From contig JAAXWP010000002.1 of assembly GCA_013334925.1 (NCBI GenBank), positions 83,410-147,409 on the forward strand: 64,000 bases of DNA, given 5' to 3'. The notes under the pieces were generated by a model, which ran no database searches, was not told the DNA's origin, and saw only the letters and a program-made list of their open reading frames with translations. The position numbers and the translations under genes are program-made. Shown here one piece after another: positions 1 through 64,000 of this stretch (the first letter of the stretch is position 1; each line of letters opens with the position of its first letter). This DNA is from Chlorobiaceae bacterium. Lineage in GTDB: Bacteria > Bacteroidota > Chlorobiia > Chlorobiales > Chlorobiaceae.

Positions 1-36
1 GATTCCCGGTTCATCTTCGATAATGAGCAGTCTCAT
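1..36 (-). CDS. Response regulator, N-terminal fragment (runs off window)
   Basis: The reverse strand reads ATG followed by codons for MRLLIIEDEPGI up to the window edge. This is the typical first strand and acidic pocket (hydrophobic run then E-D-E) of a CheY-like receiver domain, most like OmpR-family regulators. Only twelve residues are visible, so the output domain is unknown. The start lies 12 bases downstream of the stop of the DUF4405-like gene, so the two are probably co-transcribed, and a sensor kinase may follow outside the window. Confidence 0.7.
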   Translation of the reverse strand, partial: MRLLIIEDEPGI

Positions 37-48
37 GCACGATTCCGT

Positions 49-585
49 TTAATCACGATCTCCATCACGATCTGATTTGCCATCCCCATCTCCGAAAAGT
101 AATGCGAGAACCGCCCGGCTCTCTTTGCCGTTACGGGCAGCAATCTCCTTCAGGGTCATCGATTTGTCAACTGCTGATATCCCCTTTGCCGAAAGCAGGC
201 CCGCAAGTTCTTCGGGAGTTTTCTTTGCCACCAGAGCAACCGTTTCCAGAGAGGAGGACTCCAGTGCAACTGCAGCAGCCATCACGGTGTGCTTTCCGCC
301 TTCCTCTTTTTCACCGAACACCGGTAAAAGAGAGCTCACGGTGACCAGTGCTGCAACACCTATGATGACGAGCGCCGGTTTTCTTGAAAAGTAACCGGTG
401 AACGCCTTCCAGTTTGCAAGCAGGTGAAGGGCAACACCGCCAACGAGCAACCAGCCAAGCCATTTGTGTACCGGCTCTACCGCTCCCATTTCAATATCAA
501 AAAAAATCAGCAGTCCGGTAACAGCGGAAATGATAAACGAGCCGATAGCCAGCGGTGTCGCCCAGGTTTTAATCGATGAATTCAT
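49..585 (-). CDS. DUF4405-like membrane protein
   Basis: A 178-residue protein with three hydrophobic segments (about residues 10-30, 40-60 and 70-90). The pattern 'HKWLGWLLVGGVALHLLANW' carries histidines spaced as in the small cytochrome b-like DUF4405 family. A soluble tail follows, with a repeated helix-type domain (about 115-165) and a charged Asp/Gly/Lys C-terminus. DUF4405 proteins are thought to be membrane haem-binding redox proteins, but no substrate is known. It sits 12 bases upstream of a response regulator start on the same strand, so it may take part in, or be controlled by, that two-component system. Haem binding is inference only. Confidence 0.7.
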   Translation of the reverse strand: MNSSIKTWATPLAIGSFIISAVTGLLIFFDIEMGAVEPVHKWLGWLLVGGVALHLLANWKAFTGYFSRKPALVIIGVAALVTVSSLLPVFGEKEEGGKHTVMAAAVALESSSLETVALVAKKTPEELAGLLSAKGISAVDKSMTLKEIAARNGKESRAVLALLFGDGDGKSDRDGDRD

Positions 586-816
586 AGCCTTCTCAACATT
601 CTGTGGTTTATGATGTTTGCGTCGATCCTCCAGTGCGGAAAACCAACGATCAAAAGTAAGACCATCATGTTTAAAGAGGCCTTAGCCCTGGATTAAAATT
701 CCCTTAAAATTCTGGTGCAGGCTGACCGCTCCGTCTGGTGCATCCAGCAGCCATGACGGAGGGCTTGCACAGAAGGCTGACAAAATGGACAAACGGTCCG
801 GTCAATCTGCCAGAAT

Positions 817-1347
817 TCAGAATGTCCTCACCGGCCGGACATAATTGTTGTCGAGTTTGTATCCGAGGTTTCTTTCACCTGACCGGAAGCTCTGATCCCA
901 GGCATCGTTTTTGTCGCTTTCGCTCGAGGACCAGTAGTAATGGCGATCCCTGAACCCGCCAATGGCAAAACGGTTGACATACAGTCTGGTCAATTCTTCC
1001 ATGTTCGGAAGGCGCCAGTCCCTGAAACCGCCACCACGGTACTCCCTGCATGCTTTCACAGCCTTCTCCCAGGTGTAGCCGGCACCCAGATCCTCTTTTG
1101 CCGCAATAAGTCCATGAGTCTGGCCAGCAACATAATTTCGATCCCCCTGCCTGAAAATGTATGCCACCTTGCCACCACCAAAACTGTCACCGACCTTGAG
1201 ATCAGCCGTTGCTGACGGTGCAGCTTCAGGTGTTACCGCAGCGTATGCTTTCGGAACCGTTACCGGCACCAGCAAAGATCCCGTAAGGCAGAGCCCGGCC
1301 ATCGTTTTACCGGCCCTGGAAAAAACTGAACGCATGACTGTTGTCAT
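817..1347 (-). CDS. Secreted DUF1566 (Lcl-like) protein
   Basis: A 176-residue protein with a signal peptide (residues 1-36, cleavage near AYA-A). The rest is one compact DUF1566-type domain with the typical elements 'VGDSFGGGKVAYI', 'DWRLPNMEEL', 'YYWSSSE' and a C-terminal 'YVRPVRTF'. The start is supported by a GGGGGTG ribosome-binding site six bases upstream. DUF1566 domains are a C-type-lectin-like fold found on exported adhesin or binding proteins (family knowledge). No partner gene is adjacent. A paralogue with the same domain and signal peptide lies at 11407-12051. The ligand is unknown. Confidence 0.8.
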   Translation of the reverse strand: MTTVMRSVFSRAGKTMAGLCLTGSLLVPVTVPKAYAAVTPEAAPSATADLKVGDSFGGGKVAYIFRQGDRNYVAGQTHGLIAAKEDLGAGYTWEKAVKACREYRGGGFRDWRLPNMEELTRLYVNRFAIGGFRDRHYYWSSSESDKNDAWDQSFRSGERNLGYKLDNNYVRPVRTF

Positions 1348-1690
1348 AATACACCCCCGTTGATTTGAATTTTCCGGCCATCTGATTCCATGCTGCCTGA
1401 ACTGGTCCCGAGCTGAACTGGGAACCCCGGGTTCACGACAGTTGCAAACACCTGATGGCCGGTGATTGAAAATTTGAGTGAACTTACTCCTTAATAATAA
1501 GTTCCGAATCTTAAACCATTATTAACGATTGTTAAAATTTGTCTAAAAAAGCACACAGCACAAAAAAAAAGCCCCTCATCTGAAGGGGCTTTTTTACATG
1601 ACAAGCGCGATAACCCGTCACCAGGTATTCATGTTTCAGAAAGCGATCGCACGGATAACCGGTTACTCAGGACAGGTTAAGTCAGGAACA
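1348..1690. other. Intergenic region with inverted-repeat box and terminator
   Basis: No credible gene. Upstream of the DUF1566 gene there is an AT-rich stretch (1490-1545) with a perfect inverted repeat TTAACGATTGTTAA at 1522-1535. The same kind of box recurs upstream of the molybdoenzyme operon. A strong hairpin terminator follows at 1565-1595. The stretch 1600-1690 shows nothing clear. Confidence 0.6.
1565..1595 (-). terminator. Rho-independent terminator (bidirectional)
   Basis: GCCCCT (1571-1576) pairs with AGGGGC (1584-1589) around a seven-base loop. An A-run on the left and a T-run on the right extend the stem, so it can work on both strands. It lies about 95 bases downstream of the stop of the Ala/Pro/Lys-rich gene and upstream of the DUF1566 gene, insulating the two. 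Confidence 0.85.
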
Positions 1691-1972
1691 TTATTTGCCG
1701 GGCTCTTTCATCTCTTCCGGTTTTGCCGTCTCTGTTTTTTTGACTGAGCTCTTTTTAACGGTTTTTTTCTTGACTGACGCTTTGGGTTTTGGCTTTGCTT
1801 CGGGCTTTACCGCAGGCTTCATCTCGGCTGCAGGTGCCGGTGAAGCCGGAGCGGCCGGTGCTACGGGTGCAGGTTTAGCTGGCGCGGCAGTCTCGGCTGC
1901 AACCGCAATACCACTGACTGCACCTGACATAAAAAGGGAAACGATAACTCCTGCAATGAGTCTTCTGTTCAT
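1691..1972 (-). CDS. Ala/Pro/Lys-rich exported protein
   Basis: A 93-residue protein starting at MNRRLIAGV. An AAGGAG ribosome-binding site eight bases upstream favours this start over the longer frame beginning further up. Residues 1-26 form a signal peptide ending GIAVAA. The mature part is low complexity: an Ala/Pro stretch ('APAKPAPVAPAAPASPAP') followed by a Lys-rich stretch with 'KKKTVKKSSVKK' and a short acidic end. This resembles cell-envelope or DNA/polyanion-binding tails, but no family is recognisable. A G8 tract (2030-2037 on the plus strand) lies about 58 bases upstream. Confidence 0.65.
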   Translation of the reverse strand: MNRRLIAGVIVSLFMSGAVSGIAVAAETAAPAKPAPVAPAAPASPAPAAEMKPAVKPEAKPKPKASVKKKTVKKSSVKKTETAKPEEMKEPGK

Positions 1973-2201
1973 GATAGATCTCCTTGTTAAGGGTACACAT
2001 CGTTGTAGATGAAATGACAACAAAGGAGAGGGGGGGGCTCCGGAAGTTTATACGCATGAGGTGTCATTTTCTTTCAAAAATTCAGATCACAGTCACCATT
2101 TTAATCCACAGAATAGCAAGCGGCATCATTGAATTCCTGAAAAAGAACAGCATCAAACGATTTGATTACAAGCACCTTTACAAAAAGAACCAGAACCTTG
2201 T

Positions 2202-3008
2202 TCAGAGGGAATAGAACGTATCATAGACCTTCCCGCCAGGCTTTTTATCGATCGTTTTCTTGTTGATCGCTCGACCGGCGCGCTTCTGATATCTCTTTTC
2301 CCAGGGTTGAATGGAACTCGCTGTGAACGCAAGCTTTCCGGTTTTTACGCCGGTGATCTTGAGGTATTTGCCGGGTTCGAGCGATGTCCCTGCATTGATT
2401 TCGGTATCGTGAATATCTACTGTCCAGAACCGTTTTTTGTAGTCCATGACCACCAGAACTCCGAGGGGTTCAACCCGGCGTATGACTTTGCCGCCAAGCC
2501 ACCCTTTTCTGGCCTGTGTCCATCGCTGTTCATTGGCGTATACAAGAGTGTCATAACCGTTGACGTTCTCGATCAGATAACGGTGTATGAGCTTGCCGAC
2601 GTCAAACAGGTTCAGCAAACCGCTGAGCAGCAGACTCAGCAGAAGCGAACCGGCAATGACACGGATGGTCGGGTATCGATAGCCTTTCCTGGTATGCCTG
2701 AATCCATAGTAGGAGACCAGAATGAAGAGCAGCAATGCTGTGAGCCACAGGTAGGGGATGCTGACAAAGATATTTTCGACGATCGGCTGCTGAGCAAGAA
2801 ACAGTGCGATGTTTCGGTGATCGACAACAAAATCCTGATCCACAAAGACATAGATGGCCGTAGCCATCGAGATGCTGCCGGTTATGACCGAGATAACCGC
2901 CAGGATCCAGAAAATGGAGCGCTTCAGAATAAAATGCCAGCGTGGAATCGGGACCACCTTCCTGCGCTCTATTTCGTCGAGTATCAGATCGGTACTGAAC
3001 TGTGCCAT
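2202..3008 (-). CDS. Membrane protein paired with ECF sigma factor (possible anti-sigma)
   Basis: A 268-residue protein with a short cytoplasmic N-terminus (1-30), transmembrane helices near 32-55, 82-103 and 118-137, and a C-terminal domain of about 130 residues predicted to be beta-rich ('GVLVVMDYKKRFWTVDIHDTEINAG'). It starts 10 bases after the stop of the ECF sigma gene, so the two form an operon. ECF sigma factors are usually held by a membrane anti-sigma encoded next door, and the position and topology fit. There is no ZAS zinc motif (HxxxCxxC), so this would be an unclassified type. The anti-sigma role is inference from context. Confidence 0.6.
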   Translation of the reverse strand: MAQFSTDLILDEIERRKVVPIPRWHFILKRSIFWILAVISVITGSISMATAIYVFVDQDFVVDHRNIALFLAQQPIVENIFVSIPYLWLTALLLFILVSYYGFRHTRKGYRYPTIRVIAGSLLLSLLLSGLLNLFDVGKLIHRYLIENVNGYDTLVYANEQRWTQARKGWLGGKVIRRVEPLGVLVVMDYKKRFWTVDIHDTEINAGTSLEPGKYLKITGVKTGKLAFTASSIQPWEKRYQKRAGRAINKKTIDKKPGGKVYDTFYSL

Positions 3009-3018
3009 ACAACTGCCA

Positions 3019-3600
3019 TTATCTCTTTTCCAGAATACTTTTCATCTTTTTCTTTGCACGATTGATCAGGGTGGCAACCGTCCCTTCCGGCATCTGAAGA
3101 ATGTCAGAAATCTCCAGATACGATTTCTCTTCAAAAAACTTCAGGACGATAACGTCCCGATACCTGGTGTCGAGAGCATCGACAGCCGCCTGAATTTCCT
3201 TTGGACTGTAGCGGCCCTCATCGGCATCGTCGACACCGAGATCACCGACCATGTTTTCAAGCAGAAAAAAGTCCGCCTCCCTGTCTAATACGGCGGGACG
3301 TATCTTTTCCTTTCGAAAAAAAGTGATTATTTCGTTGTGAGCTATCCGGTAGATCCAGGAAGAGAAGGGAAAGGAGTGATCATAATCATTGAGATGGAGG
3401 TAGGTCTTGATGAATATTTCCTGGAGAAGATCCTGTGCGGAAGCGGTGTTCCGGCATCCCAGCCGGACGATATAACGCATGAGCGGAGCCTCGTAGCGAC
3501 TGACGATCGCAGCGAACGCATGCCGGTCTCCCAGTGTCAGGCGAACCAGTTCCTGGTCACTGCACGAAGATTTTGAATACTGAACGGAGTCGCTGGACAT
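3019..3600 (-). CDS. ECF-family RNA polymerase sigma factor
   Basis: A 193-residue protein from the ATG at 3600; a TTG four codons upstream is also possible. The sigma-70 region 2 is at about residues 20-95, with 'AQDLLQEIFIKTYLHLNDYDHSF' and 'FSSWIYRIAHNEI', the core-binding and -10-melting helices. Region 4 is at about 135-190, with 'RYRDVIVLKFFEEKSYLEISDILQ' and 'PEGTVATLINRAKKKMK', the -35-binding helix-turn-helix. Its partner is the membrane protein immediately downstream. Its regulon and trigger cannot be read from the window. Confidence 0.9.
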   Translation of the reverse strand: MSSDSVQYSKSSCSDQELVRLTLGDRHAFAAIVSRYEAPLMRYIVRLGCRNTASAQDLLQEIFIKTYLHLNDYDHSFPFSSWIYRIAHNEIITFFRKEKIRPAVLDREADFFLLENMVGDLGVDDADEGRYSPKEIQAAVDALDTRYRDVIVLKFFEEKSYLEISDILQMPEGTVATLINRAKKKMKSILEKR

Positions 3601-3714
3601 TACGCGTGACAATCCCGGAATTTCACCAAGCAGACCTCATGAAACACAATTAACAAACCCATACGGAAGTACGACCTTCGCCATGTTCTCCCCCTTCTTT
3701 TCTTTCTGTTCCTG

Positions 3715-4233
3715 TTACAATAAACGGCTTGTCTGACGATACCGCAACACCACGACAAGGTAAAGCACAATGAGAAGATTGAGCGCAACAAACGTGAATT
3801 TCATCCAGGAGAAACCTTTCGAGATCTCATAGAGTTCGATGGGCAGATAGATCCCGCCACTTGCCAGTGCAAACCATTCTGCCCATTTTTTTTCATACCA
3901 GAGCCCGAACGCTTCGATGAACCGTGCCACGGAATAGAGTGACGCAAGCATGGCAAGGTCACGGAGCCTCGTATCGGTAGCTTTTGAAAGGAGCTGGCTA
4001 AAAATAGCCGGGTACCGTTTTGCGGGATTCAGATGCAAATGAGCGATCAGTTGCCCGGCATAATCCTGCAGATCGTGATGTATCAGTGCCAGAAGGGAAA
4101 ACCCGGCCACGAGCACCAAAAGACCCTTAAGCGCTTCAAAAAGGGCTATCGCCCTCAGACCTCCTGATTTCTCCCGATTCAACGTAACCAGAGCAATGGA
4201 TTGTTCGACAAAGCCTGACAGACCCGCTTGCAA
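3715..4233 (-). CDS. DUF2127 family membrane protein
   Basis: About 172 residues with four hydrophobic segments. The DUF2127 hallmarks are 'GLRAIALFEALKGLLVLVAGF' at the first helix, 'DTRLRDLAMLASLYSVARFIEAFGLWYEKKWAEWFA' in the middle and 'GIYLPIELYEISKGFSWMKFTFVALNLLIVLYL' near the end. The function of the family is unknown. The start is uncertain: the frame opens with a TTG and family members usually begin just before the 'GLR' motif. It lies upstream of the ECF sigma gene on the same strand but about 110 bases away, so co-transcription is uncertain. Confidence 0.75.
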   Translation of the reverse strand: MQAGLSGFVEQSIALVTLNREKSGGLRAIALFEALKGLLVLVAGFSLLALIHHDLQDYAGQLIAHLHLNPAKRYPAIFSQLLSKATDTRLRDLAMLASLYSVARFIEAFGLWYEKKWAEWFALASGGIYLPIELYEISKGFSWMKFTFVALNLLIVLYLVVVLRYRQTSRLL

Positions 4234-4960
4234 CAGGGGTCCAGTTTACCCATATGTATTATTTTTAAACGGCCTTTCAATGAACTGAATTGCAAAAACA
4301 CGGTAAATCAAGCATCTCCAGCAGTCAATGACACAGAACGGAGCTGTTCTGTCAACCTTACCGGTAACCGTCACACATACCTGCCACCGTAACGGAACTG
4401 CTTGTCGGGCGGCTCGTGTTGATCCGTTATGTGCATAAGGGAAAAGCTGAAAAGTGTCGTGAGCGGTCCGGGCACATGTCGAACGGGATACAGAAACCTG
4501 AGTGTAAAAAGATGACATGAAGCGTTCGGGTACTGACCAATGCAGGTATCGGGTTGCGGAGCAGGTTTTCAGTGGCGACCATAAAAATTTATTGCTTTTT
4601 CACACCCAGAAAATTAACAATCGTAATACACGAACATGAAAGAACGAATAAAAAAGGAATAAAATATCAACATATTCCACCGCAACAACTTACCTATCAA
4701 AATCACACCAGACCATTAACAATCGTAATATCATTTCCACCATTAACGATATTTAACAAACATACTTGAACGACCCATAAACAATTGTTATAAAAAGTCT
4801 TATCATCACAATGAAGCATTGCATGATCAAAAATCGAAATGTATATTCATTTCGATCCGCCAGAATGCACATAGCAAATCCGCATCCCTTTTTCATCATA
4901 TAACTCATTCCTGAACAAGGAATCACTATAATACTTCATCCGTCTGAAGGGGGAGATTTT
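4234..4960. other. Long regulatory region before the molybdoenzyme operon
   Basis: A 727-base region without a credible gene; the short open frames have no ribosome-binding site and odd composition. It is strongly AT-rich from about 4575 to 4830. It holds at least four related boxes (4613-4792) and is likely the promoter/operator region for the psr-type operon starting at 4961. Confidence 0.6.
4613..4792 (+). promoter_or_regulatory. Array of TTAAC-type inverted-repeat boxes
   Basis: Four related boxes are seen: ATTAACAATCGTAAT (4613-4627), the same 15 bases again (4715-4729), ATTAACGATATTTAAC (4742-4757) and TAAACAATTGTTATA (4778-4792). The ideal form is TTAAC-N4-GTTAA, which occurs perfectly at 1522-1535. 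CCATTAACGATCACAATC at 35503-35520 is a degenerate copy. The palindromic shape suits a dimeric transcription factor, perhaps a CRP/FNR-type regulator, but it is not the FNR consensus. The regulator is unknown. Confidence 0.5.
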
Positions 4961-7753
4961 ATGTATAAAAACATTTCTCGTCGCCAGTTCCTCAAGGTTG
5001 CGGGCGTCATGGGAGGTATGTCTCTGTTACGCCCTGTCTGGAGTCTCGGTCAGGCATCCGTGGCATCGGATATCGGCTCTGCTGGCGGATCGGTGACGTG
5101 GGTACCAAGCATCTGCAATTTCTGCTCGTCGTTCTGTGACATCAAGGTCGCGACCAGGGAAACCGACGGAATCAGACGCGCCGTCAAAATTGAAGGAAAT
5201 CCCGAAAGCCCGCTGAACCGTGGACGAATCTGTGCCCGCGGTCAGGCCGGCCTCAGGCAGACCTACGACCCTAACCGCCTCAAGCAGCCATTGATCCGTG
5301 TAAAAGGGAGCAAACGTGGCGAATGGAACTTCAGGGCGGCCACCTGGGAAGAGGCTTATGCGTTGATCGCCGACAAACTCGGAAAAGTCAATCCCTGGGA
5401 GATCAGTCTCGTTGGCGGCTGGACCGCCTGTGTCTCCTATATGCACTTCAGCCTTCCGTTCGTCCAGACCCTTCAGATACCCAACATCGTCGCATCTCCT
5501 CTTCAGCATTGTGTTACCGCCGGACACCTCGGCACCGACCTGGTCACGGGCAACTTCAACGTACACGACGAAGTGCTGGCGGATTTTGAAAACGCACGAT
5601 ACATCCTTTTCAGCCTGAACAATGCATCGGTAGCCGCGATTTCGACCGCCCGAGCCGTCCGGTTCGGCCAGGCGAAGAAAAACGGTGCCAAAGTGGTCTG
5701 TCTTGACCCGAGAATGGGTGAACTCGCATCGAAAGCAGACGAATGGATTCCGGTCAGACCAGGTACCGACCACGCCTTTTTTCTGGCGCTGCTCCATACG
5801 CTGCTCAGAGAAAAACTCTACGACGCAAGATTCGTTTCAAGCCATTCAAACGCACCGTTCCTGGCATACAGAGACGAAAGCGGAAACGTGCATCTTGCCG
5901 CAGATGCCGGCAATAACGGCAAAACGACGGCATACTATGTCTACGATTCGGTCAGCCGCGGTGTACGTGCCGTTCCGGCTTACAGCAACACCAACGAACA
6001 GGCCTCAGGTGGCGGACGCATCGAACCGGCACTTAACGCCCCTGAAGGCCTCAGCTGGAAAGGCAAGTCGGTCAAAACCGTTTTCGACTTCTTTATCGAA
6101 GAATCAGCTCCGTTCACACCTGAATGGGCCGCTGAGATTACGGATGTCCCGGCCGAAACCATTCGCCGGATCGCCATCGAGTTTGGCCAGGCCCGACCGG
6201 CTCTGGTCGACCCCGGCTGGATGGGTGCACGGTATCATCATCTGATCGGCCAGCGCCGGCTCCAGGCCATCATTCAGACGCTTGTCGGTGGCATCGACAA
6301 ACCAGGAGGCTGGCTGATGAGTGGCGAGCACCATCACAAGTCGGCGAAGTCCTGGGAAGCGATCCGTAGCGGCAAGAACGAAACAAACGTGCCTCCGGTC
6401 GAGCGTCCGGGCATGGGCTTCGCGTTCGGACTGCTCGACATTTTCGGAAATCCCGCTTCCTGGCAGCATGGCAAACCGGCGTTCTCTTTCGCCTGGGCCA
6501 TGGAACAGCAGAAACAGGGAAAACCGTCCGCGTTCCTGCCGGCGATGGCCGACACCGGTCTGCTCGAAGCAGTTAAGGGCGAACTCAGTTTCAACGGCGA
6601 ACCCTATCGCATCAAGGCGGTTATTCTCAACGCCGCCAACCCGATACGCCACTATTTCCCGGCAAAGCGATGGGAGGAGATCCTCTCCAGCGATAACCTG
6701 GATCTCGTCGTAGCCATCGACGTTCTGCCATCGGATACCACCATGTATGCCGATGTGATCCTGCCGAACCACACCTACCTGGAACGGAACGAGCCGCTGC
6801 TCTACCCCCTCGGTCCGAATACCGGCCTCGGGTACACAACCCGCCTGAGGGCGATCGATCCGCTTTACGATACCAGGGACACTTCGGATATCCTTTGCGA
6901 AATTGCTGCGAGAATGGGCAAACTCGAGCCGTACCTCGAGGGTATCGCCGAGTATGCCGGACTCGACGTCCAGCTGCTTAAACGCGAGGTTGCAGCAGCC
7001 CGACAGGCGCGCAAACCACTGAACGAAGCGTTCCTCAGAACTGCGTACGAAGCCATGGGCCGATTTGCCGGAGAGATGACCGGCAGGGAGATGAGCGCCA
7101 CGGAGGTGGAATCCGTGATTCGAACGAAAGGGGTGCTCATGCTCAAGGATGCCGATGCCGTTCTTGCCGATTGGAACCTGCCCGGTAAATTGCCGGCGCC
7201 AACCATGTCCGGTCGAATGGAGCTGTTCAGCCCCATTCTGCAATCCTTTGCCGAAAAGGCTGGTCCAAGCCCACTGTTCAACCCTGTGCTCGGCTATGTG
7301 CCCAGAGTGGTCAGCGACAACGGTGATAAAACGACACTGGCAGACAACGAATTCTACTTTACCTACGGGAAGGTACCGGTGGTCTCACACGCATCGACGA
7401 ACAACAACAATGCCCTGCTCGCTGCAGTCACCAATCCCAAGAAAGGGGCATTCATCGGCTTGTGGATGAATGCAGGAAAGGCAGCCAGACTCGGTCTCAC
7501 CGATGGCCAGTCGGTCGAGGTCACCAATCTCAGATATGGCCCGAAAGTGCAGGCGACCCTTTTCACGACGGAGATGATCCGTCCCGATACGGTGTTCCTG
7601 CCATCGGCGTTCGGCAGCAAAAACAGGAAACTCAGCGTTGCCGGAGGCAAGGGCACGGCACTGAACGAGCTCATGCCTTACAGTATAGAGCCGATTGCCG
7701 CGTCGTTCATGTCCCAGGAATTCACGGTCAGCGTCAGGCCGATCAACAGTTAA
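4961..7753 (+). CDS. psrA: Molybdopterin polysulfide/thiosulfate reductase, catalytic subunit
   Basis: A 930-residue member of the DMSO-reductase superfamily. The twin-arginine signal is SRRQFLK at residues 6-12. A [4Fe-4S] site follows, with C52, C55, C59 and C91. Cys184 in 'PLQHCVTAG' is at the place of the Mo-ligating cysteine of PsrA/PhsA enzymes. The cofactor-binding regions are intact through to the C-terminal dinucleotide-binding domain ('FYFTYGKVPVVSHASTNNN'). The start has a GGGGGAG ribosome-binding site. With the FeS subunit and the NrfD-type anchor it should form a periplasmic Tat-exported complex exchanging electrons with quinone. In green sulfur bacteria this may run toward sulfur oxidation or reduction. 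The substrate cannot be fixed from sequence: polysulfide, thiosulfate or another oxyanion. Confidence 0.88.
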   Translation: MYKNISRRQFLKVAGVMGGMSLLRPVWSLGQASVASDIGSAGGSVTWVPSICNFCSSFCDIKVATRETDGIRRAVKIEGNPESPLNRGRICARGQAGLRQTYDPNRLKQPLIRVKGSKRGEWNFRAATWEEAYALIADKLGKVNPWEISLVGGWTACVSYMHFSLPFVQTLQIPNIVASPLQHCVTAGHLGTDLVTGNFNVHDEVLADFENARYILFSLNNASVAAISTARAVRFGQAKKNGAKVVCLDPRMGELASKADEWIPVRPGTDHAFFLALLHTLLREKLYDARFVSSHSNAPFLAYRDESGNVHLAADAGNNGKTTAYYVYDSVSRGVRAVPAYSNTNEQASGGGRIEPALNAPEGLSWKGKSVKTVFDFFIEESAPFTPEWAAEITDVPAETIRRIAIEFGQARPALVDPGWMGARYHHLIGQRRLQAIIQTLVGGIDKPGGWLMSGEHHHKSAKSWEAIRSGKNETNVPPVERPGMGFAFGLLDIFGNPASWQHGKPAFSFAWAMEQQKQGKPSAFLPAMADTGLLEAVKGELSFNGEPYRIKAVILNAANPIRHYFPAKRWEEILSSDNLDLVVAIDVLPSDTTMYADVILPNHTYLERNEPLLYPLGPNTGLGYTTRLRAIDPLYDTRDTSDILCEIAARMGKLEPYLEGIAEYAGLDVQLLKREVAAARQARKPLNEAFLRTAYEAMGRFAGEMTGREMSATEVESVIRTKGVLMLKDADAVLADWNLPGKLPAPTMSGRMELFSPILQSFAEKAGPSPLFNPVLGYVPRVVSDNGDKTTLADNEFYFTYGKVPVVSHASTNNNNALLAAVTNPKKGAFIGLWMNAGKAARLGLTDGQSVEVTNLRYGPKVQATLFTTEMIRPDTVFLPSAFGSKNRKLSVAGGKGTALNELMPYSIEPIAASFMSQEFTVSVRPINS

Positions 7754-7771
7754 CCCGAGACCCAGATACAC

Positions 7772-8371
7772 ATGGCCCGTTATGGAATGATCATGGATTT
7801 GCGGACCTGCGTCGGATGCCAGGCCTGCATGGCTGCATGCGCCACCGAAAACCAGACACCGTTCTGGAGCGGAAAATTCCGCACGCACGTCGAGGATAAA
7901 ACCAGAGGCGCTTTCCCCGATGTAACGAGGGAGTTGCTGCCAAGACTCTGCATGCACTGTGATAACACCCCATGCCTGTCGGCATGCCCCACTGGCGCAA
8001 CCTTCATGAACAGGGATGGTGTCGTACTGGTCAATTTCGACCGATGCATCGGCTGTTATGCCTGCTGCGTAGCCTGTCCGTACGATGCCCGATATCCCTA
8101 TGACCGTGAAGATGTCGACAGAGAGCACGAGCTGTATGGCAAAACCGTCACGCATGAAATGCCGCACGTCGACAAATGCACCTTCTGCACACACCGGGTG
8201 TCGGAACATCGCGAACCGGCTTGCGTCAGCACCTGCCCGACCAATACCCGCATCTTCGGCAATCTCGACGATGCAGCGAGCGAAGTGCACAAGCTGGCAG
8301 TCAGCGGAAAAGCCCGTGTGCTCAACGAGGGCCTGGGAACTTCACCGAAAGTAATGTACATCCCATCGTAA
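7772..8371 (+). CDS. psrB: Four-cluster ferredoxin subunit of the reductase
   Basis: A 199-residue electron-transfer subunit with four cysteine groups: 'CVGCQACMAAC' (about 13-23), 'CMHCDNTPCLSACP' (about 60-73), 'CIGCYACCVACP' (about 92-103) and 'CTFCTHRVSEHREPACVSTCP'. This is the FdhB/PsrB/DmsB arrangement of four [4Fe-4S] clusters. It has no own signal and would be exported bound to the catalytic subunit. It lies 18 bases after the stop of the catalytic gene and 14 before the anchor gene, in the canonical A-B-C order. It passes electrons between the Mo subunit and the membrane anchor. Confidence 0.9.
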   Translation: MARYGMIMDLRTCVGCQACMAACATENQTPFWSGKFRTHVEDKTRGAFPDVTRELLPRLCMHCDNTPCLSACPTGATFMNRDGVVLVNFDRCIGCYACCVACPYDARYPYDREDVDREHELYGKTVTHEMPHVDKCTFCTHRVSEHREPACVSTCPTNTRIFGNLDDAASEVHKLAVSGKARVLNEGLGTSPKVMYIPS

Positions 8372-8385
8372 AGGAGGATATCCAT

Positions 8386-9300
8386 ATGACGTTCGTTCAT
8401 CAGGAAGTATGGCACTGGCAGATCGCGACCTACCTGTTCCTGGGAGGTCTGGGCGGCGCCACTTTCGCCATCAGCGCCGTTCTCCACCTCTTTGAAGGTT
8501 GTGACCGGAAAATGCTTTCCGTCGCCATCATGTCGTCGATCGCCTTTCTGGTCATCGGCACCATTTTTCTGCTCGCCGACATGCTGCAGCCCCTGAAAGC
8601 CATCTATGCACTGACCAATCCACGATCATGGATCTTCTGGGGTGTCATCTTCATCAATTTCTACTTCGTTTCGGCCATTGCCTATGTCATCCCTCTTCTG
8701 GAGACCTGGCCGCAATTGCTGCCGATCATCCGGAAGATTCCCCAGCCTGTCCTGAGTCTTCTGGAGCGCTTCAACAAACTTGCTGCGCTGACCGGTTCAG
8801 CCGCTGGATTTCTGGTCGCGATCTATACCGGTCTGCTCATTTCAGCCGCACCAGCGATCAGTTTCTGGAATACGCCAGCCCTTCCACTGCTGTTTGTCAT
8901 TTCAGGGTTTTCGACCGGTGCCGCCTATCTCCTGCTGCTGTCGACTTTCTCGAAAAATGAGAGCGCATGGAAAATCACGGCAAAACTTGAACAGCTCGAC
9001 GCAGTCCTCATCGTCAGCGAGCTGATCATCCTGGGCGCCTATTTCAATTTCGCCCTCTTCCTGCCAACCGGAGCCAGGGCCTCGGCCGAGTATCTGTTCC
9101 ACAGCCCGGTATTCCTCGTCGGGTTCTTCATTGCAGGCCTGATTGTGCCACTGGCCATCGAAACCTATGGCATCTTCTTCAGCGGGCATTCAAAAAAATC
9201 GGGATCTCTTCTTGTCGCCGCCAGTGCACTGGTACTTGTCGGCGGATACCTGCTGCGTATCTACGTCCTCAAGGCAGGCATTTTCCAGTACCCGTGGTAA
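8386..9300 (+). CDS. psrC: NrfD/PsrC-type membrane anchor subunit
   Basis: A 304-residue integral membrane protein with eight or so helices, of the NrfD/PsrC quinone-interacting family. The start at 8386 (MTFVHQEVWHW) is fixed by a strong AAGGAGG at 8371-8377; the open frame extends further upstream but overlaps the FeS gene. 'WHWQIATYLFLGGLGGATF' at the first helix is characteristic. It anchors the complex and connects it to the quinone pool. After its stop comes a 13-bp perfect hairpin (9330-9365), which may lower transcription into the chaperone gene. Confidence 0.88.
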   Translation: MTFVHQEVWHWQIATYLFLGGLGGATFAISAVLHLFEGCDRKMLSVAIMSSIAFLVIGTIFLLADMLQPLKAIYALTNPRSWIFWGVIFINFYFVSAIAYVIPLLETWPQLLPIIRKIPQPVLSLLERFNKLAALTGSAAGFLVAIYTGLLISAAPAISFWNTPALPLLFVISGFSTGAAYLLLLSTFSKNESAWKITAKLEQLDAVLIVSELIILGAYFNFALFLPTGARASAEYLFHSPVFLVGFFIAGLIVPLAIETYGIFFSGHSKKSGSLLVAASALVLVGGYLLRIYVLKAGIFQYPW

Positions 9301-9329
9301 TCAGCAAATCCGATTCCCCAACACATCAG

Positions 9330-9365
9330 GACCGGGAAGCGAGCCGATCGCATCGCTTCCCGGTC
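9330..9365 (+). terminator. Hairpin between anchor and chaperone genes
   Basis: GACCGGGAAGCGA (9330-9342) and TCGCTTCCCGGTC (9353-9365) form a perfect 13-bp stem around a ten-base loop. No T-run follows. The chaperone start codon is only 18 bases further on, so this is more likely an attenuator or mRNA-stabilising hairpin than a full stop. Confidence 0.7.
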
Positions 9366-9382
9366 GAGACTCAGAACCGCCC

Positions 9383-9973
9383 ATGTCATCTTTGCATCAA
9401 CAAGCCGGCATCTTCAGGTTCCTGAACCGTGCCTTCGCCTACCCTAACGAGGCTTTTTTGCCTGAACTGCGTAACACCTCCCTTGCGCTTGCGAAACTTG
9501 CCGAACCGCCCATAAACATTATCGCTGCATTTGAACGCGAGCCGCTTGAGTCATTACAGGCAGAATATACCCGACTGTTCATCAACGGTTATCCCGATAC
9601 CCCCTGCCCTCCCTATGAATCGGTCTACCTCGAACATCAGATGCATGGAAAGGCAACCATGGATGTACAGAAAGCCTATCGCGAGTGGGATCTGAGCGTC
9701 GAGGCCGGTCTGGTCGATCATCTCTCCACAGAATTTGAATTTCTCGCGTTTCTCGCCACTGCACACGCTTTGCAGTCACCAATCTCTGAGGAAGCCGAAA
9801 AAAGCATCAGGGAATTCCTTGGGAAACATCTCTGCAGATGGCTTCCCTCGTTCATCGCCGACCTGAAAAATTCAGCGCGCATCGATGCCTATACCCGCCT
9901 GGCTTTGTGGATGGAATCGCTTATGCCCTCTTATTGCGCTGAGAAGAGCACGTCTGCGCAAACAGGCTCCTGA
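9383..9973 (+). CDS. TorD/DmsD-like molybdoenzyme chaperone
   Basis: A 196-residue all-helical protein of the TorD family. Typical features are 'LQAEYTRLFINGYPDTPCPPYESVYLEHQMHGKATMDVQKAYREW' and 'VDHLSTEFEFLAFL', the Y/E-x-H-x-x-x-E-type core. These chaperones bind the Tat signal of the cognate molybdoenzyme and help cofactor insertion before export. The gene follows the three structural subunits, so its client is almost certainly the catalytic subunit at 4961. The start at 9383 is chosen from family length; the longer frame is inside the anchor gene. Confidence 0.85.
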   Translation: MSSLHQQAGIFRFLNRAFAYPNEAFLPELRNTSLALAKLAEPPINIIAAFEREPLESLQAEYTRLFINGYPDTPCPPYESVYLEHQMHGKATMDVQKAYREWDLSVEAGLVDHLSTEFEFLAFLATAHALQSPISEEAEKSIREFLGKHLCRWLPSFIADLKNSARIDAYTRLALWMESLMPSYCAEKSTSAQTGS

Positions 9974-10136
9974 GCAGATGCTCCGGCAATTCGAACCATT
10001 TGGCAGCTTTTTCCGGTTATAGTTTGTATAATCGAAAAAATACTATATCGTTATTTAGTAGTATTCTGATCGGGAGTCTGCTGAAACTCGCCTGTGGTTT
10101 GAAGTTTACTGAACCCATATTATTCAATCAGTCACG

Positions 10137-10973
10137 ATGAACTATCTGGAATTCACCGCCATTCTGGCGGGAGGCTCTTTTGCTGCCGGCGTGCTGGGAG
10201 CCCTGACCGGTCTGGGTGGTGGCGTGGTGATCGTACCGCTGCTCACACTCGGGCTTGGCATCGACCTGCGCTACGCAGTTGGCGCTTCACTGGTCGCGGT
10301 CATCGCAACCTCTTCGGGCGCTGCCGCCGCATACGTCAAGGAGGGATATACCAATATCCGGATCGGTATGTTTCTGACCATCGCAACGACAATCGGCGCG
10401 CTCTGCGGAGCGTTACTGGCGGGAATCCTCTCGACAAAAATCATCGCCATCATCTTTGGCGTTGTACTCATCTACTCGGCGTATCTGTCGAGCAAAGCGA
10501 AGGAAGATCATTCTGACGACTCCAGCCCGGACCCGCTTGCCGTCCGTCTGAAGCTGAACAGTTCATATCCCACACTGAGTGGGGAAAAACAGTATGCAGT
10601 TCATAACGTAGGTGCCGGATTCGGCCTCATGGGCCTTGCCGGCATACTTTCAGGACTCCTCGGCATAGGCTCCGGGGCCGTGAAGGTGCTTGCCATGGAC
10701 CATGCCATGCGGCTGCCCTTCAAGGTTTCCACGACCACCAGCAATTTCATGATCGGTGTAACCGCCGCAGCGAGCGCAGGAGTCTATCTTATGAGAGGAT
10801 ATATCGATCCGGGCATAGCGATGCCGGTTATGCTGGGTATTCTCGGCGGATCGCTGCTCGGCGCCCGCCTGCTGATGAAGTTTCATCCGAAGGTGCTTCG
10901 CCTGGTCTTCGGCGTGGTCATCATGGCCCTGGGAGTTGAAATGATCTACAACGGCTTTACCGGAAAAATCTGA
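10137..10973 (+). CDS. TauE/SafE family sulfite/organosulfonate exporter
   Basis: A 278-residue membrane protein with two related halves, the TauE/SafE (DUF81) pattern. 'GVLGALTGLGGGVVIVPLLTLGLGIDLRYAVGASLVAVIATSSGAAA' is in the first half and 'GFGLMGLAGILSGLLGIGSGAVKVLAMDHAM' in the second. Members move sulfite, sulfonates or other small anions across the inner membrane. The position after the sulfur-type molybdoenzyme operon suggests a role in handling sulfur anions, though the two units are separated by about 160 bases with their own AT-rich promoter region. The next gene, DUF1634, starts two bases after its stop. Confidence 0.85.
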   Translation: MNYLEFTAILAGGSFAAGVLGALTGLGGGVVIVPLLTLGLGIDLRYAVGASLVAVIATSSGAAAAYVKEGYTNIRIGMFLTIATTIGALCGALLAGILSTKIIAIIFGVVLIYSAYLSSKAKEDHSDDSSPDPLAVRLKLNSSYPTLSGEKQYAVHNVGAGFGLMGLAGILSGLLGIGSGAVKVLAMDHAMRLPFKVSTTTSNFMIGVTAAASAGVYLMRGYIDPGIAMPVMLGILGGSLLGARLLMKFHPKVLRLVFGVVIMALGVEMIYNGFTGKI

Positions 10974-10974
10974 T

Positions 10975-11367
10975 ATGAAACAGAAAGCACTCTGGACTGA
11001 CAACAGCATCCAGGAGATCATGGGCAATCTGCTCATCCTTGGCGTCGTCATTTCGGCATCGATAGCGATTGTGGGAGGCTCGATATTCCTGTTCAGGCAT
11101 GGTGGCGAACAGCCGAGCTACCATATTTTCCATGGAGCACCAGCCCAGCTGCGATCATTGAGCGGAGTAATCGAGCAGACGCGGACCTTTCACGGCAGGG
11201 GGATCATCCAGCTCGGATTGATGGTTCTTATCATGACCCCGATAGCCAGGGTGATCTTCTCGGTATTCGCTTTCCTGAAAGAAAAAGATTACCTCTATGT
11301 CACGGTCAACCTGATCGTGCTCGGTTTTCTTCTGTTCAGTCTTTTTGGTGGCATAGCCATCAGATGA
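10975..11367 (+). CDS. DUF1634 membrane protein, partner of TauE/SafE
   Basis: A 130-residue protein with three hydrophobic segments and the DUF1634 features 'LLILGVVISASIAIVGGSIFLFRHG' and 'GRGIIQLGLMVLIMTPIARVIFSVFAFLKEKDYLYV'. DUF1634 genes are commonly found directly after TauE/SafE transporter genes, and here the start follows the transporter stop by one base. It is presumably an accessory membrane subunit. No catalytic motif is visible. Confidence 0.8.
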   Translation: MKQKALWTDNSIQEIMGNLLILGVVISASIAIVGGSIFLFRHGGEQPSYHIFHGAPAQLRSLSGVIEQTRTFHGRGIIQLGLMVLIMTPIARVIFSVFAFLKEKDYLYVTVNLIVLGFLLFSLFGGIAIR

Positions 11368-11406
11368 ACCGGCCAGATGAGTACGGGCTCAGACCGGAGC
11401 GGCTTC

Positions 11407-12051
11407 TCAGAACGATCGCATCGCCCGTACGCTCGCCCTGGCGCTCTTTTCAACGGCCAGAGACACTCCGCTGTTCAGATTGACTCCCCAGGCCTGTCCT
11501 GCGTTCTGTTCGGAAGAGCTCCAGTACAGCCCGCTGGCAAATTTCACCAGGGACGCCCTGTTCTGGCAAACCTTCTCCAGCTCCTCCTTGCTTGGCAGAT
11601 ACCAGTCATCATAGGTTGAACAGTCAACTGTGGTATTGTACGAAAGACAAAGACTGGCAGCGCAGGGACCACGACCTGACTGTCCAATGATTTTACGGGA
11701 ATTGGTCTTGCCTGCATTGAGCGCGGCACAGGTTCCGGTCGCCTGATCGGGCATACTGCTCCAGACGATCTCCTTACCGACATCCTCGGTAGAAATGACC
11801 CGCCCATGCAATTGCCCCGGAACATAACCAGGATCCCCTGGCTGCAGGATATAGGCGACTATACCACCTCCATACAGGTCGCCGACAGTCAGAACGCCGG
11901 CAACATCATCACGATCTTCTGCAGATTGCGCTGAGTACGCAGGCAGGCTCGTGAACAGTAGAAGCGCCAAACTGGCAAGGCCAGCGAACATAAGGGTAAA
12001 ATTGAACCGGAAACGAAAGAGGAAGAAAGCAATACGAGGTAGGTTGTTCAT
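11407..12051 (-). CDS. Secreted DUF1566 (Lcl-like) protein, second copy
   Basis: A 214-residue exported protein. The basic N-terminus and hydrophobic stretch (residues 18-41) look like a signal peptide ending near AYS-A. The DUF1566 domain has 'LTVGDLYGGGIVAYI', 'DDWYLPSKEELEKV', 'GLYWSSSE' and a final 'VRAMRSF'. It is a paralogue of 817-1347, with an added Cys-containing loop (four cysteines, 'GPCAASLCLSYNTTVDCSTYDD') that could form disulfides in the periplasm or outside the cell. It is convergent with the DUF1634 gene and divergent from the radical SAM gene. Confidence 0.8.
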   Translation of the reverse strand: MNNLPRIAFFLFRFRFNFTLMFAGLASLALLLFTSLPAYSAQSAEDRDDVAGVLTVGDLYGGGIVAYILQPGDPGYVPGQLHGRVISTEDVGKEIVWSSMPDQATGTCAALNAGKTNSRKIIGQSGRGPCAASLCLSYNTTVDCSTYDDWYLPSKEELEKVCQNRASLVKFASGLYWSSSEQNAGQAWGVNLNSGVSLAVEKSARASVRAMRSF

Positions 12052-12347
12052 GATCCCGAAGGCGAAAGCGTGGTATTGATCTTGATAAAAATGTAAAGCA
12101 CTGAAAAGTAACCTGTATTTTCATCAACTCAAATATATAACCGGGATATAAATCCTGTTTTCCATCGAAAGCATCTCAAAGAACCATGCAAACCGCCCGT
12201 CACTGTCAAATCGACAGCCGAGTGACGCATTTCCTCTCGCTATGCAACCCGTCAGATCGACAGGATTTCTGAGCAGCTGTGTCAATGCATTTCATAACAG
12301 ACAGTTACACACCGCCCTCCACTCTGGCATCCTGTTTGCAGTAATGG

Positions 12348-13523
12348 TTGCAAAATTCAGGTTTTTCTTTCCCGCGCCCCGGTGAAAAACCGCACTTCAG
12401 CAGTAATATCTCTTGGCACGGCATGCACTCCCAAACGTTCTGGTCGTTCATACGCAACCTCGTCGCACAGGAACTCTATCTGCACAACGGACCTGACCTC
12501 ACCAGACCCGTCAGTATTCATGCCATGATCAACGAACGCTGCAACTGCCGTTGCAGACATTGTGAACTATGGCGCATGGATGAGTACACAGAAGAGGCCT
12601 CGATCGAAAAGTGGAAGCAAGGAGTGCTGAGCATCAGGGAGTTCACCGGCCCCTGCACCGTCCATTTCAGTGGCGGCGAACCGCTTCTCAAGCAAGGGTT
12701 TATCGATCTTGTTCGTTTTTGTCACGAACACGATATCGGAGCGGCTATCACCACGAACGGTCGGCTTATCAACGAAATCTCTGCCTCTGAACTGATTGCG
12801 GCAAAACCTTCATGTCTCAATATTTCGGTGACATCTCACCTTGCAGCAGTGCATGACCGGATAAGAAACGTCAACGGCCTTTTCAAAATTATCAGACAAG
12901 GTCTCGGCCTCATCCGTTCTGAACAGGCAAGGCAGGGAGTCGAATTCCCGGTTTTCATCAAAACCACGGTGATGTCCGATAATTTCAGAACTCTTCCGGA
13001 ACTGGTCTCCTGGGCGGTTGAAGCAGGCGCGGACGGGGTGAGTTTTCAGCCACTGGGAAGATGGTCGAAAGAGACGTATCGGGAACTCTGGATTGGGCAA
13101 ACCGAGCTGCCTGAACTTGAAGAGATGCTGACACGCCTGATTTCAATGAAACATGACGGCATGCCGATCCTCAACAGCGATGAATCACTGCGCCTCATCA
13201 GCGCCGGATTCAGGGAAGAGAGTGCTTTCAGGTCTCGTTTTCCTTGCCGTATAGGCCTCCAGCAGCTCTATATCCTTCCTGACGGTGAGGTGAAACTCTG
13301 CCCGCAGTTACCCGGTATCGGAAACATTTTCACCAGATCGGCCAGAGAAATCTGGAAAAGTCCACGGGCAAGAGTTATCAGAGATGCGTCCATAAGATGC
13401 AAGCGACATTGCCTGTTCACCTGCCGTTCCGACAAAACAGTCGGCAGCCGTATCGGGCAGGCAATGGCCATGCTGAGTGGACAGCAGACGGGAGTACCCC
13501 ATTCCATGAACAGCCATGGATAA
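12348..13523 (+). CDS. Radical SAM / SPASM domain protein
   Basis: Up to 391 residues from a TTG at 12348, or 366 from the ATG at 12423; neither has a clear ribosome-binding site. The radical SAM motif is 'CNCRCRHC' (CxxxCxxC), followed by 'HFSGGEPLL' for S-adenosylmethionine binding. A SPASM-type region near the C-terminus has 'CRIGLQQLYILPDGEVKLCPQLPGIGNI' and 'CKRHCLFTC', which bind auxiliary clusters. Family members modify peptides or activate partner enzymes. No precursor peptide or partner enzyme is seen next to it, so the substrate is unknown. Confidence 0.8.
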   Translation: MQNSGFSFPRPGEKPHFSSNISWHGMHSQTFWSFIRNLVAQELYLHNGPDLTRPVSIHAMINERCNCRCRHCELWRMDEYTEEASIEKWKQGVLSIREFTGPCTVHFSGGEPLLKQGFIDLVRFCHEHDIGAAITTNGRLINEISASELIAAKPSCLNISVTSHLAAVHDRIRNVNGLFKIIRQGLGLIRSEQARQGVEFPVFIKTTVMSDNFRTLPELVSWAVEAGADGVSFQPLGRWSKETYRELWIGQTELPELEEMLTRLISMKHDGMPILNSDESLRLISAGFREESAFRSRFPCRIGLQQLYILPDGEVKLCPQLPGIGNIFTRSAREIWKSPRARVIRDASIRCKRHCLFTCRSDKTVGSRIGQAMAMLSGQQTGVPHSMNSHG

Positions 13524-13595
13524 GCCATCCTGCTTTATAAAAACCGATCGCAGGATGCTCTCCATAAGATCTGAAAAACCAGACACCGGCGCTGT

Positions 13596-14705
13596 TCACT
13601 GACAAGACTGATGGCGTCTTGTTTTCCTGAAGGAAGCTTGTGTTCTCTCTTCGGCCGTTACCGACGGGTGTTCATTTCCGACAAGACAGATCGCCATCCC
13701 CAACTGCAGAGCGATAGACTCCAGTTGCTTTCTCAGGTAATCCGGAAAACCTCCGGAACATGCAGATGCAACTACCAGGCAGCCAAGCAGTCGCTCTCTG
13801 AACCTGATAGGAATGACGGCAAGTGTCTCGGGTTTTTCATTAAGAAAGAAACGGTTCTCCGTAATCGGCAGTTCGGTTAACCCTGAATACAGAGCCCTTG
13901 AGGTAGTCAGAAGCCGATACGGCAGACTTCCGGCACGATAATGACGGCCTTTCTCGCCAGGTGCGCTGCCCAAGCCCTGGTGAACAGCAAGATCCATGCG
14001 CTCCTCCTGTGGTTTTGCAAGGTAGATACCTCCGGATGAGAGATCGGAGATTCTGAGCGCGACTTGCAGACCATGGTCGAGCACCTCGTCGAGTGACTCA
14101 GCGTCACGAAATTTCGATATGAATTCAAGCTCTTCAGTAAGCAGCTTCTCCGATCGGTCACGTAGTATGGCACTTACAATCATGTTTCCGGACAGCCTCA
14201 ACAGATCGAGCCGCCCCATATCCCACTGCATGAAGTGTCTGACCGCGGTTATTCCGATGAATCCGAATACCTGCTCATCGGCGACAAGAGGCACAAATGC
14301 GAAAGACCTGATGTTCCGCCGTGAAAGAAGTGCCCTTTCCGTGACTGCACCGGCAGGCAGAAGGTCAATATCAGAAATGCTCAATGACTCACTCCTCATC
14401 AGATAGCCTCGCAGAAACGGATAGAGATCCAGAGGCAATTCCCGAACCTGATCGAACGCACCGTATTCCAAATCGGAATACCATTCGTGGATCAGATCGA
14501 GATGAAGGCGATCCGCTCCCAACCGATAGACCACACTGCAATCTGCACCGAAATAACGCCCTACAAGCCCCATTGCCTCATTCAGCGCTTCATCGAGGCC
14601 ATGCTTTCCGGAATGCAACGGTAACCATGACAGCCTTGACATCAACCGCAGAAAACTCCCTTCTCCTGATCCATCCAGCATGGCATCATCAACATATTTG
14701 TTCAT
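13596..14705 (-). CDS. Double-GAF protein without output domain
   Basis: A 369-residue soluble protein with two GAF-like domains (about 30-185 and 195-340). The first has 'ADCSVVYRLGADRLHLDLIHEW' and 'RSFAFVPLVADEQVFGFIGI'; the second has 'GGIYLAKPQEERMDLAVHQGLG' and 'AVIPIRFRERLLGCLVVAS'. A basic tail follows. No kinase, cyclase or DNA-binding domain is present, so it must signal by contact. The next gene upstream on the same strand is an NtrC-family activator whose receiver lacks the phospho-Asp, which suggests that this protein could gate it. That link is inference. Confidence 0.7.
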   Translation of the reverse strand: MNKYVDDAMLDGSGEGSFLRLMSRLSWLPLHSGKHGLDEALNEAMGLVGRYFGADCSVVYRLGADRLHLDLIHEWYSDLEYGAFDQVRELPLDLYPFLRGYLMRSESLSISDIDLLPAGAVTERALLSRRNIRSFAFVPLVADEQVFGFIGITAVRHFMQWDMGRLDLLRLSGNMIVSAILRDRSEKLLTEELEFISKFRDAESLDEVLDHGLQVALRISDLSSGGIYLAKPQEERMDLAVHQGLGSAPGEKGRHYRAGSLPYRLLTTSRALYSGLTELPITENRFFLNEKPETLAVIPIRFRERLLGCLVVASACSGGFPDYLRKQLESIALQLGMAICLVGNEHPSVTAEERTQASFRKTRRHQSCQ

Positions 14706-15090
14706 TCAGATCTTCGTTGTCGGTACTGCGTGCGCCCCTCACATCCAAGTGCATGAAAGCCGCGGTCAACTGAAAGGATGCAGCACCTTATGTTGCATAT
14801 GACTTGCATTACCGGCACCATTGCGGGTAACAGTCTTCGAGATTATGCATGACAAAAAAAATGCCACTCAACGATGATGACGGTAAACGTACATGGGGAA
14901 CAAAGTTGACGCAATCGGGGCGAGTAACGGAAAATGATAATTACTGTCAGATTGCGAGAGAAGATGCAGCGGCTCTCTCAGTGCGATGTAATACTGGCGT
15001 CACCTGGCAGCAAAAATCGCTGGAAAACGGCAGTATCACATAACGAACGTGCGTTTTACACACGACATGAAGGAAAATAATTCGTCAAAT
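14706..15090. other. Intergenic region, no clear gene
   Basis: Between the NtrC-type activator stop and the GAF gene start (both minus strand). A 64-codon plus-strand frame at 14849-15043 lacks a ribosome-binding site and family resemblance, so I do not call it. No hairpin or promoter stands out. Confidence 0.4.
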
Positions 15091-16455
15091 CTACAGGCTG
15101 TATACTTTCAGCCTTCGATACAGGGTTGCCTCGCTGATATCGAGCAGCTCCGCTGCAGCACGCCTGTTTCCACGAGTCCTTTTCAGGGCTTTGCGGATCG
15201 CCTCCCGTTCATGAAAAGCGACACTGGCCGGGTATTCAGCTGCCTCGTGATCAGGTTCATCGAACGAAAACTGATCGATGTTCAGGATTTCGGCTCCGAT
15301 GACCATGCCTGAGGTCAGCGTAATCGCCCGGCGAATTACATTTTCCAGTTCGCGGATGTTGCCTGGCCATTCGTATGCACACAGTACGTCCATGGCTGAA
15401 GCGGAAATTCTTTTTTCAGGATAACCCTCCCCAGTCAGCTGACGCATGAAATGATCGCATAATGCGGGAATATCCTGGGTGCGTTCCCGTAAAGGGCTGG
15501 CGTGAATGGTGATTGCGTTCAGACGATAATAGAGATCCTGTCGGAACTGACCTTTCCTGACCGATTCTGCAAGATTGATGTTTGTCGCTGCCACGATCCT
15601 GATATCGACAGGATGCAGCCTGATATCGCCAACCGGCTTGACGGCACGCTCCTGAAGCGTCCTGAGCAGCTTCGCCTGCAACGGCAGGGAGAGTTCTGCC
15701 ACCTCGTCCAGAAACAGAGTACCGCGATCAGCAGAACGAATGAGGCCGGTTGTCGTACGATCAGCCCCGGTAAACGCCCCCTTGATGTGCCCGAACAGTT
15801 CACTCTCGATTATGTTCTCACTTATTGCGGCACAATCGACCGGAACGAACACCTCCTTTTGTCTCGGACTGTGATGATGGATAGCCCTTGCAATGACCTC
15901 CTTGCCGGTTCCGCTCTCTCCCTGAAGCAGGATCGTCGTATCCGTAGGGGCAATTTTCAGAAGAAGACTTTTCAGCTTCATCATTTCGGGCGACTCGCCG
16001 ACCAGCCCCTGATAACTGAATGCTCCAGCGCCTGCAACCGATGCGCCCATATCTGCCGATCCATGCCTGTTGCGGGAGGACACCGAAACAGGCTGGACGA
16101 TGGACGATGGAGATACTATTCGAGCGAGCTGATCGGCCGACAGAGTTTCCAGCCCGGTCAGGGTTGCGTTCAGCTCAAGGTCATCACTGAAAAACATGGC
16201 ACGAACATGCCGGTTTCGCTCCAGAAAGCCATGCAGTACCTGCAACTCATCGATAACGGAGCCTCCATTCAAAGCGACAAGTACGAGATCCACACGGCCG
16301 GTGTCTGCTATCAAAGCAAGATCCTTGACGGACTCTGTCCATACCAGCCTGAGATCCGGTCGATCAATGATACAGGAACTTCGCCCCGCACTTTTCCGTC
16401 GATCCCCGACGATAACAAGAGTTGCACGTTTCATCTGGGGGGTAATTTTCATCAC
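15091..16455 (-). CDS. NtrC-family sigma-54 activator with degenerate receiver
   Basis: A 454-residue activator. The N-terminal ~110 residues look like a receiver fold, but the expected phospho-acceptor is replaced ('VDLVLVALNGG', Ala where Asp is expected). The AAA+ domain (about 140-375) has Walker A 'GESGTGKE', the sigma-54 contact loop 'GAFTGA', Walker B 'GTLFLDEVAEL' and R-fingers 'VAATNINL...FRQDLYYRLN'. A Fis-type helix-turn-helix ends the protein ('NRRAAAELLDISEATLYRRLKVY'). Activity is likely controlled by partner binding rather than phosphorylation. The double-GAF gene downstream is a candidate partner. The P-II/AmtB genes diverge on the other side, so a nitrogen role is possible but not shown. 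Confidence 0.9.
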   Translation of the reverse strand: MMKITPQMKRATLVIVGDRRKSAGRSSCIIDRPDLRLVWTESVKDLALIADTGRVDLVLVALNGGSVIDELQVLHGFLERNRHVRAMFFSDDLELNATLTGLETLSADQLARIVSPSSIVQPVSVSSRNRHGSADMGASVAGAGAFSYQGLVGESPEMMKLKSLLLKIAPTDTTILLQGESGTGKEVIARAIHHHSPRQKEVFVPVDCAAISENIIESELFGHIKGAFTGADRTTTGLIRSADRGTLFLDEVAELSLPLQAKLLRTLQERAVKPVGDIRLHPVDIRIVAATNINLAESVRKGQFRQDLYYRLNAITIHASPLRERTQDIPALCDHFMRQLTGEGYPEKRISASAMDVLCAYEWPGNIRELENVIRRAITLTSGMVIGAEILNIDQFSFDEPDHEAAEYPASVAFHEREAIRKALKRTRGNRRAAAELLDISEATLYRRLKVYSL

Positions 16456-17116
16456 TGTTGTTTACCGATTGGCGACTCACGCCATGATTACCGTAAAAAA
16501 AGGGCTTCTGGCGCATGCGTTCAAAGCTGTTCAGCGCAAGATCGCCACTCCCGCAACAATGATTAGAGCAAATTCAATGCCAATAACTCATAAAACCACC
16601 GCATATAGTGAAAAATCAACCTCTTATATAGGTTATCACAGAAAACCGAGTGTGTTATGAATTCCGGATATATCCTGCGATTTCTCAATACGAGACTCCT
16701 GAAAAGTTTCCATCCTCAAAGCTGATCATTTCTCTCTCATGCATCTGACGATTGCCGCTCAATAAGGTTGAGCACCCGGAACCAGCGATCAGTCGTGCAA
16801 ACTCCTCTGCGACGCTCCCCCGAATAAGCCGAGCGGCTTAACATTCTCAAATTTCACTACCTGCGATCACTTGCCCAATGGAGCAGGCACCTGCAAATAA
16901 AATGCATATCCGGGCATTAGTCTTATTATTTTTACCAATAACCATCATTAAGTTAGTTTTTTTCACTAATATCAATTAACAGCTTTAATTATCAAACTTA
17001 CACCAACCAACAAACAACTGTAGGAGAATCAAAACGGACCAGGTAATCGCAAAGGTTCACTTTCTGCATTTGCGTACAGAGTAATCAAGAAGACACGAAC
17101 AGCAACCGTCCAAGCC
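16456..17116. other. Divergent intergenic region before glnK-amt
   Basis: A 661-base region between the sigma-54 activator and the P-II gene. An AT-rich stretch (about 16905-17020) is the likely promoter zone. I could not find a clean GG-N10-GC element; the nearest (TGGAGCAGGCACCTGCA, about 16873-16895) has 11 bases between GG and GC. No gene is credible here. Confidence 0.4.
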
Positions 17117-17470
17117 ATGAAAAAAATTGAAGCCATCATTCGGGCAAGCAAGTACGAAGAGGTCAAAAAAGCCCTTCATGAAATCGACATCGATTTCTTC
17201 ACCTGGTGGGATGTAACAGGGCAGGGCAACGATCAGAAGCACAAAAAGGAAATTTACCGCGGCACGATCAGAGATACCTCATACATCTCGCGTCGCTGCC
17301 TGTCGATCGTCGTTCGAGACATCAATCTTCAGAAAACCATCGACTGCCTCCTGAGAACGGCCGGTACCGGAGAGGTAGGTGACGGAAAAATCTTTGTATC
17401 GACCATCGAGCAATCCTACAGAATCCGCACCGGAGAGAGCGGTGACGACTCTCTCTACAACAGGGATTAG
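17117..17470 (+). CDS. glnK: P-II nitrogen regulatory protein
   Basis: A 117-residue P-II family protein. 'MKKIEAIIRASKYEEVKKAL' is the usual first strand and helix. The T-loop carries Tyr47 in 'KEIYRGT', the residue uridylylated in GlnB/GlnK. The B-loop is 'TAGTGEVGDGKIFV' and binds ATP/ADP. Family members sense 2-oxoglutarate and energy charge and block AmtB. The gene lies 45 bases upstream of an ammonium transporter, the classical glnK-amtB pair. The T-loop has unusual residues before Tyr47 ('GQGNDQKHKKE' rather than the common 'GRGRQKGHTE'), which may tune partner choice. Confidence 0.9.
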   Translation: MKKIEAIIRASKYEEVKKALHEIDIDFFTWWDVTGQGNDQKHKKEIYRGTIRDTSYISRRCLSIVVRDINLQKTIDCLLRTAGTGEVGDGKIFVSTIEQSYRIRTGESGDDSLYNRD

Positions 17471-17515
17471 CGTTCACGGGCAGGGGTTTCAACAACACAG
17501 CAATCACAACAAATC

Positions 17516-19066
17516 ATGTCTAAAAAACTGATCTTCGTCCTGGCAGGAATATTCCTGATTCTGGGTGTCACATTCGGAGGTGACCTGTTTGCATATACGA
17601 ATCCTGATCCATCCGGTGCACATGTAGGCGCTACGGCAGATATCACTGCAGCCAAGGCTGGTACACCGACCGCCACAGAAATCACTGATCAGATCGGCAA
17701 GAACAAGGTGGCAATAAACATGGTGTGGGTGCTTCTCACCGGTTTTCTTGTCATGTTCATGCAGGCTGGCTTCGCCATGGTGGAAGCAGGACTCACTCGT
17801 GCAAAAAACGCAGCACACACCATGTCCATGAACATGATGATCTATCCGATCGGCATGCTCGGCTTTTTTATCAGCGGTTTCGCGCTCATGTTTGGCGGTA
17901 TCGGAACCCTGGGTCTGCTTGGCGGCTACGAGGGACTTAACCAGGAGTTCACGATCAACCTGTTCGGTCACACGTTGGGTCTTTTCGGTATGAAGGGCTT
18001 TTTCCTGAGTGGGGTCTATGATGTTGGCGTATTCACGCTTTTCCTCTTTCAGATGGTCTTCATGGATACGACAGCCACTATTCCGACCGGATCGATGGCT
18101 GAGCGCTGGAAGTTCTCTGCTTTCGTCGTTTATGGTCTTTTCCTCGGAACGATCATCTATCCTCTGTACGGCAACTGGGTCTGGGGCGGCGGATGGCTGG
18201 CCACGCTCGGAACAAACTTCGGGCTTGGTCACGGACATGTGGACTTCGCAGGTTCTTCGGTCGTTCATATGACCGGTGGCGTGCTGGCACTGGTCGGCGC
18301 AATCATCATCGGCCCAAGGATTGGCAAATACAACAAAGACGGCTCACCTAACGCCATCCCTGGCCACAACATTCCGATGGCGATTGTCGGAGCCTTCATC
18401 CTTGCTTTTGGATGGTTCGGTTTCAACCCCGGGTCCACCCTTGCCGGTACCGACCTTCGCATCAGTGTGGTCGCGGTCAACACCATGATCGCATCGGCAA
18501 CCGGAGCCATGGCCTCGATGCTCTACATGTGGTGGTTCAAAACAAAAAAACCCGACCCGACGATGATGATCAACGGCTTGCTTGCTGGTCTCGTTGCCAT
18601 CACGGCACCATCGGCATTCGTGAATGTACAGGCCGCGGCCCTGATCGGTCTTATCTCAGGCGTACTGGTGATCGAAGCTGCGTTCTTTATCGAAAAGGTG
18701 CTGAAAATCGACGACCCGGTAGGCGCTGTGGCGGTTCACGGTGTCAACGGTGCCTGGGGTTGCATTGCCCTCGGCCTCTTCGCCGATGGAACTTATGGTG
18801 ATGGCTGGAACGGTGTTCCTGGTACCGTGACTGGTTTGTTCTATGGCAATCCCGGCCAGTTCGTCGCCGAGCTTATCGGAGTCGCAACAAACATCGTGTA
18901 CGTCGGCATCATCGGGTTCACCGTATTCAAGCTGATCGACATCACCATGGGTAACCGCGTCAGCGCACAGGACGAACTCGATGGACTGGACATCCCTGAA
19001 ATGGGTGTCGAAGGTTATTGCGGAATCAAGCTGGACAAGAACTCTGAAACTCCGTTGTCGAAATAA
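17516..19066 (+). CDS. amtB: Ammonium transporter
   Basis: A 516-residue Amt/Rh-type channel with a cleavable N-terminal signal (residues 1-25) and eleven transmembrane helices. Typical signatures include 'MVWVLLTGFLVMFMQAGFAMVEAGLTRAKNAAHTM', 'DFAGSSVVHMTGG' with the first pore His, and 'GAVAVHGVNGAWGCIALGLF' with the second. The C-terminal tail 'DELDGLDIPEMGVEGYCG' is the P-II binding segment. It imports ammonium and is gated by the P-II protein encoded upstream. A strong terminator follows. Confidence 0.95.
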   Translation: MSKKLIFVLAGIFLILGVTFGGDLFAYTNPDPSGAHVGATADITAAKAGTPTATEITDQIGKNKVAINMVWVLLTGFLVMFMQAGFAMVEAGLTRAKNAAHTMSMNMMIYPIGMLGFFISGFALMFGGIGTLGLLGGYEGLNQEFTINLFGHTLGLFGMKGFFLSGVYDVGVFTLFLFQMVFMDTTATIPTGSMAERWKFSAFVVYGLFLGTIIYPLYGNWVWGGGWLATLGTNFGLGHGHVDFAGSSVVHMTGGVLALVGAIIIGPRIGKYNKDGSPNAIPGHNIPMAIVGAFILAFGWFGFNPGSTLAGTDLRISVVAVNTMIASATGAMASMLYMWWFKTKKPDPTMMINGLLAGLVAITAPSAFVNVQAAALIGLISGVLVIEAAFFIEKVLKIDDPVGAVAVHGVNGAWGCIALGLFADGTYGDGWNGVPGTVTGLFYGNPGQFVAELIGVATNIVYVGIIGFTVFKLIDITMGNRVSAQDELDGLDIPEMGVEGYCGIKLDKNSETPLSK

Positions 19067-19085
19067 TCGATTCACTGCATACCTG

Positions 19086-19116
19086 ACAAACCGCCCGAAC
19101 CACGGGCGGTTTGTTT
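19086..19116 (+). terminator. Rho-independent terminator after amtB
   Basis: ACAAACCGCCCG (19086-19097) and CGGGCGGTTTGT (19103-19114) form a perfect 12-bp stem with a five-base loop, 20 bases after the amtB stop, followed by TT. The stem is GC-rich at the top and the right arm ends in a T-rich tail, as expected for a terminator. Confidence 0.9.
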
Positions 19117-19164
19117 GATGGCCTCCAAACAATCAATAATCCGACCAACTAACGAAACGAGACT

Positions 19165-19914
19165 ATGGTACTTGATCTGGCAGGATATGAACAAAAAACC
19201 CGTAATGCGATACGCGCTTTCTGGGGCAATCAGGAGGCCATTTGTGCAAACCAGCCAGATGCACAGGAAAACCAGCCGGTGACATGGCGCAACTACCGGC
19301 CAGGCAAGAACATGGATGGGTTTCTGGATCTGATCATCGATATCGTCGAGGCCAATGGTCTCAAAGATGCGGAAATTCACCGGAAAAGCGGCATGCTGAC
19401 TCTTCCGGGTTTTTTTCGACCAACCAAGTTCTGGGACCTCCTGGTCATCCATAAAGGTCAGCTGATTGCGGCTATCGAGCTGAAAAGCCAGATCGGACCT
19501 TCGTTCGGCAATAATTTCAACAGCAGGATCGAACAAACCGTAGGAAATGCATATGATTTCTGGGCCGCATACCGGGAAGGCCTGTTCGGCAGCCAACCCC
19601 GTCCCTTCATCGGATGGCTTATCGTAGTCGAAGACGCGCCTGAATCCCACGCTTCGATCAAAGACAAATCGCTGCATTTCCCGATAAACGATGAGTTCAG
19701 AAACGTCTCCTATCTCAGGAGGTATGATCTTTTCTGTCAGAAACTCATGCGGGAACAGCTGTTCACCGCAGCCGCCGTCATTTCAAGCCCGAAAGAAGCG
19801 ATCTCCAGCGGGGAGTTCTCTTCGGTCACCCCGATGACCAGCCTGAAAGCCTTCATCACCGCACTTGCCACCCATATGACCAATGAAGCCCACCGAATGA
19901 GCGAGATTGCTTAG
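19165..19914 (+). CDS. PaeR7I/XhoI-type restriction endonuclease
   Basis: A 249-residue protein strongly resembling the PaeR7I/XhoI family, which cuts CTCGAG. Shared features are 'MVLDLAGYEQ' at the N-terminus, 'GKNMDGFLDLIIDIVEANGLKDAEI', 'TLPGFFRPTKFWDLLV' and 'AAIELKSQIGPSFGNNFNSRIEQ'. The PD-(D/E)xK centre is intact, with D91, E105 and K107. No DNA methyltransferase gene lies on either side: amtB is upstream and a SnoaL-like gene downstream. The protective enzyme must be elsewhere, or this enzyme is silent or differs in specificity. It probably arrived by transfer. Confidence 0.85.
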   Translation: MVLDLAGYEQKTRNAIRAFWGNQEAICANQPDAQENQPVTWRNYRPGKNMDGFLDLIIDIVEANGLKDAEIHRKSGMLTLPGFFRPTKFWDLLVIHKGQLIAAIELKSQIGPSFGNNFNSRIEQTVGNAYDFWAAYREGLFGSQPRPFIGWLIVVEDAPESHASIKDKSLHFPINDEFRNVSYLRRYDLFCQKLMREQLFTAAAVISSPKEAISSGEFSSVTPMTSLKAFITALATHMTNEAHRMSEIA

Positions 19915-20114
19915 AGAGCGGCTCGAAACATTAAGGACACAGCATTGGTTGTGTATTAATAAGCCGGCTTTTGCAAGTCGCAGGAAAATTCAAGGAGAAA
20001 GACCCGGCATCCTGAATGGAGGGCGACATCTGAAAAAAACCTGCCAGACGAATGATCGATACCTTTGGCGAACAGAGTAACCGGTAGCCTTCAATAATCG
20101 ACAGAACAGCATTC

Positions 20115-20468
20115 ATGGACTCCAGAGAACTGATCGACCGTTATCGCGCAGCCTGGACCGATGGTGATTTCACTGCTGCACGAAACTGCCTTGCTGATGA
20201 TCTCGATTTCAAAGGCAGCATTGATACCTTCTCGAACGCCGATGATTTCATCGAAGCCCTTAAACGATTTATGCAGATAGTCCGGAAAGTAACCCCTCTG
20301 CAGAACTGTTATGACGATGATGGCGGCGCACAGCTGTACGACTGCCATACGGACACCCCTGCCGGCGTAATACGCACAGCTGAGTTTTTCAGGGTATCTG
20401 GTGACAGAATCACTTCAATCCGCCTTGTCTTCGATGCCACGCTTCTGCGCGCATCCATGACATCGTGA
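20115..20468 (+). CDS. SnoaL-like (NTF2 fold) protein
   Basis: A 117-residue protein with the SnoaL/NTF2 cone-shaped fold pattern: 'ELIDRYRAAWTDGDFTAARNCLADDLDFKGSIDTFSNADDFIEALKRF' followed by strands ending 'FFRVSGDRITSIRLVFDATLL'. Family members are small hydrolases, isomerases or ligand-binding proteins and cannot be assigned further from sequence. The gene stands alone, about 200 bases after the restriction gene and 136 bases before the SulP gene. Confidence 0.75.
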   Translation: MDSRELIDRYRAAWTDGDFTAARNCLADDLDFKGSIDTFSNADDFIEALKRFMQIVRKVTPLQNCYDDDGGAQLYDCHTDTPAGVIRTAEFFRVSGDRITSIRLVFDATLLRASMTS

Positions 20469-20604
20469 AGCCGCTTCAAATTCCTGCTATCTCATTGAAA
20501 ATCCATAAAAAACAATAGATTACAGTTCAAGAGACCGCTTCGTACGACAACGGCACCCTTGCCAGGGAGCCGCCGTTCCTTCATATCCATGTTCTGTACT
20601 GGCC

Positions 20605-22308
20605 ATGTTCAAACCAAAACTGTTCACGGTTCTTCCTGAGCTCGACAGGAATCAGCTCTCGAAGGACATCGTTTCAGGCATTCTTGTCGGTATTGTCGCC
20701 CTGCCGCTTGCCATTGCGTTCGCCATCGCATCGGGCGTATCGCCAGAGAAAGGCCTTATCAGCGCTGTCATCGGCGGCTTTCTCATCTCATTCCTTGGCG
20801 GAAGCAGGGTACAGATCGGCGGCCCTACCGGAGCCTTTATCGTCATCCTGTATGGCATCGTCGAACGCTATGGAGTCAACGGTCTCATGATCGCGACCAT
20901 CATGGCCGGAGTCATTCTCATCATCATGGGTTTTGCCCAGTTCGGCTCCCTGATCAAGTTCATTCCGTATCCCGTCATCGTGGGATTCACGAGCGGAATA
21001 GCCATCATCATTTTCTCGAGCGAGATCAAAGACTTTTTCGGTCTCGACATTCCGAAGGTACCCGCAGAGTTCATCGAAAAATGGGTAGCCTATGCAACAG
21101 CGCTGCCGACGACGAAACCGGCAACCCTGCTGACCGGGATGACAGCCCTCCTGATCATCATTTTCTGGCCAAAAATCTCGAAAAAAATTCCGGGGCCATT
21201 GGTCGCGCTGGTGGTTACAACCGCCGGTGTCCATCTCCTGCACCTCGATGTCGATACCATCGCCTCGCGGTTCGGCGACATTCCGTCGACGTTACCAGCC
21301 CCGACATTTCCAACTTTTGATTTTGCGACCGTACGGAACCTGATCATGCCAGCTACGACCATAGCCATGCTCGGAGCAATCGAGGCCCTGCTTTCGGCAG
21401 TCGTCGCTGACGGCATGATCGGTGGCCGCCACAAATCGAATATGGAACTGATCGCACAGGGCGTAGCGAACATAGCTTCACCACTCTTTGGTGGCATACC
21501 GGTAACCGGTGCCATCGCACGGACCGCGACAAATGTGAAAAATGGCGGAAGAACGCCGATTGCAGGTTTAGTTCATGCGGTCACCCTGCTCTTCATCATG
21601 CTGCTTTTCGGCCCATGGGCCAGACTCATCCCTATGCCGACGCTCGCCGCCATCCTTATTGTCGTGGCATGGAACATGAGCGAGCACCATGTGTTCCGTC
21701 AGCTGCTCAAGAGCCCCAGAAGCGATGTCCTGGTACTGCTCACCACCTTTGGCCTGACGGTTCTTTTCGACCTGACCATCGCTATCGAGGTCGGCATGCT
21801 GCTTTCGGTGATCCTCTTCATGCAGCGCATGGCAAGCCTTGCCAACGTAGGAGTCATTACCGGTGAGCTCAAGGATGAAGAGGAGACTGAAGATCCGAAT
21901 ACCATCGTCACCAGAACCATTCCTCCTGGAGTTGAGGTGTTCGAAATCAGCGGACCGTTTTTCTTTGGTGCCGCATCGAAATTCAAGGATGCCATGCATA
22001 TTGTCGGCAAGGCACCGGCAATTCGCATCATCAGGATGCGCAAAGTCCTGACCATCGATGCGACGGGGTTGAACATGATGCAGGAGCTGCTTAACGACAG
22101 CAAAAAAACCGGCACGACACTGATCCTTTCGGGAGTGCATGTACAGCCGCTCTTCGCCATGCAGCAATATGGTCTTGCTGATGCCGTGGGAGAAGAGAAC
22201 ATATTCGGTAACATCGACGATGCGCTTGATCGCGCCAGGGAGCTGCTTGGACGTCCCCGTCAGGGACGCCCCAAAGAGTTCGTTCCGACTGTCCGACGGG
22301 AATCATAA
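20605..22308 (+). CDS. SulP-family anion transporter with STAS domain
   Basis: A 567-residue transporter with about 12-14 membrane segments (residues 20-410) and a C-terminal STAS domain (about 445-540). Motifs include '[31 protein letters not shown]', '[14 protein letters not shown]' and '[52 protein letters not shown]'. The STAS part has '[17 protein letters not shown]'. SulP members carry sulfate, bicarbonate or other anions. In a sulfur-oxidising or autotrophic host both sulfate export/import and bicarbonate uptake are reasonable, and sequence alone does not decide. Confidence 0.9.
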
Positions 22309-22623
22309 TAAAAAAAGAGTGGATTCAGCGTCAAATCGATATAGCTGTAAACCACAAATATCAGTATTGTCGCAAAAATAATGTAGCTTTTATTTGCGCT
22401 GTTTTACTGCAACCTCGTCAGTAAGCACGAGCTGCGGAATTATTGCTCCGGCGTCAGACATATCAATCATTTTCAGCACCATGTGCCCGCTGCGGTCACG
22501 CTTCTCACGGCTTATCGTGAGAAAAATGACAGATCCTGAAACATATGTGTCTTTAAGATTCTTTGTTCGCTGAAGAAATAACCCTGGTATTGAAGGTATA
22601 CTATCCGACTGAATACGGTACCG
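22309..22623. other. Intergenic region, possible gene remnant on minus strand
   Basis: Between the SulP gene and the histidine kinase. On the minus strand a frame ending in TAA at 22390-22392 stays open for over 200 bases and reads '...RSGHMVLKMIDMSDAG...', but it has no start codon with a ribosome-binding site and runs into the kinase gene. It may be a decayed gene or chance. A short inverted repeat CTTCTCACG/CGTGAGAA is at about 22501-22524. Confidence 0.3.
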
Positions 22624-25600
22624 ATGCTCACGAACAACTCCCGAACGACCGGCGGCAAGGACGAGGTTTCGATTCTCAATCTGCTCGAATCTCTTGCCGA
22701 TGCGGCATTGCTGATAAGGCCGGAAGGTATCATTCTTGATGCCAACTCACTGTTCTCTTCGAAATTCGGCAGACAACCTGACCAGTGCAAGGATCTCAAC
22801 ATCTATGACCTGATCACCAACGACCTGAAAGCACCTCAGCTTGCAGATACGTTTCGCATTAAATGCTCCGTCGTGCTTGATTCGGGACAACGCCTGGTCT
22901 TCGAAGACAGCTCGAACATCCTGAAAATTTCCATAAGTCCGGTAAGAACTGACGATAGCCGGCTCTCAAGCCTTTTCATATTGCTTCAGGACATCTCGGA
23001 ACAAAAACAGGCTGAACGGACCCTGCAGAAAGAGCGGGACCTGAAATCGGCATTGCTCGACTCCATTCCCTGCTCGGCAACCATCCTGGATTCAAATCTC
23101 CGTCTTGCCGCCTGGAACAGATATGCGCAGGAACTTGTATTCAGCAGCTCTTCACACCATCAGCCGAAAGCAAGCACCACAGATTTTTTCGATCCTGGAG
23201 ACATGGAGGCACTCAGGGAAAAATATCAGAACACCTTGCTGACCGGAAGCGACGACCTCTGTGAAATACCGGTCAAACCGCCGGGCAGCAGGCACCCCCT
23301 CTGGTTGCTGGTTCGGTCAAAACGCATTTTCATCGACAACAACCCATGCGTCGTCTCCATCGGCATCGACATCTCCGAACGGAAACAGCTCGAGCAGGAG
23401 TTGCTGGAAAGCAAGCTGAAATATGGTTACGCACTCGATGCCGCCCACTCAGGCATCTGGGAATGGATCATCGCAACCGACGAGGTGATCTGGTCAGAAC
23501 AGATATGGGGACTCTATGGACTCACCCCCAACAGCAGGCAACTGGACAGCAAGCTTTGCCTGAATGTCATCCATCCTGAGGATCGTGACCGGGTAAGTGA
23601 GTTGTACAGACAGTCCGCAAGCCGACAGGAAACGGTATCCGTCGAGTACAGGACGTTGCATCCTGATGGCACGATCCACTGGCTGATCTCCCATGGCATC
23701 CCCTTGCGAGATGCCAACAAAAATGAATGTCGGTATATCGGTACAATTATCGACATCACCGAACGAAAACAGATTGAACTCGAGCTGCTTGAAAGCAAAC
23801 GGAAACTGACGTTCGCTCTCGAGGCGACAAACACCGGTGTATGGGAGTGGGATATCAAGGCCGACAAGGTCATCTGGACCGACAGCATATGGAAACTTTA
23901 CGGGCTTCAACCCGGCAGCATGCAACTGAGCCACGGCCTGTGTGAAACCAATATCCACCCGGGTGACCGTGACCTTGCGTTCCGGCGTGTCATGTCTGCC
24001 GTGGACAGCTGCACCGATATCAATGTCGAATATCGTGTCATCCACCAAGACGGTTCGATCCATTGGCTGCTGTGCCGAGGCGTCCCCATTCCTGTTGCAG
24101 ATGGCGAGACGGCCTGCTATATCGGAACGGTTTCAGATGTTACCGGGCAAAAAAACCTGGAGGCGGCGCAGAGGAAAATCCAGGCAAAGTTCAACTTCAT
24201 CCTCGAAAAAAGCCATCTTGGCGTCTGGGACCTGAACCTGTCGACAGGAAAAATCAAACGAACGCCTGAGCATGCACGCATTTTCGGATACGACAACGCA
24301 GACGTCGACTGGACGATAGAGGTATTCTTCGAACATTTAATACCCGAAGACCGTGAACGTATCGGTATCGCAGTCAAACAAGCCCTGGCAGCCCGGCAGA
24401 ACGACACATTCGAATGCCGGATACGCACCGCAAACGGAGAGATCCGCTGGATCTGGGTCTTCGGGGCCTTCGAGAACGAACGGAATGGCAAGACGGGACA
24501 TGTATCCGGTATCGTTCAGGACATCACCGAACGAAAGCGAACGGAGCTGTTGCTTAAAGAGAGTGAACTGAAATTCAGGAACATTTTCGAGTTCTCCCCT
24601 GTAGGCATCGGGATCGTTGACATTGCCAACCGCAGCGTTTTCGATGTGAACGCATCCTGGCTGCGCATTTTCGGCTGCACAAAACAGGAGGTCATCGGAC
24701 GGGATTTGAACAACATCGGCATCGACATCCATGAGGAAGACCGGGAAGACATCACCACGACGCTCCGATCGCAGGCCAAGATCCTGAACAAACGGCTTCA
24801 GCTTCGCAAAAAAAACGGCGATTTGCTGAACATTCTCTTTTCCGCCGAATTCATCACCCTGAACGATGTTTCACGATTGCTGGTGATGGTGAGCGACGTC
24901 ACCATACAGGAACTGCAACAGGCGAACATTTCACAGCTCGAGCAGGCCGTCGCCGAGCGAACCATACAGCTCCAGCAGGAGGTCGATCGTCTCCAACGCT
25001 TCCTGAACATGATTTCTCATGAATACCGTACGCCATTGGCAATAATCAGAGGAAATCTGGACCTCATCGACCTGAAGCAACAGATCGGAGACTTTTCGAA
25101 TACGCGCGAATTGCTTAAAATCAAACGAGCGATCGACCGTCTCGTTGAGGTGATGGAGGTGTCGATTCATGAGAGTCGCATCCTTGAATCGAGACAGACG
25201 AAACCCATGATGCCTATACGAATACATCCCCTTGTCTCTTCGCAACTGGATGCATTCCGCGCCATGTGGCCCGAACGTCTTCTCGATTTTTCCGACAGTA
25301 TGGACAATGCCGAAATATTCGGTGAACCGGCACAACTCAAGATTGCACTGTTCAACCTTCTGGATAACGCGAGAAAATATTCTCCTCCAGAATCACCAAT
25401 AGCGATGCAAGGCTGCATCGAAGATCGCGAAGTCGTCATCACCATACGAAATCGTGGAGAACATATCACGAACGCCCAGGGAGAGTCCTATTTCGAAAAA
25501 TACCGGCGAGGCAGCAATACCGCCAACACTGCAGGAGCCGGTCTCGGACTTTGGCTTGTCAGGGATATCGTAAGCCAGCACCATGGCCGGGTGACCCTGA

Positions 25601-25677
25601 CCGGCGACGGATCATTCATAGAGGCCAGTATGAGACTCCCCCTCGCCGATGAACAACGATCATCTGTCGAGGCATGA
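22624..25677 (+). CDS. Multi-PAS sensor histidine kinase (soluble)
   Basis: A 1017-residue kinase with no clear membrane segment. About six PAS/PAC units fill residues 15-765. Units three and four ('LESKLKYGYALDAAHSGIWEW' and 'LESKRKLTFALEATNTGVWEW') are close copies, showing internal duplication. A coiled-coil (765-790) leads to the HisKA box 'FLNMISHEYRTPLAIIRG' with His799. The HATPase domain has N-box 'ALFNLLDNARKYSPP' and G-box 'GAGLGLWLV'. The stop codon overlaps the start of the OmpR-type regulator (ATGA), so the two are translationally coupled partners. It probably senses cytosolic redox, light or ligand cues; the signal is unknown. Confidence 0.9.
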   Translation: MLTNNSRTTGGKDEVSILNLLESLADAALLIRPEGIILDANSLFSSKFGRQPDQCKDLNIYDLITNDLKAPQLADTFRIKCSVVLDSGQRLVFEDSSNILKISISPVRTDDSRLSSLFILLQDISEQKQAERTLQKERDLKSALLDSIPCSATILDSNLRLAAWNRYAQELVFSSSSHHQPKASTTDFFDPGDMEALREKYQNTLLTGSDDLCEIPVKPPGSRHPLWLLVRSKRIFIDNNPCVVSIGIDISERKQLEQELLESKLKYGYALDAAHSGIWEWIIATDEVIWSEQIWGLYGLTPNSRQLDSKLCLNVIHPEDRDRVSELYRQSASRQETVSVEYRTLHPDGTIHWLISHGIPLRDANKNECRYIGTIIDITERKQIELELLESKRKLTFALEATNTGVWEWDIKADKVIWTDSIWKLYGLQPGSMQLSHGLCETNIHPGDRDLAFRRVMSAVDSCTDINVEYRVIHQDGSIHWLLCRGVPIPVADGETACYIGTVSDVTGQKNLEAAQRKIQAKFNFILEKSHLGVWDLNLSTGKIKRTPEHARIFGYDNADVDWTIEVFFEHLIPEDRERIGIAVKQALAARQNDTFECRIRTANGEIRWIWVFGAFENERNGKTGHVSGIVQDITERKRTELLLKESELKFRNIFEFSPVGIGIVDIANRSVFDVNASWLRIFGCTKQEVIGRDLNNIGIDIHEEDREDITTTLRSQAKILNKRLQLRKKNGDLLNILFSAEFITLNDVSRLLVMVSDVTIQELQQANISQLEQAVAERTIQLQQEVDRLQRFLNMISHEYRTPLAIIRGNLDLIDLKQQIGDFSNTRELLKIKRAIDRLVEVMEVSIHESRILESRQTKPMMPIRIHPLVSSQLDAFRAMWPERLLDFSDSMDNAEIFGEPAQLKIALFNLLDNARKYSPPESPIAMQGCIEDREVVITIRNRGEHITNAQGESYFEKYRRGSNTANTAGAGLGLWLVRDIVSQHHGRVTLTGDGSFIEASMRLPLADEQRSSVEA

Positions 25678-26474
25678 CAATCGATAGTTCACCAGCCACA
25701 ACACGGTCTGGAAATCCACTAACTGTAAGCATATCAGGTATATTGCACATGACGGACGATAAAAAAATCATAGTTGTCGAAGATGATCGCGATTTCCGGG
25801 AGAGCATGGTCGAGTACCTTGCCCTTGCCGGTTTCGATGTCACTGGTGTTTCATCGGCACTGGATTTTTACCAGAGTATCGCTCGGGAACAATACGTTCT
25901 CGTCATTCTCGATATTGGCCTGCCGGATCAGAACGGCTTCGTGCTTGCAGAGTACATCAGAAAAAATACCAACATGCGCATCGTCATGCTGACGGCGCAA
26001 TCTTCTCTGGACAGCAAGGTCACCGCCTATCGATCGGGTGCAGACATGTACCTGGTCAAGCCGATCGATTTCTCGGAACTGGCCGCATCCCTGCAAAGCG
26101 TACTTGGACGACTCGACACCATCAACCAGACAGGCAGGGAAAAACCATCGGCAGCAGTGAACCTTCAGCAAGCGGCTACCTGGAAACTTCTGTGTCATGA
26201 TCATCTTCTGATTACCCCTCGGGGAAGCCAGGTGGCGCTGACCGCAAAAGAGTTCGATCTTCTCGAAAAACTGGCATCATATCCCAACATGGTCGTCGAA
26301 CGTCAGAACCTCCTGAAAGCCCTGGTCTATGAGAATGACGATTTCGGCAACCGTGCGCTTGACGCTCTGATTCATCGCCTTCGCCGGAAAAAAGATGAAC
26401 TGGACGACCGGATACCCATCAAGACATTTCATGGTTCGGGGTACAGCTTTTCGGCTCCCATCGTCATCGAATGA
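25674..26474 (+). CDS. OmpR-type response regulator
   Basis: Receiver plus winged-helix regulator, 266 residues from the ATG that overlaps the kinase stop, or 241 from the ATG at 25749 (MTDDKKIIVVEDD). The second start gives the usual family length; the first fits translational coupling. Receiver residues are intact: 'VVEDD', phospho-Asp in 'LVILDIGLP', 'MLTAQ' and 'YLVKPID'. The DNA-binding domain is 'LTAKEFDLLEKLASYPNMVVERQNLL...NRALDALIHRLRRKKDE'. The partner is the multi-PAS kinase upstream. No target is visible. Confidence 0.9.
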   Translation: MTIDSSPATTRSGNPLTVSISGILHMTDDKKIIVVEDDRDFRESMVEYLALAGFDVTGVSSALDFYQSIAREQYVLVILDIGLPDQNGFVLAEYIRKNTNMRIVMLTAQSSLDSKVTAYRSGADMYLVKPIDFSELAASLQSVLGRLDTINQTGREKPSAAVNLQQAATWKLLCHDHLLITPRGSQVALTAKEFDLLEKLASYPNMVVERQNLLKALVYENDDFGNRALDALIHRLRRKKDELDDRIPIKTFHGSGYSFSAPIVIE

Positions 26475-26625
26475 GCAGGTAGTATCCTCCCTGACAAACG
26501 TTGTGCCGTGATTGTCTTGCAGCCTCCTCATGACACAACGGAGCGTCGGTGTTCTGATCGAGCCCCGGAAACCCGAACACGGTTTCTCCTGAATCGAAGG
26601 TCAACCCCCAAACCGGAGAACAATC

Positions 26626-26991
26626 ATGTCAAAAGCAGCCCTTTCCATTCGCTGGTTTGCCGTATATCTCTTTCTGCTGGGAGCTTCGCTCATGATGTTT
26701 CCGAACCTCATGCTCTCCATATTCGCGTTTCCCGGAACAACCGAAGTCTGGATCAGGGTCGCCGGCGTCCTGGTCTTCAATATCGGGCTCTACTACCGGG
26801 CGGCAGCTCCGGCTGAACAGCGCTCTTTTTTCCTGGCCACCATCTTCGCACGATCATTCGTGCTCATCGCCTTCACCGCCTTCGTCATCCTCGGTTATGC
26901 CAGACCGATGCTCATCGCTATTGGCTCCATCGATTTCGCAGGTGCGATCTGGACCCTGACCGCACTCAGGAACCGAAGTCCTGCTGCATGA
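26626..26991 (+). CDS. Small four-helix membrane protein
   Basis: A 121-residue hydrophobic protein with four predicted helices (about 10-30, 42-60, 68-90 and 93-112) and few charged residues. No family name is recognised with certainty; it has the look of small DUF4345/DoxX-like membrane proteins. It stands alone between the OmpR-type regulator and the exported protein at 27242. The start has a GGAG-type site ('CGGAGAACAATC' before ATG). Confidence 0.6.
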   Translation: MSKAALSIRWFAVYLFLLGASLMMFPNLMLSIFAFPGTTEVWIRVAGVLVFNIGLYYRAAAPAEQRSFFLATIFARSFVLIAFTAFVILGYARPMLIAIGSIDFAGAIWTLTALRNRSPAA

Positions 26992-27167
26992 CCAGCTGAT
27001 ATCTATCTGAACGCCACGTCACACCACACAACTGCCACACTGTCGACCATATCGTCGAACAATCGACGGTCCGGTCGAAGAATCAGGCACTCACCATCTA
27101 CTTAACAAGCTCGCCATATTCAGTTAACTGTTTTAATCAGATAGGGTTACAACTCAAGCCCCCGACA

Positions 27168-27183
27168 TGGAATGATTCTTGCA
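27168..27183 (+). promoter_or_regulatory. Sigma-54 (-24/-12) promoter
   Basis: TGGAATGATTCTTGCA: GG at 27169-27170 and GC at 27181-27182 with exactly ten bases between, matching the TGG-N9-TTGCA sigma-54 pattern. It lies about 60 bases upstream of the start of the exported protein at 27242. Confidence 0.6.
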
Positions 27184-27241
27184 GAATTAACGACGCACGA
27201 TTACCTGCAACCTTCACGAATCGAACTTCAGGGAGATTGTC

Positions 27242-27595
27242 ATGAACACACCTCTTCGGATCATGTTATTTGCAACGCTTATAAGCGCCCTTGCTCCAAC
27301 CTGTCAGCTTCTGGCTCGTGGGGGAGGAGGTATGGGTGGAGGCATGGGAGCCGGAAGCGGTTACGGTTCAATGAACCGTTACGGCAACACGGCTCAAGGC
27401 ATGGAGCTTAACGGCAACGGACGACGGGCAACAGATACGGATGGCGACGGTGTCGTCAATGGACAGGATCCGGACTACGTCCGTCCACAGGATGGAACCG
27501 GTCGCGGCGCAACCGATTATCAGGGATCCGGCACAGGATCGAGATTGCTCGATGGCACCGGACCTCATGGTAAACCTGCACCGGCAGCACCTTAA
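27242..27595 (+). CDS. Small exported Gly/Asp-rich protein with 'QDPDY' signature
   Basis: A 117-residue protein with a signal peptide (residues 1-25), a Gly-rich segment ('GGGGMGGGMGAGSGYGS') and one calcium-loop-like stretch 'DTDGDGVVNGQDPDYVRPQDGTG' near residues 64-86. It ends with 'LLDGTGPHGK'. The D-x-D-G-D-G pattern is that of thrombospondin-type-3 or EF-hand loops, which bind calcium outside the cell. The same signature is in 31473-31787. The family has no function known to me. A -24/-12 promoter precedes it and the two-component sigma-54 system follows. Confidence 0.75.
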   Translation: MNTPLRIMLFATLISALAPTCQLLARGGGGMGGGMGAGSGYGSMNRYGNTAQGMELNGNGRRATDTDGDGVVNGQDPDYVRPQDGTGRGATDYQGSGTGSRLLDGTGPHGKPAPAAP

Positions 27596-27755
27596 GCATA
27601 TTCCTGTCATCGGATTGAGCTGGCGGCTGCAGGGGAAAACGCTCCTTCCTGCCGTCGCTGGCTTACCGTTTTTTATTCACCTATGATGCACGGCGTGAAT
27701 AATCGCTTACATCTTCGGCATTTACCTATATTTTGCTGACAAGCTCTTTCGGATC

Positions 27756-29852
27756 ATGCATCGCAGATTGCCTATGCCGGAAAGAAATCACTCCCATTCC
27801 CGAGTGCTGAACATCCCGCCGAAATTTCTGGCAGGGCTGTTTATCGTGGTTATCGGACTGTTTTCCGGTACAGCACTGTATCAATACCACTCCAGAAAGG
27901 CGGAGCTGGAACATCTGCTCCACGAAGAGTCATCGATATTGATCCATGCGCTGACCGATGGCACCGAAAATGCCTTGCTGGGTTACCGGGAAAACTCGTC
28001 ACTGGTCACTGGCGGACTGGTCGATCAGTTGCGACTGATCGAACGAATGGATCGTCGAAAACCGCTTACCTCGGCAGAACTGACCGAGATTGCCGGCGGC
28101 AACAGCATGTATCGGATCACGGTCATCGATCGAAACGGCAAACGGATCGCCTGGAATACCCCTCCCGACCATACTCCGGAGTTTCAGACCTGCAATCCAG
28201 CCGCCATACTGGAGCCATTGTTGACCGGAAAAACAGATATCCTCAATCTTGGCCTCAGAGAGAGCACATCGGGAAGAGGGCCGCGTCTCGTCGTAGCCGT
28301 TGCGCGTTCCAGAGGCGGCGCCATTGTAGGAAATGTCGATGCATCGCGGCTGGTGAACCTGAGAAAACAGCTTGGACCAGGCAGGCTCATCCAGCGGATC
28401 GGCGCAAACAACTCTGCGATTGACTACATCATATGGCAGGACTCGACCGCCATCATCTCGGCCACTCCCAATGTCACTGATGCGAGTTCGATGCAGGATG
28501 ACCCGACCCTGTCGAAAGCACAGCGACAAAACAGAACGATCGCCAGAACCATTAATTTCAACGGTCGAAAAGTCTATGAAATCATCAACCCGTTTATTTT
28601 CCAGGGAAACGAAATGGGGGTTCTGCGAATCGGGATGAAAACCGATCATATCGATGAAGCCACAAATCGACTGCGCACTCGACTCATCATGCTGCTCACC
28701 CTGGCACTGCTGGGTGTTGTTGCCGTCATCAGTCTCATGGTTTCCCGCCGCAACGAAGCACTCATTTCGACAGCATACCAGCGTGAACAACGATTCTCTG
28801 CAGCCATTCTCGAAAATATGGCTGATGCCGTGATTTCGATCGATCCATCCGGAAGGATCACCCTGCTCAACAGGGCAGCCGAACAACTCTTCAGCATCGA
28901 AGGACAAGACGTCACTGGTCAGAACATCGGGGATATAGTCCCGGAATGCGGACGCATCTTTATGGAACTGACCGGTTCCGCGACCTCCATCATCAACCGC
29001 GAATTCAATTGCACCGTCAACGATCACACCCTCGTCATCGCAGGAAATTTCAGTCCGCTTCCGGAGATTGACGCTGACCGGTCGAATGGACGTGGAGCCA
29101 GAAAAAGGAGCGATATTGCGGGCGCCATGGCCGTGCTTCGAGACGTCACCGAACAGCGATTGATGCAGCGGATCATCGAACGTCAGGAAAAACTGAGCGC
29201 CATGGGAGAGCTGGCCTCGGGTGTCGCTCATGAAATCAGAAACCCGCTCAACGCCATCGGTGTCCTGGGGCAGCGTCTCGATATCGAGTTCACGCCGACA
29301 GGTTCCGAAGAAAAAGAGTACCACCATCTCGTCCGATCGATCGTTTCAGAAGTTCGCCGTGTCGATTCCATCATCCGGCGCTTTCTGAAATTTGCACGTC
29401 CGCCGCAGCTTGTGCTGCTCGATACCGCTCTCGACAGCTGGCTTCAGGAATACCGTCCGGTGCTCGAGGGCGAGGCCGAAACCAAAGGCATACATCTGAT
29501 CATGCAGTGTCATGCATCGTGCAGCCTCCCCGTCGACCGGGAGCAGTTGCAGCAGGTTCTGTTCAATCTGGTACGCAACGCTGTCGAGGCATCTCCACAC
29601 GGCAGCACGATCACGCTCTCGACAGGAAAATCCGCAGACAGAGCGTTCATAAAGGTTAAAGATAGCGGCCATGGAATTGATGAGGGAACATTGTCAAAAA
29701 TCTTCAATCTCTATTTCACCACGAAAAAGGATGGCACAGGCATGGGGCTGAGTATCGCCAACCAGATCGTGCAGGCTCATGGCGGCATGATCGAGGTGGA
29801 TAGCCAGCCCGGTTATGGCAGCCGGTTCACCATTGTACTGCCTTTGAGCTGA
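27756..29852 (+). CDS. Membrane sensor histidine kinase (NtrB/ZraS type)
   Basis: A 698-residue kinase. Helix 1 is at about 23-45; an extracytoplasmic sensor region of about 260 residues follows, then helix 2 near 310-330 ('LIMLLTLALLGVVAVISLMVS'). A PAS domain (345-430) leads to the HisKA box 'GELASGVAHEIRNPLNAIGVLGQRLD' with His492. The HATPase has 'VLFNLVRNAVEASPHG' and 'GTGMGLSIANQIV'. The next gene, 27 bases on, is an NtrC-family regulator, so the pair should control sigma-54 promoters. The signal is probably periplasmic. Exported 'QDPDY' genes flank the pair on both sides. Confidence 0.92.
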   Translation: MHRRLPMPERNHSHSRVLNIPPKFLAGLFIVVIGLFSGTALYQYHSRKAELEHLLHEESSILIHALTDGTENALLGYRENSSLVTGGLVDQLRLIERMDRRKPLTSAELTEIAGGNSMYRITVIDRNGKRIAWNTPPDHTPEFQTCNPAAILEPLLTGKTDILNLGLRESTSGRGPRLVVAVARSRGGAIVGNVDASRLVNLRKQLGPGRLIQRIGANNSAIDYIIWQDSTAIISATPNVTDASSMQDDPTLSKAQRQNRTIARTINFNGRKVYEIINPFIFQGNEMGVLRIGMKTDHIDEATNRLRTRLIMLLTLALLGVVAVISLMVSRRNEALISTAYQREQRFSAAILENMADAVISIDPSGRITLLNRAAEQLFSIEGQDVTGQNIGDIVPECGRIFMELTGSATSIINREFNCTVNDHTLVIAGNFSPLPEIDADRSNGRGARKRSDIAGAMAVLRDVTEQRLMQRIIERQEKLSAMGELASGVAHEIRNPLNAIGVLGQRLDIEFTPTGSEEKEYHHLVRSIVSEVRRVDSIIRRFLKFARPPQLVLLDTALDSWLQEYRPVLEGEAETKGIHLIMQCHASCSLPVDREQLQQVLFNLVRNAVEASPHGSTITLSTGKSADRAFIKVKDSGHGIDEGTLSKIFNLYFTTKKDGTGMGLSIANQIVQAHGGMIEVDSQPGYGSRFTIVLPLS

Positions 29853-29879
29853 ACGACATTCATCGCATCAACACACGTT

Positions 29880-31241
29880 ATGGGTATGGACTACACGATT
29901 CTCGTTGTCGAGGACGAACAGCTGCAACTGGAAAGCCTCTCCGGATTTCTGGCAAAACAGGGATACCGCGTTCTGAAAGCCTCGCATCCTGAACAGGCGA
30001 TCACCATTGCGAAAGAGCAGGCCGTAGATCTGGTGCTTTCAGATTTCAGGATGCCGGGCATGAACGGCATTGAACTTCTTGGAAAACTCAAGGAGATAAA
30101 CCCTGCCATCCAGGTAGTCATCATGACGGCATTCGGTACGATCGAATCGGCGACAGAGGCCATGAAACTGGGCGCGACCGATTACATCACCAAACCGATC
30201 GACCTCTACCGGCTGCAGGCCATGCTTCGAATAATCGTGGAACACTCACAGCTGCAGAGCGAGAACCGTCTTTTACGTCAGCAGTTATCTGATCAGTTCA
30301 ATTTCAGCGGCATCGTCTCCGAATCACCGGAAATGAACCAGGTGCTCAATGTGGCCGGCAGAGTCGCCGACAGCAGCGCTGCCGTGCTCATCACCGGTGA
30401 AACGGGAACAGGCAAGGAGCTCGTGGCAAGAACCGTTCATTTTGCAGGTTTGCGCCGCGAAGGTCCATTCCTCGCCGTCAACTGCGCTGCCCTGCCGGAG
30501 AATCTGCTTGAAAACGAACTGTTCGGACATGAAAAAGGAGCCTTTACCGGGGCTGACCGTCAACGCAAAGGACGCTTTGAACTGGCGGAAGATGGAACGC
30601 TGTTCATTGATGAAGTCGGTGAGATCCCTGTTGCCCTGCAGGTAAAACTGCTGCGTGTTCTGCAGGAAAAAGTGTTCGAGCGGATCGGCAGCAGCGAACC
30701 GATCAGAACAAATGCGAGAATAGTTGCTGCAACAAACCGAGATCTCGAAGCCATGGTACGTGACGGCACATTCCGTGAGGACCTCTTCTATCGTCTGAAT
30801 GTCGTCTCGATTCGGATTCCGCCACTGCGGGACAGGCGAGAAGACATTCGTCCGCTTGTCGAAGCGTACATTCGCAAATTTGCGGCGGAAAACAACAAAC
30901 GGATCGCGGGCATTTCACGGGAAGCCATGGATGCGCTTATGAAATATGACTATCCCGGCAACATACGTGAACTTGAGAACATCATTCAGCAATCCATCGT
31001 CCTGTCCAGAACGGAAACCATCATGCGCTCCGACCTTCCCGGACGGGTGCTCGAACTGCCGAAAACGAGAACGTCGTCATCGGGAAACGAATCACTGATC
31101 GAAAAGGTGGAAGCATTCGAACAGGCCATGATAACCGAGGCGATGAACCAGACCGGCCGTGTACAGACCAGGGCTGCGGAGCGTCTTGGAATCACGGAAC
31201 GTCATCTGCGCTACAAGCTGAAAAAGTACGGGATGAAATGA
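29880..31241 (+). CDS. NtrC/ZraR-type sigma-54 response regulator
   Basis: A 453-residue regulator; starts at 29880 or the ATG two codons later (MDYTILVVEDEQ). The receiver (1-120) is complete, with phospho-Asp in 'VDLVLSDFRMPGMNG' and Lys in 'DYITKPID'. The AAA+ domain has 'GETGTGKE', 'GAFTGA', 'GTLFIDEVGEI' and 'FREDLFYRLN'. The Fis-type helix-turn-helix is 'VQTRAAERLGITERHLRYKLKKYG'. It is the cognate partner of the kinase at 27756. The -24/-12 promoters at 27168, 31377 and 35800 are likely targets by position. Confidence 0.93.
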   Translation: MGMDYTILVVEDEQLQLESLSGFLAKQGYRVLKASHPEQAITIAKEQAVDLVLSDFRMPGMNGIELLGKLKEINPAIQVVIMTAFGTIESATEAMKLGATDYITKPIDLYRLQAMLRIIVEHSQLQSENRLLRQQLSDQFNFSGIVSESPEMNQVLNVAGRVADSSAAVLITGETGTGKELVARTVHFAGLRREGPFLAVNCAALPENLLENELFGHEKGAFTGADRQRKGRFELAEDGTLFIDEVGEIPVALQVKLLRVLQEKVFERIGSSEPIRTNARIVAATNRDLEAMVRDGTFREDLFYRLNVVSIRIPPLRDRREDIRPLVEAYIRKFAAENNKRIAGISREAMDALMKYDYPGNIRELENIIQQSIVLSRTETIMRSDLPGRVLELPKTRTSSSGNESLIEKVEAFEQAMITEAMNQTGRVQTRAAERLGITERHLRYKLKKYGMK

Positions 31242-31338
31242 ACTGCTTCGGCCCGACCGTTTGGTCTTCATTTCGACCAACTGGTCGAATTCAATCCCAT
31301 ACAGCTGTTTGCCGCCAAGAGGAAAACAACACTTAAGC

Positions 31339-31392
31339 TATTGATATAGAATCAGTTAAATAAAGCTACGAATTCCTGGCACGCAAATTGAA
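31339..31392 (+). promoter_or_regulatory. -24/-12-like promoter with upstream TATTGATATA box
   Basis: TGGCACGCAAATTGAA at 31377-31392, with GG at 31378-31379, ten bases, then GA. The -24 half is a perfect sigma-54 match; the -12 half has TTGA instead of TTGC. TATTGATATA (31339-31348) lies 38 bases upstream of TGG, the same box and nearly the same distance as at 35761. It precedes the exported-protein operon starting at 31473 by about 80 bases. Confidence 0.6.
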
Positions 31393-31472
31393 AATGGTAT
31401 ATCGAGGGCAGAAACCTGCATAAGAGTGCCCCCGATCAATCATTATCAACCTTTCATTCACAGGAGTATGCC

Positions 31473-31787
31473 ATGAAAAAGTTTTTGAAACTCACCGCCA
31501 TGGCCGGAATGCTGCTGGGCACGATGCCAGCCGCTCAGGCACTTGCCGCTGGTAATCCCCTTTCGTCGCTCTTCAACCTGGGCTTCGTCGATCTGAATGG
31601 CGACGGAATCAACGACAATGCTCCTGATGCCGATGGTGATGGTATTCCGAATGGTCAGGATCCCGATTACATCGCGCCACAAGATGGCACCGGTTACCGT
31701 AACGGCGCAACGACCGCTCCCGGAACCGGAACCGGAACAGGCATATGTGATGGCACCGGTCCCAAAGGTGCTACACGGGGACGCTGA
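31473..31787 (+). CDS. Small exported 'GDGIND / QDPDY' protein
   Basis: A 104-residue protein with a signal peptide (1-26, ending ALA-A). 'FVDLNGDGINDNAPDADGD' and 'GIPNGQDPDYIAPQDGTG' (about 38-73) hold two calcium-loop-like D-x-D/N-G-D-G segments, followed by a Gly/Thr tail ending 'CDGTGPKGATRGR'. It is a paralogue of 27242-27595: both share NGQDPDYxxPQDGTG and DGTGP-[HK]-G. It is first in a run of four same-strand exported proteins. The start has an AGGAG site ('CACAGGAGTATGCC'). No function is known. Confidence 0.8.
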   Translation: MKKFLKLTAMAGMLLGTMPAAQALAAGNPLSSLFNLGFVDLNGDGINDNAPDADGDGIPNGQDPDYIAPQDGTGYRNGATTAPGTGTGTGICDGTGPKGATRGR

Positions 31788-31814
31788 CATGCAGTATCGC
31801 TGACGATCAAGATA

Positions 31815-31838
31815 AAGGAGCGTCACCTGACGCTCCTT
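31815..31838 (+). terminator. Hairpin between exported-protein genes
   Basis: AAGGAGCGTCA (31815-31825) and TGACGCTCCTT (31828-31838) form an 11-bp palindrome with a two-base centre, followed by CAATTCTTAT. It could partly terminate or stabilise mRNA of the first gene, giving it higher expression than the downstream genes. Confidence 0.65.
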
Positions 31839-31879
31839 CAATTCTTATCGGTCAACTCAACAGAAATAACAAAAGCACC

Positions 31880-32215
31880 ATGAAAACGCTGCCTTGCGCC
31901 ATCATCGCCCTGCTGCTGACCATACCCGGCCAGCAGGCGTCGGCAGAAGAAAACTTCGCGAGAAAACCTGGCCCTGAAAAGATCGAAACCATCGCTGCTA
32001 TCGACATCGAAAAATCGAGAAGAGTACACTTTGTCGACGAAGATGGGGACGGCATCAATGATGTCGTTCAGCAACGGGCATTGTTTCAGGGAAGCGTGCG
32101 TCATGATGGCGACTATCAGGAAAATCAGGGCCTCTTCATGAATGGAGAGAGCGGAATGAACGGACAGAATGGGTCCAGCAGTCAGAAATATTCAGGGAAG
32201 GGTTTCAGAAAATAA
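31880..32215 (+). CDS. Small exported protein with 'DEDGDGIND' loop
   Basis: A 111-residue protein with a signal peptide (1-22, ending ASA-E). Near residue 50 it has 'HFVDEDGDGINDVVQ', the same loop as in 31473 ('FVDLNGDGINDNA'). The rest is polar, with Gly/Asn/Ser-rich 'NGESGMNGQNGSSSQ' and a basic tail. It lacks the QDPDY half of the signature, so it looks like a shorter branch of the same family. It lies between the first exported gene and the outer-membrane barrel gene, 24 bases from the latter. Confidence 0.7.
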   Translation: MKTLPCAIIALLLTIPGQQASAEENFARKPGPEKIETIAAIDIEKSRRVHFVDEDGDGINDVVQQRALFQGSVRHDGDYQENQGLFMNGESGMNGQNGSSSQKYSGKGFRK

Positions 32216-32239
32216 TCGGTTCAACTTCAGTTATCAGAC

Positions 32240-33394
32240 ATGAAACGAGCAATCGCCCTCATCTTTATCACACTCTGGCCATCGGTGAGCATGGCGAACT
32301 GGCAGGCCAGGGCATCTGTCGAAACCAGTGTCGAAAACAACGTTTTTCGCAACAGCGACAATGAACACGATATCGTATCCGAAACCACGCTTTCTCTGAG
32401 CAGAACCTGGGCATGGAAGCCATGGAGTGCAGCCATCTCATACGAAGGAAGTTATGTCGGATTCATGGATCATGGCTCACATGATTATCTCTTTCATCAG
32501 GCTGGAATGTCCATGCAACGAAATCTGGAGCATGACGGATTCCTGCGCGGAGGTTTTCGTACGGCAATGAGATCGGATGGTGATGCCTATGAGCTCTATG
32601 ACTATCGAGAATATCAGCTCTTCATCGATGCGAAGTTGCCTGTTAATGATCGACTGACGGTATTTACCGGTTACCATCTGCGCCAGCGAGCTTACGATGA
32701 ACTCGATGAACTCGACAACATCGAGCACCGACTCTACGCAAGACTTCGCCATACATCAGTCAAAGGTCTGACACTGACACTCTCGTCTGAACTGGGATTC
32801 AAAAGCTACCAGACCACAGATGGAAGCGAAAGCATCATCACCGGAAGCGGCTCCCGTTCCCGAAAAATCGTCACCACCGCCTCGAACGAAACCACGCTGA
32901 CAGCCGGTCAATGGATCAAGGAGCTGAATGCCACACGTCCAATCATTGACGAAAAGACCGGTTTGAGATTGTCGGTCGTGCATCGGAGCAATTTCGGAGA
33001 CCAGGCCATGGCGATCAGTGGCCTGAACGCCGATCAGTATACCGAAACCGATCTTTTCGATGACCCCTACAGCTACGAAAGTCTTGAACTGCGTGGCATG
33101 GTGTCAAGAGTGCTGCCCTATGGAGTCACCGCTCGCATCGGATTCGATTACGCCAACAAGGACTATCAGGATGCTGCACTGGATGCCATCGGTAATCCCC
33201 TGCCAGGTGAACCGATGAGACGTGACCGTCAATATTCGCTCTGGGCCCGCATGGAAAAATCATTCACCGTGAACGCATGGCACACAAACCTGAACCTCTA
33301 CGGACAGTACCGGCACATCAGGAACAGCTCGAATGACTCGTATTACGACTACCGTGCAACAAGCTTTACCGCAGGTGCCGAACTGAATTTCTGA
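32240..33394 (+). CDS. Outer-membrane beta-barrel protein
   Basis: A 384-residue protein with a signal peptide (1-19, ending SMA-N). The remainder is an alternating pattern of amphipathic strands with many Tyr/Arg/Asp residues, ending 'SFTAGAELNF'. A terminal Phe on an aromatic-hydrophobic strand is the usual signal for BAM-dependent insertion. No close family is recognised. It may anchor or secrete the small exported proteins encoded upstream in the same apparent operon; this is inference. Confidence 0.75.
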   Translation: MKRAIALIFITLWPSVSMANWQARASVETSVENNVFRNSDNEHDIVSETTLSLSRTWAWKPWSAAISYEGSYVGFMDHGSHDYLFHQAGMSMQRNLEHDGFLRGGFRTAMRSDGDAYELYDYREYQLFIDAKLPVNDRLTVFTGYHLRQRAYDELDELDNIEHRLYARLRHTSVKGLTLTLSSELGFKSYQTTDGSESIITGSGSRSRKIVTTASNETTLTAGQWIKELNATRPIIDEKTGLRLSVVHRSNFGDQAMAISGLNADQYTETDLFDDPYSYESLELRGMVSRVLPYGVTARIGFDYANKDYQDAALDAIGNPLPGEPMRRDRQYSLWARMEKSFTVNAWHTNLNLYGQYRHIRNSSNDSYYDYRATSFTAGAELNF

Positions 33395-33466
33395 ACCGCA
33401 TGCAAACGCTTACCGAACGGGTTACGGTAAGCACTCTATCGACCAATAACCCATAACCTGGAGGAG

Positions 33467-33832
33467 ATGATTATGAAACAGAAAAAGATGTTGCTGGCGA
33501 TGCTTGCCGTATCACTCTCATTTGACGCAGGAGTGACCATCGCCGCAGAAACGGGAGGTGTTCAGGTGCAACAACAGGAGCAGATCTATGGCAGCCAGCT
33601 CATGACGCAACAGGAGCGGATGGAATACCGCTCAAGCATGAGGTCGGCAAAAACACTGGAAGAACGGGAACGCATCCGCAACGAACATCATGAAAAGATG
33701 AAAGTCCGAGCCCAGGAGCGTGGAGTCACCCTGCCGGACCAGCCGCCTGCCGGCGGTGCCGGAATGGGACCGGGAGCTGGCGGAGGCTGGGGTACTGGTG
33801 GCGGAGGCAGAGGTATGGGCCCGCGCCGTTAA
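33467..33832 (+). CDS. Exported Arg/Glu-rich helical protein with Gly-rich tail
   Basis: A 121-residue protein with a signal peptide (1-28). The middle is a charged helix 'SQLMTQQERMEYRSSMRSA' followed by 'TLEERERIRNEHHEKM' and 'RAQERGVTLPDQPP'. This block is conserved in many proteobacterial exported proteins of unknown role, to my recollection. A Gly/Met-rich tail follows ('GGGWGTGGGGRGMGPRR'). The start has GGAGGAG upstream. It is the last of the exported cluster and is closed by a 15-bp hairpin. Confidence 0.75.
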   Translation: MIMKQKKMLLAMLAVSLSFDAGVTIAAETGGVQVQQQEQIYGSQLMTQQERMEYRSSMRSAKTLEERERIRNEHHEKMKVRAQERGVTLPDQPPAGGAGMGPGAGGGWGTGGGGRGMGPRR

Positions 33833-33836
33833 CTGT

Positions 33837-33875
33837 CATCCCTGGAGCGACGCGGTTGGGGTCGCTCCAGGGATG
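33837..33875 (+). terminator. Strong hairpin between convergent genes
   Basis: CATCCCTGGAGCGAC (33837-33851) and GTCGCTCCAGGGATG (33861-33875) form a perfect 15-bp stem with a nine-base loop. It starts four bases after the stop of the exported gene and lies before the end of the convergent DUF389 gene. It probably stops both transcripts; no long T-run is present. Confidence 0.75.
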
Positions 33876-33898
33876 GTATTCTCAATGACGACATGCCA

Positions 33899-35203
33899 TC
33901 AGTTAAAAACGACCAGGATTCCGGGATTCTTCAACCTGATTTTGAGCCATTCCCTGATTTTTTCTTTACTCGAACGATCGAGTGGCTTCAGAGAAGAGAC
34001 CAGGACGCAGGTCCGGGATACTGGTTGAGTCCCGGTACTGTCAGCAAACTGATATGAATCGGCAAAAAAACAACCTGAAATTTCCGGATATAGCGGCTTC
34101 AACTCTCGCAGCAACTGCAGACCGGTAGATTTTTGCGCGCGGAGACTATCCAGTTTCAGCCTGCTTCGCTGCAGATCGGCAGACAGACGGGAAATTTCGA
34201 ATTTCAACTGATCGGATTCCCTGAACTGTTCAGAATTGTCCCCAATCACCAGCCCCTGTTCGAAGTCCAGAGTTACCTGTTCAAGACCGAAATCCTTTGC
34301 GCGCTTTGTCAACTGCAATTTATCGGCATCTGTCAATGGTTTACCCCCGTAGACCATTGAAATAACACGATGGTCGGGATCGACGGCATATCTGAAAAGA
34401 TAGTCACCCCCGAAATAGCTCACGCTTCTGATGAATCGACCTGCATTTTCCGTAAAACGCTCCTTCTGCACCAGAAGGTAACCGAAATACACGCTGGGTA
34501 TCAGGGTAACCAGTATCACGACCGTGATCAGTCGATTGATATGTCGTTTTTTCGCTTCATCGATGTCCGTTCTGATTGGAAAACGCATCAACCTGGAAAA
34601 AGCCACCGTTGCGAGTGCAATAAATACGGTATTTATGGCGAACAGATAGAACGCACCCAGAAAAAAGGCGATTTGTCCAGTCGCAAGGCCGTAACCGGCA
34701 GTGCACAGGGGAGGCATGAGTGCGGTGGCGATGGCGACTCCTGGTACGATGTTTCCTTTCAGTTTGGTTGTAAGGGATATCGTCCCGGCCAATCCTCCGA
34801 AAAGCGCTACCAATACATCATAGATCGTGGGGCTCGTCCGGGCAAGCAGTTCCGAATGGGCGCTGGAGAGTGGACTGATGGCAAAATAGAGGGTCGAAGT
34901 TACCAGACTCACGAGCACCGCAAAGATATAATTCTGGAATGCCAGTCTCAGCAAGTGGAAATCATGGGTTGCCAGCCCATACCCCATTCCGTTGATCGGA
35001 CCCATGAGAGGTGAAATCAGCATGGCGCCGATAATCACAGCTGTCGAGTTCATGTTGAGCCCAACCGATGCAAGAATGATCGCTGAAATGAGCACCCATA
35101 TGCGAGCGCCTTTGAACGAGATATCCGACTCAAGCGTCTTCCGGATGTCATCGCTGCTCTCTGCGTCCTGCCTGATCGCAAGGTTACGAAGTAAACTGAT
35201 CAT
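33899..35203 (-). CDS. DUF389 membrane protein
   Basis: A 434-residue protein. Residues 1-235 hold the DUF389 membrane core: 'VGLNMNSTAVIIGAMLISPLMGPINGMGYGLATHD', 'LVALFGGLAGTISLTTKLKGNIVPGVAIATALMPPLCTAGYGLATG'. The C-terminal half is soluble, with a coiled-coil-like segment ('SDQLKFEISRLSADLQRSRLKLDSLRAQ'). The family is widespread but its role is unknown. It is convergent with the exported-protein operon and separated from the glycosyltransferase gene by a 655-base region. Confidence 0.85.
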   Translation of the reverse strand: MISLLRNLAIRQDAESSDDIRKTLESDISFKGARIWVLISAIILASVGLNMNSTAVIIGAMLISPLMGPINGMGYGLATHDFHLLRLAFQNYIFAVLVSLVTSTLYFAISPLSSAHSELLARTSPTIYDVLVALFGGLAGTISLTTKLKGNIVPGVAIATALMPPLCTAGYGLATGQIAFFLGAFYLFAINTVFIALATVAFSRLMRFPIRTDIDEAKKRHINRLITVVILVTLIPSVYFGYLLVQKERFTENAGRFIRSVSYFGGDYLFRYAVDPDHRVISMVYGGKPLTDADKLQLTKRAKDFGLEQVTLDFEQGLVIGDNSEQFRESDQLKFEISRLSADLQRSRLKLDSLRAQKSTGLQLLRELKPLYPEISGCFFADSYQFADSTGTQPVSRTCVLVSSLKPLDRSSKEKIREWLKIRLKNPGILVVFN

Positions 35204-35858
35204 GCTCCTGTTGAAATAAGTTAGACTTCTTTTGATGCAAAATAGACATTAAGTCAGTCATGAAACCGCCATACACTCTCCGTGATAGACTTTTTCAGCC
35301 CCAATCCATCACGAGCTGGCATGACTTCAGTAATGGCTCCGGCAAGATACCGTATCAACCTCCGTTCCGCAGCCATGTTCCAACCAGTGTCGCGCCACGC
35401 TCAGATTGACATCCGGAAAAAACCTTGCGCGACCCAATGACTGATCCCTTTCCAGTCCATGGCTACCACAGATATCGGACAAGAAATTCAGCCAGTCCAG
35501 GTCCATTAACGATCACAATCACCAAAAAACAAGGACTATTCATTCTCATTTTCATCACCTGCCGCTGCTGTATCACCCACAGTCTCATCTCAATACCGCA
35601 CCAAATACATCAACCACCATACAGACACATACTAACAACTTGTATAACAGGTAGTTACAAACCCGAATACAACCGGCAAAACCACATGCGCCGTCTCAAA
35701 ATCAAGAAGACAAACTCAATCTTATTTAACACACTTAACCAAAAAAGAAAACCATTATCTTATTGATATATAATAGGATAAAAAGAAATAAAATACATCT
35801 GGCACGCATATTGATGTAAGAGCAGTAGAGAATCTTTCAACCCCTAATCTCTACTGCA
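35204..35858. other. Intergenic region before glycosyltransferase operon
   Basis: 655 bases without a credible gene. The frame at 35425-35766 is low complexity with no ribosome-binding site. The right half is AT-rich. CCATTAACGATCACAATC (35503-35520) is a degenerate copy of the TTAAC-type box seen before the molybdoenzyme operon. A -24/-12-like promoter ends the region. Confidence 0.5.
35761..35815 (+). promoter_or_regulatory. -24/-12-like promoter with upstream TATTGATATA box
   Basis: TGGCACGCATATTGAT at 35800-35815, with GG at 35801-35802, ten bases, then GA. TATTGATATA at 35761-35770 lies 39 bases upstream of TGG. Both elements match those at 31339-31392 almost exactly, arguing for shared control of the exported-protein operon and this glycosyltransferase operon. 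The start codon is about 45 bases downstream. Confidence 0.65.
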
Positions 35859-37229
35859 ATGTCACAGAAAATAGGTACATTACACCCGATTGATTTCCGT
35901 GTTACCGGCACGCCGAAATCGAAAAGCGCTTACGCAACGGTAACCGCAAAATTCATCTACGCTTTGATCTTCGCAATCAGCTGGATGGCACTTTCCGTCT
36001 GGATCTCCGCTCCATGGTATGACTCGCTCGGAGCTGAGATTGGCGTCGTTCCGGCCGGATTCCTGATCACCTTCATCGCCATCGTCCCAGGCTTCATCAA
36101 TGCGTTCGTCTTCGTGTCGACCATTCTCGACAAACGGCCTCAGATCGGCAATATCGCCAAATACCCTCCGGCTACCGTCCTGGTTGCTGCCTACAACGAA
36201 GAGGCCTCGATCGGTGAAACCGTGGAAAGCCTTTTCAATCAGAACTACCCTGGCGATCTGAAGGTTATCGTCATCAACGACGGATCGAGCGATAAAACCG
36301 CCTGGATCGTCAGAACGCTGACCCGCAAGTACGAGAACCTCGAACTGATCGACCTCGAAAAGAACGCCGGCAAAGCCAATGCCCTCAACCAGGGGCTGAA
36401 GGCCTGTTCGACCGACATCGTCATCACGGTCGATGCCGACTGCACCGCTCATGTCGATGCCATAAAAACCATCGTCGGGCGTTATCTGACCGATCCGGAA
36501 ACCACGACTGCTGTGGCCGGTTCGATCATGGTCAGGAACCCGAAACAGAGCTGGATCACCAAGGCTCAGGAGTGGGACTATTTCCTCGGCATCTCGATCA
36601 CCAAGAGAATCCAGTCCATGTTCCAGGGCACGCTCGTCGCTCAGGGAGCCTTCTCGCTGTACGATCGCAGAACCCTGGTCGAGCTTGGCGGCTGGCCGGA
36701 GATGGTCGGTGAAGATATCGTGCTGACCTGGAAGATGCTGGACGCAGGTTACCGCGTTGGCCATGCCGAAAACGCTTATGTCTACACCACGACCCCATCG
36801 ACGCTCAAGCAGTTCGCACGTCAGCGCCGCCGCTGGTCGAGAGGCCTCATGGAAGCTTTCAAGGCAAACCCGCGAATTCTGTTCAGGCCAAGACTGACGA
36901 TGATGTTCATCTGGTGGAATACACTCTATCCGCTGATGGATATCGCCTTCACGTTCGGATACATCCCGGGTATGATCCTGGCTCTGTTCGGCAAGTTCTG
37001 GATCGTCGGTCCCATGACCCTCTGCATCCTGCCGCTGACCATCCTGATGAACTCGGTCATGTACCAGCGCTGCAAGTCGTCACTCGAAGAGAAGCAGCTC
37101 ACGACCCCGACCGACAAACTGGGACTGCTTATCTACAGTTTTGCCTATCCGATGTTCCTGCAGCCGGCCTGTGTCGTCGGATACTTCTCCGAGTTCATGA
37201 ACATGAAGAAAACCTGGGGAACGAAGTAA
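35859..37229 (+). CDS. PgaC-like family 2 glycosyltransferase (polysaccharide synthase)
   Basis: A 456-residue membrane glycosyltransferase with two N-terminal helices (30-50, 65-88) and several C-terminal ones. The catalytic residues are in place: 'AAYNEEASIG', Asp141 in 'NDGSSD', 'DADC' at 192-195, 'GED' at 284-286 and 'QRRRW' at 322-326. This is the processive beta-glycan synthase layout of PgaC/IcaA, which make poly-N-acetylglucosamine. The next gene is a candidate outer-membrane barrel, consistent with polysaccharide synthesis and export. There is no PgaB deacetylase or PgaD here, so the polymer may differ. Confidence 0.88.
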   Translation: MSQKIGTLHPIDFRVTGTPKSKSAYATVTAKFIYALIFAISWMALSVWISAPWYDSLGAEIGVVPAGFLITFIAIVPGFINAFVFVSTILDKRPQIGNIAKYPPATVLVAAYNEEASIGETVESLFNQNYPGDLKVIVINDGSSDKTAWIVRTLTRKYENLELIDLEKNAGKANALNQGLKACSTDIVITVDADCTAHVDAIKTIVGRYLTDPETTTAVAGSIMVRNPKQSWITKAQEWDYFLGISITKRIQSMFQGTLVAQGAFSLYDRRTLVELGGWPEMVGEDIVLTWKMLDAGYRVGHAENAYVYTTTPSTLKQFARQRRRWSRGLMEAFKANPRILFRPRLTMMFIWWNTLYPLMDIAFTFGYIPGMILALFGKFWIVGPMTLCILPLTILMNSVMYQRCKSSLEEKQLTTPTDKLGLLIYSFAYPMFLQPACVVGYFSEFMNMKKTWGTK

Positions 37230-37283
37230 CCTGAATCGAATATCGATGCAATAACGATTACCTCCATCAGACAAACCACTCCC

Positions 37284-38213
37284 ATGAAAAAGCTCGTATC
37301 GTTCATCCTCTGTGCCGTCATGCTGCAGTCCCTCTCCGGAGAGGCTGCAGCCCGACAGGCTGTCTCGCTGCCAAGCGTCTTCATCTCCTCGGACAGCGAC
37401 GGTTTCTCGTCCCAGAAATACCGTGCAGGTTACTACCCGGTGTACGAACACGGATGGTCTTACACCGGTATCGAATTCCAGAAAAACTACTACGACCAGC
37501 ACGATTGGGATGCTGCGGGAAGCGAACTGCGCCTGACAACAAAAAAGCTGAACCCGCGTAACGCATTGGGCTACACGGCCACCGTAGGCCTCAACACCAT
37601 TGGTGACCATCACCTCGTCACCGCAGACGCAGACTGGGCGTTCAGGATTGCCGACAAAACCCGGGGAGAACTGATCTTCAGCCGAGACCGCATCGAAACC
37701 GAAAGCGCCCTTGAAGATGGCAACAACTACACGCTCGCCGGGTTCAGCCTGGAACAGCAGCTTGCCGACCGCCTGACCGTGATCGGCATGGGTGGCAATA
37801 TGTGGTTCGCCGATTCGAACACCAGGCCGTTCGTCAGGTTCAGAGTGGTCTATGACCTCATACCGAAATACGGAATCACCGCACAGCTCCGCCACCGGCA
37901 GTACTGGGATACGGACGTGAATGTCCCAAGGGAGTACTTCAACCCGGAGCGCTATCGTGAAACCATGGCGGCCGTTGGCATCCGCAGAAGAATAGAGGGC
38001 TGGACTCTTGCCGGAACAGCCGGGTACGGATATCAGAAAGTGAACAGTGATTCGAGCACACCGACGCGGCTCTTCGAGGTCAGCGTCACCAGCCCGATCG
38101 CCGGAAAAACATTCTTCCAGGCATCAGCCGGTGAGAGCAAAGCCGCTGAATTCCACGGTCCGGACTACCACTACCGCTATCTGTCGGCTTCGCTCTTCTT
38201 CTCGCTCGACTGA
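37284..38213 (+). CDS. Outer-membrane beta-barrel protein linked to polysaccharide synthase
   Basis: A 309-residue protein with a signal peptide (1-24, ending AAA-R) and a continuous series of amphipathic beta strands rich in Tyr, Arg and Phe, ending 'YLSASLFFSLD'. Length and pattern suit a 14-16 stranded barrel, and the position 54 bases after a PgaC-like synthase suggests a role in moving the polymer across the outer membrane, like the barrel part of PgaA. There is no TPR region. Function is inferred from context only. Confidence 0.7.
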   Translation: MKKLVSFILCAVMLQSLSGEAAARQAVSLPSVFISSDSDGFSSQKYRAGYYPVYEHGWSYTGIEFQKNYYDQHDWDAAGSELRLTTKKLNPRNALGYTATVGLNTIGDHHLVTADADWAFRIADKTRGELIFSRDRIETESALEDGNNYTLAGFSLEQQLADRLTVIGMGGNMWFADSNTRPFVRFRVVYDLIPKYGITAQLRHRQYWDTDVNVPREYFNPERYRETMAAVGIRRRIEGWTLAGTAGYGYQKVNSDSSTPTRLFEVSVTSPIAGKTFFQASAGESKAAEFHGPDYHYRYLSASLFFSLD

Positions 38214-38223
38214 TACCAGCGAA

Positions 38224-38265
38224 TTCAGGCCCCCCTCGTAAACACTACTGCAAAGGGGGCCTGAA
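38224..38265 (+). terminator. Hairpin between convergent genes
   Basis: TTCAGGCCCCC (38224-38234) and GGGGGCCTGAA (38255-38265) form a perfect 11-bp stem with a 20-base loop, just after the barrel gene stop and before the end of the convergent sensor kinase gene. There is no clear T-tract. Confidence 0.6.
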
Positions 38266-38345
38266 AACGCGCGCCATGATACATCCGATTCCTGCAGGCC
38301 CCCTTCCAGCCATGAAAACTTCTGCATCCCTGAGCTCAGACCTCG

Positions 38346-40961
38346 TCACTCCAGGGATGTTTCATCTTGTCTGCAAGATTGCGGAACTTGCTCCGAATGG
38401 CGTATGCAGGACTGCAAAGCTGTAGAGGTTTCTGCCAAAACCATACGCAAGTGCTCCAGCCAGTCGTCACCTTCCGGCCAACGACCTGCACGGAATATAT
38501 CATCGAGATTTTCCGCGAGCAGTTGAAGTTTCAATGCACCGATTGTGGCAGACACTCCTTTGAGTGAATGACTCGCACGCATGGCCATCGATACATTATC
38601 GATAGTTCCTGCTGTTTCAAGCTCCGCAACGAGCCGTGGACCATCCTGCTGAAACTCATGTACAAACCAGTCAGCCAATTCACTACCCCCGGTTGCCACG
38701 ATATGTCCGATAACCGACGGATCGAGCAATACACCTGGCAAACCGGACAAATCGGAACTATGGGTACATGATACCTGACGATGATATCCAGAATGATGGT
38801 CTGGAGCAGAATGAGCATTCAACCGGTTCAACCAGAACGCAACGGTCGAAATCAGATCCTGCTTCGAGAGCGGCTTTCCGATACAGGCATTCATACCGCT
38901 GTCCATCACGCTCTCTATGGTCTCGCGCCCGCTGTTACCGGTAACGGCGACGATCGGTATGTCCGCGAATGCTTTGAACCTCCGAAATGGCTCTCCGCTC
39001 CTGATCTTTCTGGAAGCTTCGACACCATTCATGACCGGCATTTCCATATCCATGAGAACGATGTCGAACTCCATACGTTCGAGAAGTTCAAGCACCTGCC
39101 GGCCATTTTCAGCCTGAGTCACGATGCATCCCTCATTTTCAAGAATAATGGTGATGAATTTTCTCGAAATGGCATTATCGTCAGCGACCAGAACACGACA
39201 CCCGGTCAGCAATGATTCGTTCTGAATCCGCAAGCTCACCCGGTCAGTGAAGAAATAGCGATCAAAGAGCCCCGCAAGACCATCGGCAGTGAGTGGTTTG
39301 GCGACAAATTCATTCATGCCAATCTGAACTGTTCGTCTCACAGCAGCCTCCTTCGATAGTGCTGTAACCCCTACGATCACTGCGTCACGATAATGCAGCA
39401 GCATTGCGGGAGTCATATTGAGCCCTGAACGCAAAAGCCTGACTGTTTCATCGCCATGTAAACCCGGCATCTCGATATCCATCAGGATCATATCATACCG
39501 GCACTTTGCCGCCATTTCAAGACATTGCCGTCCACTCTCGGCCACATCGACCTGACAATTGAACGCCTTCAGGCATTCTGCATGCACTCTCCGGTTCACC
39601 TGCTGATCGTCGACAACCAGTATGCGTTTGGTCGCAAGGAGCTGTTTTTTGATCGACTGAACAGTTTTGGATTCATAGCGAGGCAGAACAATGGTAAACT
39701 CTGTCCATCGATTTTCAACCGAATCGCAGATGATCGTACCGGAAAAAGATTCCACGACGCGGCGGCAGAACGACAACCCGAGCCCATTGCCATCGTGCTT
39801 TCCCGAACTGTAAAAACGGTTGAATATTTTTTCGCGCATCGCCACAGGAACCCCCGGACCATTATCTCTCACCCTTATTACATTACCGACCTGAGTGGTA
39901 TCAGCAGAGATGTCTATCCTGAAATCCTTTTTCCCACTGTAGTAAAGCGCATTGCTGATCAGGTTGAACAGGACATAGACAAACTGGTCCTTATCGCCGA
40001 AGAAGTCAAAATCCCCTCGAATTTCCGTAAAAATCATTGACCTCTCGTCAGGGCTCCTGTAACTATAGGTATCCAGGGCCGCCCTTATGGTCTGGCGAAT
40101 CGGATATCTCCTGAAATTCTGCTGATCGACCTCCCGTTCACGCAGATTGGAGAGAATGGAATCGATCATCCGGTTTCCGGACTTCACCGTATCGAGGCCA
40201 TCGAGAACCACCTTGTGAATACTCACCAGGTCGTTTTGCTTCAGCATGAATTCGCGTGACTTGCCGTCAGATCCGGAAGGCAAGGACGGAAGCAGTGCCT
40301 GAATGTTTTCCATGCTCAGGGCAATGGCGTTGAGCGGATTTCTCATCTCGTGAGCGATCGATCCTGAAAGACTTTTCATGAGCGAGAGCCTTGCCTGCTG
40401 ACTTGCCTGTTTCCGGTGATTCAGAAACAGACCACCGAAATAGCATATGATGAAAATCGGAAGATATGCATCATCGAAATATCGATACCATACCTGTCCA
40501 TCGGTCAACAGTATCAGCAGCCATGCCAGACCATAGGCTGCCAGGATCATCAAAGAAACAATCAGCCAGTCATAGAAAATGATGATAAAAAACAGCAGAC
40601 AACCCAGGGTGGCAAGCACCCAGATGAAAGCGCCTTCATTTTTCAGAAACATGAAGAACGAAAAAAAGGGAAGGGTATAGAAACCTCCGGCAAAAAAGTA
40701 CCAGGGATAATACGATTTCAATCTGAATGGCAGGAATCGGAAGAATACCTGTGGAAGAACAAAAAGTACCCCGACGAGATACAGCACAATGCTGTTGTAA
40801 TGTTGTGGATAAACATATTCCATAACCAGAAAGAGAAACGGAAATCCAACCAGTCCAACAAGACCTATGAAGGGCGTGTTCGGCTCCGAATAATCGACAA
40901 TTTCAATCGCCGTTTTCCTGAGCCTTTCCAGCAGTTTCGACTCGCTGAATATCTGGAACAT
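38346..40961 (-). CDS. CqsS/LqsS-like hybrid histidine kinase with two receivers and HPt
   Basis: 871 residues from the ATG at 40961; a TTG 17 codons upstream is possible. The membrane part (25-180, about six helices) resembles the CqsS/LqsS sensors of alpha-hydroxyketone autoinducers: 'YSEPNTPFIGLVGLVGFPF', 'EYVYPQHYNSIVLY' and 'SYYPWYFFAGGFYTLPFFSFFMFLKN'. HisKA is 'LSGSIAHEMRNPLNAIALSMENI' with His204. HATPase (about 300-435) has 'DNGPGVP' and 'GNGLGLSFC'. Two receivers follow ('RILVVDDQ'...'ILMDIEMPG' and 'RVLVADDN'...'VLMDMEMPV'), then an HPt with His798 in 'SHSLKG'. CqsS itself has only one receiver. No synthase gene (cqsA/lqsA) is adjacent. A C9 run lies just upstream of the ATG. Confidence 0.85.
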   Translation of the reverse strand: MFQIFSESKLLERLRKTAIEIVDYSEPNTPFIGLVGLVGFPFLFLVMEYVYPQHYNSIVLYLVGVLFVLPQVFFRFLPFRLKSYYPWYFFAGGFYTLPFFSFFMFLKNEGAFIWVLATLGCLLFFIIIFYDWLIVSLMILAAYGLAWLLILLTDGQVWYRYFDDAYLPIFIICYFGGLFLNHRKQASQQARLSLMKSLSGSIAHEMRNPLNAIALSMENIQALLPSLPSGSDGKSREFMLKQNDLVSIHKVVLDGLDTVKSGNRMIDSILSNLREREVDQQNFRRYPIRQTIRAALDTYSYRSPDERSMIFTEIRGDFDFFGDKDQFVYVLFNLISNALYYSGKKDFRIDISADTTQVGNVIRVRDNGPGVPVAMREKIFNRFYSSGKHDGNGLGLSFCRRVVESFSGTIICDSVENRWTEFTIVLPRYESKTVQSIKKQLLATKRILVVDDQQVNRRVHAECLKAFNCQVDVAESGRQCLEMAAKCRYDMILMDIEMPGLHGDETVRLLRSGLNMTPAMLLHYRDAVIVGVTALSKEAAVRRTVQIGMNEFVAKPLTADGLAGLFDRYFFTDRVSLRIQNESLLTGCRVLVADDNAISRKFITIILENEGCIVTQAENGRQVLELLERMEFDIVLMDMEMPVMNGVEASRKIRSGEPFRRFKAFADIPIVAVTGNSGRETIESVMDSGMNACIGKPLSKQDLISTVAFWLNRLNAHSAPDHHSGYHRQVSCTHSSDLSGLPGVLLDPSVIGHIVATGGSELADWFVHEFQQDGPRLVAELETAGTIDNVSMAMRASHSLKGVSATIGALKLQLLAENLDDIFRAGRWPEGDDWLEHLRMVLAETSTALQSCIRHSEQVPQSCRQDETSLE

Positions 40962-40966
40962 GTAGT

Positions 40967-40975
40967 GGGGGGGGG
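40967..40975 (-). repeat. C9 homopolymer upstream of sensor kinase start
   Basis: Nine G on the plus strand, nine C on the coding strand, 6-14 bases upstream of the ATG at 40961. This is exactly where a ribosome-binding site should sit, and none is seen. Such tracts slip easily in replication. If translation starts at the upstream TTG (41012), a change in length would shift the frame. Confidence 0.75.
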
Positions 40976-41775
40976 AGTAGTTCGATTTAAGAACAGGTTT
41001 TAGGAGTGTCAAAACCAGCCGCCGTAAAACACACCATTCATCCTCTCGAAATCAATACAATATATATTTTACAATACATTAAAACACGCATATTTTTCGC
41101 ACATCATTAAGTCAAGCGACCGTATACCTTTATGGCCCTCCATGTATTGCAGACCCTGCAGACAAAAGCACCAGGCGATCACAGCACCCGCTTGACATGA
41201 CAACAATCCGATCGGGTTCGCTTCGGGCAGATGGACAGATCGACACATCCCTGAAACTTTGCCTGAAATATGGGCCTTTGTATCTCCATCGCTCTGGACC
41301 TGACCATGGAGATCACATGATCGACCTGCAGACGGCAGCGTCTCATACTCTCGAGAAAGCCTTCGAAGGTACCGGTTTGTCCGGGCCTGGACTCGTAAGC
41401 TCTGAGGCTGGGTGGCGTCTTGCCGTCTATGGTCCCAACCAGCTGCGCTTTCACCAGACGCCATCCTCATGCTGCAATATCACCATCACAGATAAGGCTG
41501 TCAAGGAGGAGTGCGACGGTCCATCGATTCTTTACAGCAGCCCCGATCGACGACGCAAACTGAGGAAACCGGTGTCCAGACGCTTCTCCTGCAGAAAAAA
41601 AACCGGAACTTCGAACGGCATCGGATCGTCCGCAACGCGCTGTTCATTAATGAAATAGTGAAACCGATGGTTCAGACCGTGTTGCAGGCCAAACCTGGAC
41701 GTTTTGGTTGTACCGAAAAATCCGCTTGATTATAAGCATAAGTGAATCGACAACTTATCATGAGGAGTACCCAGC
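40976..41775. other. Intergenic or decayed region
   Basis: About 800 bases between the sensor kinase start and the alcohol dehydrogenase. Overlapping short frames on both strands (for example 41179-41454 minus and 41197-41658 plus) show no family resemblance or good start. The first 100 bases are AT-rich and likely hold the kinase promoter. The rest could be a decayed gene; I cannot say of what. Confidence 0.4.
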
Positions 41776-42963
41776 ATGAAATTCACCTTCCAGAATCCTG
41801 TCCAGATCATTTTTGGCGCCGGAACGCTCGACCGGCTCGGCGAAGCGGTCCGAGCTCACGGCACAAAGGCCCTCGTCGTCACGGGCGGCGGCAGTGTCAA
41901 ACGCAATGGCACCTTCGACCGTGCGGTCGCCAGCCTGAACGCTGCCGGTGTTTCGGTGGTGGAATGCTCGGGTGTGGAACCCAATCCGCGCCTGTCGACG
42001 GTGGTGCGAGGTGCCGACCTGGCGCGCAGGAAGGCATGCGACGTGGTCGTTGCCCTCGGCGGCGGCAGCACCATGGATGCAGCCAAGGTCATGGCTGCCG
42101 TCGTCTTTTTCGAGGGCGACCCGTGGGAGATGTTCCCGCACGGTCAGGCAAACCGGAGGCTTCCGGACCGTGCCCTTCCGATCGTCACCGTTCCCACCCT
42201 TGCGGCGACCGGTTCCGAGATGAACGCAGGGGCCGTCATCACCAATGAAAAGACCACCATCAAATCGTTCGTCACCGCAGGATGCCTCTATCCCAAGGTC
42301 GCCGTCGTCGATCCCGAACTGACGGCGAGCGTACCGAAGGACCAGACCGCTTATGGCGTCTGCGATCTGATCACACACGTGACCGAATCCTACTTCAACG
42401 GTGTTGACGGCACTCCCCTGCAGGATCGTATTGTCGAAGGGATTATTCTCACCGCCATGGAGTGGGGCCCAAAGGCAGTTGCAGATGGCAATGACATCGA
42501 AGCCCGTGCACAGGTGCAGTGGGCCTCGGTCGTCGCGCTGAACGGATGGGCGCAGGTCGGAACGTTCGGCCCCTACCCGGTGCACATGATCGAGCATACG
42601 CTCTCCGCCCATCATGATATCGCCCATGGCGCCGGTCTTGCCATCGTCAACCCGGCGTGGATGCGCGTGGCCGCCCGAACGAGGCCCGCCCGCTTTGCGC
42701 AGTTCGCCCAGCGCATCTTCGGCATCACACCGAAGCATCCGGATGATGCCGAAGCCGCCTCGGAAGGGATCGACCGGTTCGAGGCGTTCCTGCGTTCGAT
42801 TGGCTGCCCCACCCGGTTATCGGAGGTCGGCATCGGTGAGGAGCTGCTCGACAAGTTTGCCGAAGACACCGTGCTGGTAGCCCACGACGAAGAGGGACGT
42901 CTTCCTGGCCGTCCGGCCCTGACTCCATCGGAGATCGTCGAGGTGCTCCGGTCGGCTCTGTAA
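41776..42963 (+). CDS. Iron-containing alcohol dehydrogenase (YqhD/BDH type)
   Basis: A 395-residue group III alcohol dehydrogenase. 'NPVQIIFGAGTLDRLGE' is the usual opening. 'VTGGGSVKRNG', 'GVEPNPRLSTV' and 'VVALGGGSTMDAAKVMA' form the NAD(P)H site. The metal-binding residues are in 'DLITHVTESYFN', 'HMIEHTLSAHHDIAHGAGLAI'. These enzymes reduce aldehydes (butyraldehyde, other short chains) with NADPH. The start has AGGAG upstream. Third-position GC looks higher than in most neighbours, which may point to recent transfer. It could handle an aldehyde from the glycyl radical enzyme at 48279, but the genes are not adjacent. Confidence 0.88.
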   Translation: MKFTFQNPVQIIFGAGTLDRLGEAVRAHGTKALVVTGGGSVKRNGTFDRAVASLNAAGVSVVECSGVEPNPRLSTVVRGADLARRKACDVVVALGGGSTMDAAKVMAAVVFFEGDPWEMFPHGQANRRLPDRALPIVTVPTLAATGSEMNAGAVITNEKTTIKSFVTAGCLYPKVAVVDPELTASVPKDQTAYGVCDLITHVTESYFNGVDGTPLQDRIVEGIILTAMEWGPKAVADGNDIEARAQVQWASVVALNGWAQVGTFGPYPVHMIEHTLSAHHDIAHGAGLAIVNPAWMRVAARTRPARFAQFAQRIFGITPKHPDDAEAASEGIDRFEAFLRSIGCPTRLSEVGIGEELLDKFAEDTVLVAHDEEGRLPGRPALTPSEIVEVLRSAL

Positions 42964-43079
42964 TGGTTTCTCGCTGATCCGGGTGTCTGCATTGGCACCC
43001 GGATCAGTCGAAATACAAGTGTTCTGAAGCAGTTATTACTCCGACGACAAAAGGACGCAAAAGCATTCCGGGCCCAGTC

Positions 43080-43167
43080 TGTCATCCTGAACGAAGTGAA
43101 GGATCCATCTTCAATCTTGACAATACTTTATGGATTCATCTCCCGACAAATCGGGATCAGAATGACA
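43080..43167. repeat. MITE/REP-like inverted-repeat element
   Basis: TGTCATCCTGA (43080-43090) and TCAGAATGACA (43157-43167) are imperfect terminal inverted repeats of an 88-base unit. Inside, 'ACGAAGTGAAGGATCC' follows the left end and TCCCGA/TCGGGA (43141-43156) forms a small hairpin at the right. Short elements starting 'GTCATCCTGA.CGAAG.GAAGGATCC' are dispersed in many bacterial genomes of the Bacteroidetes/Chlorobi lineage, to my recollection. The element sits between the alcohol dehydrogenase and the patatin gene. Confidence 0.6.
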
Positions 43168-43243
43168 ATCCATAATAAACCGGATAGACACTTTTGATTG
43201 CCGGAGCAATAACTCGATTTTCGTTGGTTCGCCCGTCTCCCTC

Positions 43244-46200
43244 CTACTGCTTCACGGGCGAAATGTGCCAGAACCACTCGACGATAAACTGGTGCACCCC
43301 TGCAAGCCTGTTCAGCATCTCGTTCTGATCGCTGAAGAGCGCATAGAGCAGCACTCCCCCGGAACCGACAAGCATGGCGGCAAAAAATATCGCCAGCCCT
43401 TTGATCGCGATCGTCCAGCGTTTCCGGAACAGCAGGAAGCCGTTCAGCCAGGTCACGATCATATGCATCGCCATGGTCAGAACGAACGCGGTGATGGCAA
43501 ATCGCTGCACGACCACGTTCACCAGAAGCCAGCTACCGGCAAACAGTACCACTTCGAGCAGATACAGCAATTTTATCCAGTGAACGAATATGAGCCTGGC
43601 CATGCTTCGCGGTACGGCGGCCTCGACAAGCCAGGCGAACATGGTGCCCGCCCTGACGATAAAAGAGCTGAAACGCTTTCCGGTGCCGTTGTACTGATCA
43701 GCGATTCCTGAAAGGAGCTTTCCGGTCACGGTGCTTGCCCTCGCCGCACTCCTGAGGGTGCTTGCCGGTTCGAGCTGACGATTGTAGGTGAACACGCGCC
43801 GGTAATGATCCCGAACCTCTCCGTCGTCAATGATCGCATCGAGCTTCTTCCGGTAATCCCTGCCGGCATTACCTTTGAGACTGGCGAGGAAATCCGAAAG
43901 CCTGTTTTCGACTGATGTCCCGTCGGATGCGTGCATGAATGGCTCCACAAGCAGATTGTTCGCCTCCTCTTTGCCCATCCGGCCAGCAGACCCGTTCATG
44001 ATCGTCTCGTAAACGATCGTCGCCTGCGCTTCTCCTGTCAGCTTCACTGCGGTTTCCTTGTCCGGCATCAGTGCAGTGATGATGCGCTCTGCGCCATCGA
44101 GCTGGCCCCACATGATGTCGTTCTGCCGCCAGCGCCGATCCATGAAACCGCCGAAATTCCCGAGCGCCGTTCCGGCAAGTTTGCTCAATCCCAGACTCCG
44201 CTCATCGATCAGGCATCTGGCATCGCAGGGGCTGAGCCTCAGAATGTCGATATGCCCTGCCTCGTCGATTCCTGTACCGTAAAGAATCGGGAACACCACC
44301 CGGTCGATATCGCTGTAATTCTGGTAATACACCCTGAGAATCATCCGGACAACCTGGTGTGCCTGCTGTAACTCCAGACTCTGATATACCTCGCCAATCC
44401 CGAGTTCCGACCGGCATATGCGGTCGGAACTCTCTATGGCCAGTTTCATCGACTCGCTGATCGTATCCCCTATCAGGTTCATGATGGACATCAGCTCCTG
44501 ATGGTTGTCCAGAAGAGCGATAACCTTTCTCAGGCAATCATTGGTATCAGTCACCGTCTCACGGGACATGCCGTCGCTTCCCGACCTGAACAGATAGGTG
44601 AATACCGGCAGAAACGCCTGTTCTCTGTCCGGTTCACGCCGGTCAATTCCGGCCCCCTTCCCTTTTGCGCCCGCTTCCCCGGGTTCGGTGACGTTGCAGC
44701 TTGCTGCCGATGCCGTTGTAACTTCACTGAGCTGCACGAGCTGATCGAACAGATCTGATACCAGCCTGAACAATTTGCCGGGTTCTTCGTCACCCTTTAC
44801 GGAACGGCGGCGCAGCTCACGCCCGGTTCTGGTCAGCAGAGCGAGGTTGTCGTTGACCACCGATCTCTTGAAATCGATAAGTGACTTCCGGATCGAACCG
44901 GCATCGAAATCTGACGTTTCAAGGTCGATGGCTTCGTTTTTATGGTAAAGCCGCAGATTCCGTTCCAGCAGATCACCGATCTCCCGGGCGAGCTCATTGT
45001 CACCCAGCAGATAGAGCTGATCGATTTTTCGACGAAGGAACCTGAGACGCCTCAATGGAAAAGTCAGATCAAACGAATGGAGAAACTGGTTCATCGTCTT
45101 CATCTTTTCCCCGACGTCCGGCATCCGGTTCATGGTCCTCTGCAGCACCTCTTCATCCCTGTTCCGGTAGTCGGCATACCGTTTGCCTTTCCAGGCTCTG
45201 ACCAGATACCGGAAAACCAGGAAGTAGTCCGAGTTCTCCTCGAAACCTGCCAGCCTGGTGAGCAGCCTCCCGAAATCATCGGTAACGGCATCGATCTCGA
45301 GCCGGTGATAGGCTATGTAGCCAGGCCCTTTCCGCTTGGTCATATCGATGAGGTCGAGCTCACCCCACTCCTGATCGTCCAGATCAGGTTTGGCCCAAAC
45401 AGGCTCCGGCCCCCGCCGGCCATCGTTCAGCCAGTTCTTGTAGACTTCACCCCGTTCGTAATACGGAATCCAGTCTGCTGCCGACCGGTCGTTTTCCATA
45501 TTCCGGATGATCTGGTCTACCCTGTCGGTGATACGATTCCGCTCATTGATCTTCTCCAGATCTTCACGGATGGTCTCATACCTCGGCAACTTGATAAGCG
45601 CATCGAGCGTGTTGTCAATAGCATTCGGTTTGCCGGAGCGCTCCAGTTCCGTCTCGGGATGATCGGGAACCGGTTCGATATAGAGCAGCTTCCTTTCGAC
45701 AGGGAATTCCGAATCACGTTCGTTGATGGTTTCGATGGCATAGGAAAACGGCTTGTTGTCAAGATAGCCGCCATCACCGAACGGTCGATCCTGGTAGCCG
45801 ACCGTTCCATCTCTGGCCACATCAGGATAGCCACGGAAAAACCGCTTCCACGCCTTTTCATCTTTGAGACCGCCATCGATATCGCAAAGTCGCATCGGCT
45901 CGAAAGCGAACGGAAACGAAGAGGTCGATCTCGCTGCAAACGCGAGCATGCGATTGTTCTCTTTCCCGAAATCATTCCAATCCGGATCGTTGTTCCGTGA
46001 AAAACGAAACACCATTTTGTGCCGGCGCTCATAAACGGTCGAATCTTTCAGCCTGATGGGAAGAGTAAGACCAAGGATGTCGGTTGCCGTGACGAACAGG
46101 TCTATTTTCCTCGTGAGAGGCTCCGCTCCGGCAGAGTTGAGATCCTTTCCCTTCTCCATTTTTTCGAACGCATCGAGCAGCTTCAGATACATCCGCTGAC

Positions 46201-46735
46201 TGTTGAACAGCGAGGCAGGGGTTTTTTGATTCTGGAGCTTTGTACCTGCTGTCGATTTATGGTCGTTGATCAGCAGCTCCACATCCCCTTCCGTGATCCA
46301 CAGATCTTTCAGAACATCGATCTTCTGACCGTTTGCAATGGCTTTAGCAAGAAAAATACCGTTGATCCCTCCTGCCGACGTACCTGAAACAATGTCGATG
46401 ACAAAGGTTCTCGAAAGTGGCGCATCGTTTTCGAGCAGCTCATCAAGCTGCTCATCCGGAGGCAGCTTCGAATGACAATATGCCAGCTTTCTGTAGACAA
46501 GCTCCACATCATCAAGCTCTTTATATGATTTCAGCGGCCTGCCGTTCTCATCGACCGCCGTCGCCCGAACCATCCGGAGCAGTTCCTGGGCGATTCCGTT
46601 CATATAAATCGCCAGCGAAACGCCGCCATACATGACAACGGCAAAACGGACTTCCGATTTCTGGCAGGAGTGGTTGTACATGGGCGTCAGCATCTGGTTA
46701 AGGGAAAAAGCAACACCAAACCCGACCTGTTGCAA
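43244..46735 (-). CDS. Large patatin-like phospholipase with C-terminal membrane segments
   Basis: Up to 1163 residues from a TTG; an ATG at 46693 (MLTPMYNHSC) or 46681 is also possible. The patatin domain has the oxyanion loop 'GGVSLAIYMNG', the nucleophile 'GTSAGG' and the catalytic Asp in 'GDGGYLDN' (about residues 30-360). A long region follows with charged helices and a DUF3376-like section. Three hydrophobic helices end the protein (about 1080-1155). Patatin-like enzymes hydrolyse phospholipids; members this long with a membrane anchor are less studied. It stands alone between the alcohol dehydrogenase and the HAD gene. Mode of action on self or foreign membranes is unknown. Confidence 0.85.
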   Translation of the reverse strand: MQQVGFGVAFSLNQMLTPMYNHSCQKSEVRFAVVMYGGVSLAIYMNGIAQELLRMVRATAVDENGRPLKSYKELDDVELVYRKLAYCHSKLPPDEQLDELLENDAPLSRTFVIDIVSGTSAGGINGIFLAKAIANGQKIDVLKDLWITEGDVELLINDHKSTAGTKLQNQKTPASLFNSQRMYLKLLDAFEKMEKGKDLNSAGAEPLTRKIDLFVTATDILGLTLPIRLKDSTVYERRHKMVFRFSRNNDPDWNDFGKENNRMLAFAARSTSSFPFAFEPMRLCDIDGGLKDEKAWKRFFRGYPDVARDGTVGYQDRPFGDGGYLDNKPFSYAIETINERDSEFPVERKLLYIEPVPDHPETELERSGKPNAIDNTLDALIKLPRYETIREDLEKINERNRITDRVDQIIRNMENDRSAADWIPYYERGEVYKNWLNDGRRGPEPVWAKPDLDDQEWGELDLIDMTKRKGPGYIAYHRLEIDAVTDDFGRLLTRLAGFEENSDYFLVFRYLVRAWKGKRYADYRNRDEEVLQRTMNRMPDVGEKMKTMNQFLHSFDLTFPLRRLRFLRRKIDQLYLLGDNELAREIGDLLERNLRLYHKNEAIDLETSDFDAGSIRKSLIDFKRSVVNDNLALLTRTGRELRRRSVKGDEEPGKLFRLVSDLFDQLVQLSEVTTASAASCNVTEPGEAGAKGKGAGIDRREPDREQAFLPVFTYLFRSGSDGMSRETVTDTNDCLRKVIALLDNHQELMSIMNLIGDTISESMKLAIESSDRICRSELGIGEVYQSLELQQAHQVVRMILRVYYQNYSDIDRVVFPILYGTGIDEAGHIDILRLSPCDARCLIDERSLGLSKLAGTALGNFGGFMDRRWRQNDIMWGQLDGAERIITALMPDKETAVKLTGEAQATIVYETIMNGSAGRMGKEEANNLLVEPFMHASDGTSVENRLSDFLASLKGNAGRDYRKKLDAIIDDGEVRDHYRRVFTYNRQLEPASTLRSAARASTVTGKLLSGIADQYNGTGKRFSSFIVRAGTMFAWLVEAAVPRSMARLIFVHWIKLLYLLEVVLFAGSWLLVNVVVQRFAITAFVLTMAMHMIVTWLNGFLLFRKRWTIAIKGLAIFFAAMLVGSGGVLLYALFSDQNEMLNRLAGVHQFIVEWFWHISPVKQ

Positions 46736-47140
46736 CGGTCAGGCGACATGCACGACAAAAGGCTCACGTACCGGGCCAGTCTTGACTGCATCGCTCATTC
46801 CGAAAAGTGTCTGCCGACATGATCAGGAGCCTTGAGAGTGGTTTGATGTCGATAACATCCGCTCAAAACCGAACTGTCCGGGAACTCAGGAGGAGAAAAA
46901 AACACCTTATAAAAGGTACACAGAGACAGGGTAATCACAGGGGAAAATTCAGCATATTTATCGCATGATGTACTTTTTTCAGGCGCCGATCACCTCTGCC
47001 CCACAGTATCATGTCGAGTGATGCCTGCGCCGGGATAGTAAAAAACCAGGAGACCGGGCATTACGCAGCCTCCTGGTTTTTTAACCGGCATTTCAGCACA
47101 ATAACGGCATACTTACAATCACCAGATGCATCGCATGGAC
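46736..47140. other. Intergenic region with terminator
   Basis: 405 bases between the patatin gene start and the HAD gene stop. It contains the bidirectional terminator at 47040-47082 and no credible gene. Confidence 0.5.
47040..47082 (-). terminator. Rho-independent terminator after HAD gene
   Basis: AAAAAACCAGGAG (47040-47052) and CTCCTGGTTTTTT (47070-47082) form a 13-bp stem with A/T runs at the base, working on both strands. It ends the minus-strand unit containing the HAD gene and possibly the glycyl radical genes. Confidence 0.88.
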
Positions 47141-48178
47141 TCAGTTACGCCGTTTGGAGCTTTTCCATACCGTCCTGAATTCTTTCGACATATTCACCAG
47201 TTTCCAGTGATTGACCTTCAGGGAATCCTGCCAGTGCTCCACGACATCGCCATGATATGGAGGATATGCATACTCCCGAACCGGGTCATCGTGATTCAGC
47301 AATAACTCGATATGAGGATATTTGCTTGTGGATGTCAGATGGAACATACCGAAGTCACCATTGGTATTCCCGAATGCGAACACTGGCACCTTTCCGATCT
47401 GTGAATAGATATTGATGCTCTTGCCATCCTTGTCATCTTTGGAAGGGAAAATTCCCTTTTTGATAACAAACGACGTCCTGCGTTCATCCGCCTTGTAAAT
47501 CGGGCTGATAATCTGACGGGTACCAATCAGATGATTCCTGTCCAGTTTTATCGTCTGCGGACATACGCTCCAGATCACCCCCTGCACCGATCCGGAAACG
47601 ACATAGACCGTAAACCGGTTCGCTCTCAGGTATGTTATCAGTTCAAGCATCGGCTGATAAAACATATCGGACAATATGATATCATACTTCGCATTTCTGT
47701 TTCTCATCAGATATGAGCGCGCCGACTGCACATAGGTTTCATGATCGACACCATCATAAGCCTTCCACACCATTGAATCGATATAGTTGTAGTACGGCTT
47801 CTTCTGAAAATTCACCCAATTGTTCGTAACTGAGGTATCAGCCGGGTTTACGGCAAGTTTTCTGGCATATTGATATTCCGGATATTTCATCAATTCCGGA
47901 TCTGCCGCCGATTTTTTATTCAGACCTTCAACCGCGGCGTACATTTCAAACCACAATGGCGTTTCGCACGCGATAGTACCATCCATATCGAACACCGCCA
48001 CTCGATCCACGACAGGAATTTTTCTTGCAGAGACCTGCACATATTGGATTATCGATTTTTTTACCGACGTATTTTTCCATGAAGGCAGTGGATCTGCAAA
48101 GGCATTTTGCGCTATACATTGCACGCAGAGCAAAAAAACTGCGATCAGGGTAAAGCGGGGCCGCATATTTCTTTTCAT
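47141..48178 (-). CDS. Exported HAD-superfamily phosphatase
   Basis: 345 residues from the ATG at 48178, supported by GGAG five bases upstream; a GTG two codons earlier overlaps that site. A signal peptide ends near 'NAFA-D' (residue 29). The HAD motif is 'VFDMDGT' with Asp64 and Asp66. Motif II is likely in 'YVVSGSVQGV', and 'FAFGNTNGDFGMF' carries the motif-IV acids. It resembles the phosphoserine-phosphatase branch of HAD enzymes but is secreted. It is about 100 bases downstream of the glycyl radical enzyme gene on the same strand. Substrate unknown. Confidence 0.8.
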   Translation of the reverse strand: MKRNMRPRFTLIAVFLLCVQCIAQNAFADPLPSWKNTSVKKSIIQYVQVSARKIPVVDRVAVFDMDGTIACETPLWFEMYAAVEGLNKKSAADPELMKYPEYQYARKLAVNPADTSVTNNWVNFQKKPYYNYIDSMVWKAYDGVDHETYVQSARSYLMRNRNAKYDIILSDMFYQPMLELITYLRANRFTVYVVSGSVQGVIWSVCPQTIKLDRNHLIGTRQIISPIYKADERRTSFVIKKGIFPSKDDKDGKSINIYSQIGKVPVFAFGNTNGDFGMFHLTSTSKYPHIELLLNHDDPVREYAYPPYHGDVVEHWQDSLKVNHWKLVNMSKEFRTVWKSSKRRN

Positions 48179-48278
48179 TTTCACTCCTTTTCACTCAGGG
48201 AACGCCCCCGGCTGACCTCAACTCCGGAAGGACCGGAGAACCCGTTGCAGCCAGGGGCGTTCCCATGCGGATTTTGGG

Positions 48279-50762
48279 TTAATTTGAGCTGACAGGCCGG
48301 TTGATGTAATTTTCCATATGTGACAACGGAAGCGTGATGAACGGAGCGTTCCAGCCGCCTACACGTACCATGATATCGGCATATTTCAGCAGCTTTTCCG
48401 AAGCAGCGGCCGGACTCTCTATCAGGTTCGCAGCCTTGGCGATCTCATAAATCTCCTGATAGTATTGCGAGGCGATCGTCACCGTCAGCATTCCTCCCTG
48501 CTTTGCAATGAACGTTTTTATGATACGCTCAAGCAGGGCATCGGATTCAAGGCAGATATCGGTAATGACGCCTGCAGCAAAACGGTTCAGGTTCAATTCC
48601 CTGAATGCCTCCAGCAACGTCGCCGGGTTCGAATGCCATGTACCGGATGTCGGCGTGAAGTTAGGAGCCAGTGGATCACCGGAATAGCGTGCTGCCGAGG
48701 CTGCATTGCCTGCACCCTGCCAGTTGTATTGCTCGAAGGTGCCAAGACCTGCCGTAAATTTCAGGTCAAAACCGGGAAGCTCCGTCTGCAATGCATTTCC
48801 GTAATACCCTGCGATGCATCTGAGAGCCTGGATTTTCTTGTCATGATCTCCCGCAGGATCCAGGAACACCTTGTCTGCAAGAGTTTTCGACCTGTTCACC
48901 GCATCATGAAACGCATCGAGAATGAACCTTGCGACCTCATTCGTTTCGATGTCGTTACCGAACTGGGGGCTGTTGGTAAAGAAGTCCACCTTGATGGAAT
49001 CGTACATTCTCTGCATTTTCATGTCACCGGTATCACCCGCCGTAAAATTGAAACGAAGAGCACTGATCACATCCGGAAGGCTGTATTTTTTCTTTTCATA
49101 GACCCATTTCTTTATGGCACTCACCGTATTGATCATATCCGGTGCCCCACCAAGGACGGTGCCTCCCAAATTACACTTCGCGCCGCCCCACGACTTGTCG
49201 CGGCCTGTTTCCAGACAGGTACTGAACAATGCGGACACCAGGGGTGAAGGCACGACGAATTCCGAGGTGAGATAGTACAGGCACATCGCCAGGGCGGACT
49301 GATCGACAAAAAAACGGATCTGGGCAACCAATGCCTTCTGCAGATCCGGATAACTGGTCAGCTCTCCGGTATCGATACTCAACTTCTGCCCACGAAGCAG
49401 AGCGGGGTTCGCACTCAGTGCAGCACCACGGTTCAGCGTACACTCGAGAATGGTCATTCCGTTGATCATGCCGAATGTCCATTCGCTTTCGGCATTAAGG
49501 ATCGGCTCCCAGCAACCGTCGACGCAATAATCATTGGCAAGCTTCCGATACATCTCCTTTTTCTCATCATCCTGCTCACCAGAAGACAAGGCATCTCTCA
49601 TGGCGGGGATCATGACATCGTCGTTCAGGATATAGGGCAGGTTTTTAGTCTGTTTTATCGAATCCGCAACCGCAGCAAACAGTTTTTCAGGACTCTCTTT
49701 GTGCAGGCGCACATAAATACCTGGCGTCGAAAGATTCACATTTCTGAACGCCTCGAGTATCAGGTACGTGCAATCGTTGGTCGCGTCTGCCCCGTCCGGT
49801 GTCTTTCCGCCAATGATGATATTCTGTAAGAAGTTGTTCAGGCCTGCCCGCTGGTCCAGATAATAGGGGTGAATGCCGAGAGCCGCATTGTAATCCATAT
49901 GATCCTGCTCTACCAGGTACTGCGTCGAAAAATTGAGCCGGCCTGCCGCCTTGATGATAAAGTTTTCGAACAGCTCTCTGGCGAATTCACGATTATGCTC
50001 TTTCTGCAGATACGGATTCAGCACCTGATCCAGTCTTCCGAGCGACATGAAGTCCATGGTCGAGTGCAGGCAGCAATGGACCAGCCATATACCGTGCAAT
50101 GCCTCATAAAAATTATCGGCAGGCCCGGCCGGCACTTTGGCGCATATCTTCGCCATTTTTACCAGCTCATCGGCTCGAACTTTATCGGTGCACTGCTTTG
50201 CCTCCCTGAGTGCGAGTTCCGAAAACCTCCTGGCATAATCGATAACAGCTCTGCAGGAGATCACGACTGCCCTGTAGAACGCCGTTTTATCGTAAGCGTC
50301 GGCAACTCTCTTCAATCCGTTGTCCTGAATTCGACCCTCGGCATAATCTATGATGCTCTGTAGACCGTAATGAACGACCTTTTCATAATTGATCGTATTA
50401 TGGCCAAGCAATGCCATTTCAGTTTTGTTCGTAACAGAACCAACCCGAAGTTCATCCTCTGTCAGATAATTGGGAAAAACCTTTCCCAGACCGTTCGATC
50501 CCATGGGAATCGTACCGGCAAGAAGATCTCCATCCGCGATTTCAAAACAGTGCGTATACCCGAATTTCCTGGCGTCGCACATTGCCTTGAGCATTTCATC
50601 GATAGCATACGCTCTTCTTATCATCACATGCTCATCAGGATACATGGCTGCGACATCAGGCAAATCCTCTTTTCTGAACCACTCACCAGCCCTGTTTTCA
50701 AAGCCTCTTTTAACAAGTGCTTCGCGTAATTTCATAATCCGATGGGAGATTTGGGATTTCAT
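48279..50762 (-). CDS. Glycyl radical enzyme of unassigned substrate
   Basis: An 827-residue member of the pyruvate formate-lyase/diol dehydratase superfamily. The radical loop near the C-terminus is 'VRVGGWNAPF', with Gly803 as the radical site. The active-site Cys is Cys417 in 'CVDGCWEPI', with Glu419 two residues on, as in the lyase/dehydratase branch (GCxEP pattern); a second Cys is at 413. Pyruvate formate-lyase would have adjacent Cys-Cys, which is absent, so this is not PFL. The 'GCWEP' and 'RVGGW' sequences do not match what I know of choline, glycerol, isethionate, hydroxyproline or arylacetate enzymes. Its start overlaps the activase stop. It requires anoxia. Confidence 0.85.
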   Translation of the reverse strand: MKSQISHRIMKLREALVKRGFENRAGEWFRKEDLPDVAAMYPDEHVMIRRAYAIDEMLKAMCDARKFGYTHCFEIADGDLLAGTIPMGSNGLGKVFPNYLTEDELRVGSVTNKTEMALLGHNTINYEKVVHYGLQSIIDYAEGRIQDNGLKRVADAYDKTAFYRAVVISCRAVIDYARRFSELALREAKQCTDKVRADELVKMAKICAKVPAGPADNFYEALHGIWLVHCCLHSTMDFMSLGRLDQVLNPYLQKEHNREFARELFENFIIKAAGRLNFSTQYLVEQDHMDYNAALGIHPYYLDQRAGLNNFLQNIIIGGKTPDGADATNDCTYLILEAFRNVNLSTPGIYVRLHKESPEKLFAAVADSIKQTKNLPYILNDDVMIPAMRDALSSGEQDDEKKEMYRKLANDYCVDGCWEPILNAESEWTFGMINGMTILECTLNRGAALSANPALLRGQKLSIDTGELTSYPDLQKALVAQIRFFVDQSALAMCLYYLTSEFVVPSPLVSALFSTCLETGRDKSWGGAKCNLGGTVLGGAPDMINTVSAIKKWVYEKKKYSLPDVISALRFNFTAGDTGDMKMQRMYDSIKVDFFTNSPQFGNDIETNEVARFILDAFHDAVNRSKTLADKVFLDPAGDHDKKIQALRCIAGYYGNALQTELPGFDLKFTAGLGTFEQYNWQGAGNAASAARYSGDPLAPNFTPTSGTWHSNPATLLEAFRELNLNRFAAGVITDICLESDALLERIIKTFIAKQGGMLTVTIASQYYQEIYEIAKAANLIESPAAASEKLLKYADIMVRVGGWNAPFITLPLSHMENYINRPVSSN

Positions 50763-51667
50763 GCTGGTATCCTGTTTTTATTGAAAAAACTCACAACATA
50801 TCTGTAACGATCACCTACATCAATCTTATTATCGACCGGGTGGAACGGAAGTCCTGAAGCATCATAATAATGAGTTGCTTCAGAATTGTATGGCAGGACA
50901 TCTATCTTCCCGATACCATACTCCGCGAACAGCAGACTTAACGATTCAAGATATATGCTCAGGTCTGTATGCCCGGGAATGACAGGAATTCGGGCAATAA
51001 TCTCCTTCTGAGGATCTTTCGTCAGATAATCAAGGCTCATTCTGGTCATGCTCTCAAGGTAAGCGGCATTTGCAGTATGACCGGTGGTAAGCCTGCATCC
51101 GAACAGCCAGGTATCGATAAATGGGTAAACCTTCTGAATGTATCGTAAAGGAGCGATCCCTGAGGTTTCAAGCGCGGTATGAAACCCATGCCGTTTACAC
51201 ATCGCAGCCAATTCGGCAAGCGCCTCATATTGCAGCAAAGGCTCGCCACCACTGAACGTGACCCCTCCCTCGCCCTGCAGCAATTCCAGATGAGGCCTTA
51301 TGAGTTCGAACAGGCTGGCAACACTGACTTTTCTTGTAGGAAGCGAAAGAGCACCGGAGTGCTGAACGGTTGATGAATTCGGACATGCCTCGACGCATCT
51401 TCCACACTTTGCACAAACCTCCCGACGAAGCGTGTGCCTGTCATCCGCAAAGGAGTGGACACCATGTTCGCATACTTCACGACATGCACCGCATTTCCCG
51501 CACAAGGAATCAAAATATAAAAGAGGACTTGCATCCGGTTTTGAATGGGGTGAGTGACACCATGTACAATTCAGGTTGCATCCCTGCAGAAACAGTACGA
51601 CCCTTTTTCCCGGACCATCATGTTCGGAAAGCCAGCTGATATTGAAATATGACAATTCACTGTCCAT
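50759..51667 (-). CDS. Glycyl radical enzyme activating enzyme
   Basis: A 302-residue radical SAM activase. 'CNLNCTWC' (Cys30, 34, 37) binds the SAM cluster, and 'GGVTFSGGEPLL' binds S-adenosylmethionine. An inserted ferredoxin-like domain holds 'CGKCGACREVC' (56-66) and 'CAKCGRCVEAC' (85-95), two further [4Fe-4S] clusters. This two-cluster insert is typical of activases for the non-PFL glycyl radical enzymes. Its stop overlaps the start of the enzyme gene (ATGA), so the pair is translationally coupled. Here the activase comes first. Confidence 0.92.
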   Translation of the reverse strand: MDSELSYFNISWLSEHDGPGKRVVLFLQGCNLNCTWCHSPHSKPDASPLLYFDSLCGKCGACREVCEHGVHSFADDRHTLRREVCAKCGRCVEACPNSSTVQHSGALSLPTRKVSVASLFELIRPHLELLQGEGGVTFSGGEPLLQYEALAELAAMCKRHGFHTALETSGIAPLRYIQKVYPFIDTWLFGCRLTTGHTANAAYLESMTRMSLDYLTKDPQKEIIARIPVIPGHTDLSIYLESLSLLFAEYGIGKIDVLPYNSEATHYYDASGLPFHPVDNKIDVGDRYRYVVSFFNKNRIPA

Positions 51668-52238
51668 ATCTGGATCATTAAGATTCGAGCTGAATCTTTA
51701 TACAATACCCGATAGTGCCCGCATATATCAGGGGCCGACCCGAATAAAAGGACATTCCGGAAATATCTTGTGAAATAAAGCTGAGGCAGGCCTTTTGAAA
51801 AGCAGGATATAATGGCATATCGATCGATAATGGGGTATCGTATCTGCGCAAATCATTCCCGACGCCTTCCCGGAATACATGCATAAACCGGAAAGATCCG
51901 ACTACAGCTGTTATGTACGAAGTATTGCAACCAATTGCAAACTCATAAACAGAACAGACTCTGGAGCAGAAGGCATTCAGATATAGACAAACAATTACAA
52001 ATAGATAAAACCACTATTACCGGCAGATATTTCAGATGTTTTCATGTATATGCAATACAAATCAGAAAAATAACACGTTATCGATTCATATCCATCAAAA
52101 CCCAGAAGACATATCATAAATATAACGACAACAGGCATCACCAGCCGATTGCGAATGATATGTCCGAACCCCGTCCCGAATGGTTTCGGAACCAGGCAAT
52201 GATCAGGAGCTTCAGTCGCCGGAGTAGTAATTATCGAC
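51668..52238. other. Intergenic region before glycyl radical operon
   Basis: 571 bases between the activase start and the sigma-54 activator stop. A hairpin AAGATTC/GAATCTT (51680-51698) lies 13 bases upstream of the activase start and could cover its ribosome-binding site. The AT-rich part (51900-52120) is a likely promoter zone. I found no clean -24/-12 element on the minus strand. No gene is credible. Confidence 0.45.
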
Positions 52239-54353
52239 TTACCGCTTGGTGTACTTTTTTCTGATCCCCAGAGCGTCAAGGCGCGAATAGAGGGTTTTGG
52301 GATTGATGTCGAGCAGACAGGCCGCCCCGCCTTCGCCACTGACACGGCCGCCAGCCTTGTCGAGCGCCTCGAGGATGATCTTCAGTTCGAGGTTCTTCAT
52401 CTCGGCCTCGAGCTCCGGCAGGGTCATGGTTGCAGTTCGGCTCATATCTGCCTCATGGTGCGTGGTTCGTTCATGGCTGTTCGTGATGAAATCGAGCGTT
52501 TCCCCCTCCGACATGATCACAGCCTGCTCTATGCAATGGGCAAGCTCCCGGATATTGCCCCGCCACTCCCGTGAAGCAAGTTCGCGGATATCCGCTTCAC
52601 GGATGACCCTGACCGGTTTGCCGAACTCACGGGCGAATTTACGGGCAAAGTGCATGGCGAGCGGCTGGATGTCATCGCGTCGCTCCCTGAGCGGGGGCAG
52701 GTACAGCGGAAAAACGTTGAGCCGGAAATAAAGATCTTCGCGAAAACGATGCGAGGCGACCTCCTTTTCGAGATCGCGATTTGTCGCCGCAACCACTCGA
52801 ACGTTGACCGGTATCACCCGACGTCCTCCGACTCGTTCGAGTTCCCGCTCCTGTAATACCCTGAGCAGTTTTGACTGCAGTTCGAGCGGCAGTTCGCCAA
52901 CCTCGTCAAGGAATATGGTGCCGCCGTCGGCAAGTTCGAACTTGCCGATTCGCCTTTCGATCGCCCCGGTGAAACTGCCCTTTTCGTGGCCGAACAGTTC
53001 GGACTCGATAAGCGCCGCCGGCAATGCGGCGCAATTGACCCTTACCAGCACCTGCTCTTTGCGTGGAGAGAGATTATGGATGGCCCTTGCGATCAGCTCC
53101 TTGCCGGTGCCGGTCTCGCCCTGGATCAGCACGGTCGCATCGGTCGGCGCGACCTGACTAACCCGCTGAAGCACCGCGGCCAGCGCGTCGCTGCTGCCGA
53201 TGATTTCTTCGAAATTGTACCCTGCCCTTATCTCTTCGATCAGGTATGTCCTTTCTCCCTCGAGTTTACGCCGCAGGCGGTCGATCTGTTCGAACGCGAA
53301 ATAGTTCTGGAGCGCCAGCGAAAGCTGTGGTATGATCAGCCGTATCGTTTCCAGGTCTCCAAGCCCGAACGGCGCCTGCTTTCTTGCCATGAAAAGACCC
53401 GCACGGCTCCCGTAACTGTTCCAGAGCTCAAAACTGATGAAGGAACGGATCTGCAACCGGTCACGGACCATCGCCACGAGCTCGAACTCCCGGCACAACT
53501 CCTCGAACACTTCGCCGGAGTAGACGCCCGGTCGAGAGATCAGTTCGAGGCTTTCGCGGACGAAGCGCTCTTTTTCGGGTCCGATATCGAGAAACTCCTC
53601 GGGAGAAAATTCCACATATCCATTTCCCGGTTCCCGCATGAAATTTTCAGAGCTGAGATACTTCCCGTCCTGCCCGACAACCCTGATACCCATGAAGTCG
53701 TACGGCATCAGCCTGCCGATCTGCCCGCACACGGCAAGCATCATGGCGCTTCTATCCCGTATGGTCAGGATTGCGTTGTTGACGGCCAGCTGCATGGCGG
53801 TTTCGGCTTCCCGCTGTCGCAACTCGTCGAACGCCAGCGCATTGCTGACCGCGATGGCTATGGGAAGTGACACATCCGCAAGAAGCCCGCTCTGGATCTC
53901 ACTCCATACCTGGGCATCCCTCGATATGAAGGTGAGAAAACCGATGAGGCGGCCTCCCGAAAGCAAGGGAGAAAAGGTCAGGTGACGCATACCCTGCCCG
54001 TACAGAAGATTCAGCAGCGTGATATCCCTGGAGCTTTTCTCGGAGAGAAAATCGCTGATGGGCACCGTCGAAACGGAATGATCGTCGAGATGATCCTCGA
54101 GCCAGGAACCGGCGATGGGAAACTTCTGGCGTTTCAGGTGATCGGGCAGTTCGAAGCGCAGCATACCGAAAAAAATATTCACGTACTGCTGCTCCCTGTC
54201 CAGAGTGATAATGGCCACCGAGTCGAAATCGAACATGAGTCGAAGCCTGTCCGTGACCGTCCTGAAGAGCTCCTGTGGCTCCCTGATGGTCCCGATGGCA
54301 TTGCTGATGTACTGCATGAGCTGCCGGGACTCGTTGATGGTGCGAGCGTCCAT
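52239..54353 (-). CDS. FhlA-like sigma-54 activator with GAF domains
   Basis: A 704-residue regulator. Two GAF-type sensor domains occupy about residues 10-170 and 185-355 ('[24 protein letters not shown]'). The AAA+ domain has 'GETGTGKE', 'GSFTGA' (Ser in place of the common Ala), '[11 protein letters not shown]' and '[10 protein letters not shown]'. A Fis-type helix-turn-helix ends the protein ('[25 protein letters not shown]'). FhlA-type proteins answer to small molecules rather than a kinase. It is upstream of the glycyl radical operon and divergent from the stress-protein/ABC-export unit, which has a -24/-12-like element, so either could be its target. Confidence 0.92.
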
Positions 54354-54495
54354 GATGAAATTTCTGAATTTCAGGAAACCATATACTCAGATTTTTCTGA
54401 CAATTCAGAATACATAAACCCCTCAAGATTTCCTCAAGCCTCCGGAAACCCACTGTCTACAGGCGTTTTCAGGCCATGCACAGATCTGGAAATTC

Positions 54496-54512
54496 TGGCA
54501 TGGTTATTGGAT
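54496..54512 (+). promoter_or_regulatory. -24/-12-like promoter before uspA-type gene
   Basis: TGGCATGGTTATTGGAT, with GG at 54497-54498, ten bases, then GG at 54509-54510. The -24 half is good; the -12 half is TTGG rather than TTGC. It lies 35 bases upstream of the ATG at 54547 and opposite the divergent sigma-54 activator. Confidence 0.5.
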
Positions 54513-54546
54513 CTGTAACTATTGAACCATAACCGGAGCCAGGACT

Positions 54547-55044
54547 ATGACCGACAACGAAACCAGAGCATCCAGAACGATCCTCTGCCCCGTCGATTTC
54601 TCCGAATCGTCGATTACGACATTGCAGCAAATCGTCACGGACTTCAGTCATGATATCGAGCTGAACCTGCTCCATGTCCTCGAAGTCGGGCCGGGTACAG
54701 GAGAGCACCCCCATGAACGTCCCGACGTTCAGTTCGCCATGTATCTCGAGACCCTGAACCAGGCAGGTTGCCAGTACCGGCTGTTCATCGAATCAGGCTC
54801 TCCTGCAGAAACCATCATCTCGTTTGCCGGAAACCTCCAGCCCGATTTCATCACGATCGGATCCCATGGCATGACCAACCTGAAGTGCCTGGTCATGGGC
54901 AGCACAGCAGAAGCACTCCTGAGGTATGCTCCGTTCCCGGTGCTGCTCTACAAGGCCCATCCGAAGGGACGAGCACCATTCTGCTCATCGAACCATGAAC
55001 ATCGCCCCGCGAGAGAGCGCATGGCAACCATGTACTGGTTCTGA
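54547..55044 (+). CDS. Universal stress protein
   Basis: A 165-residue UspA-domain protein. 'ILCPVDFSESS' opens the fold and 'IGSHGMTNLKCLVMGSTAEALLRYAPFPVLL' holds the G-2x-G-9x-G-S/T ATP-binding motif. The basic C-terminal tail (about 140-165) is unusual. It is first in a run with the ABC-export genes, 55 bases before the membrane fusion gene, and directly behind a -24/-12-like promoter, so it may be made under the same condition as the exporter. Confidence 0.88.
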   Translation: MTDNETRASRTILCPVDFSESSITTLQQIVTDFSHDIELNLLHVLEVGPGTGEHPHERPDVQFAMYLETLNQAGCQYRLFIESGSPAETIISFAGNLQPDFITIGSHGMTNLKCLVMGSTAEALLRYAPFPVLLYKAHPKGRAPFCSSNHEHRPARERMATMYWF

Positions 55045-55099
55045 CCGAACGCGTTCTGAAACTGGAAATCGGATAACAACGTCATAACGGAACAACACC

Positions 55100-56095
55100 A
55101 TGCCACAGGAATTCGCTCAGAAAAAAATCGCGACTGCAGCAGGAACAGTTCTCCTTCTCTCGCTCTTTGCCGTGCTTGTCTGGAAACTGAACGCCGGACC
55201 CGAGCTTCCCGACGGAATTCTGTCGGGTAACGGCCGTATCGAAGCAACCGAATACGACATCTGCACCAAACAGGCTGGCAGGCTCGACTCGGTGTATGTT
55301 CAGGAAGGAGATACGGTATCACCCAGGCAGGTACTTGCCTTGATGAACACGGACGATCTGAATGCGAACCTGCTTGAATGCCAGGCACAGATGCGTGTCG
55401 CAGAGAACGAGCGCACACGGGCACAAGCACTCTCCGCCGCGCAACGCAGCGAACAGGGTCTTGCCGAGAGAGACTATGAGCGCTACCGTTCACTGTATGC
55501 ACAGGATGTCGTTCCGAAACAGACGCTCGATCAGGCCTCGACAAGAAGATCAGCGCTGGCCGCCGATGTCAGGGCGGTCGAAGCACAGATTGCCGGAGCA
55601 TCTTCATCAATCGATGTGATCAGGGCGAAGCAGAAGGTGATCAGCAACAACATCGATGACGCCAGACTGAGGACACCGGTAGGTGGCCGGGTGCTCTATC
55701 GCCTGACCGAACCGGGAGAGGTGATCGGCGCGGGCGGCAAAGTGCTGACGGTGCTCGACCTGTCCGATGTCTACATGACCATCTTTCTACCCTCATCAAA
55801 AGCAGGCAGTGTAACGGTCGGCACGGACGCCCGTATCGTGCTTGACGCTGCACCGGACATCTCCATTCCTGCGAAGGTATCGTTCGTCTCCCCTCGGGCA
55901 CAGTTCACACCAAAAGAGGTGGAAACCCGGTCCGAACGCGAGAAACTGATGTTCAGGGTGAAACTGCGAATCGACCCGGAACTGCTCGCCAGACAGCTTC
56001 CGCAGGTCAAATCGGGCATGACCGGCATGGCCTATGTCAAACTCGATGCAAGAGGTTCATGGCCGCAGAATCTTCAGAACGGATTATCAAAATGA
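55100..56095 (+). CDS. HlyD-type membrane fusion protein of ABC exporter
   Basis: A 331-residue periplasmic adaptor with one N-terminal helix (10-28). The lipoyl halves 'NGRIEATEYDICTKQAGRLDSVYVQEGDTV' and 'RTPVGGRVLYRLTEPGEVIGAGGKVLTVLDLSDVYM' flank a coiled-coil hairpin (about 85-185). It matches YhiI/YbhG-type adaptors that go with RbbA/YbhF ATPases. Its stop overlaps the ATPase start (ATGA), so the genes are coupled. It would link the inner-membrane exporter to an outer-membrane channel. Confidence 0.88.
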   Translation: MPQEFAQKKIATAAGTVLLLSLFAVLVWKLNAGPELPDGILSGNGRIEATEYDICTKQAGRLDSVYVQEGDTVSPRQVLALMNTDDLNANLLECQAQMRVAENERTRAQALSAAQRSEQGLAERDYERYRSLYAQDVVPKQTLDQASTRRSALAADVRAVEAQIAGASSSIDVIRAKQKVISNNIDDARLRTPVGGRVLYRLTEPGEVIGAGGKVLTVLDLSDVYMTIFLPSSKAGSVTVGTDARIVLDAAPDISIPAKVSFVSPRAQFTPKEVETRSEREKLMFRVKLRIDPELLARQLPQVKSGMTGMAYVKLDARGSWPQNLQNGLSK

Positions 56096-58833
56096 CCAGC
56101 ATCTCGAACCCTGCCACACGGACAGGTGCCCTATCCCACCGGTACGGGAAAGTCATCGCACTCGACAGGATCGACCTCGACATCCCGTCCGGATGCATGG
56201 CCGGCTTCATCGGGCCTGATGGAGTCGGAAAGTCCACGCTCCTCGGCATCGTGGCAGGAGCGGTGGCCATTCAGCAGGGCGAAGTCTCCGTGCTGGGTGG
56301 CGATATGCGCAGTCCCTCTTTCCGCAGCTCGGCATCGTCCAGGATAGCGTACATGCCGCAGGGACTTGGCAAAAACCTCTACCCTACCCTGACCGTCTTT
56401 GAAAATGTCGACTTCTTCGCACGCCTGTTCGGGCTTGATCCGGCTGAAAAGGAGCTTCGCATAAGGGAGGTACTGCAAAGCACGGGCCTCCTGCCATTCA
56501 GCAAACGACAGGCCGGCAAACTCTCCGGCGGCATGAAACAGAAGCTCGGCCTCTGCTGTTCGCTGATTCACGATCCGGACCTGCTCATCCTCGACGAGCC
56601 CACCACCGGGGTCGATCCACTCTCTCGACGGCAGTTCTGGGAACTGATCGCCCGAATCAGGGGCCGTCGGCCGGGACTGAGCGTCATGGTCGCCACCGCG
56701 TACATGGACGAAGCCGAACAGTTCGACTGGCTTGCAGCCATGGACGACGGCAGCGTGCTCGCCACTGGCACTCCAGACGAGCTGAAACAACGTACCGGCA
56801 GCAGCACGCTCGAAGAGAGCTTCATCGCGCTTCTGCCTGAAACAAAACGCTCCGGGCACCGGAAACTGGCGATCACGCCACGCTCTGCTGGCGATAGTGA
56901 AACGGTCATCGTCGCCGAGGACCTCACCAGAAAATTCGACGACTTCACCGCCGTGGACAGGGTGAATTTCCGGATCGGAAAGGGTGAAATCTTCGGGTTC
57001 CTGGGTTCGAACGGGTGCGGCAAGACAACGACGATGAAGATGCTGACCGGCCTGCTGCCGGCGACGGATGGTCGCGCCCTGCTGTTCGGGAAACCGATCG
57101 ATGCGAAGGATCCCGGGATACGCCGGAAAGTCGGATACATGTCCCAATCCTTTTCGCTCTACAGTGAACTTACCGTCGAACAGAACCTGAAACTGCACGC
57201 CCGGCTCTTCAACCTTGAAGAGCGCCTGATCCAGGGAAAAGTCGATGAGCTGACAAGACGCTTCGAGCTCGACGAATCCCGGAATCAGCTCGCAGGGGAA
57301 CTTCCGATGGGAATCCGGCAACGACTTTCACTGGCCGTGGCCATCGTTCATGACCCTGCCATCCTGATCCTTGACGAACCCACCTCAGGGGTCGATCCTG
57401 TAGCCCGGGACCGCTTCTGGGAGATCCTTGCCGACCTGTCGCGAAACCGGGGTGTCACCATCTTCATTTCGACCCATTTCATGAATGAAGGCGAGCGTTG
57501 CGACCGGATCTCGCTGATGCACGCCGGAAGGGTGCTGGCCTGCGACGCGCCGGAGCGCATTGTCGCAGCAAGAAACGCTTCGTCGCTCGAAGCGGCATTC
57601 ATCTCCTGCCTCGAAGAAGCGACCTCAGGGTCGACCGGCACCAGCGAAACAGCAATTCAGGAACCGATCGCAACGGCTGAACGCAAAGAGGAGCCGAAGC
57701 CGTCGCTCTTCAGTCTCAGGCGGTGCCTGGGATACGCCCGCAGGGAGAGTATCGAAATCCTCCGGGATCCCGTCAGGCTGGTATTCGCACTTGCCGGCTC
57801 CCTGCTGCTGATGCTGATCCTTGGCCTGGGCATCACCTTTGACGTCAGGAATGTCCCGTTTGCCGTGCTCGACCTCGACAACAGTCCCGAAAGCCGCGAG
57901 TACATCGAAAACATCGACAGTTCGAGCTACTTTCTCCAGCGTGCCCCATCCGAATCCTCCACCGAACTCTTCGATCGCCTGAAAAAGGGTGAGCTCAAAC
58001 TGGCCATCGAGATCTCACCCGGTTTCGGCAGGGAACTCCGCAGCGGGCGCAAACCCGAAATCGCCATCTGGATCGACGGGGCCATGCCGTTTTTCGGAGA
58101 GACACTCAAAGGTTACGCATCCCTGATCTCGCTGAAATATTTCGAAGAACTCGCCGTGAGGAACGGATTTCCTGAACCGAGGCTTTCAGCGGCAGACATC
58201 ACGTTCCGCTATCGCTACAACCAGGATTTCAACAGCCTCCCGGCCATGGTCCCGGCCGTCATCCCGCTGCTGCTGCTCTTCATACCATCCATCCTCATGG
58301 CACTCGGCATCGTCAGGGAAAAGGAGCTCGGTTCGATCACCAACCTCTACGTCACCCCGGTGACCCGCCTCGAGTTCCTCGTCGGCAAGCAGATTCCCTA
58401 CATGCTCATCGGCATGGTCAGCTTCTTCACGCTGGTCCTGCTCTCGGTCGCCTTTTTCAGGGTACCCGTCAAAGGCAGCTTCATGACGCTCGTCCTGGGA
58501 ACAATGCTGTACGTCGTGGTCACGACCGCGTTCGGCCAGTTCATCTCGTCATTCACCTCCACCCAGATCGCCGCACTCGCCCTGACCGCATTCACGACGA
58601 TCATCCCCACGATACGATTCTGCGGGTTCCTGCAGCCGGTCTCCTCGCTCGATCCCATCGGAGCCCTGATCGGAAACTGTTACCCGGCGACCTATTACCT
58701 GCTGATCTGCCGCGGTGTGTTCGCCAAGGGTCTCGGATTCTTCGACCTGCTGCCATACCTGGGGGCGATCGCGCTCTTCATTCCGGCGCTGACCCTCCTG
58801 AGCCTGCTGCTGCTGAAAAAACAGGGGGCATAG
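56092..58833 (+). CDS. RbbA-type fused double ABC ATPase and permease
   Basis: 913 residues from the ATG overlapping the adaptor stop. Two ABC cassettes come first: Walker A 'GPDGVGKST' (atypical Asp) with signature 'LSGGMKQ', and Walker A 'GSNGCGKTT' with the degenerate signature 'LPMGIRQ'. Walker B motifs are 'LLILDEPTTGVDP' and 'ILILDEPTSGVDP'. Residues from about 555 form an ABC-2 permease with six helices. This is the YhiH/RbbA architecture. With the adaptor and the next permease it makes a drug or envelope-molecule exporter. The substrate is unknown. Confidence 0.9.
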   Translation: MTSISNPATRTGALSHRYGKVIALDRIDLDIPSGCMAGFIGPDGVGKSTLLGIVAGAVAIQQGEVSVLGGDMRSPSFRSSASSRIAYMPQGLGKNLYPTLTVFENVDFFARLFGLDPAEKELRIREVLQSTGLLPFSKRQAGKLSGGMKQKLGLCCSLIHDPDLLILDEPTTGVDPLSRRQFWELIARIRGRRPGLSVMVATAYMDEAEQFDWLAAMDDGSVLATGTPDELKQRTGSSTLEESFIALLPETKRSGHRKLAITPRSAGDSETVIVAEDLTRKFDDFTAVDRVNFRIGKGEIFGFLGSNGCGKTTTMKMLTGLLPATDGRALLFGKPIDAKDPGIRRKVGYMSQSFSLYSELTVEQNLKLHARLFNLEERLIQGKVDELTRRFELDESRNQLAGELPMGIRQRLSLAVAIVHDPAILILDEPTSGVDPVARDRFWEILADLSRNRGVTIFISTHFMNEGERCDRISLMHAGRVLACDAPERIVAARNASSLEAAFISCLEEATSGSTGTSETAIQEPIATAERKEEPKPSLFSLRRCLGYARRESIEILRDPVRLVFALAGSLLLMLILGLGITFDVRNVPFAVLDLDNSPESREYIENIDSSSYFLQRAPSESSTELFDRLKKGELKLAIEISPGFGRELRSGRKPEIAIWIDGAMPFFGETLKGYASLISLKYFEELAVRNGFPEPRLSAADITFRYRYNQDFNSLPAMVPAVIPLLLLFIPSILMALGIVREKELGSITNLYVTPVTRLEFLVGKQIPYMLIGMVSFFTLVLLSVAFFRVPVKGSFMTLVLGTMLYVVVTTAFGQFISSFTSTQIAALALTAFTTIIPTIRFCGFLQPVSSLDPIGALIGNCYPATYYLLICRGVFAKGLGFFDLLPYLGAIALFIPALTLLSLLLLKKQGA

Positions 58834-58835
58834 CC

Positions 58836-59963
58836 ATGCGAACATTCAACAACATCCTGCAACTCGGCGTGAAGGAGCTCCAGAGCCTGTGGCACGACAA
58901 GATCCTGCTTGGCCTCATCGCCTTCATGTTCACGGTCGGAATCTATACCGGAGCGACCTCCAGCTCGCTGGAACTGAACAATGCCCCCATCGCTTTTGTC
59001 GACGAGGACCACTCTCCGCTCTCCTCCAGAATGGAACAGGCATTCTACCCTCCCTATTTCAACAAACCGAAACTCATTGCCCGAAACGGCATCGACCAAG
59101 AGCTCGATAACGGCAAATCCACCTTCGTCGTCACCATACCGCCATCATTCGAACAGGATCTCCTTGCCGGCCGTCAGCCTGAAATAGGGGTCGATATCGA
59201 CGCAACCCGGATGACCCAGGCCTTCATCGGGGCAGGATATATCCGATCGATCATCAACGACGAAGTGAACAACCATGTCGGAAGAGCTCCAGCAACGCTC
59301 ATAACCCCCGTCCGGTTCGTCATCAGAGCCCTCTTCAACCCCAACCTGAACGGCATCTGGTTCGGAGGCATCATGGAGATCATGACCAACATCACCATGC
59401 TCTCCATCATCCTGACGGGAGCGGCACTGATCAGGGAACGCGAGCATGGAACCATCGAACATCTTCTGGTCATGCCGCTGTCGCCGTTCGAGATCATGGC
59501 CGCAAAAATATGGTCCAACGGCCTTGTCGTGCTCATCAGCGCGAGCATATCGCTGTTTCTGGTTGTCCAGGGCTTCCTCGACGTTCCGATCGCCGGATCG
59601 GTACCGCTATTCCTTGCCGGTGCGGCGATCTACCTCTTTGCAACCACATCGATAGGCATTTTCCTCGGCACGATCGCACGTTCCATGCCACAGCTGGGCC
59701 TCCTGGTCATTCTTCTGATCGTTCCGATGCAACTGCTCTCGGGAGGCATGACGCCAAGGGAGAGTATGCCGGATATCGTGCAACGGATCATGCTCGTCTC
59801 GCCGACCACCTATTTCGTGAAGTTCTCACAAAGCATCCTCTACCGGGGAGCCGGGCTCGATGTCGTATGGCCGGATTTCGCCGCCGTCGCGGCCATCGGC
59901 GCCACGCTCTTCATCGTCGCCCTGCTGCGTTTCAGGAAAAGCATCACCATGATCCAGGCCTGA
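58836..59963 (+). CDS. ABC-2 type permease (YhhJ type)
   Basis: A 375-residue permease starting three bases after the ATPase stop. Helix 1 is at about 25-42, then a large periplasmic domain, then five helices from about 180 to 370. Family features include 'REREHGTIEHLLVMPLSPFEIMAAKIWSNGLVVL' and 'LLSGGMTPRESMP'. It pairs with the permease half of the RbbA-type protein to form the channel. It is the last gene of the export operon. Confidence 0.9.
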   Translation: MRTFNNILQLGVKELQSLWHDKILLGLIAFMFTVGIYTGATSSSLELNNAPIAFVDEDHSPLSSRMEQAFYPPYFNKPKLIARNGIDQELDNGKSTFVVTIPPSFEQDLLAGRQPEIGVDIDATRMTQAFIGAGYIRSIINDEVNNHVGRAPATLITPVRFVIRALFNPNLNGIWFGGIMEIMTNITMLSIILTGAALIREREHGTIEHLLVMPLSPFEIMAAKIWSNGLVVLISASISLFLVVQGFLDVPIAGSVPLFLAGAAIYLFATTSIGIFLGTIARSMPQLGLLVILLIVPMQLLSGGMTPRESMPDIVQRIMLVSPTTYFVKFSQSILYRGAGLDVVWPDFAAVAAIGATLFIVALLRFRKSITMIQA

Positions 59964-60064
59964 GCACTCTCCATACCCTGCAATCTCACGAAAAACAGGG
60001 TACCTCCGAGCGTTTCAGGCCATATCACATTTGCCGACAAACTTCGACGATCCGCTTTCGACGC

Positions 60065-60412
60065 TCAATTGAAAGAGAACGGATAACCGCCGAAAGGCTG
60101 GCCGTTGACACGCAGCACCAGGAACCCCGGCGTCTGACGGCAACAATCGGCGCAGGCATGTTCCGGGTAAGGCTCCTGCGGACAATCGGATAGCGCTATC
60201 AGATTCCGCGACCTGTCGCTGATACGCGAAGACGACGGCATCGTGGCTTTTGGAGAGAAGCATGCCCTCCTGCCCGGATGTGCAAGCAACGGCGCATGGA
60301 AAACGGAAGGGACGAAACGATGGAGGAGATAGAGGAACAGGCGATCGTGTACCCTGCTGAAAAACGCACGGATTCGACCGGTACCAGAGACTGGGATGAG
60401 GTGATCTTTCAT
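60065..60412 (-). CDS. Hypothetical protein downstream of cobalamin riboswitch
   Basis: A 115-codon frame starting 38 bases after the riboswitch end. It has a partly hydrophobic middle ('LFLYLLHRFVPSVFHAPLLAH') and a Cys-rich end ('CPQEPYPEHACADCCRQ'). No ribosome-binding site is clear and no family is recognised. Its only support is the riboswitch upstream on the same strand. It could instead be a decayed gene for cobalamin or cobalt uptake. Confidence 0.35.
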   Translation of the reverse strand: MKDHLIPVSGTGRIRAFFSRVHDRLFLYLLHRFVPSVFHAPLLAHPGRRACFSPKATMPSSSRISDRSRNLIALSDCPQEPYPEHACADCCRQTPGFLVLRVNGQPFGGYPFSFN

Positions 60413-60449
60413 GGTATGTAGTGCTTTATTCCCGAAGCTGTTAAACAAT

Positions 60450-60637
60450 GATGCGGCAGGTCTTCTGACTTTCCCGGGGTCCTGCCGGCCTTCCCATCCC
60501 GGATTGACCGGGACAGTGACCTGTTCGACAGACCTTGCCGCCTGCATTTCGGCAGGCGCGGGATTACAGCAGCGGGTACTGTTCCGGACTTGCACCGGAT
60601 TCCCTATTAAGCCCGACACGCTTCCATGACGGGCACC
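60450..60637 (-). ncRNA. Cobalamin (AdoCbl-type) riboswitch
   Basis: The minus strand carries the conserved parts in order: GGTGCC at the 5' end (about 60637), 'TTAATAGGGAATCCGGTGC' followed by 'AAGTCCGGAACAGTACCCGC' and 'TGCTGTAA', then stems with 'CACTG' and 'GGGAAGG', and the B12 box AGTCAGAAGACCTGCC at 60455-60470. These are the hallmark elements of cobalamin riboswitches, which shut off uptake or synthesis genes when cobalamin is present. The gene it should control is on the minus strand below 60450, where no known B12 gene is seen. Confidence 0.93.
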
Positions 60638-60651
60638 ACATGTTCGTCAGA

Positions 60652-60679
60652 AGTATACGAAAAAGTGAACCATGGACAA
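60652..60679 (-). promoter_or_regulatory. Likely promoter for the riboswitch RNA
   Basis: On the minus strand, TTGTCC (60679-60674) and TATACT (60657-60652) are 16 bases apart, matching a sigma-70 type -35/-10 pair just upstream of the riboswitch. Confidence 0.5.
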
Positions 60680-61129
60680 ACTGACCATGAAGAGAGCCTG
60701 AAAAAGTGAACGTAACCTGCAGGAATCCTGAAACAGGAGGACAATTCAGCTGCATGAAAAGGAAAAGCAGAGCCCGCCAGTCTCGCATCGTCCGGCAAAG
60801 ATCCCGGACATCTCACCACTGAATTACACTACAACTATCCTGCCAGCTCATTCCGACGGTATAAAATTCCGTTTCCTTTTCATGAATCACCTCGTCGGCC
60901 CCGCACGAATATGATATTTTCCACACCTCATCCACCACTATTCTTATATACAGCACACCACCCGACACCATATCAATAATAAAGCATATAACATATAAAA
61001 TCAAAGTAACAGATATACGTATAATCCATTGCTTATCGTAAACAGAAAACGTCTCAGATTGTATCATTCGGTTCTCAAATAGTGACATTTTCTCTTATCC
61101 CATTCATTCAGCACAAGCAAAAACGATCC

Positions 61130-61175
61130 CCAGTAACTGATTTTCGCAATTTCAGTTACTGGCACAGGATTTGAT
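61130..61175 (+). promoter_or_regulatory. -24/-12-like promoter overlapped by an inverted repeat
   Basis: TGGCACAGGATTTGAT starts at 61160, with GG at 61161-61162, ten bases, then GA. This is the TTGA-type -12 half seen at 31377 and 35800. CCAGTAACTGA (61130-61140) and TCAGTTACTGG (61152-61162) form a perfect 11-bp inverted repeat with an 11-base spacer whose right arm includes the -24 GG. This may be an operator. The lipoprotein start is about 230 bases downstream. Confidence 0.55.
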
Positions 61176-61406
61176 ATACATTTATCGAACGCACGCATGT
61201 ATTGCCTGCCATCCGCAACGAATAACATATCAATACCAACACCACCATCCCGATGGATCAGGGTTGTTTTTTTCTTTATCAGAAATAATTCATCGATTTC
61301 AGAGGGACCACTCTTTCACCTTATAGCTGCAATAAAAGATCTCTTTCACAGACAAACAGGCATCGCGCCAGAATTATACAAGCATTCAATTCCAGGAGGT
61401 AAACAG

Positions 61407-62057
61407 ATGAAAAAAATCGCAATTTGTTTTTTATGTGGACTTTCATTGTCCGGTTGTACCAGTTTTAAAGGAGGGATGCCGGATAGCCCCTATAACATGA
61501 AAGAGGACCTTGGCTATGTGAAGGACAAAATGAGCTCTTCGGCATCGGTAAAGACCTTTTATGAAAGCCCCTCAGTGGAAACCAGAAACAAATTCATCGC
61601 TTCACGTCTGTTTACCACCAACATCGAATACCTGAAATTCATCAAAGGTCTGTCATCAAACGAGACGCAGATAAACTCTGCCGCCGATATCATGGTCATG
61701 TCACTCGACATTGCCTCCACAGCGTTCACTCCTGTCAAAACCAAGACTATCCTGAGTTCACTCTCGGCGATCACTGGCGGAACCCGTCTGTCCATCGATA
61801 AAAACGCTTACAGCGAAAAAACGATGTCAGCAGTAGTCGCTGCCATGAACGCTCAGCGCAAAGAGGTCCTCAAACGGATTATCAGGGGAACCAAGCTCGA
61901 TCTGAATCAGTATACGTTCGAACAGGCATTGTCCGACATCAATGATTACTACATGGCCGGAACTTTCTTTGGCGCGCTTACGGCCATTCAGCGAGATGCA
62001 TCGGTCAAGGAGCATCAGCTGGATACGGAAATTCAAAACCTTACCTCATCCAGGTAA
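61407..62057 (+). CDS. Outer-membrane lipoprotein of unknown function
   Basis: 216 residues from the ATG at 61407, set by the GGAGG at 61394-61398; the frame is open further upstream but has no good start. A lipobox LSGC puts the lipidated Cys at residue 17. The mature protein is helical, with few aromatics and many Ser/Thr/Ala, and no recognised domain. It follows a -24/-12-like promoter. A hairpin (62077-62113) closes the unit. Confidence 0.75.
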   Translation: MKKIAICFLCGLSLSGCTSFKGGMPDSPYNMKEDLGYVKDKMSSSASVKTFYESPSVETRNKFIASRLFTTNIEYLKFIKGLSSNETQINSAADIMVMSLDIASTAFTPVKTKTILSSLSAITGGTRLSIDKNAYSEKTMSAVVAAMNAQRKEVLKRIIRGTKLDLNQYTFEQALSDINDYYMAGTFFGALTAIQRDASVKEHQLDTEIQNLTSSR

Positions 62058-62076
62058 ACACCGGTAAAAAATGCTT

Positions 62077-62113
62077 CACGGCCAGCCGGGAGACTCCTCT
62101 CCCGCTGACCGTG
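62077..62113 (+). terminator. Imperfect hairpin after lipoprotein gene
   Basis: GGGAGA/TCTCCC (62088-62103) is extended by further pairing out to CACGG/CCGTG at both ends, with one bulge and one mismatch. It begins 20 bases after the stop. No T-run follows. Confidence 0.55.
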
Positions 62114-62337
62114 GAGACAATTCATGCGATTGAAGTCTCAATGCTCGGCACAAACGCCTCACGATCCGGGATCACCACGCAAGCACCTCACCAGAGGCAT
62201 CTCCATCAGAAAAGCCCCATAACGTTTCCAGTATCCGATACTACTGACGCGCCTCATCAGCGCATTGCTTATATTCAGGCGTTTTCAGCATCATCTGAAG
62301 GCGCTGTCACCATTTCACGAACATCATTACCCGATAG

Positions 62338-62988
62338 ATGAAACGATTCAACGTTCTTCTGCTTCTCTTTTCGATGCTTCTTTGTCTCAATGAAGCCATG
62401 AGCGCAGAAACAAACAGTCCGCCACCTGCTGCAGATGCCGCTACCTTCGATTATCTGAAAAGCAAACAGGGAATTGTTTGTAACAATACAACGAACGACG
62501 GGCAGATCTCGAGCGCCGGTCTGAGCTTCAATTGCGTTTACCGTGACTACAGTGCCGAAAAAGGCGCGCCGGTTATCCTGAGCGGATCGTTCAATGTCAT
62601 GTATACCAAGGGAAAAGTACCGTATTACTCGCTCAAGATGGTCCCATCTGTCGTTCTTGCGGCAACTTCGGAAGTGAACGCACGGTATCCCGACTACCTC
62701 GATGTCATGATCAACGGCCAGAGCATCAGCGGATACAAGGATATTGACAACAAGGCCGTGAACGGGGGCAGACTGATCGGTTATGCTGACAAGGATCTGG
62801 TTATCACGCGCGGTTTACTGAAAGGTGGAGACTTCGACATCGTCATCAGGTATTCGATCGACAACGGAGCGCACTATAACGATCTCAGGATATTTTCGAT
62901 CGTCTCCGCTGCTGACAGTTCACTGACAAAAGGCAGATTCAGAACGTGCATCAACGATATGTCCGATTATCTCGGAATTGTGCCATAA
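62338..62988 (+). CDS. Exported protein of unknown function
   Basis: A 216-residue protein with a signal peptide (1-22, ending MSA-E). The mature part is predicted beta-rich and contains three cysteines (in 'GIVCNN', 'FNCVYRD' and 'RTCINDM') that could form one disulfide. No family is recognised. The lipoprotein gene upstream is 280 bases away, so a shared unit is uncertain. A 21-bp inverted repeat follows 36 bases after the stop. Confidence 0.65.
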   Translation: MKRFNVLLLLFSMLLCLNEAMSAETNSPPPAADAATFDYLKSKQGIVCNNTTNDGQISSAGLSFNCVYRDYSAEKGAPVILSGSFNVMYTKGKVPYYSLKMVPSVVLAATSEVNARYPDYLDVMINGQSISGYKDIDNKAVNGGRLIGYADKDLVITRGLLKGGDFDIVIRYSIDNGAHYNDLRIFSIVSAADSSLTKGRFRTCINDMSDYLGIVP

Positions 62989-63453
62989 AATGGCGAAAGA
63001 CTTTCGAAAGCACACTGAACATCTGAGGAGAGCGCTGGACTGACGTTCTGCGCTCTTCGATTTGTTCTGATCGTCAGTCCAGCGCTCTCCTCTGACCGGG
63101 TAGATCACCATGTTCGGGAAAAGAATGATGATCTGCCCGGTCAATTGCCACACCGCCTTCATTTCGAGCGAGCCATTCGTTCAGCCCGGAATCCCTCAAA
63201 GAGTTCCGATCCTCAAAAAATCGGAATATATTGTAAGCCATGAGCCGCTTTGGCAATTGCAATGCGGTATCTCTCCGGCAGGAAAAAGAGGTCATAAACA
63301 CCTGCGATGACTTTTTTCGAATAACCCAATACCTGCCGCCAGGCAGTGTCGCGTTACCTGCATTCCAGAATTACCAGACGTAACATCGGATTTCCGCCCC
63401 CAACCCCTTTGTACCCGTTTTAATAACGAATCAACAAAAGGAGGAGTGCGATC
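62989..63453. other. Intergenic region with large hairpin
   Basis: 465 bases. The 21-bp inverted repeat is at 63025-63092. A plus-strand frame at 63110-63310 starts inside the region without a ribosome-binding site and I do not call it. The ribosome-binding site AGGAGG for the next gene is at about 63439. Confidence 0.5.
63025..63092. repeat. 21-bp perfect inverted repeat
   Basis: The arms are 63025-63045 and 63072-63092, perfectly complementary over 21 bases (left arm begins GAGGAGAGCGCTGG), with a 26-base loop. It lies 36 bases after the stop of the exported-protein gene. It has no T-run, so it could be a terminator, an mRNA-protecting hairpin or a remnant of a mobile unit. Confidence 0.8.
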
Positions 63454-64000
63454 ATGTCAGTGAATCTATTGGAACTGGTCAATTCAAGCCTTACCCGTGA
63501 AGATGCCGGTAAAATCGCATCGCTTCTGGGTGAGGTGAGCAGTAGCGTCAGTGGAGGTATCGCTACGGCATCCGCTTCAGTCATGGCCGGGCTGATCAAC
63601 AAGGCGTCGACAACCGGAGGAGGACTCGACCTGCTGACGAAAATCAACGCAGGTGGTTTCAACGGCGACTTTCTTCATCGCTTCGGAAGCATGCTTTCGG
63701 AGGAAGAACATCGCAAAGGTGATCTTCAGAAAACCGGAGGAGAACTGATCTCCTGGCTCTTTGGCCCCAGACAGGATGCGCTGCACAAGCTTCTCGCTTC
63801 ATCAACAGGCCTCTCGAAAAGTTCAGTGCCCCCACTGCTTGGTATGATCGCGCCCCTCGTCATGAGCGTCATTGGCAAACAGGTCGCATCCGAAAACCTC
63901 GATTCCAAAGGCCTCGTGAATCTGCTGAACACCCAGAAAAATGCCGTACAGCATTCGGCGCCAGCAGCACTTGCGCCGCTCCTTGGGCTTGCAAACCTGT
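63454..64000 (+). CDS. DUF937 protein, N-terminal part (runs off window)
   Basis: An open frame of 182 codons to the window edge, starting MSVNLLELVNSSLT with GGAGG upstream. The DUF937 pattern is clear: 'AGKIASLLGEVSSSVSGGIATASASVMAGLINKAS', then 'SWLFGPRQDALHKLLASSTGLSKSSVPPLLGMIAPLVMSVIGKQV'. Many members continue with an OmpA-like peptidoglycan-binding domain; whether this one does is outside the window. The function of the family is not settled. Confidence 0.85.
   Translation, partial: MSVNLLELVNSSLTREDAGKIASLLGEVSSSVSGGIATASASVMAGLINKASTTGGGLDLLTKINAGGFNGDFLHRFGSMLSEEEHRKGDLQKTGGELISWLFGPRQDALHKLLASSTGLSKSSVPPLLGMIAPLVMSVIGKQVASENLDSKGLVNLLNTQKNAVQHSAPAALAPLLGLANL

What the first reader, a model, noticed from the sequence alone, without database searches (positions are those of the whole stretch)
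27168..38213. Candidate undescribed sigma-54-controlled envelope system: kinase/NtrC pair, 'QDPDY' exported proteins, barrels and a polysaccharide synthase
A membrane kinase and NtrC-type regulator (27756-31241) are flanked by small exported proteins sharing NGQDPDYxxPQDGTG and GDGIND loops (27242, 31473, 31880). An outer-membrane barrel (32240), an Arg/Glu-rich exported protein (33467) and a PgaC-like synthase with its own barrel (35859-38213) follow. Three units start with -24/-12-like promoters, two of them nearly identical. Together this looks like one regulon building an extracellular matrix with calcium-binding small proteins. I know of no named system with this layout.
Basis: partly seen in the sequence, partly recalled or inferred. 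Interest (0 to 1): 0.78.

Follow-up and report, generated by a model that had tools for sequence, protein, structure and literature searches.

The report
Widespread sigma-54 switch for QDPDY peptides
In this green sulfur bacterium and in many related loci from several other phyla, genes for small, predicted-exported proteins with likely calcium-binding loops share one DNA control signature and sit near a sensor kinase and regulator that likely switch them on, together with a predicted outer-membrane barrel and, in some relatives, cytochromes; what it senses and what the proteins do are unknown.

Summary
The core of the finding holds. The kinase/NtrC pair, two QDPDY proteins, the GDGIND protein and the barrel (27242-33394) form a module that recurs in Chlorobiaceae, Ignavibacteria, Calditrichota, KSB1, Neomarinimicrobiota and others. 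New here is the switch: a palindrome TCGAC-N6-GTCGA about 90-135 bp upstream of a -24/-12-like promoter. In the home genome the exact pair occurs only before the two QDPDY genes. In a phylum sample of 296, 38 of 40 QDPDY genomes carry the regulator's close relative, and 38 of 42 regulator genomes carry QDPDY. The two QDPDY genomes without the regulator also lack palindrome and promoter. The PgaC-like synthase with its barrel (no close match in 60 relatives, no palindrome) and, probably, the Arg/Glu-rich protein do not belong, so a polysaccharide matrix has little support. I read it as an envelope-sensing sigma-54 regulon that works like PEP-CTERM/PrsKR or ZraPSR but meets neither definition. 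Signal and function are inferred. The QDPDY proteins match no Pfam or NCBIfam family.

The parts
27043..27058 (.). enhancer-like palindrome TCGACCATATCGTCGA, first of a doublet 20 bp apart, 125 bp upstream of the promoter-like site
   Evidence: exact match
27063..27078 (.). second palindrome of the doublet, TCGACGGTCCGGTCGA, 105 bp upstream of the promoter-like site
   Evidence: exact match
27168..27183 (+). -24/-12-like sequence TGGAATG-ATTC-TTGCA
27242..27595 (+). QDPDY protein 1 (117 aa), predicted exported, one DxDGDGxxNGxD loop, glycine-rich
   Evidence: no Pfam or NCBIfam family
27756..29852 (+). membrane histidine kinase (sCache_3_2, PAS, HisKA, HATPase_c)
   Evidence: homologues beside QDPDY genes
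29880..31241 (+). NtrC-type response regulator (receiver, sigma-54 AAA+, Fis HTH with TERHLR in the recognition helix)
31253..31268 (.). degenerate palindrome (3 mismatches) 20 bp upstream of the next one; possible second site of a doublet
31273..31288 (.). enhancer-like palindrome TCGACCAACTGGTCGA, 104 bp upstream of the promoter-like site
31377..31392 (+). -24/-12-like sequence TGGCACG-CAAA-TTGAA
31473..31787 (+). QDPDY protein 2 (104 aa), predicted exported, two Asp-rich loops, C-terminal CDGTGPKG and basic tail
   Evidence: low-confidence model, mean pLDDT 57.3
31880..32215 (+). GDGIND protein (111 aa), predicted exported; similar small proteins stand at the same place in several relatives
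32240..33394 (+). predicted 16-strand outer-membrane barrel, recurrent member of the module

Best explanation
The window holds a kinase/NtrC-type regulator pair and two QDPDY genes whose upstream DNA carries the same palindrome (TCGAC-N6-GTCGA) 104-125 bp before a -24/-12-like promoter sequence, and the pair would likely sense an envelope signal and switch these genes on through sigma-54. SHOWN by sequence: the gene set, the palindrome-promoter pairing, its restriction to these two promoters in the home genome, its recurrence before QDPDY, barrel, DUF4405 and c-type cytochrome genes in other genomes, and the co-occurrence with the regulator. INFERRED: that the kinase phosphorylates this regulator; that phosphorylated regulator binds the palindromes and activates RNA polymerase with sigma-54 from helically phased sites; that the kinase's predicted extracytoplasmic Cache domain reads a small molecule or the redox/metal state of the envelope; that the QDPDY proteins leave the cytoplasm by their signal peptides and fold around Ca2+ (or another divalent ion) at the cell surface or in the periplasm; that the barrel carries them or their ligand across the outer membrane; and that the DUF4405 cytochrome b plus c-type cytochrome of some relatives pass electrons from the quinone pool to the same compartment. 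My most likely role is therefore an envelope redox/metal-ion stress response, not a polysaccharide matrix.
For: Palindrome: 3 exact in the window against 0.11 expected. Palindrome plus -24/-12 core in the home genome: 3 matches at two promoters, those of the two QDPDY genes; reversed-pattern control 1. Looser pattern in 30 genomes: all 25 regulator carriers given hit, all 5 non-carriers do not; 44 matches, 43 of them by their coordinates at QDPDY/GDGIND or cytochrome loci, against 3 control matches (carriers; three further carriers of the family, G068, G144, G248, were not given). In 86 loci, 54 exact palindromes 60-200 bp upstream of a promoter of score 10 or more, against a mean of 0.14 for 59 permuted arms (largest 6); distances peak near 93, 103, 113-116, 124 and 133-135. 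Co-occurrence: 38 of 40 and 38 of 42 in 296 genomes. The two QDPDY genomes without the regulator (G024, G199) have neither palindrome nor promoter. In G100, and on another contig in G087, a second QDPDY gene away from the regulator carries the signature. HK and/or RR homologue in 63 of 86 loci. ERHLR in the recognition helix of 38 of 44 regulator orthologues. rpoN domain in 12 of 12 genomes tested, one only in part. DUF4405 lies between barrel and kinase in L078 and within the run of genes in L122; DUF4405 proteins show heme-b spectra (PMC11334425, passages).
Against: No expression data. The -24/-12 motifs alone are hardly above chance in the window. Palindrome-promoter pairs were found in 60 of 86 loci, and in 31 of 43 non-duplicate loci L105-L151, some of them not before module genes; 12 of the 43 show none, among them Ignavibacteria-type L115, L116, L126, Calditrichaceae-type L122, L140 and both Aminicenantes loci L111, L147. 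The home locus lacks the DUF4405/cytochrome arm; paralogues lie elsewhere without the signature. Nothing in the sequence names the signal. Four genomes have the regulator without a detectable QDPDY gene (G021, G068, G144, G248). L063, L064 and one L074 gene are QDPDY genes with a promoter-like site but no palindrome. Two divergent regulators beside QDPDY genes read ESTLR (L147) and ERVLR (L151), and L151 still has an exact palindrome, so the helix-palindrome match is not strict. The Ca2+ fold rests on loop spacing and a dockerin match at E=0.07; the model is low-confidence. Counts are on related sequences, and the pattern was designed after seeing some of them.
Confidence: 0.6

Rival explanations
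1. One reading: one regulon that builds an extracellular matrix, with the PgaC-like synthase making the polymer, its barrel exporting it and calcium-binding proteins cross-linking it.
For: The synthase unit begins with a promoter-like site nearly identical to that of QDPDY 2 and lies 4 kb downstream. PEP-CTERM/PrsKR shows that a similar layout can go with exopolysaccharide (PMC1569441, passages). The barrel's best Foldseek matches include the alginate exporter AlgE. A GT2 family of 21-26% identity recurs near four QDPDY copies that stand apart from the kinase/regulator (L066, L067, L069, L070).
Against: No synthase match at E <= 1e-60 in 60 relatives; no palindrome upstream of it; no glycosyltransferase family among those found in 5 or more loci in the stricter neighbour count. 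Odds raised from 0.10 to 0.12 on checking because of the GT2 neighbours.
Confidence: 0.12
2. A ZraPSR-like metal-stress response: the kinase senses a metal ion, and the QDPDY proteins are periplasmic metal buffers that also feed back on the kinase.
For: Same layout of kinase, NtrC regulator and small exported metal-loop proteins; ZraR/ZraS models match (419.5 and 205 bits); a small protein family sits in 5 Marinimicrobia/Neomarinimicrobiota-titled loci, the one member scanned (L139) matching LTXXQ; a QDPDY gene lies beside a TonB-receptor-like gene in L063.
Against: ZraR and ZraS cut-offs (760, 479) are not reached; no LTXXQ match in the window proteins scanned; the loops look like Ca2+ loops rather than zinc sites; cytochromes are not part of ZraPSR (recalled).
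Confidence: 0.2
3. An electron-transfer regulon: the true product is the DUF4405/c-type cytochrome relay (and multiheme cytochromes in Ignavibacteria-type loci), and the QDPDY proteins only anchor or scaffold it.
For: DUF4405 in 17 and c-type cytochrome in 13 of 86 loci; signature directly upstream of the cytochrome gene in L010, L011, L048, L052; a multiheme cytochrome family in 6 loci.
Against: Most of the 86 loci, the home locus included, show no DUF4405 or this c-type cytochrome, though some are short contigs; the palindrome lies mostly before QDPDY-type genes (61 of 83 sites classed so by the script, several more on reading).
Confidence: 0.2

Closest known systems
PEP-CTERM/EpsH system with PrsK/PrsR (Haft et al. 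2006, PMC1569441, passages read)
   Same: Transmembrane kinase plus NtrC-type regulator whose phylogenetic profile follows a shared upstream DNA motif with a sigma-54 site before genes of exported proteins.
   Different: QDPDY proteins match no PEP-CTERM model; home genome has no exosortase match; regulator below the PrsR cut-off; no polysaccharide genes conserved with the pair; that paper reports its motif only in Proteobacteria. I did not compare the two motifs base by base.
ZraPSR (zinc/envelope stress; layout recalled)
   Same: Kinase, NtrC-type sigma-54 regulator and small exported proteins with metal-type loops in one cluster.
   Different: Equivalog cut-offs not met; no ZraP/LTXXQ protein here; adds a barrel and, in some relatives, cytochromes.
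DUF4405 cytochromes of flavinylation and ferrosome systems (PMC11334425, passages read)
   Same: A DUF4405 membrane protein in the cluster of some relatives.
   Different: Here it travels with a sigma-54 kinase/regulator, QDPDY proteins and a barrel; I did not look for ApbE or flavinylated partners.
Thrombospondin type 3 / dockerin calcium loops (TSP3 recalled; dockerin match)
   Same: D-x-D-G-D-G-x-x-N-G-x-D spacing.
   Different: Short stand-alone peptides with glycine-rich tails; no Pfam hit; best solved match only E=0.07.

Membership tests
NtrC-family sigma-54 response regulator | receiver, sigma-54 AAA+ and Fis-type HTH domains in one protein | tested here: met
   PF00072, PF00158, PF02954 all over cut-off
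Sigma-54-dependent regulon | -24/-12 element plus distal enhancer-like site, and rpoN in the genome | tested here: met
   sequence level only:
Sigma-54-dependent regulon | transcription depends on sigma-54 and the activator | not testable with these tools
   no expression data
PEP-CTERM/PrsKR system | exosortase EpsH in the genome | tested here: not met
   PF09721: no match in G000; over cut-off in 3 of 12 genomes tested, two of which (G100, G113) carry the module
PEP-CTERM/PrsKR system | PEP-CTERM sorting tail on the exported proteins | tested here: not met
   no Pfam or NCBIfam match for 27242, 31473, 31880; no C-terminal hydrophobic segment in the sequences
PEP-CTERM/PrsKR system | regulator reaches the PEP_resp_reg (TIGR02915) cut-off | tested here: not met
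   406.5 bits against 502.6
ZraPSR | kinase and regulator reach the ZraS/ZraR cut-offs | tested here: not met
   205 against 479 and 419.5 against 760
ZraPSR | ZraP-like LTXXQ/Metal_resist partner | tested here: not met
   none among the window proteins scanned; LTXXQ match only for the L139 neighbour
AtoSC | kinase and regulator reach the AtoS/AtoC cut-offs | tested here: not met
   277.1 against 646 and 522.7 against 714
Surface lipoprotein assembly modifier (SlipAM) | SlipAM barrel | tested here: inconclusive
   window barrel 28.0 bits over cut-off 22, but the one relative scanned, L045, does not match PF04575
Surface lipoprotein assembly modifier (SlipAM) | N-terminal TPR domain (recalled) | tested here: not met
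   strands begin at residue 19 of the model, only the signal helix before them
TSP3/dockerin-type calcium-binding protein | calcium-binding loop with bound Ca2+ | tested here: inconclusive
   loop positions invariant in A1; dockerin match E=0.07; binding not testable here
PgaC poly-GlcNAc synthase (35859) | reaches the TIGR03937 cut-off | tested here: not met
   175.5 against 422.3

The most novel reading that the evidence does not exclude
A previously unnamed, multi-phylum envelope system in which a dedicated sigma-54 switch coats the cell surface with calcium-folded QDPDY peptides exported through their own barrel and kept in redox contact with the quinone pool through a DUF4405 cytochrome relay.
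Probability: 0.25. Interest if true: 0.78.

Novelty: new variant of a known kind. Interest (0 to 1): 0.6.

Why it matters
It defines, from DNA alone, a compact regulon with its switch, likely binding site, promoter and outputs, spread over several phyla of mostly uncultured bacteria, for protein families that match no Pfam or NCBIfam model. The binding-site prediction is exact enough to test with one purified protein, and the cluster ties an orphan family of calcium-loop peptides to DUF4405 cytochromes and to envelope sensing. The layout parallels PEP-CTERM/PrsKR but appears independent of it.

Tried and rejected
Matrix model with the PgaC-like synthase: rejected as part of the module, with the GT2 neighbours told above. 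The Arg/Glu-rich protein 33467: relatives in 12 of 60 other genomes but elsewhere; no meaningful solved relative; left out. DUF389 protein (33899-35203, opposite strand): no match in the loci; left out. PEP-CTERM, ZraPSR and AtoSC membership: cut-offs not met. -24/-12 motif as evidence by itself: hardly above chance. QDPDY structure: model too weak to use. A link to photoferrotrophic Chlorobium was considered; one paper search gave listings only and I did not pursue it. Literature: seven searches listed no paper that I recognised as describing this system; 'QDPDY' occurs in 0 papers of that library, which lacks most subscription journals and all bioRxiv preprints. Of three papers I read passages only (PMC1569441, PMC12316311, PMC11334425); PMC12316311 gave nothing used here.

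Rows dropped before counts: seven loci that duplicate genomes already fetched (L102, L103, L104, L106, L117, L133, L137) were left out; so were L013 (a distant regulator without the module), L079 and L080 (extra flanks) and L152-L168 (weak or archaeal matches). L009-L012 were picked by the regulator, the other loci by QDPDY. Of one search's 698 proteins only 120 were listed. One search scored only the 5 best first-look candidates per genome, so a regulator could be missed; one search used one QDPDY sequence, so divergent copies could be missed. The regulator 'close relative' set was cut by me after seeing a gap between 459.6 and 437.1 bits. In one search three paralogues (L006, L007, L008) were given for comparison but only L006 appeared in the result, and the regulators of L139, L148 and L150 were not picked up, so the helix comparison is thin. 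The regular expression for QDPDY misses some members (for example L009, L044, L045, L059, L062, L071), which one search found by alignment.
Full report
What is there. The window lies in a 2.73-Mb, 101-contig genome of a family whose other members' records are titled Chlorobiaceae and Chlorobium (contigs matched by length to my unnamed loci, e.g. G195, G222, G263). Between 27242 and 33394 lie, all on the + strand, a QDPDY protein, a membrane kinase, an NtrC-type regulator, a second QDPDY protein, a GDGIND protein and a barrel. Pfam and NCBIfam place the kinase and regulator only in general families; their best equivalogs (AtoSC, ZraSR, PEP-CTERM regulator) stay below their cut-offs. The three small proteins match nothing in either library.

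The barrel. Eighteen sequences, the window's included, align over the length. The model from that alignment has mean pLDDT 84.6 and 16 long strands by my count of the listed strands. Foldseek's best solved matches are mainly porins and the alginate exporter AlgE at TM about 0.5, which says 'outer-membrane barrel of porin size' and no more.

The small proteins. 698 relatives at E <= 0.001 were found, 120 listed; of these 120 none has a precomputed Pfam domain, and those with a source's own name are called hypothetical. Across 19 sequences the positions D52, D54, D56, N60, D63 and D65 of QDPDY 2 are invariant, the spacing of a calcium loop; a profile search of solved structures gives only dockerins, at E=0.07 and worse. 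The predicted structure is mostly without regular elements and of low confidence (mean pLDDT 57.3).

The switch. Reading the upstream DNA showed one palindrome, TCGAC-N6-GTCGA: twice before QDPDY 1 (27043, 27063) and once before QDPDY 2 (31273). It is present three times in 64 kb against 0.11 expected, reached in 0 of 100 shuffles. In the whole genome the palindrome alone is common (46 sites against 19 for the reversed pattern), but palindrome plus a -24/-12 core at the right distance occurs only before these two genes (three matches; reversed-pattern control one). In relatives the same pairing recurs before QDPDY, GDGIND, barrel, c-type cytochrome and DUF4405 genes. Over 86 loci, 54 exact palindromes lie 60-200 bp upstream of a promoter of score 10 or more; the mean for 59 permuted arms is 0.14, the largest 6. 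The distances cluster in steps of about ten bases (93, 103, 113-116, 124, 133-135), often as doublets 20 bp apart. These counts are on related sequences, so I quote no probability. Support from outside the family: pairs with an exact palindrome in records titled Calditrichota (L108, L149), KSB1 (L128, L131) and Neomarinimicrobiota (L139, L146, L148, L150, L151), and with one mismatch before QDPDY in Ignavibacteria (L107, L112). Against it: 12 of the 43 non-duplicate loci L105-L151 show no pair at all (L111, L115, L116, L118, L120, L122, L123, L126, L129, L136, L140, L147), several of them with long flanks.

Genome-wide test. A looser pattern run on 30 genomes matched in all 25 given that carry the regulator and in none of the 5 that do not (G003, G020, G024, G076, G199); 44 matches in all, of which 43 lie by their coordinates at QDPDY/GDGIND or cytochrome loci and one (G022:C4) elsewhere; the reversed-pattern control gave 3 (presence of the regulator). 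I chose these genomes, had seen the motif in many of them before, and did not give G068, G144 and G248, which also carry the regulator.

Co-occurrence. Among 296 genomes drawn from the phylum, 40 have a QDPDY protein and 42 a close relative of the regulator (at least 51% identity, 459 bits or more; the next match has 437 bits; 5 candidates scored per genome). 38 have both, 252 neither; outside the window's family the two sets are the same 15 genomes. The two QDPDY genomes without the regulator (G024, G199) have neither palindrome nor promoter. Four have the regulator without a QDPDY hit; in the one of these that I examined (G021, L010) the signature stands before a c-type cytochrome and DUF4405 pair instead. 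In G100, and on another contig in G087, a second QDPDY gene away from the regulator carries the signature. The DNA-recognition helix reads ERHLR in 38 of 44 regulator orthologues, ERNLR or ESNLR in five, and one tail is disrupted; two more divergent regulators beside QDPDY genes (L147, L151) read ESTLR and ERVLR, the latter with an exact palindrome.

What else belongs. By neighbourhood clustering of 86 loci (85 plus the window), DUF4405 occurs in 17 and the c-type cytochrome in 13 (names). In L122 (Calditrichaceae) kinase, QDPDY, DUF4405, barrel, regulator and QDPDY stand in one run on one strand, and in L078 QDPDY, barrel, DUF4405, kinase and regulator do. Ignavibacteria-type loci add a DUF2202-type protein and a multiheme cytochrome after the QDPDY gene; five Marinimicrobia/Neomarinimicrobiota-titled loci add a small protein whose L139 member matches LTXXQ. 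Purified DUF4405 protein shows a heme-b spectrum (PMC11334425, passages). The home genome has DUF4405 and cytochrome paralogues elsewhere, without the signature.

What does not belong. The PgaC-like synthase at 35859 has no match at E <= 1e-60 in 60 relatives and no palindrome upstream (best match 4 mismatches), although its promoter-like site nearly repeats that of QDPDY 2. It may be under another sigma-54 activator. A GT2 family of 21-26% identity does recur near QDPDY copies that stand apart from the kinase/regulator in L066, L067, L069 and L070; I take these as generic neighbours, untested. The Arg/Glu-rich protein at 33467 has relatives at other places.

How it likely works. The kinase's Cache domain would read an envelope signal, the regulator would bind the paired palindromes and, with sigma-54 (rpoN domain present), start QDPDY and, by read-through, GDGIND and barrel synthesis; the pair itself may be autoregulated by read-through from QDPDY 1. 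The exported peptides would bind a divalent ion; the cytochromes of some relatives suggest a redox side. Every one of these functional steps is inferred.

Relation to known systems. In logic it is closest to PEP-CTERM/PrsKR, where a kinase/NtrC pair was found by its profile match to a sigma-54 motif before exported proteins (PMC1569441, passages). It fails that family's tests (no exosortase match in G000, though two module carriers, G100 and G113, do have one; no sorting tail; regulator below cut-off). It fails ZraPSR and AtoSC likewise. Seven paper searches listed no description that I recognised, within an open-access library only.

Noticed in passing
window 35859-38213: PgaC-like GT2 and a barrel with a very weak PgaA match (E=0.0096) behind an exact TGGCACG-N4-TTG site; no close match of the synthase in 60 relatives, so possibly acquired; its activator is unknown.
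   Followed up: partly
window 33467-33832: Arg/Glu-rich predicted exported protein of a family found in 12 of 60 other relative genomes at other places, some matches with an in-frame stop.
   Followed up: partly
window 22624-26474 and 38346-41012: A long PAS-type kinase with an OmpR-like regulator, and a hybrid kinase with receiver-like domains, flank the region on either side (read from the translations, not scanned).
   Followed up: no
L063, L064, L074: QDPDY genes beside a TonB-receptor-like gene with a CPMRMD stretch and a small protein with a CDGKCYL or CNGKCYL stretch; this recalls copper uptake (recalled, not tested); promoter-like site present, palindrome absent for these copies.
   Followed up: partly
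L072, L116, L126: After the QDPDY gene: DUF2202-type protein, c554-like multiheme cytochrome, a barrel-type protein with an N-terminal CxxCH and a desaturase-like gene, in the same order.
   Followed up: partly
L128: KSB1 locus with two QDPDY genes, barrel, ABC-exporter genes, an RND-pump-like gene and the kinase/regulator pair, with four palindrome-promoter sites.
   Followed up: no
L152-L158, L160, L162: Weak QDPDY-like matches in Methanosarcinales/ANME-type archaeal records without kinase, regulator or palindrome-promoter pair; probably generic calcium-loop proteins.
   Followed up: no
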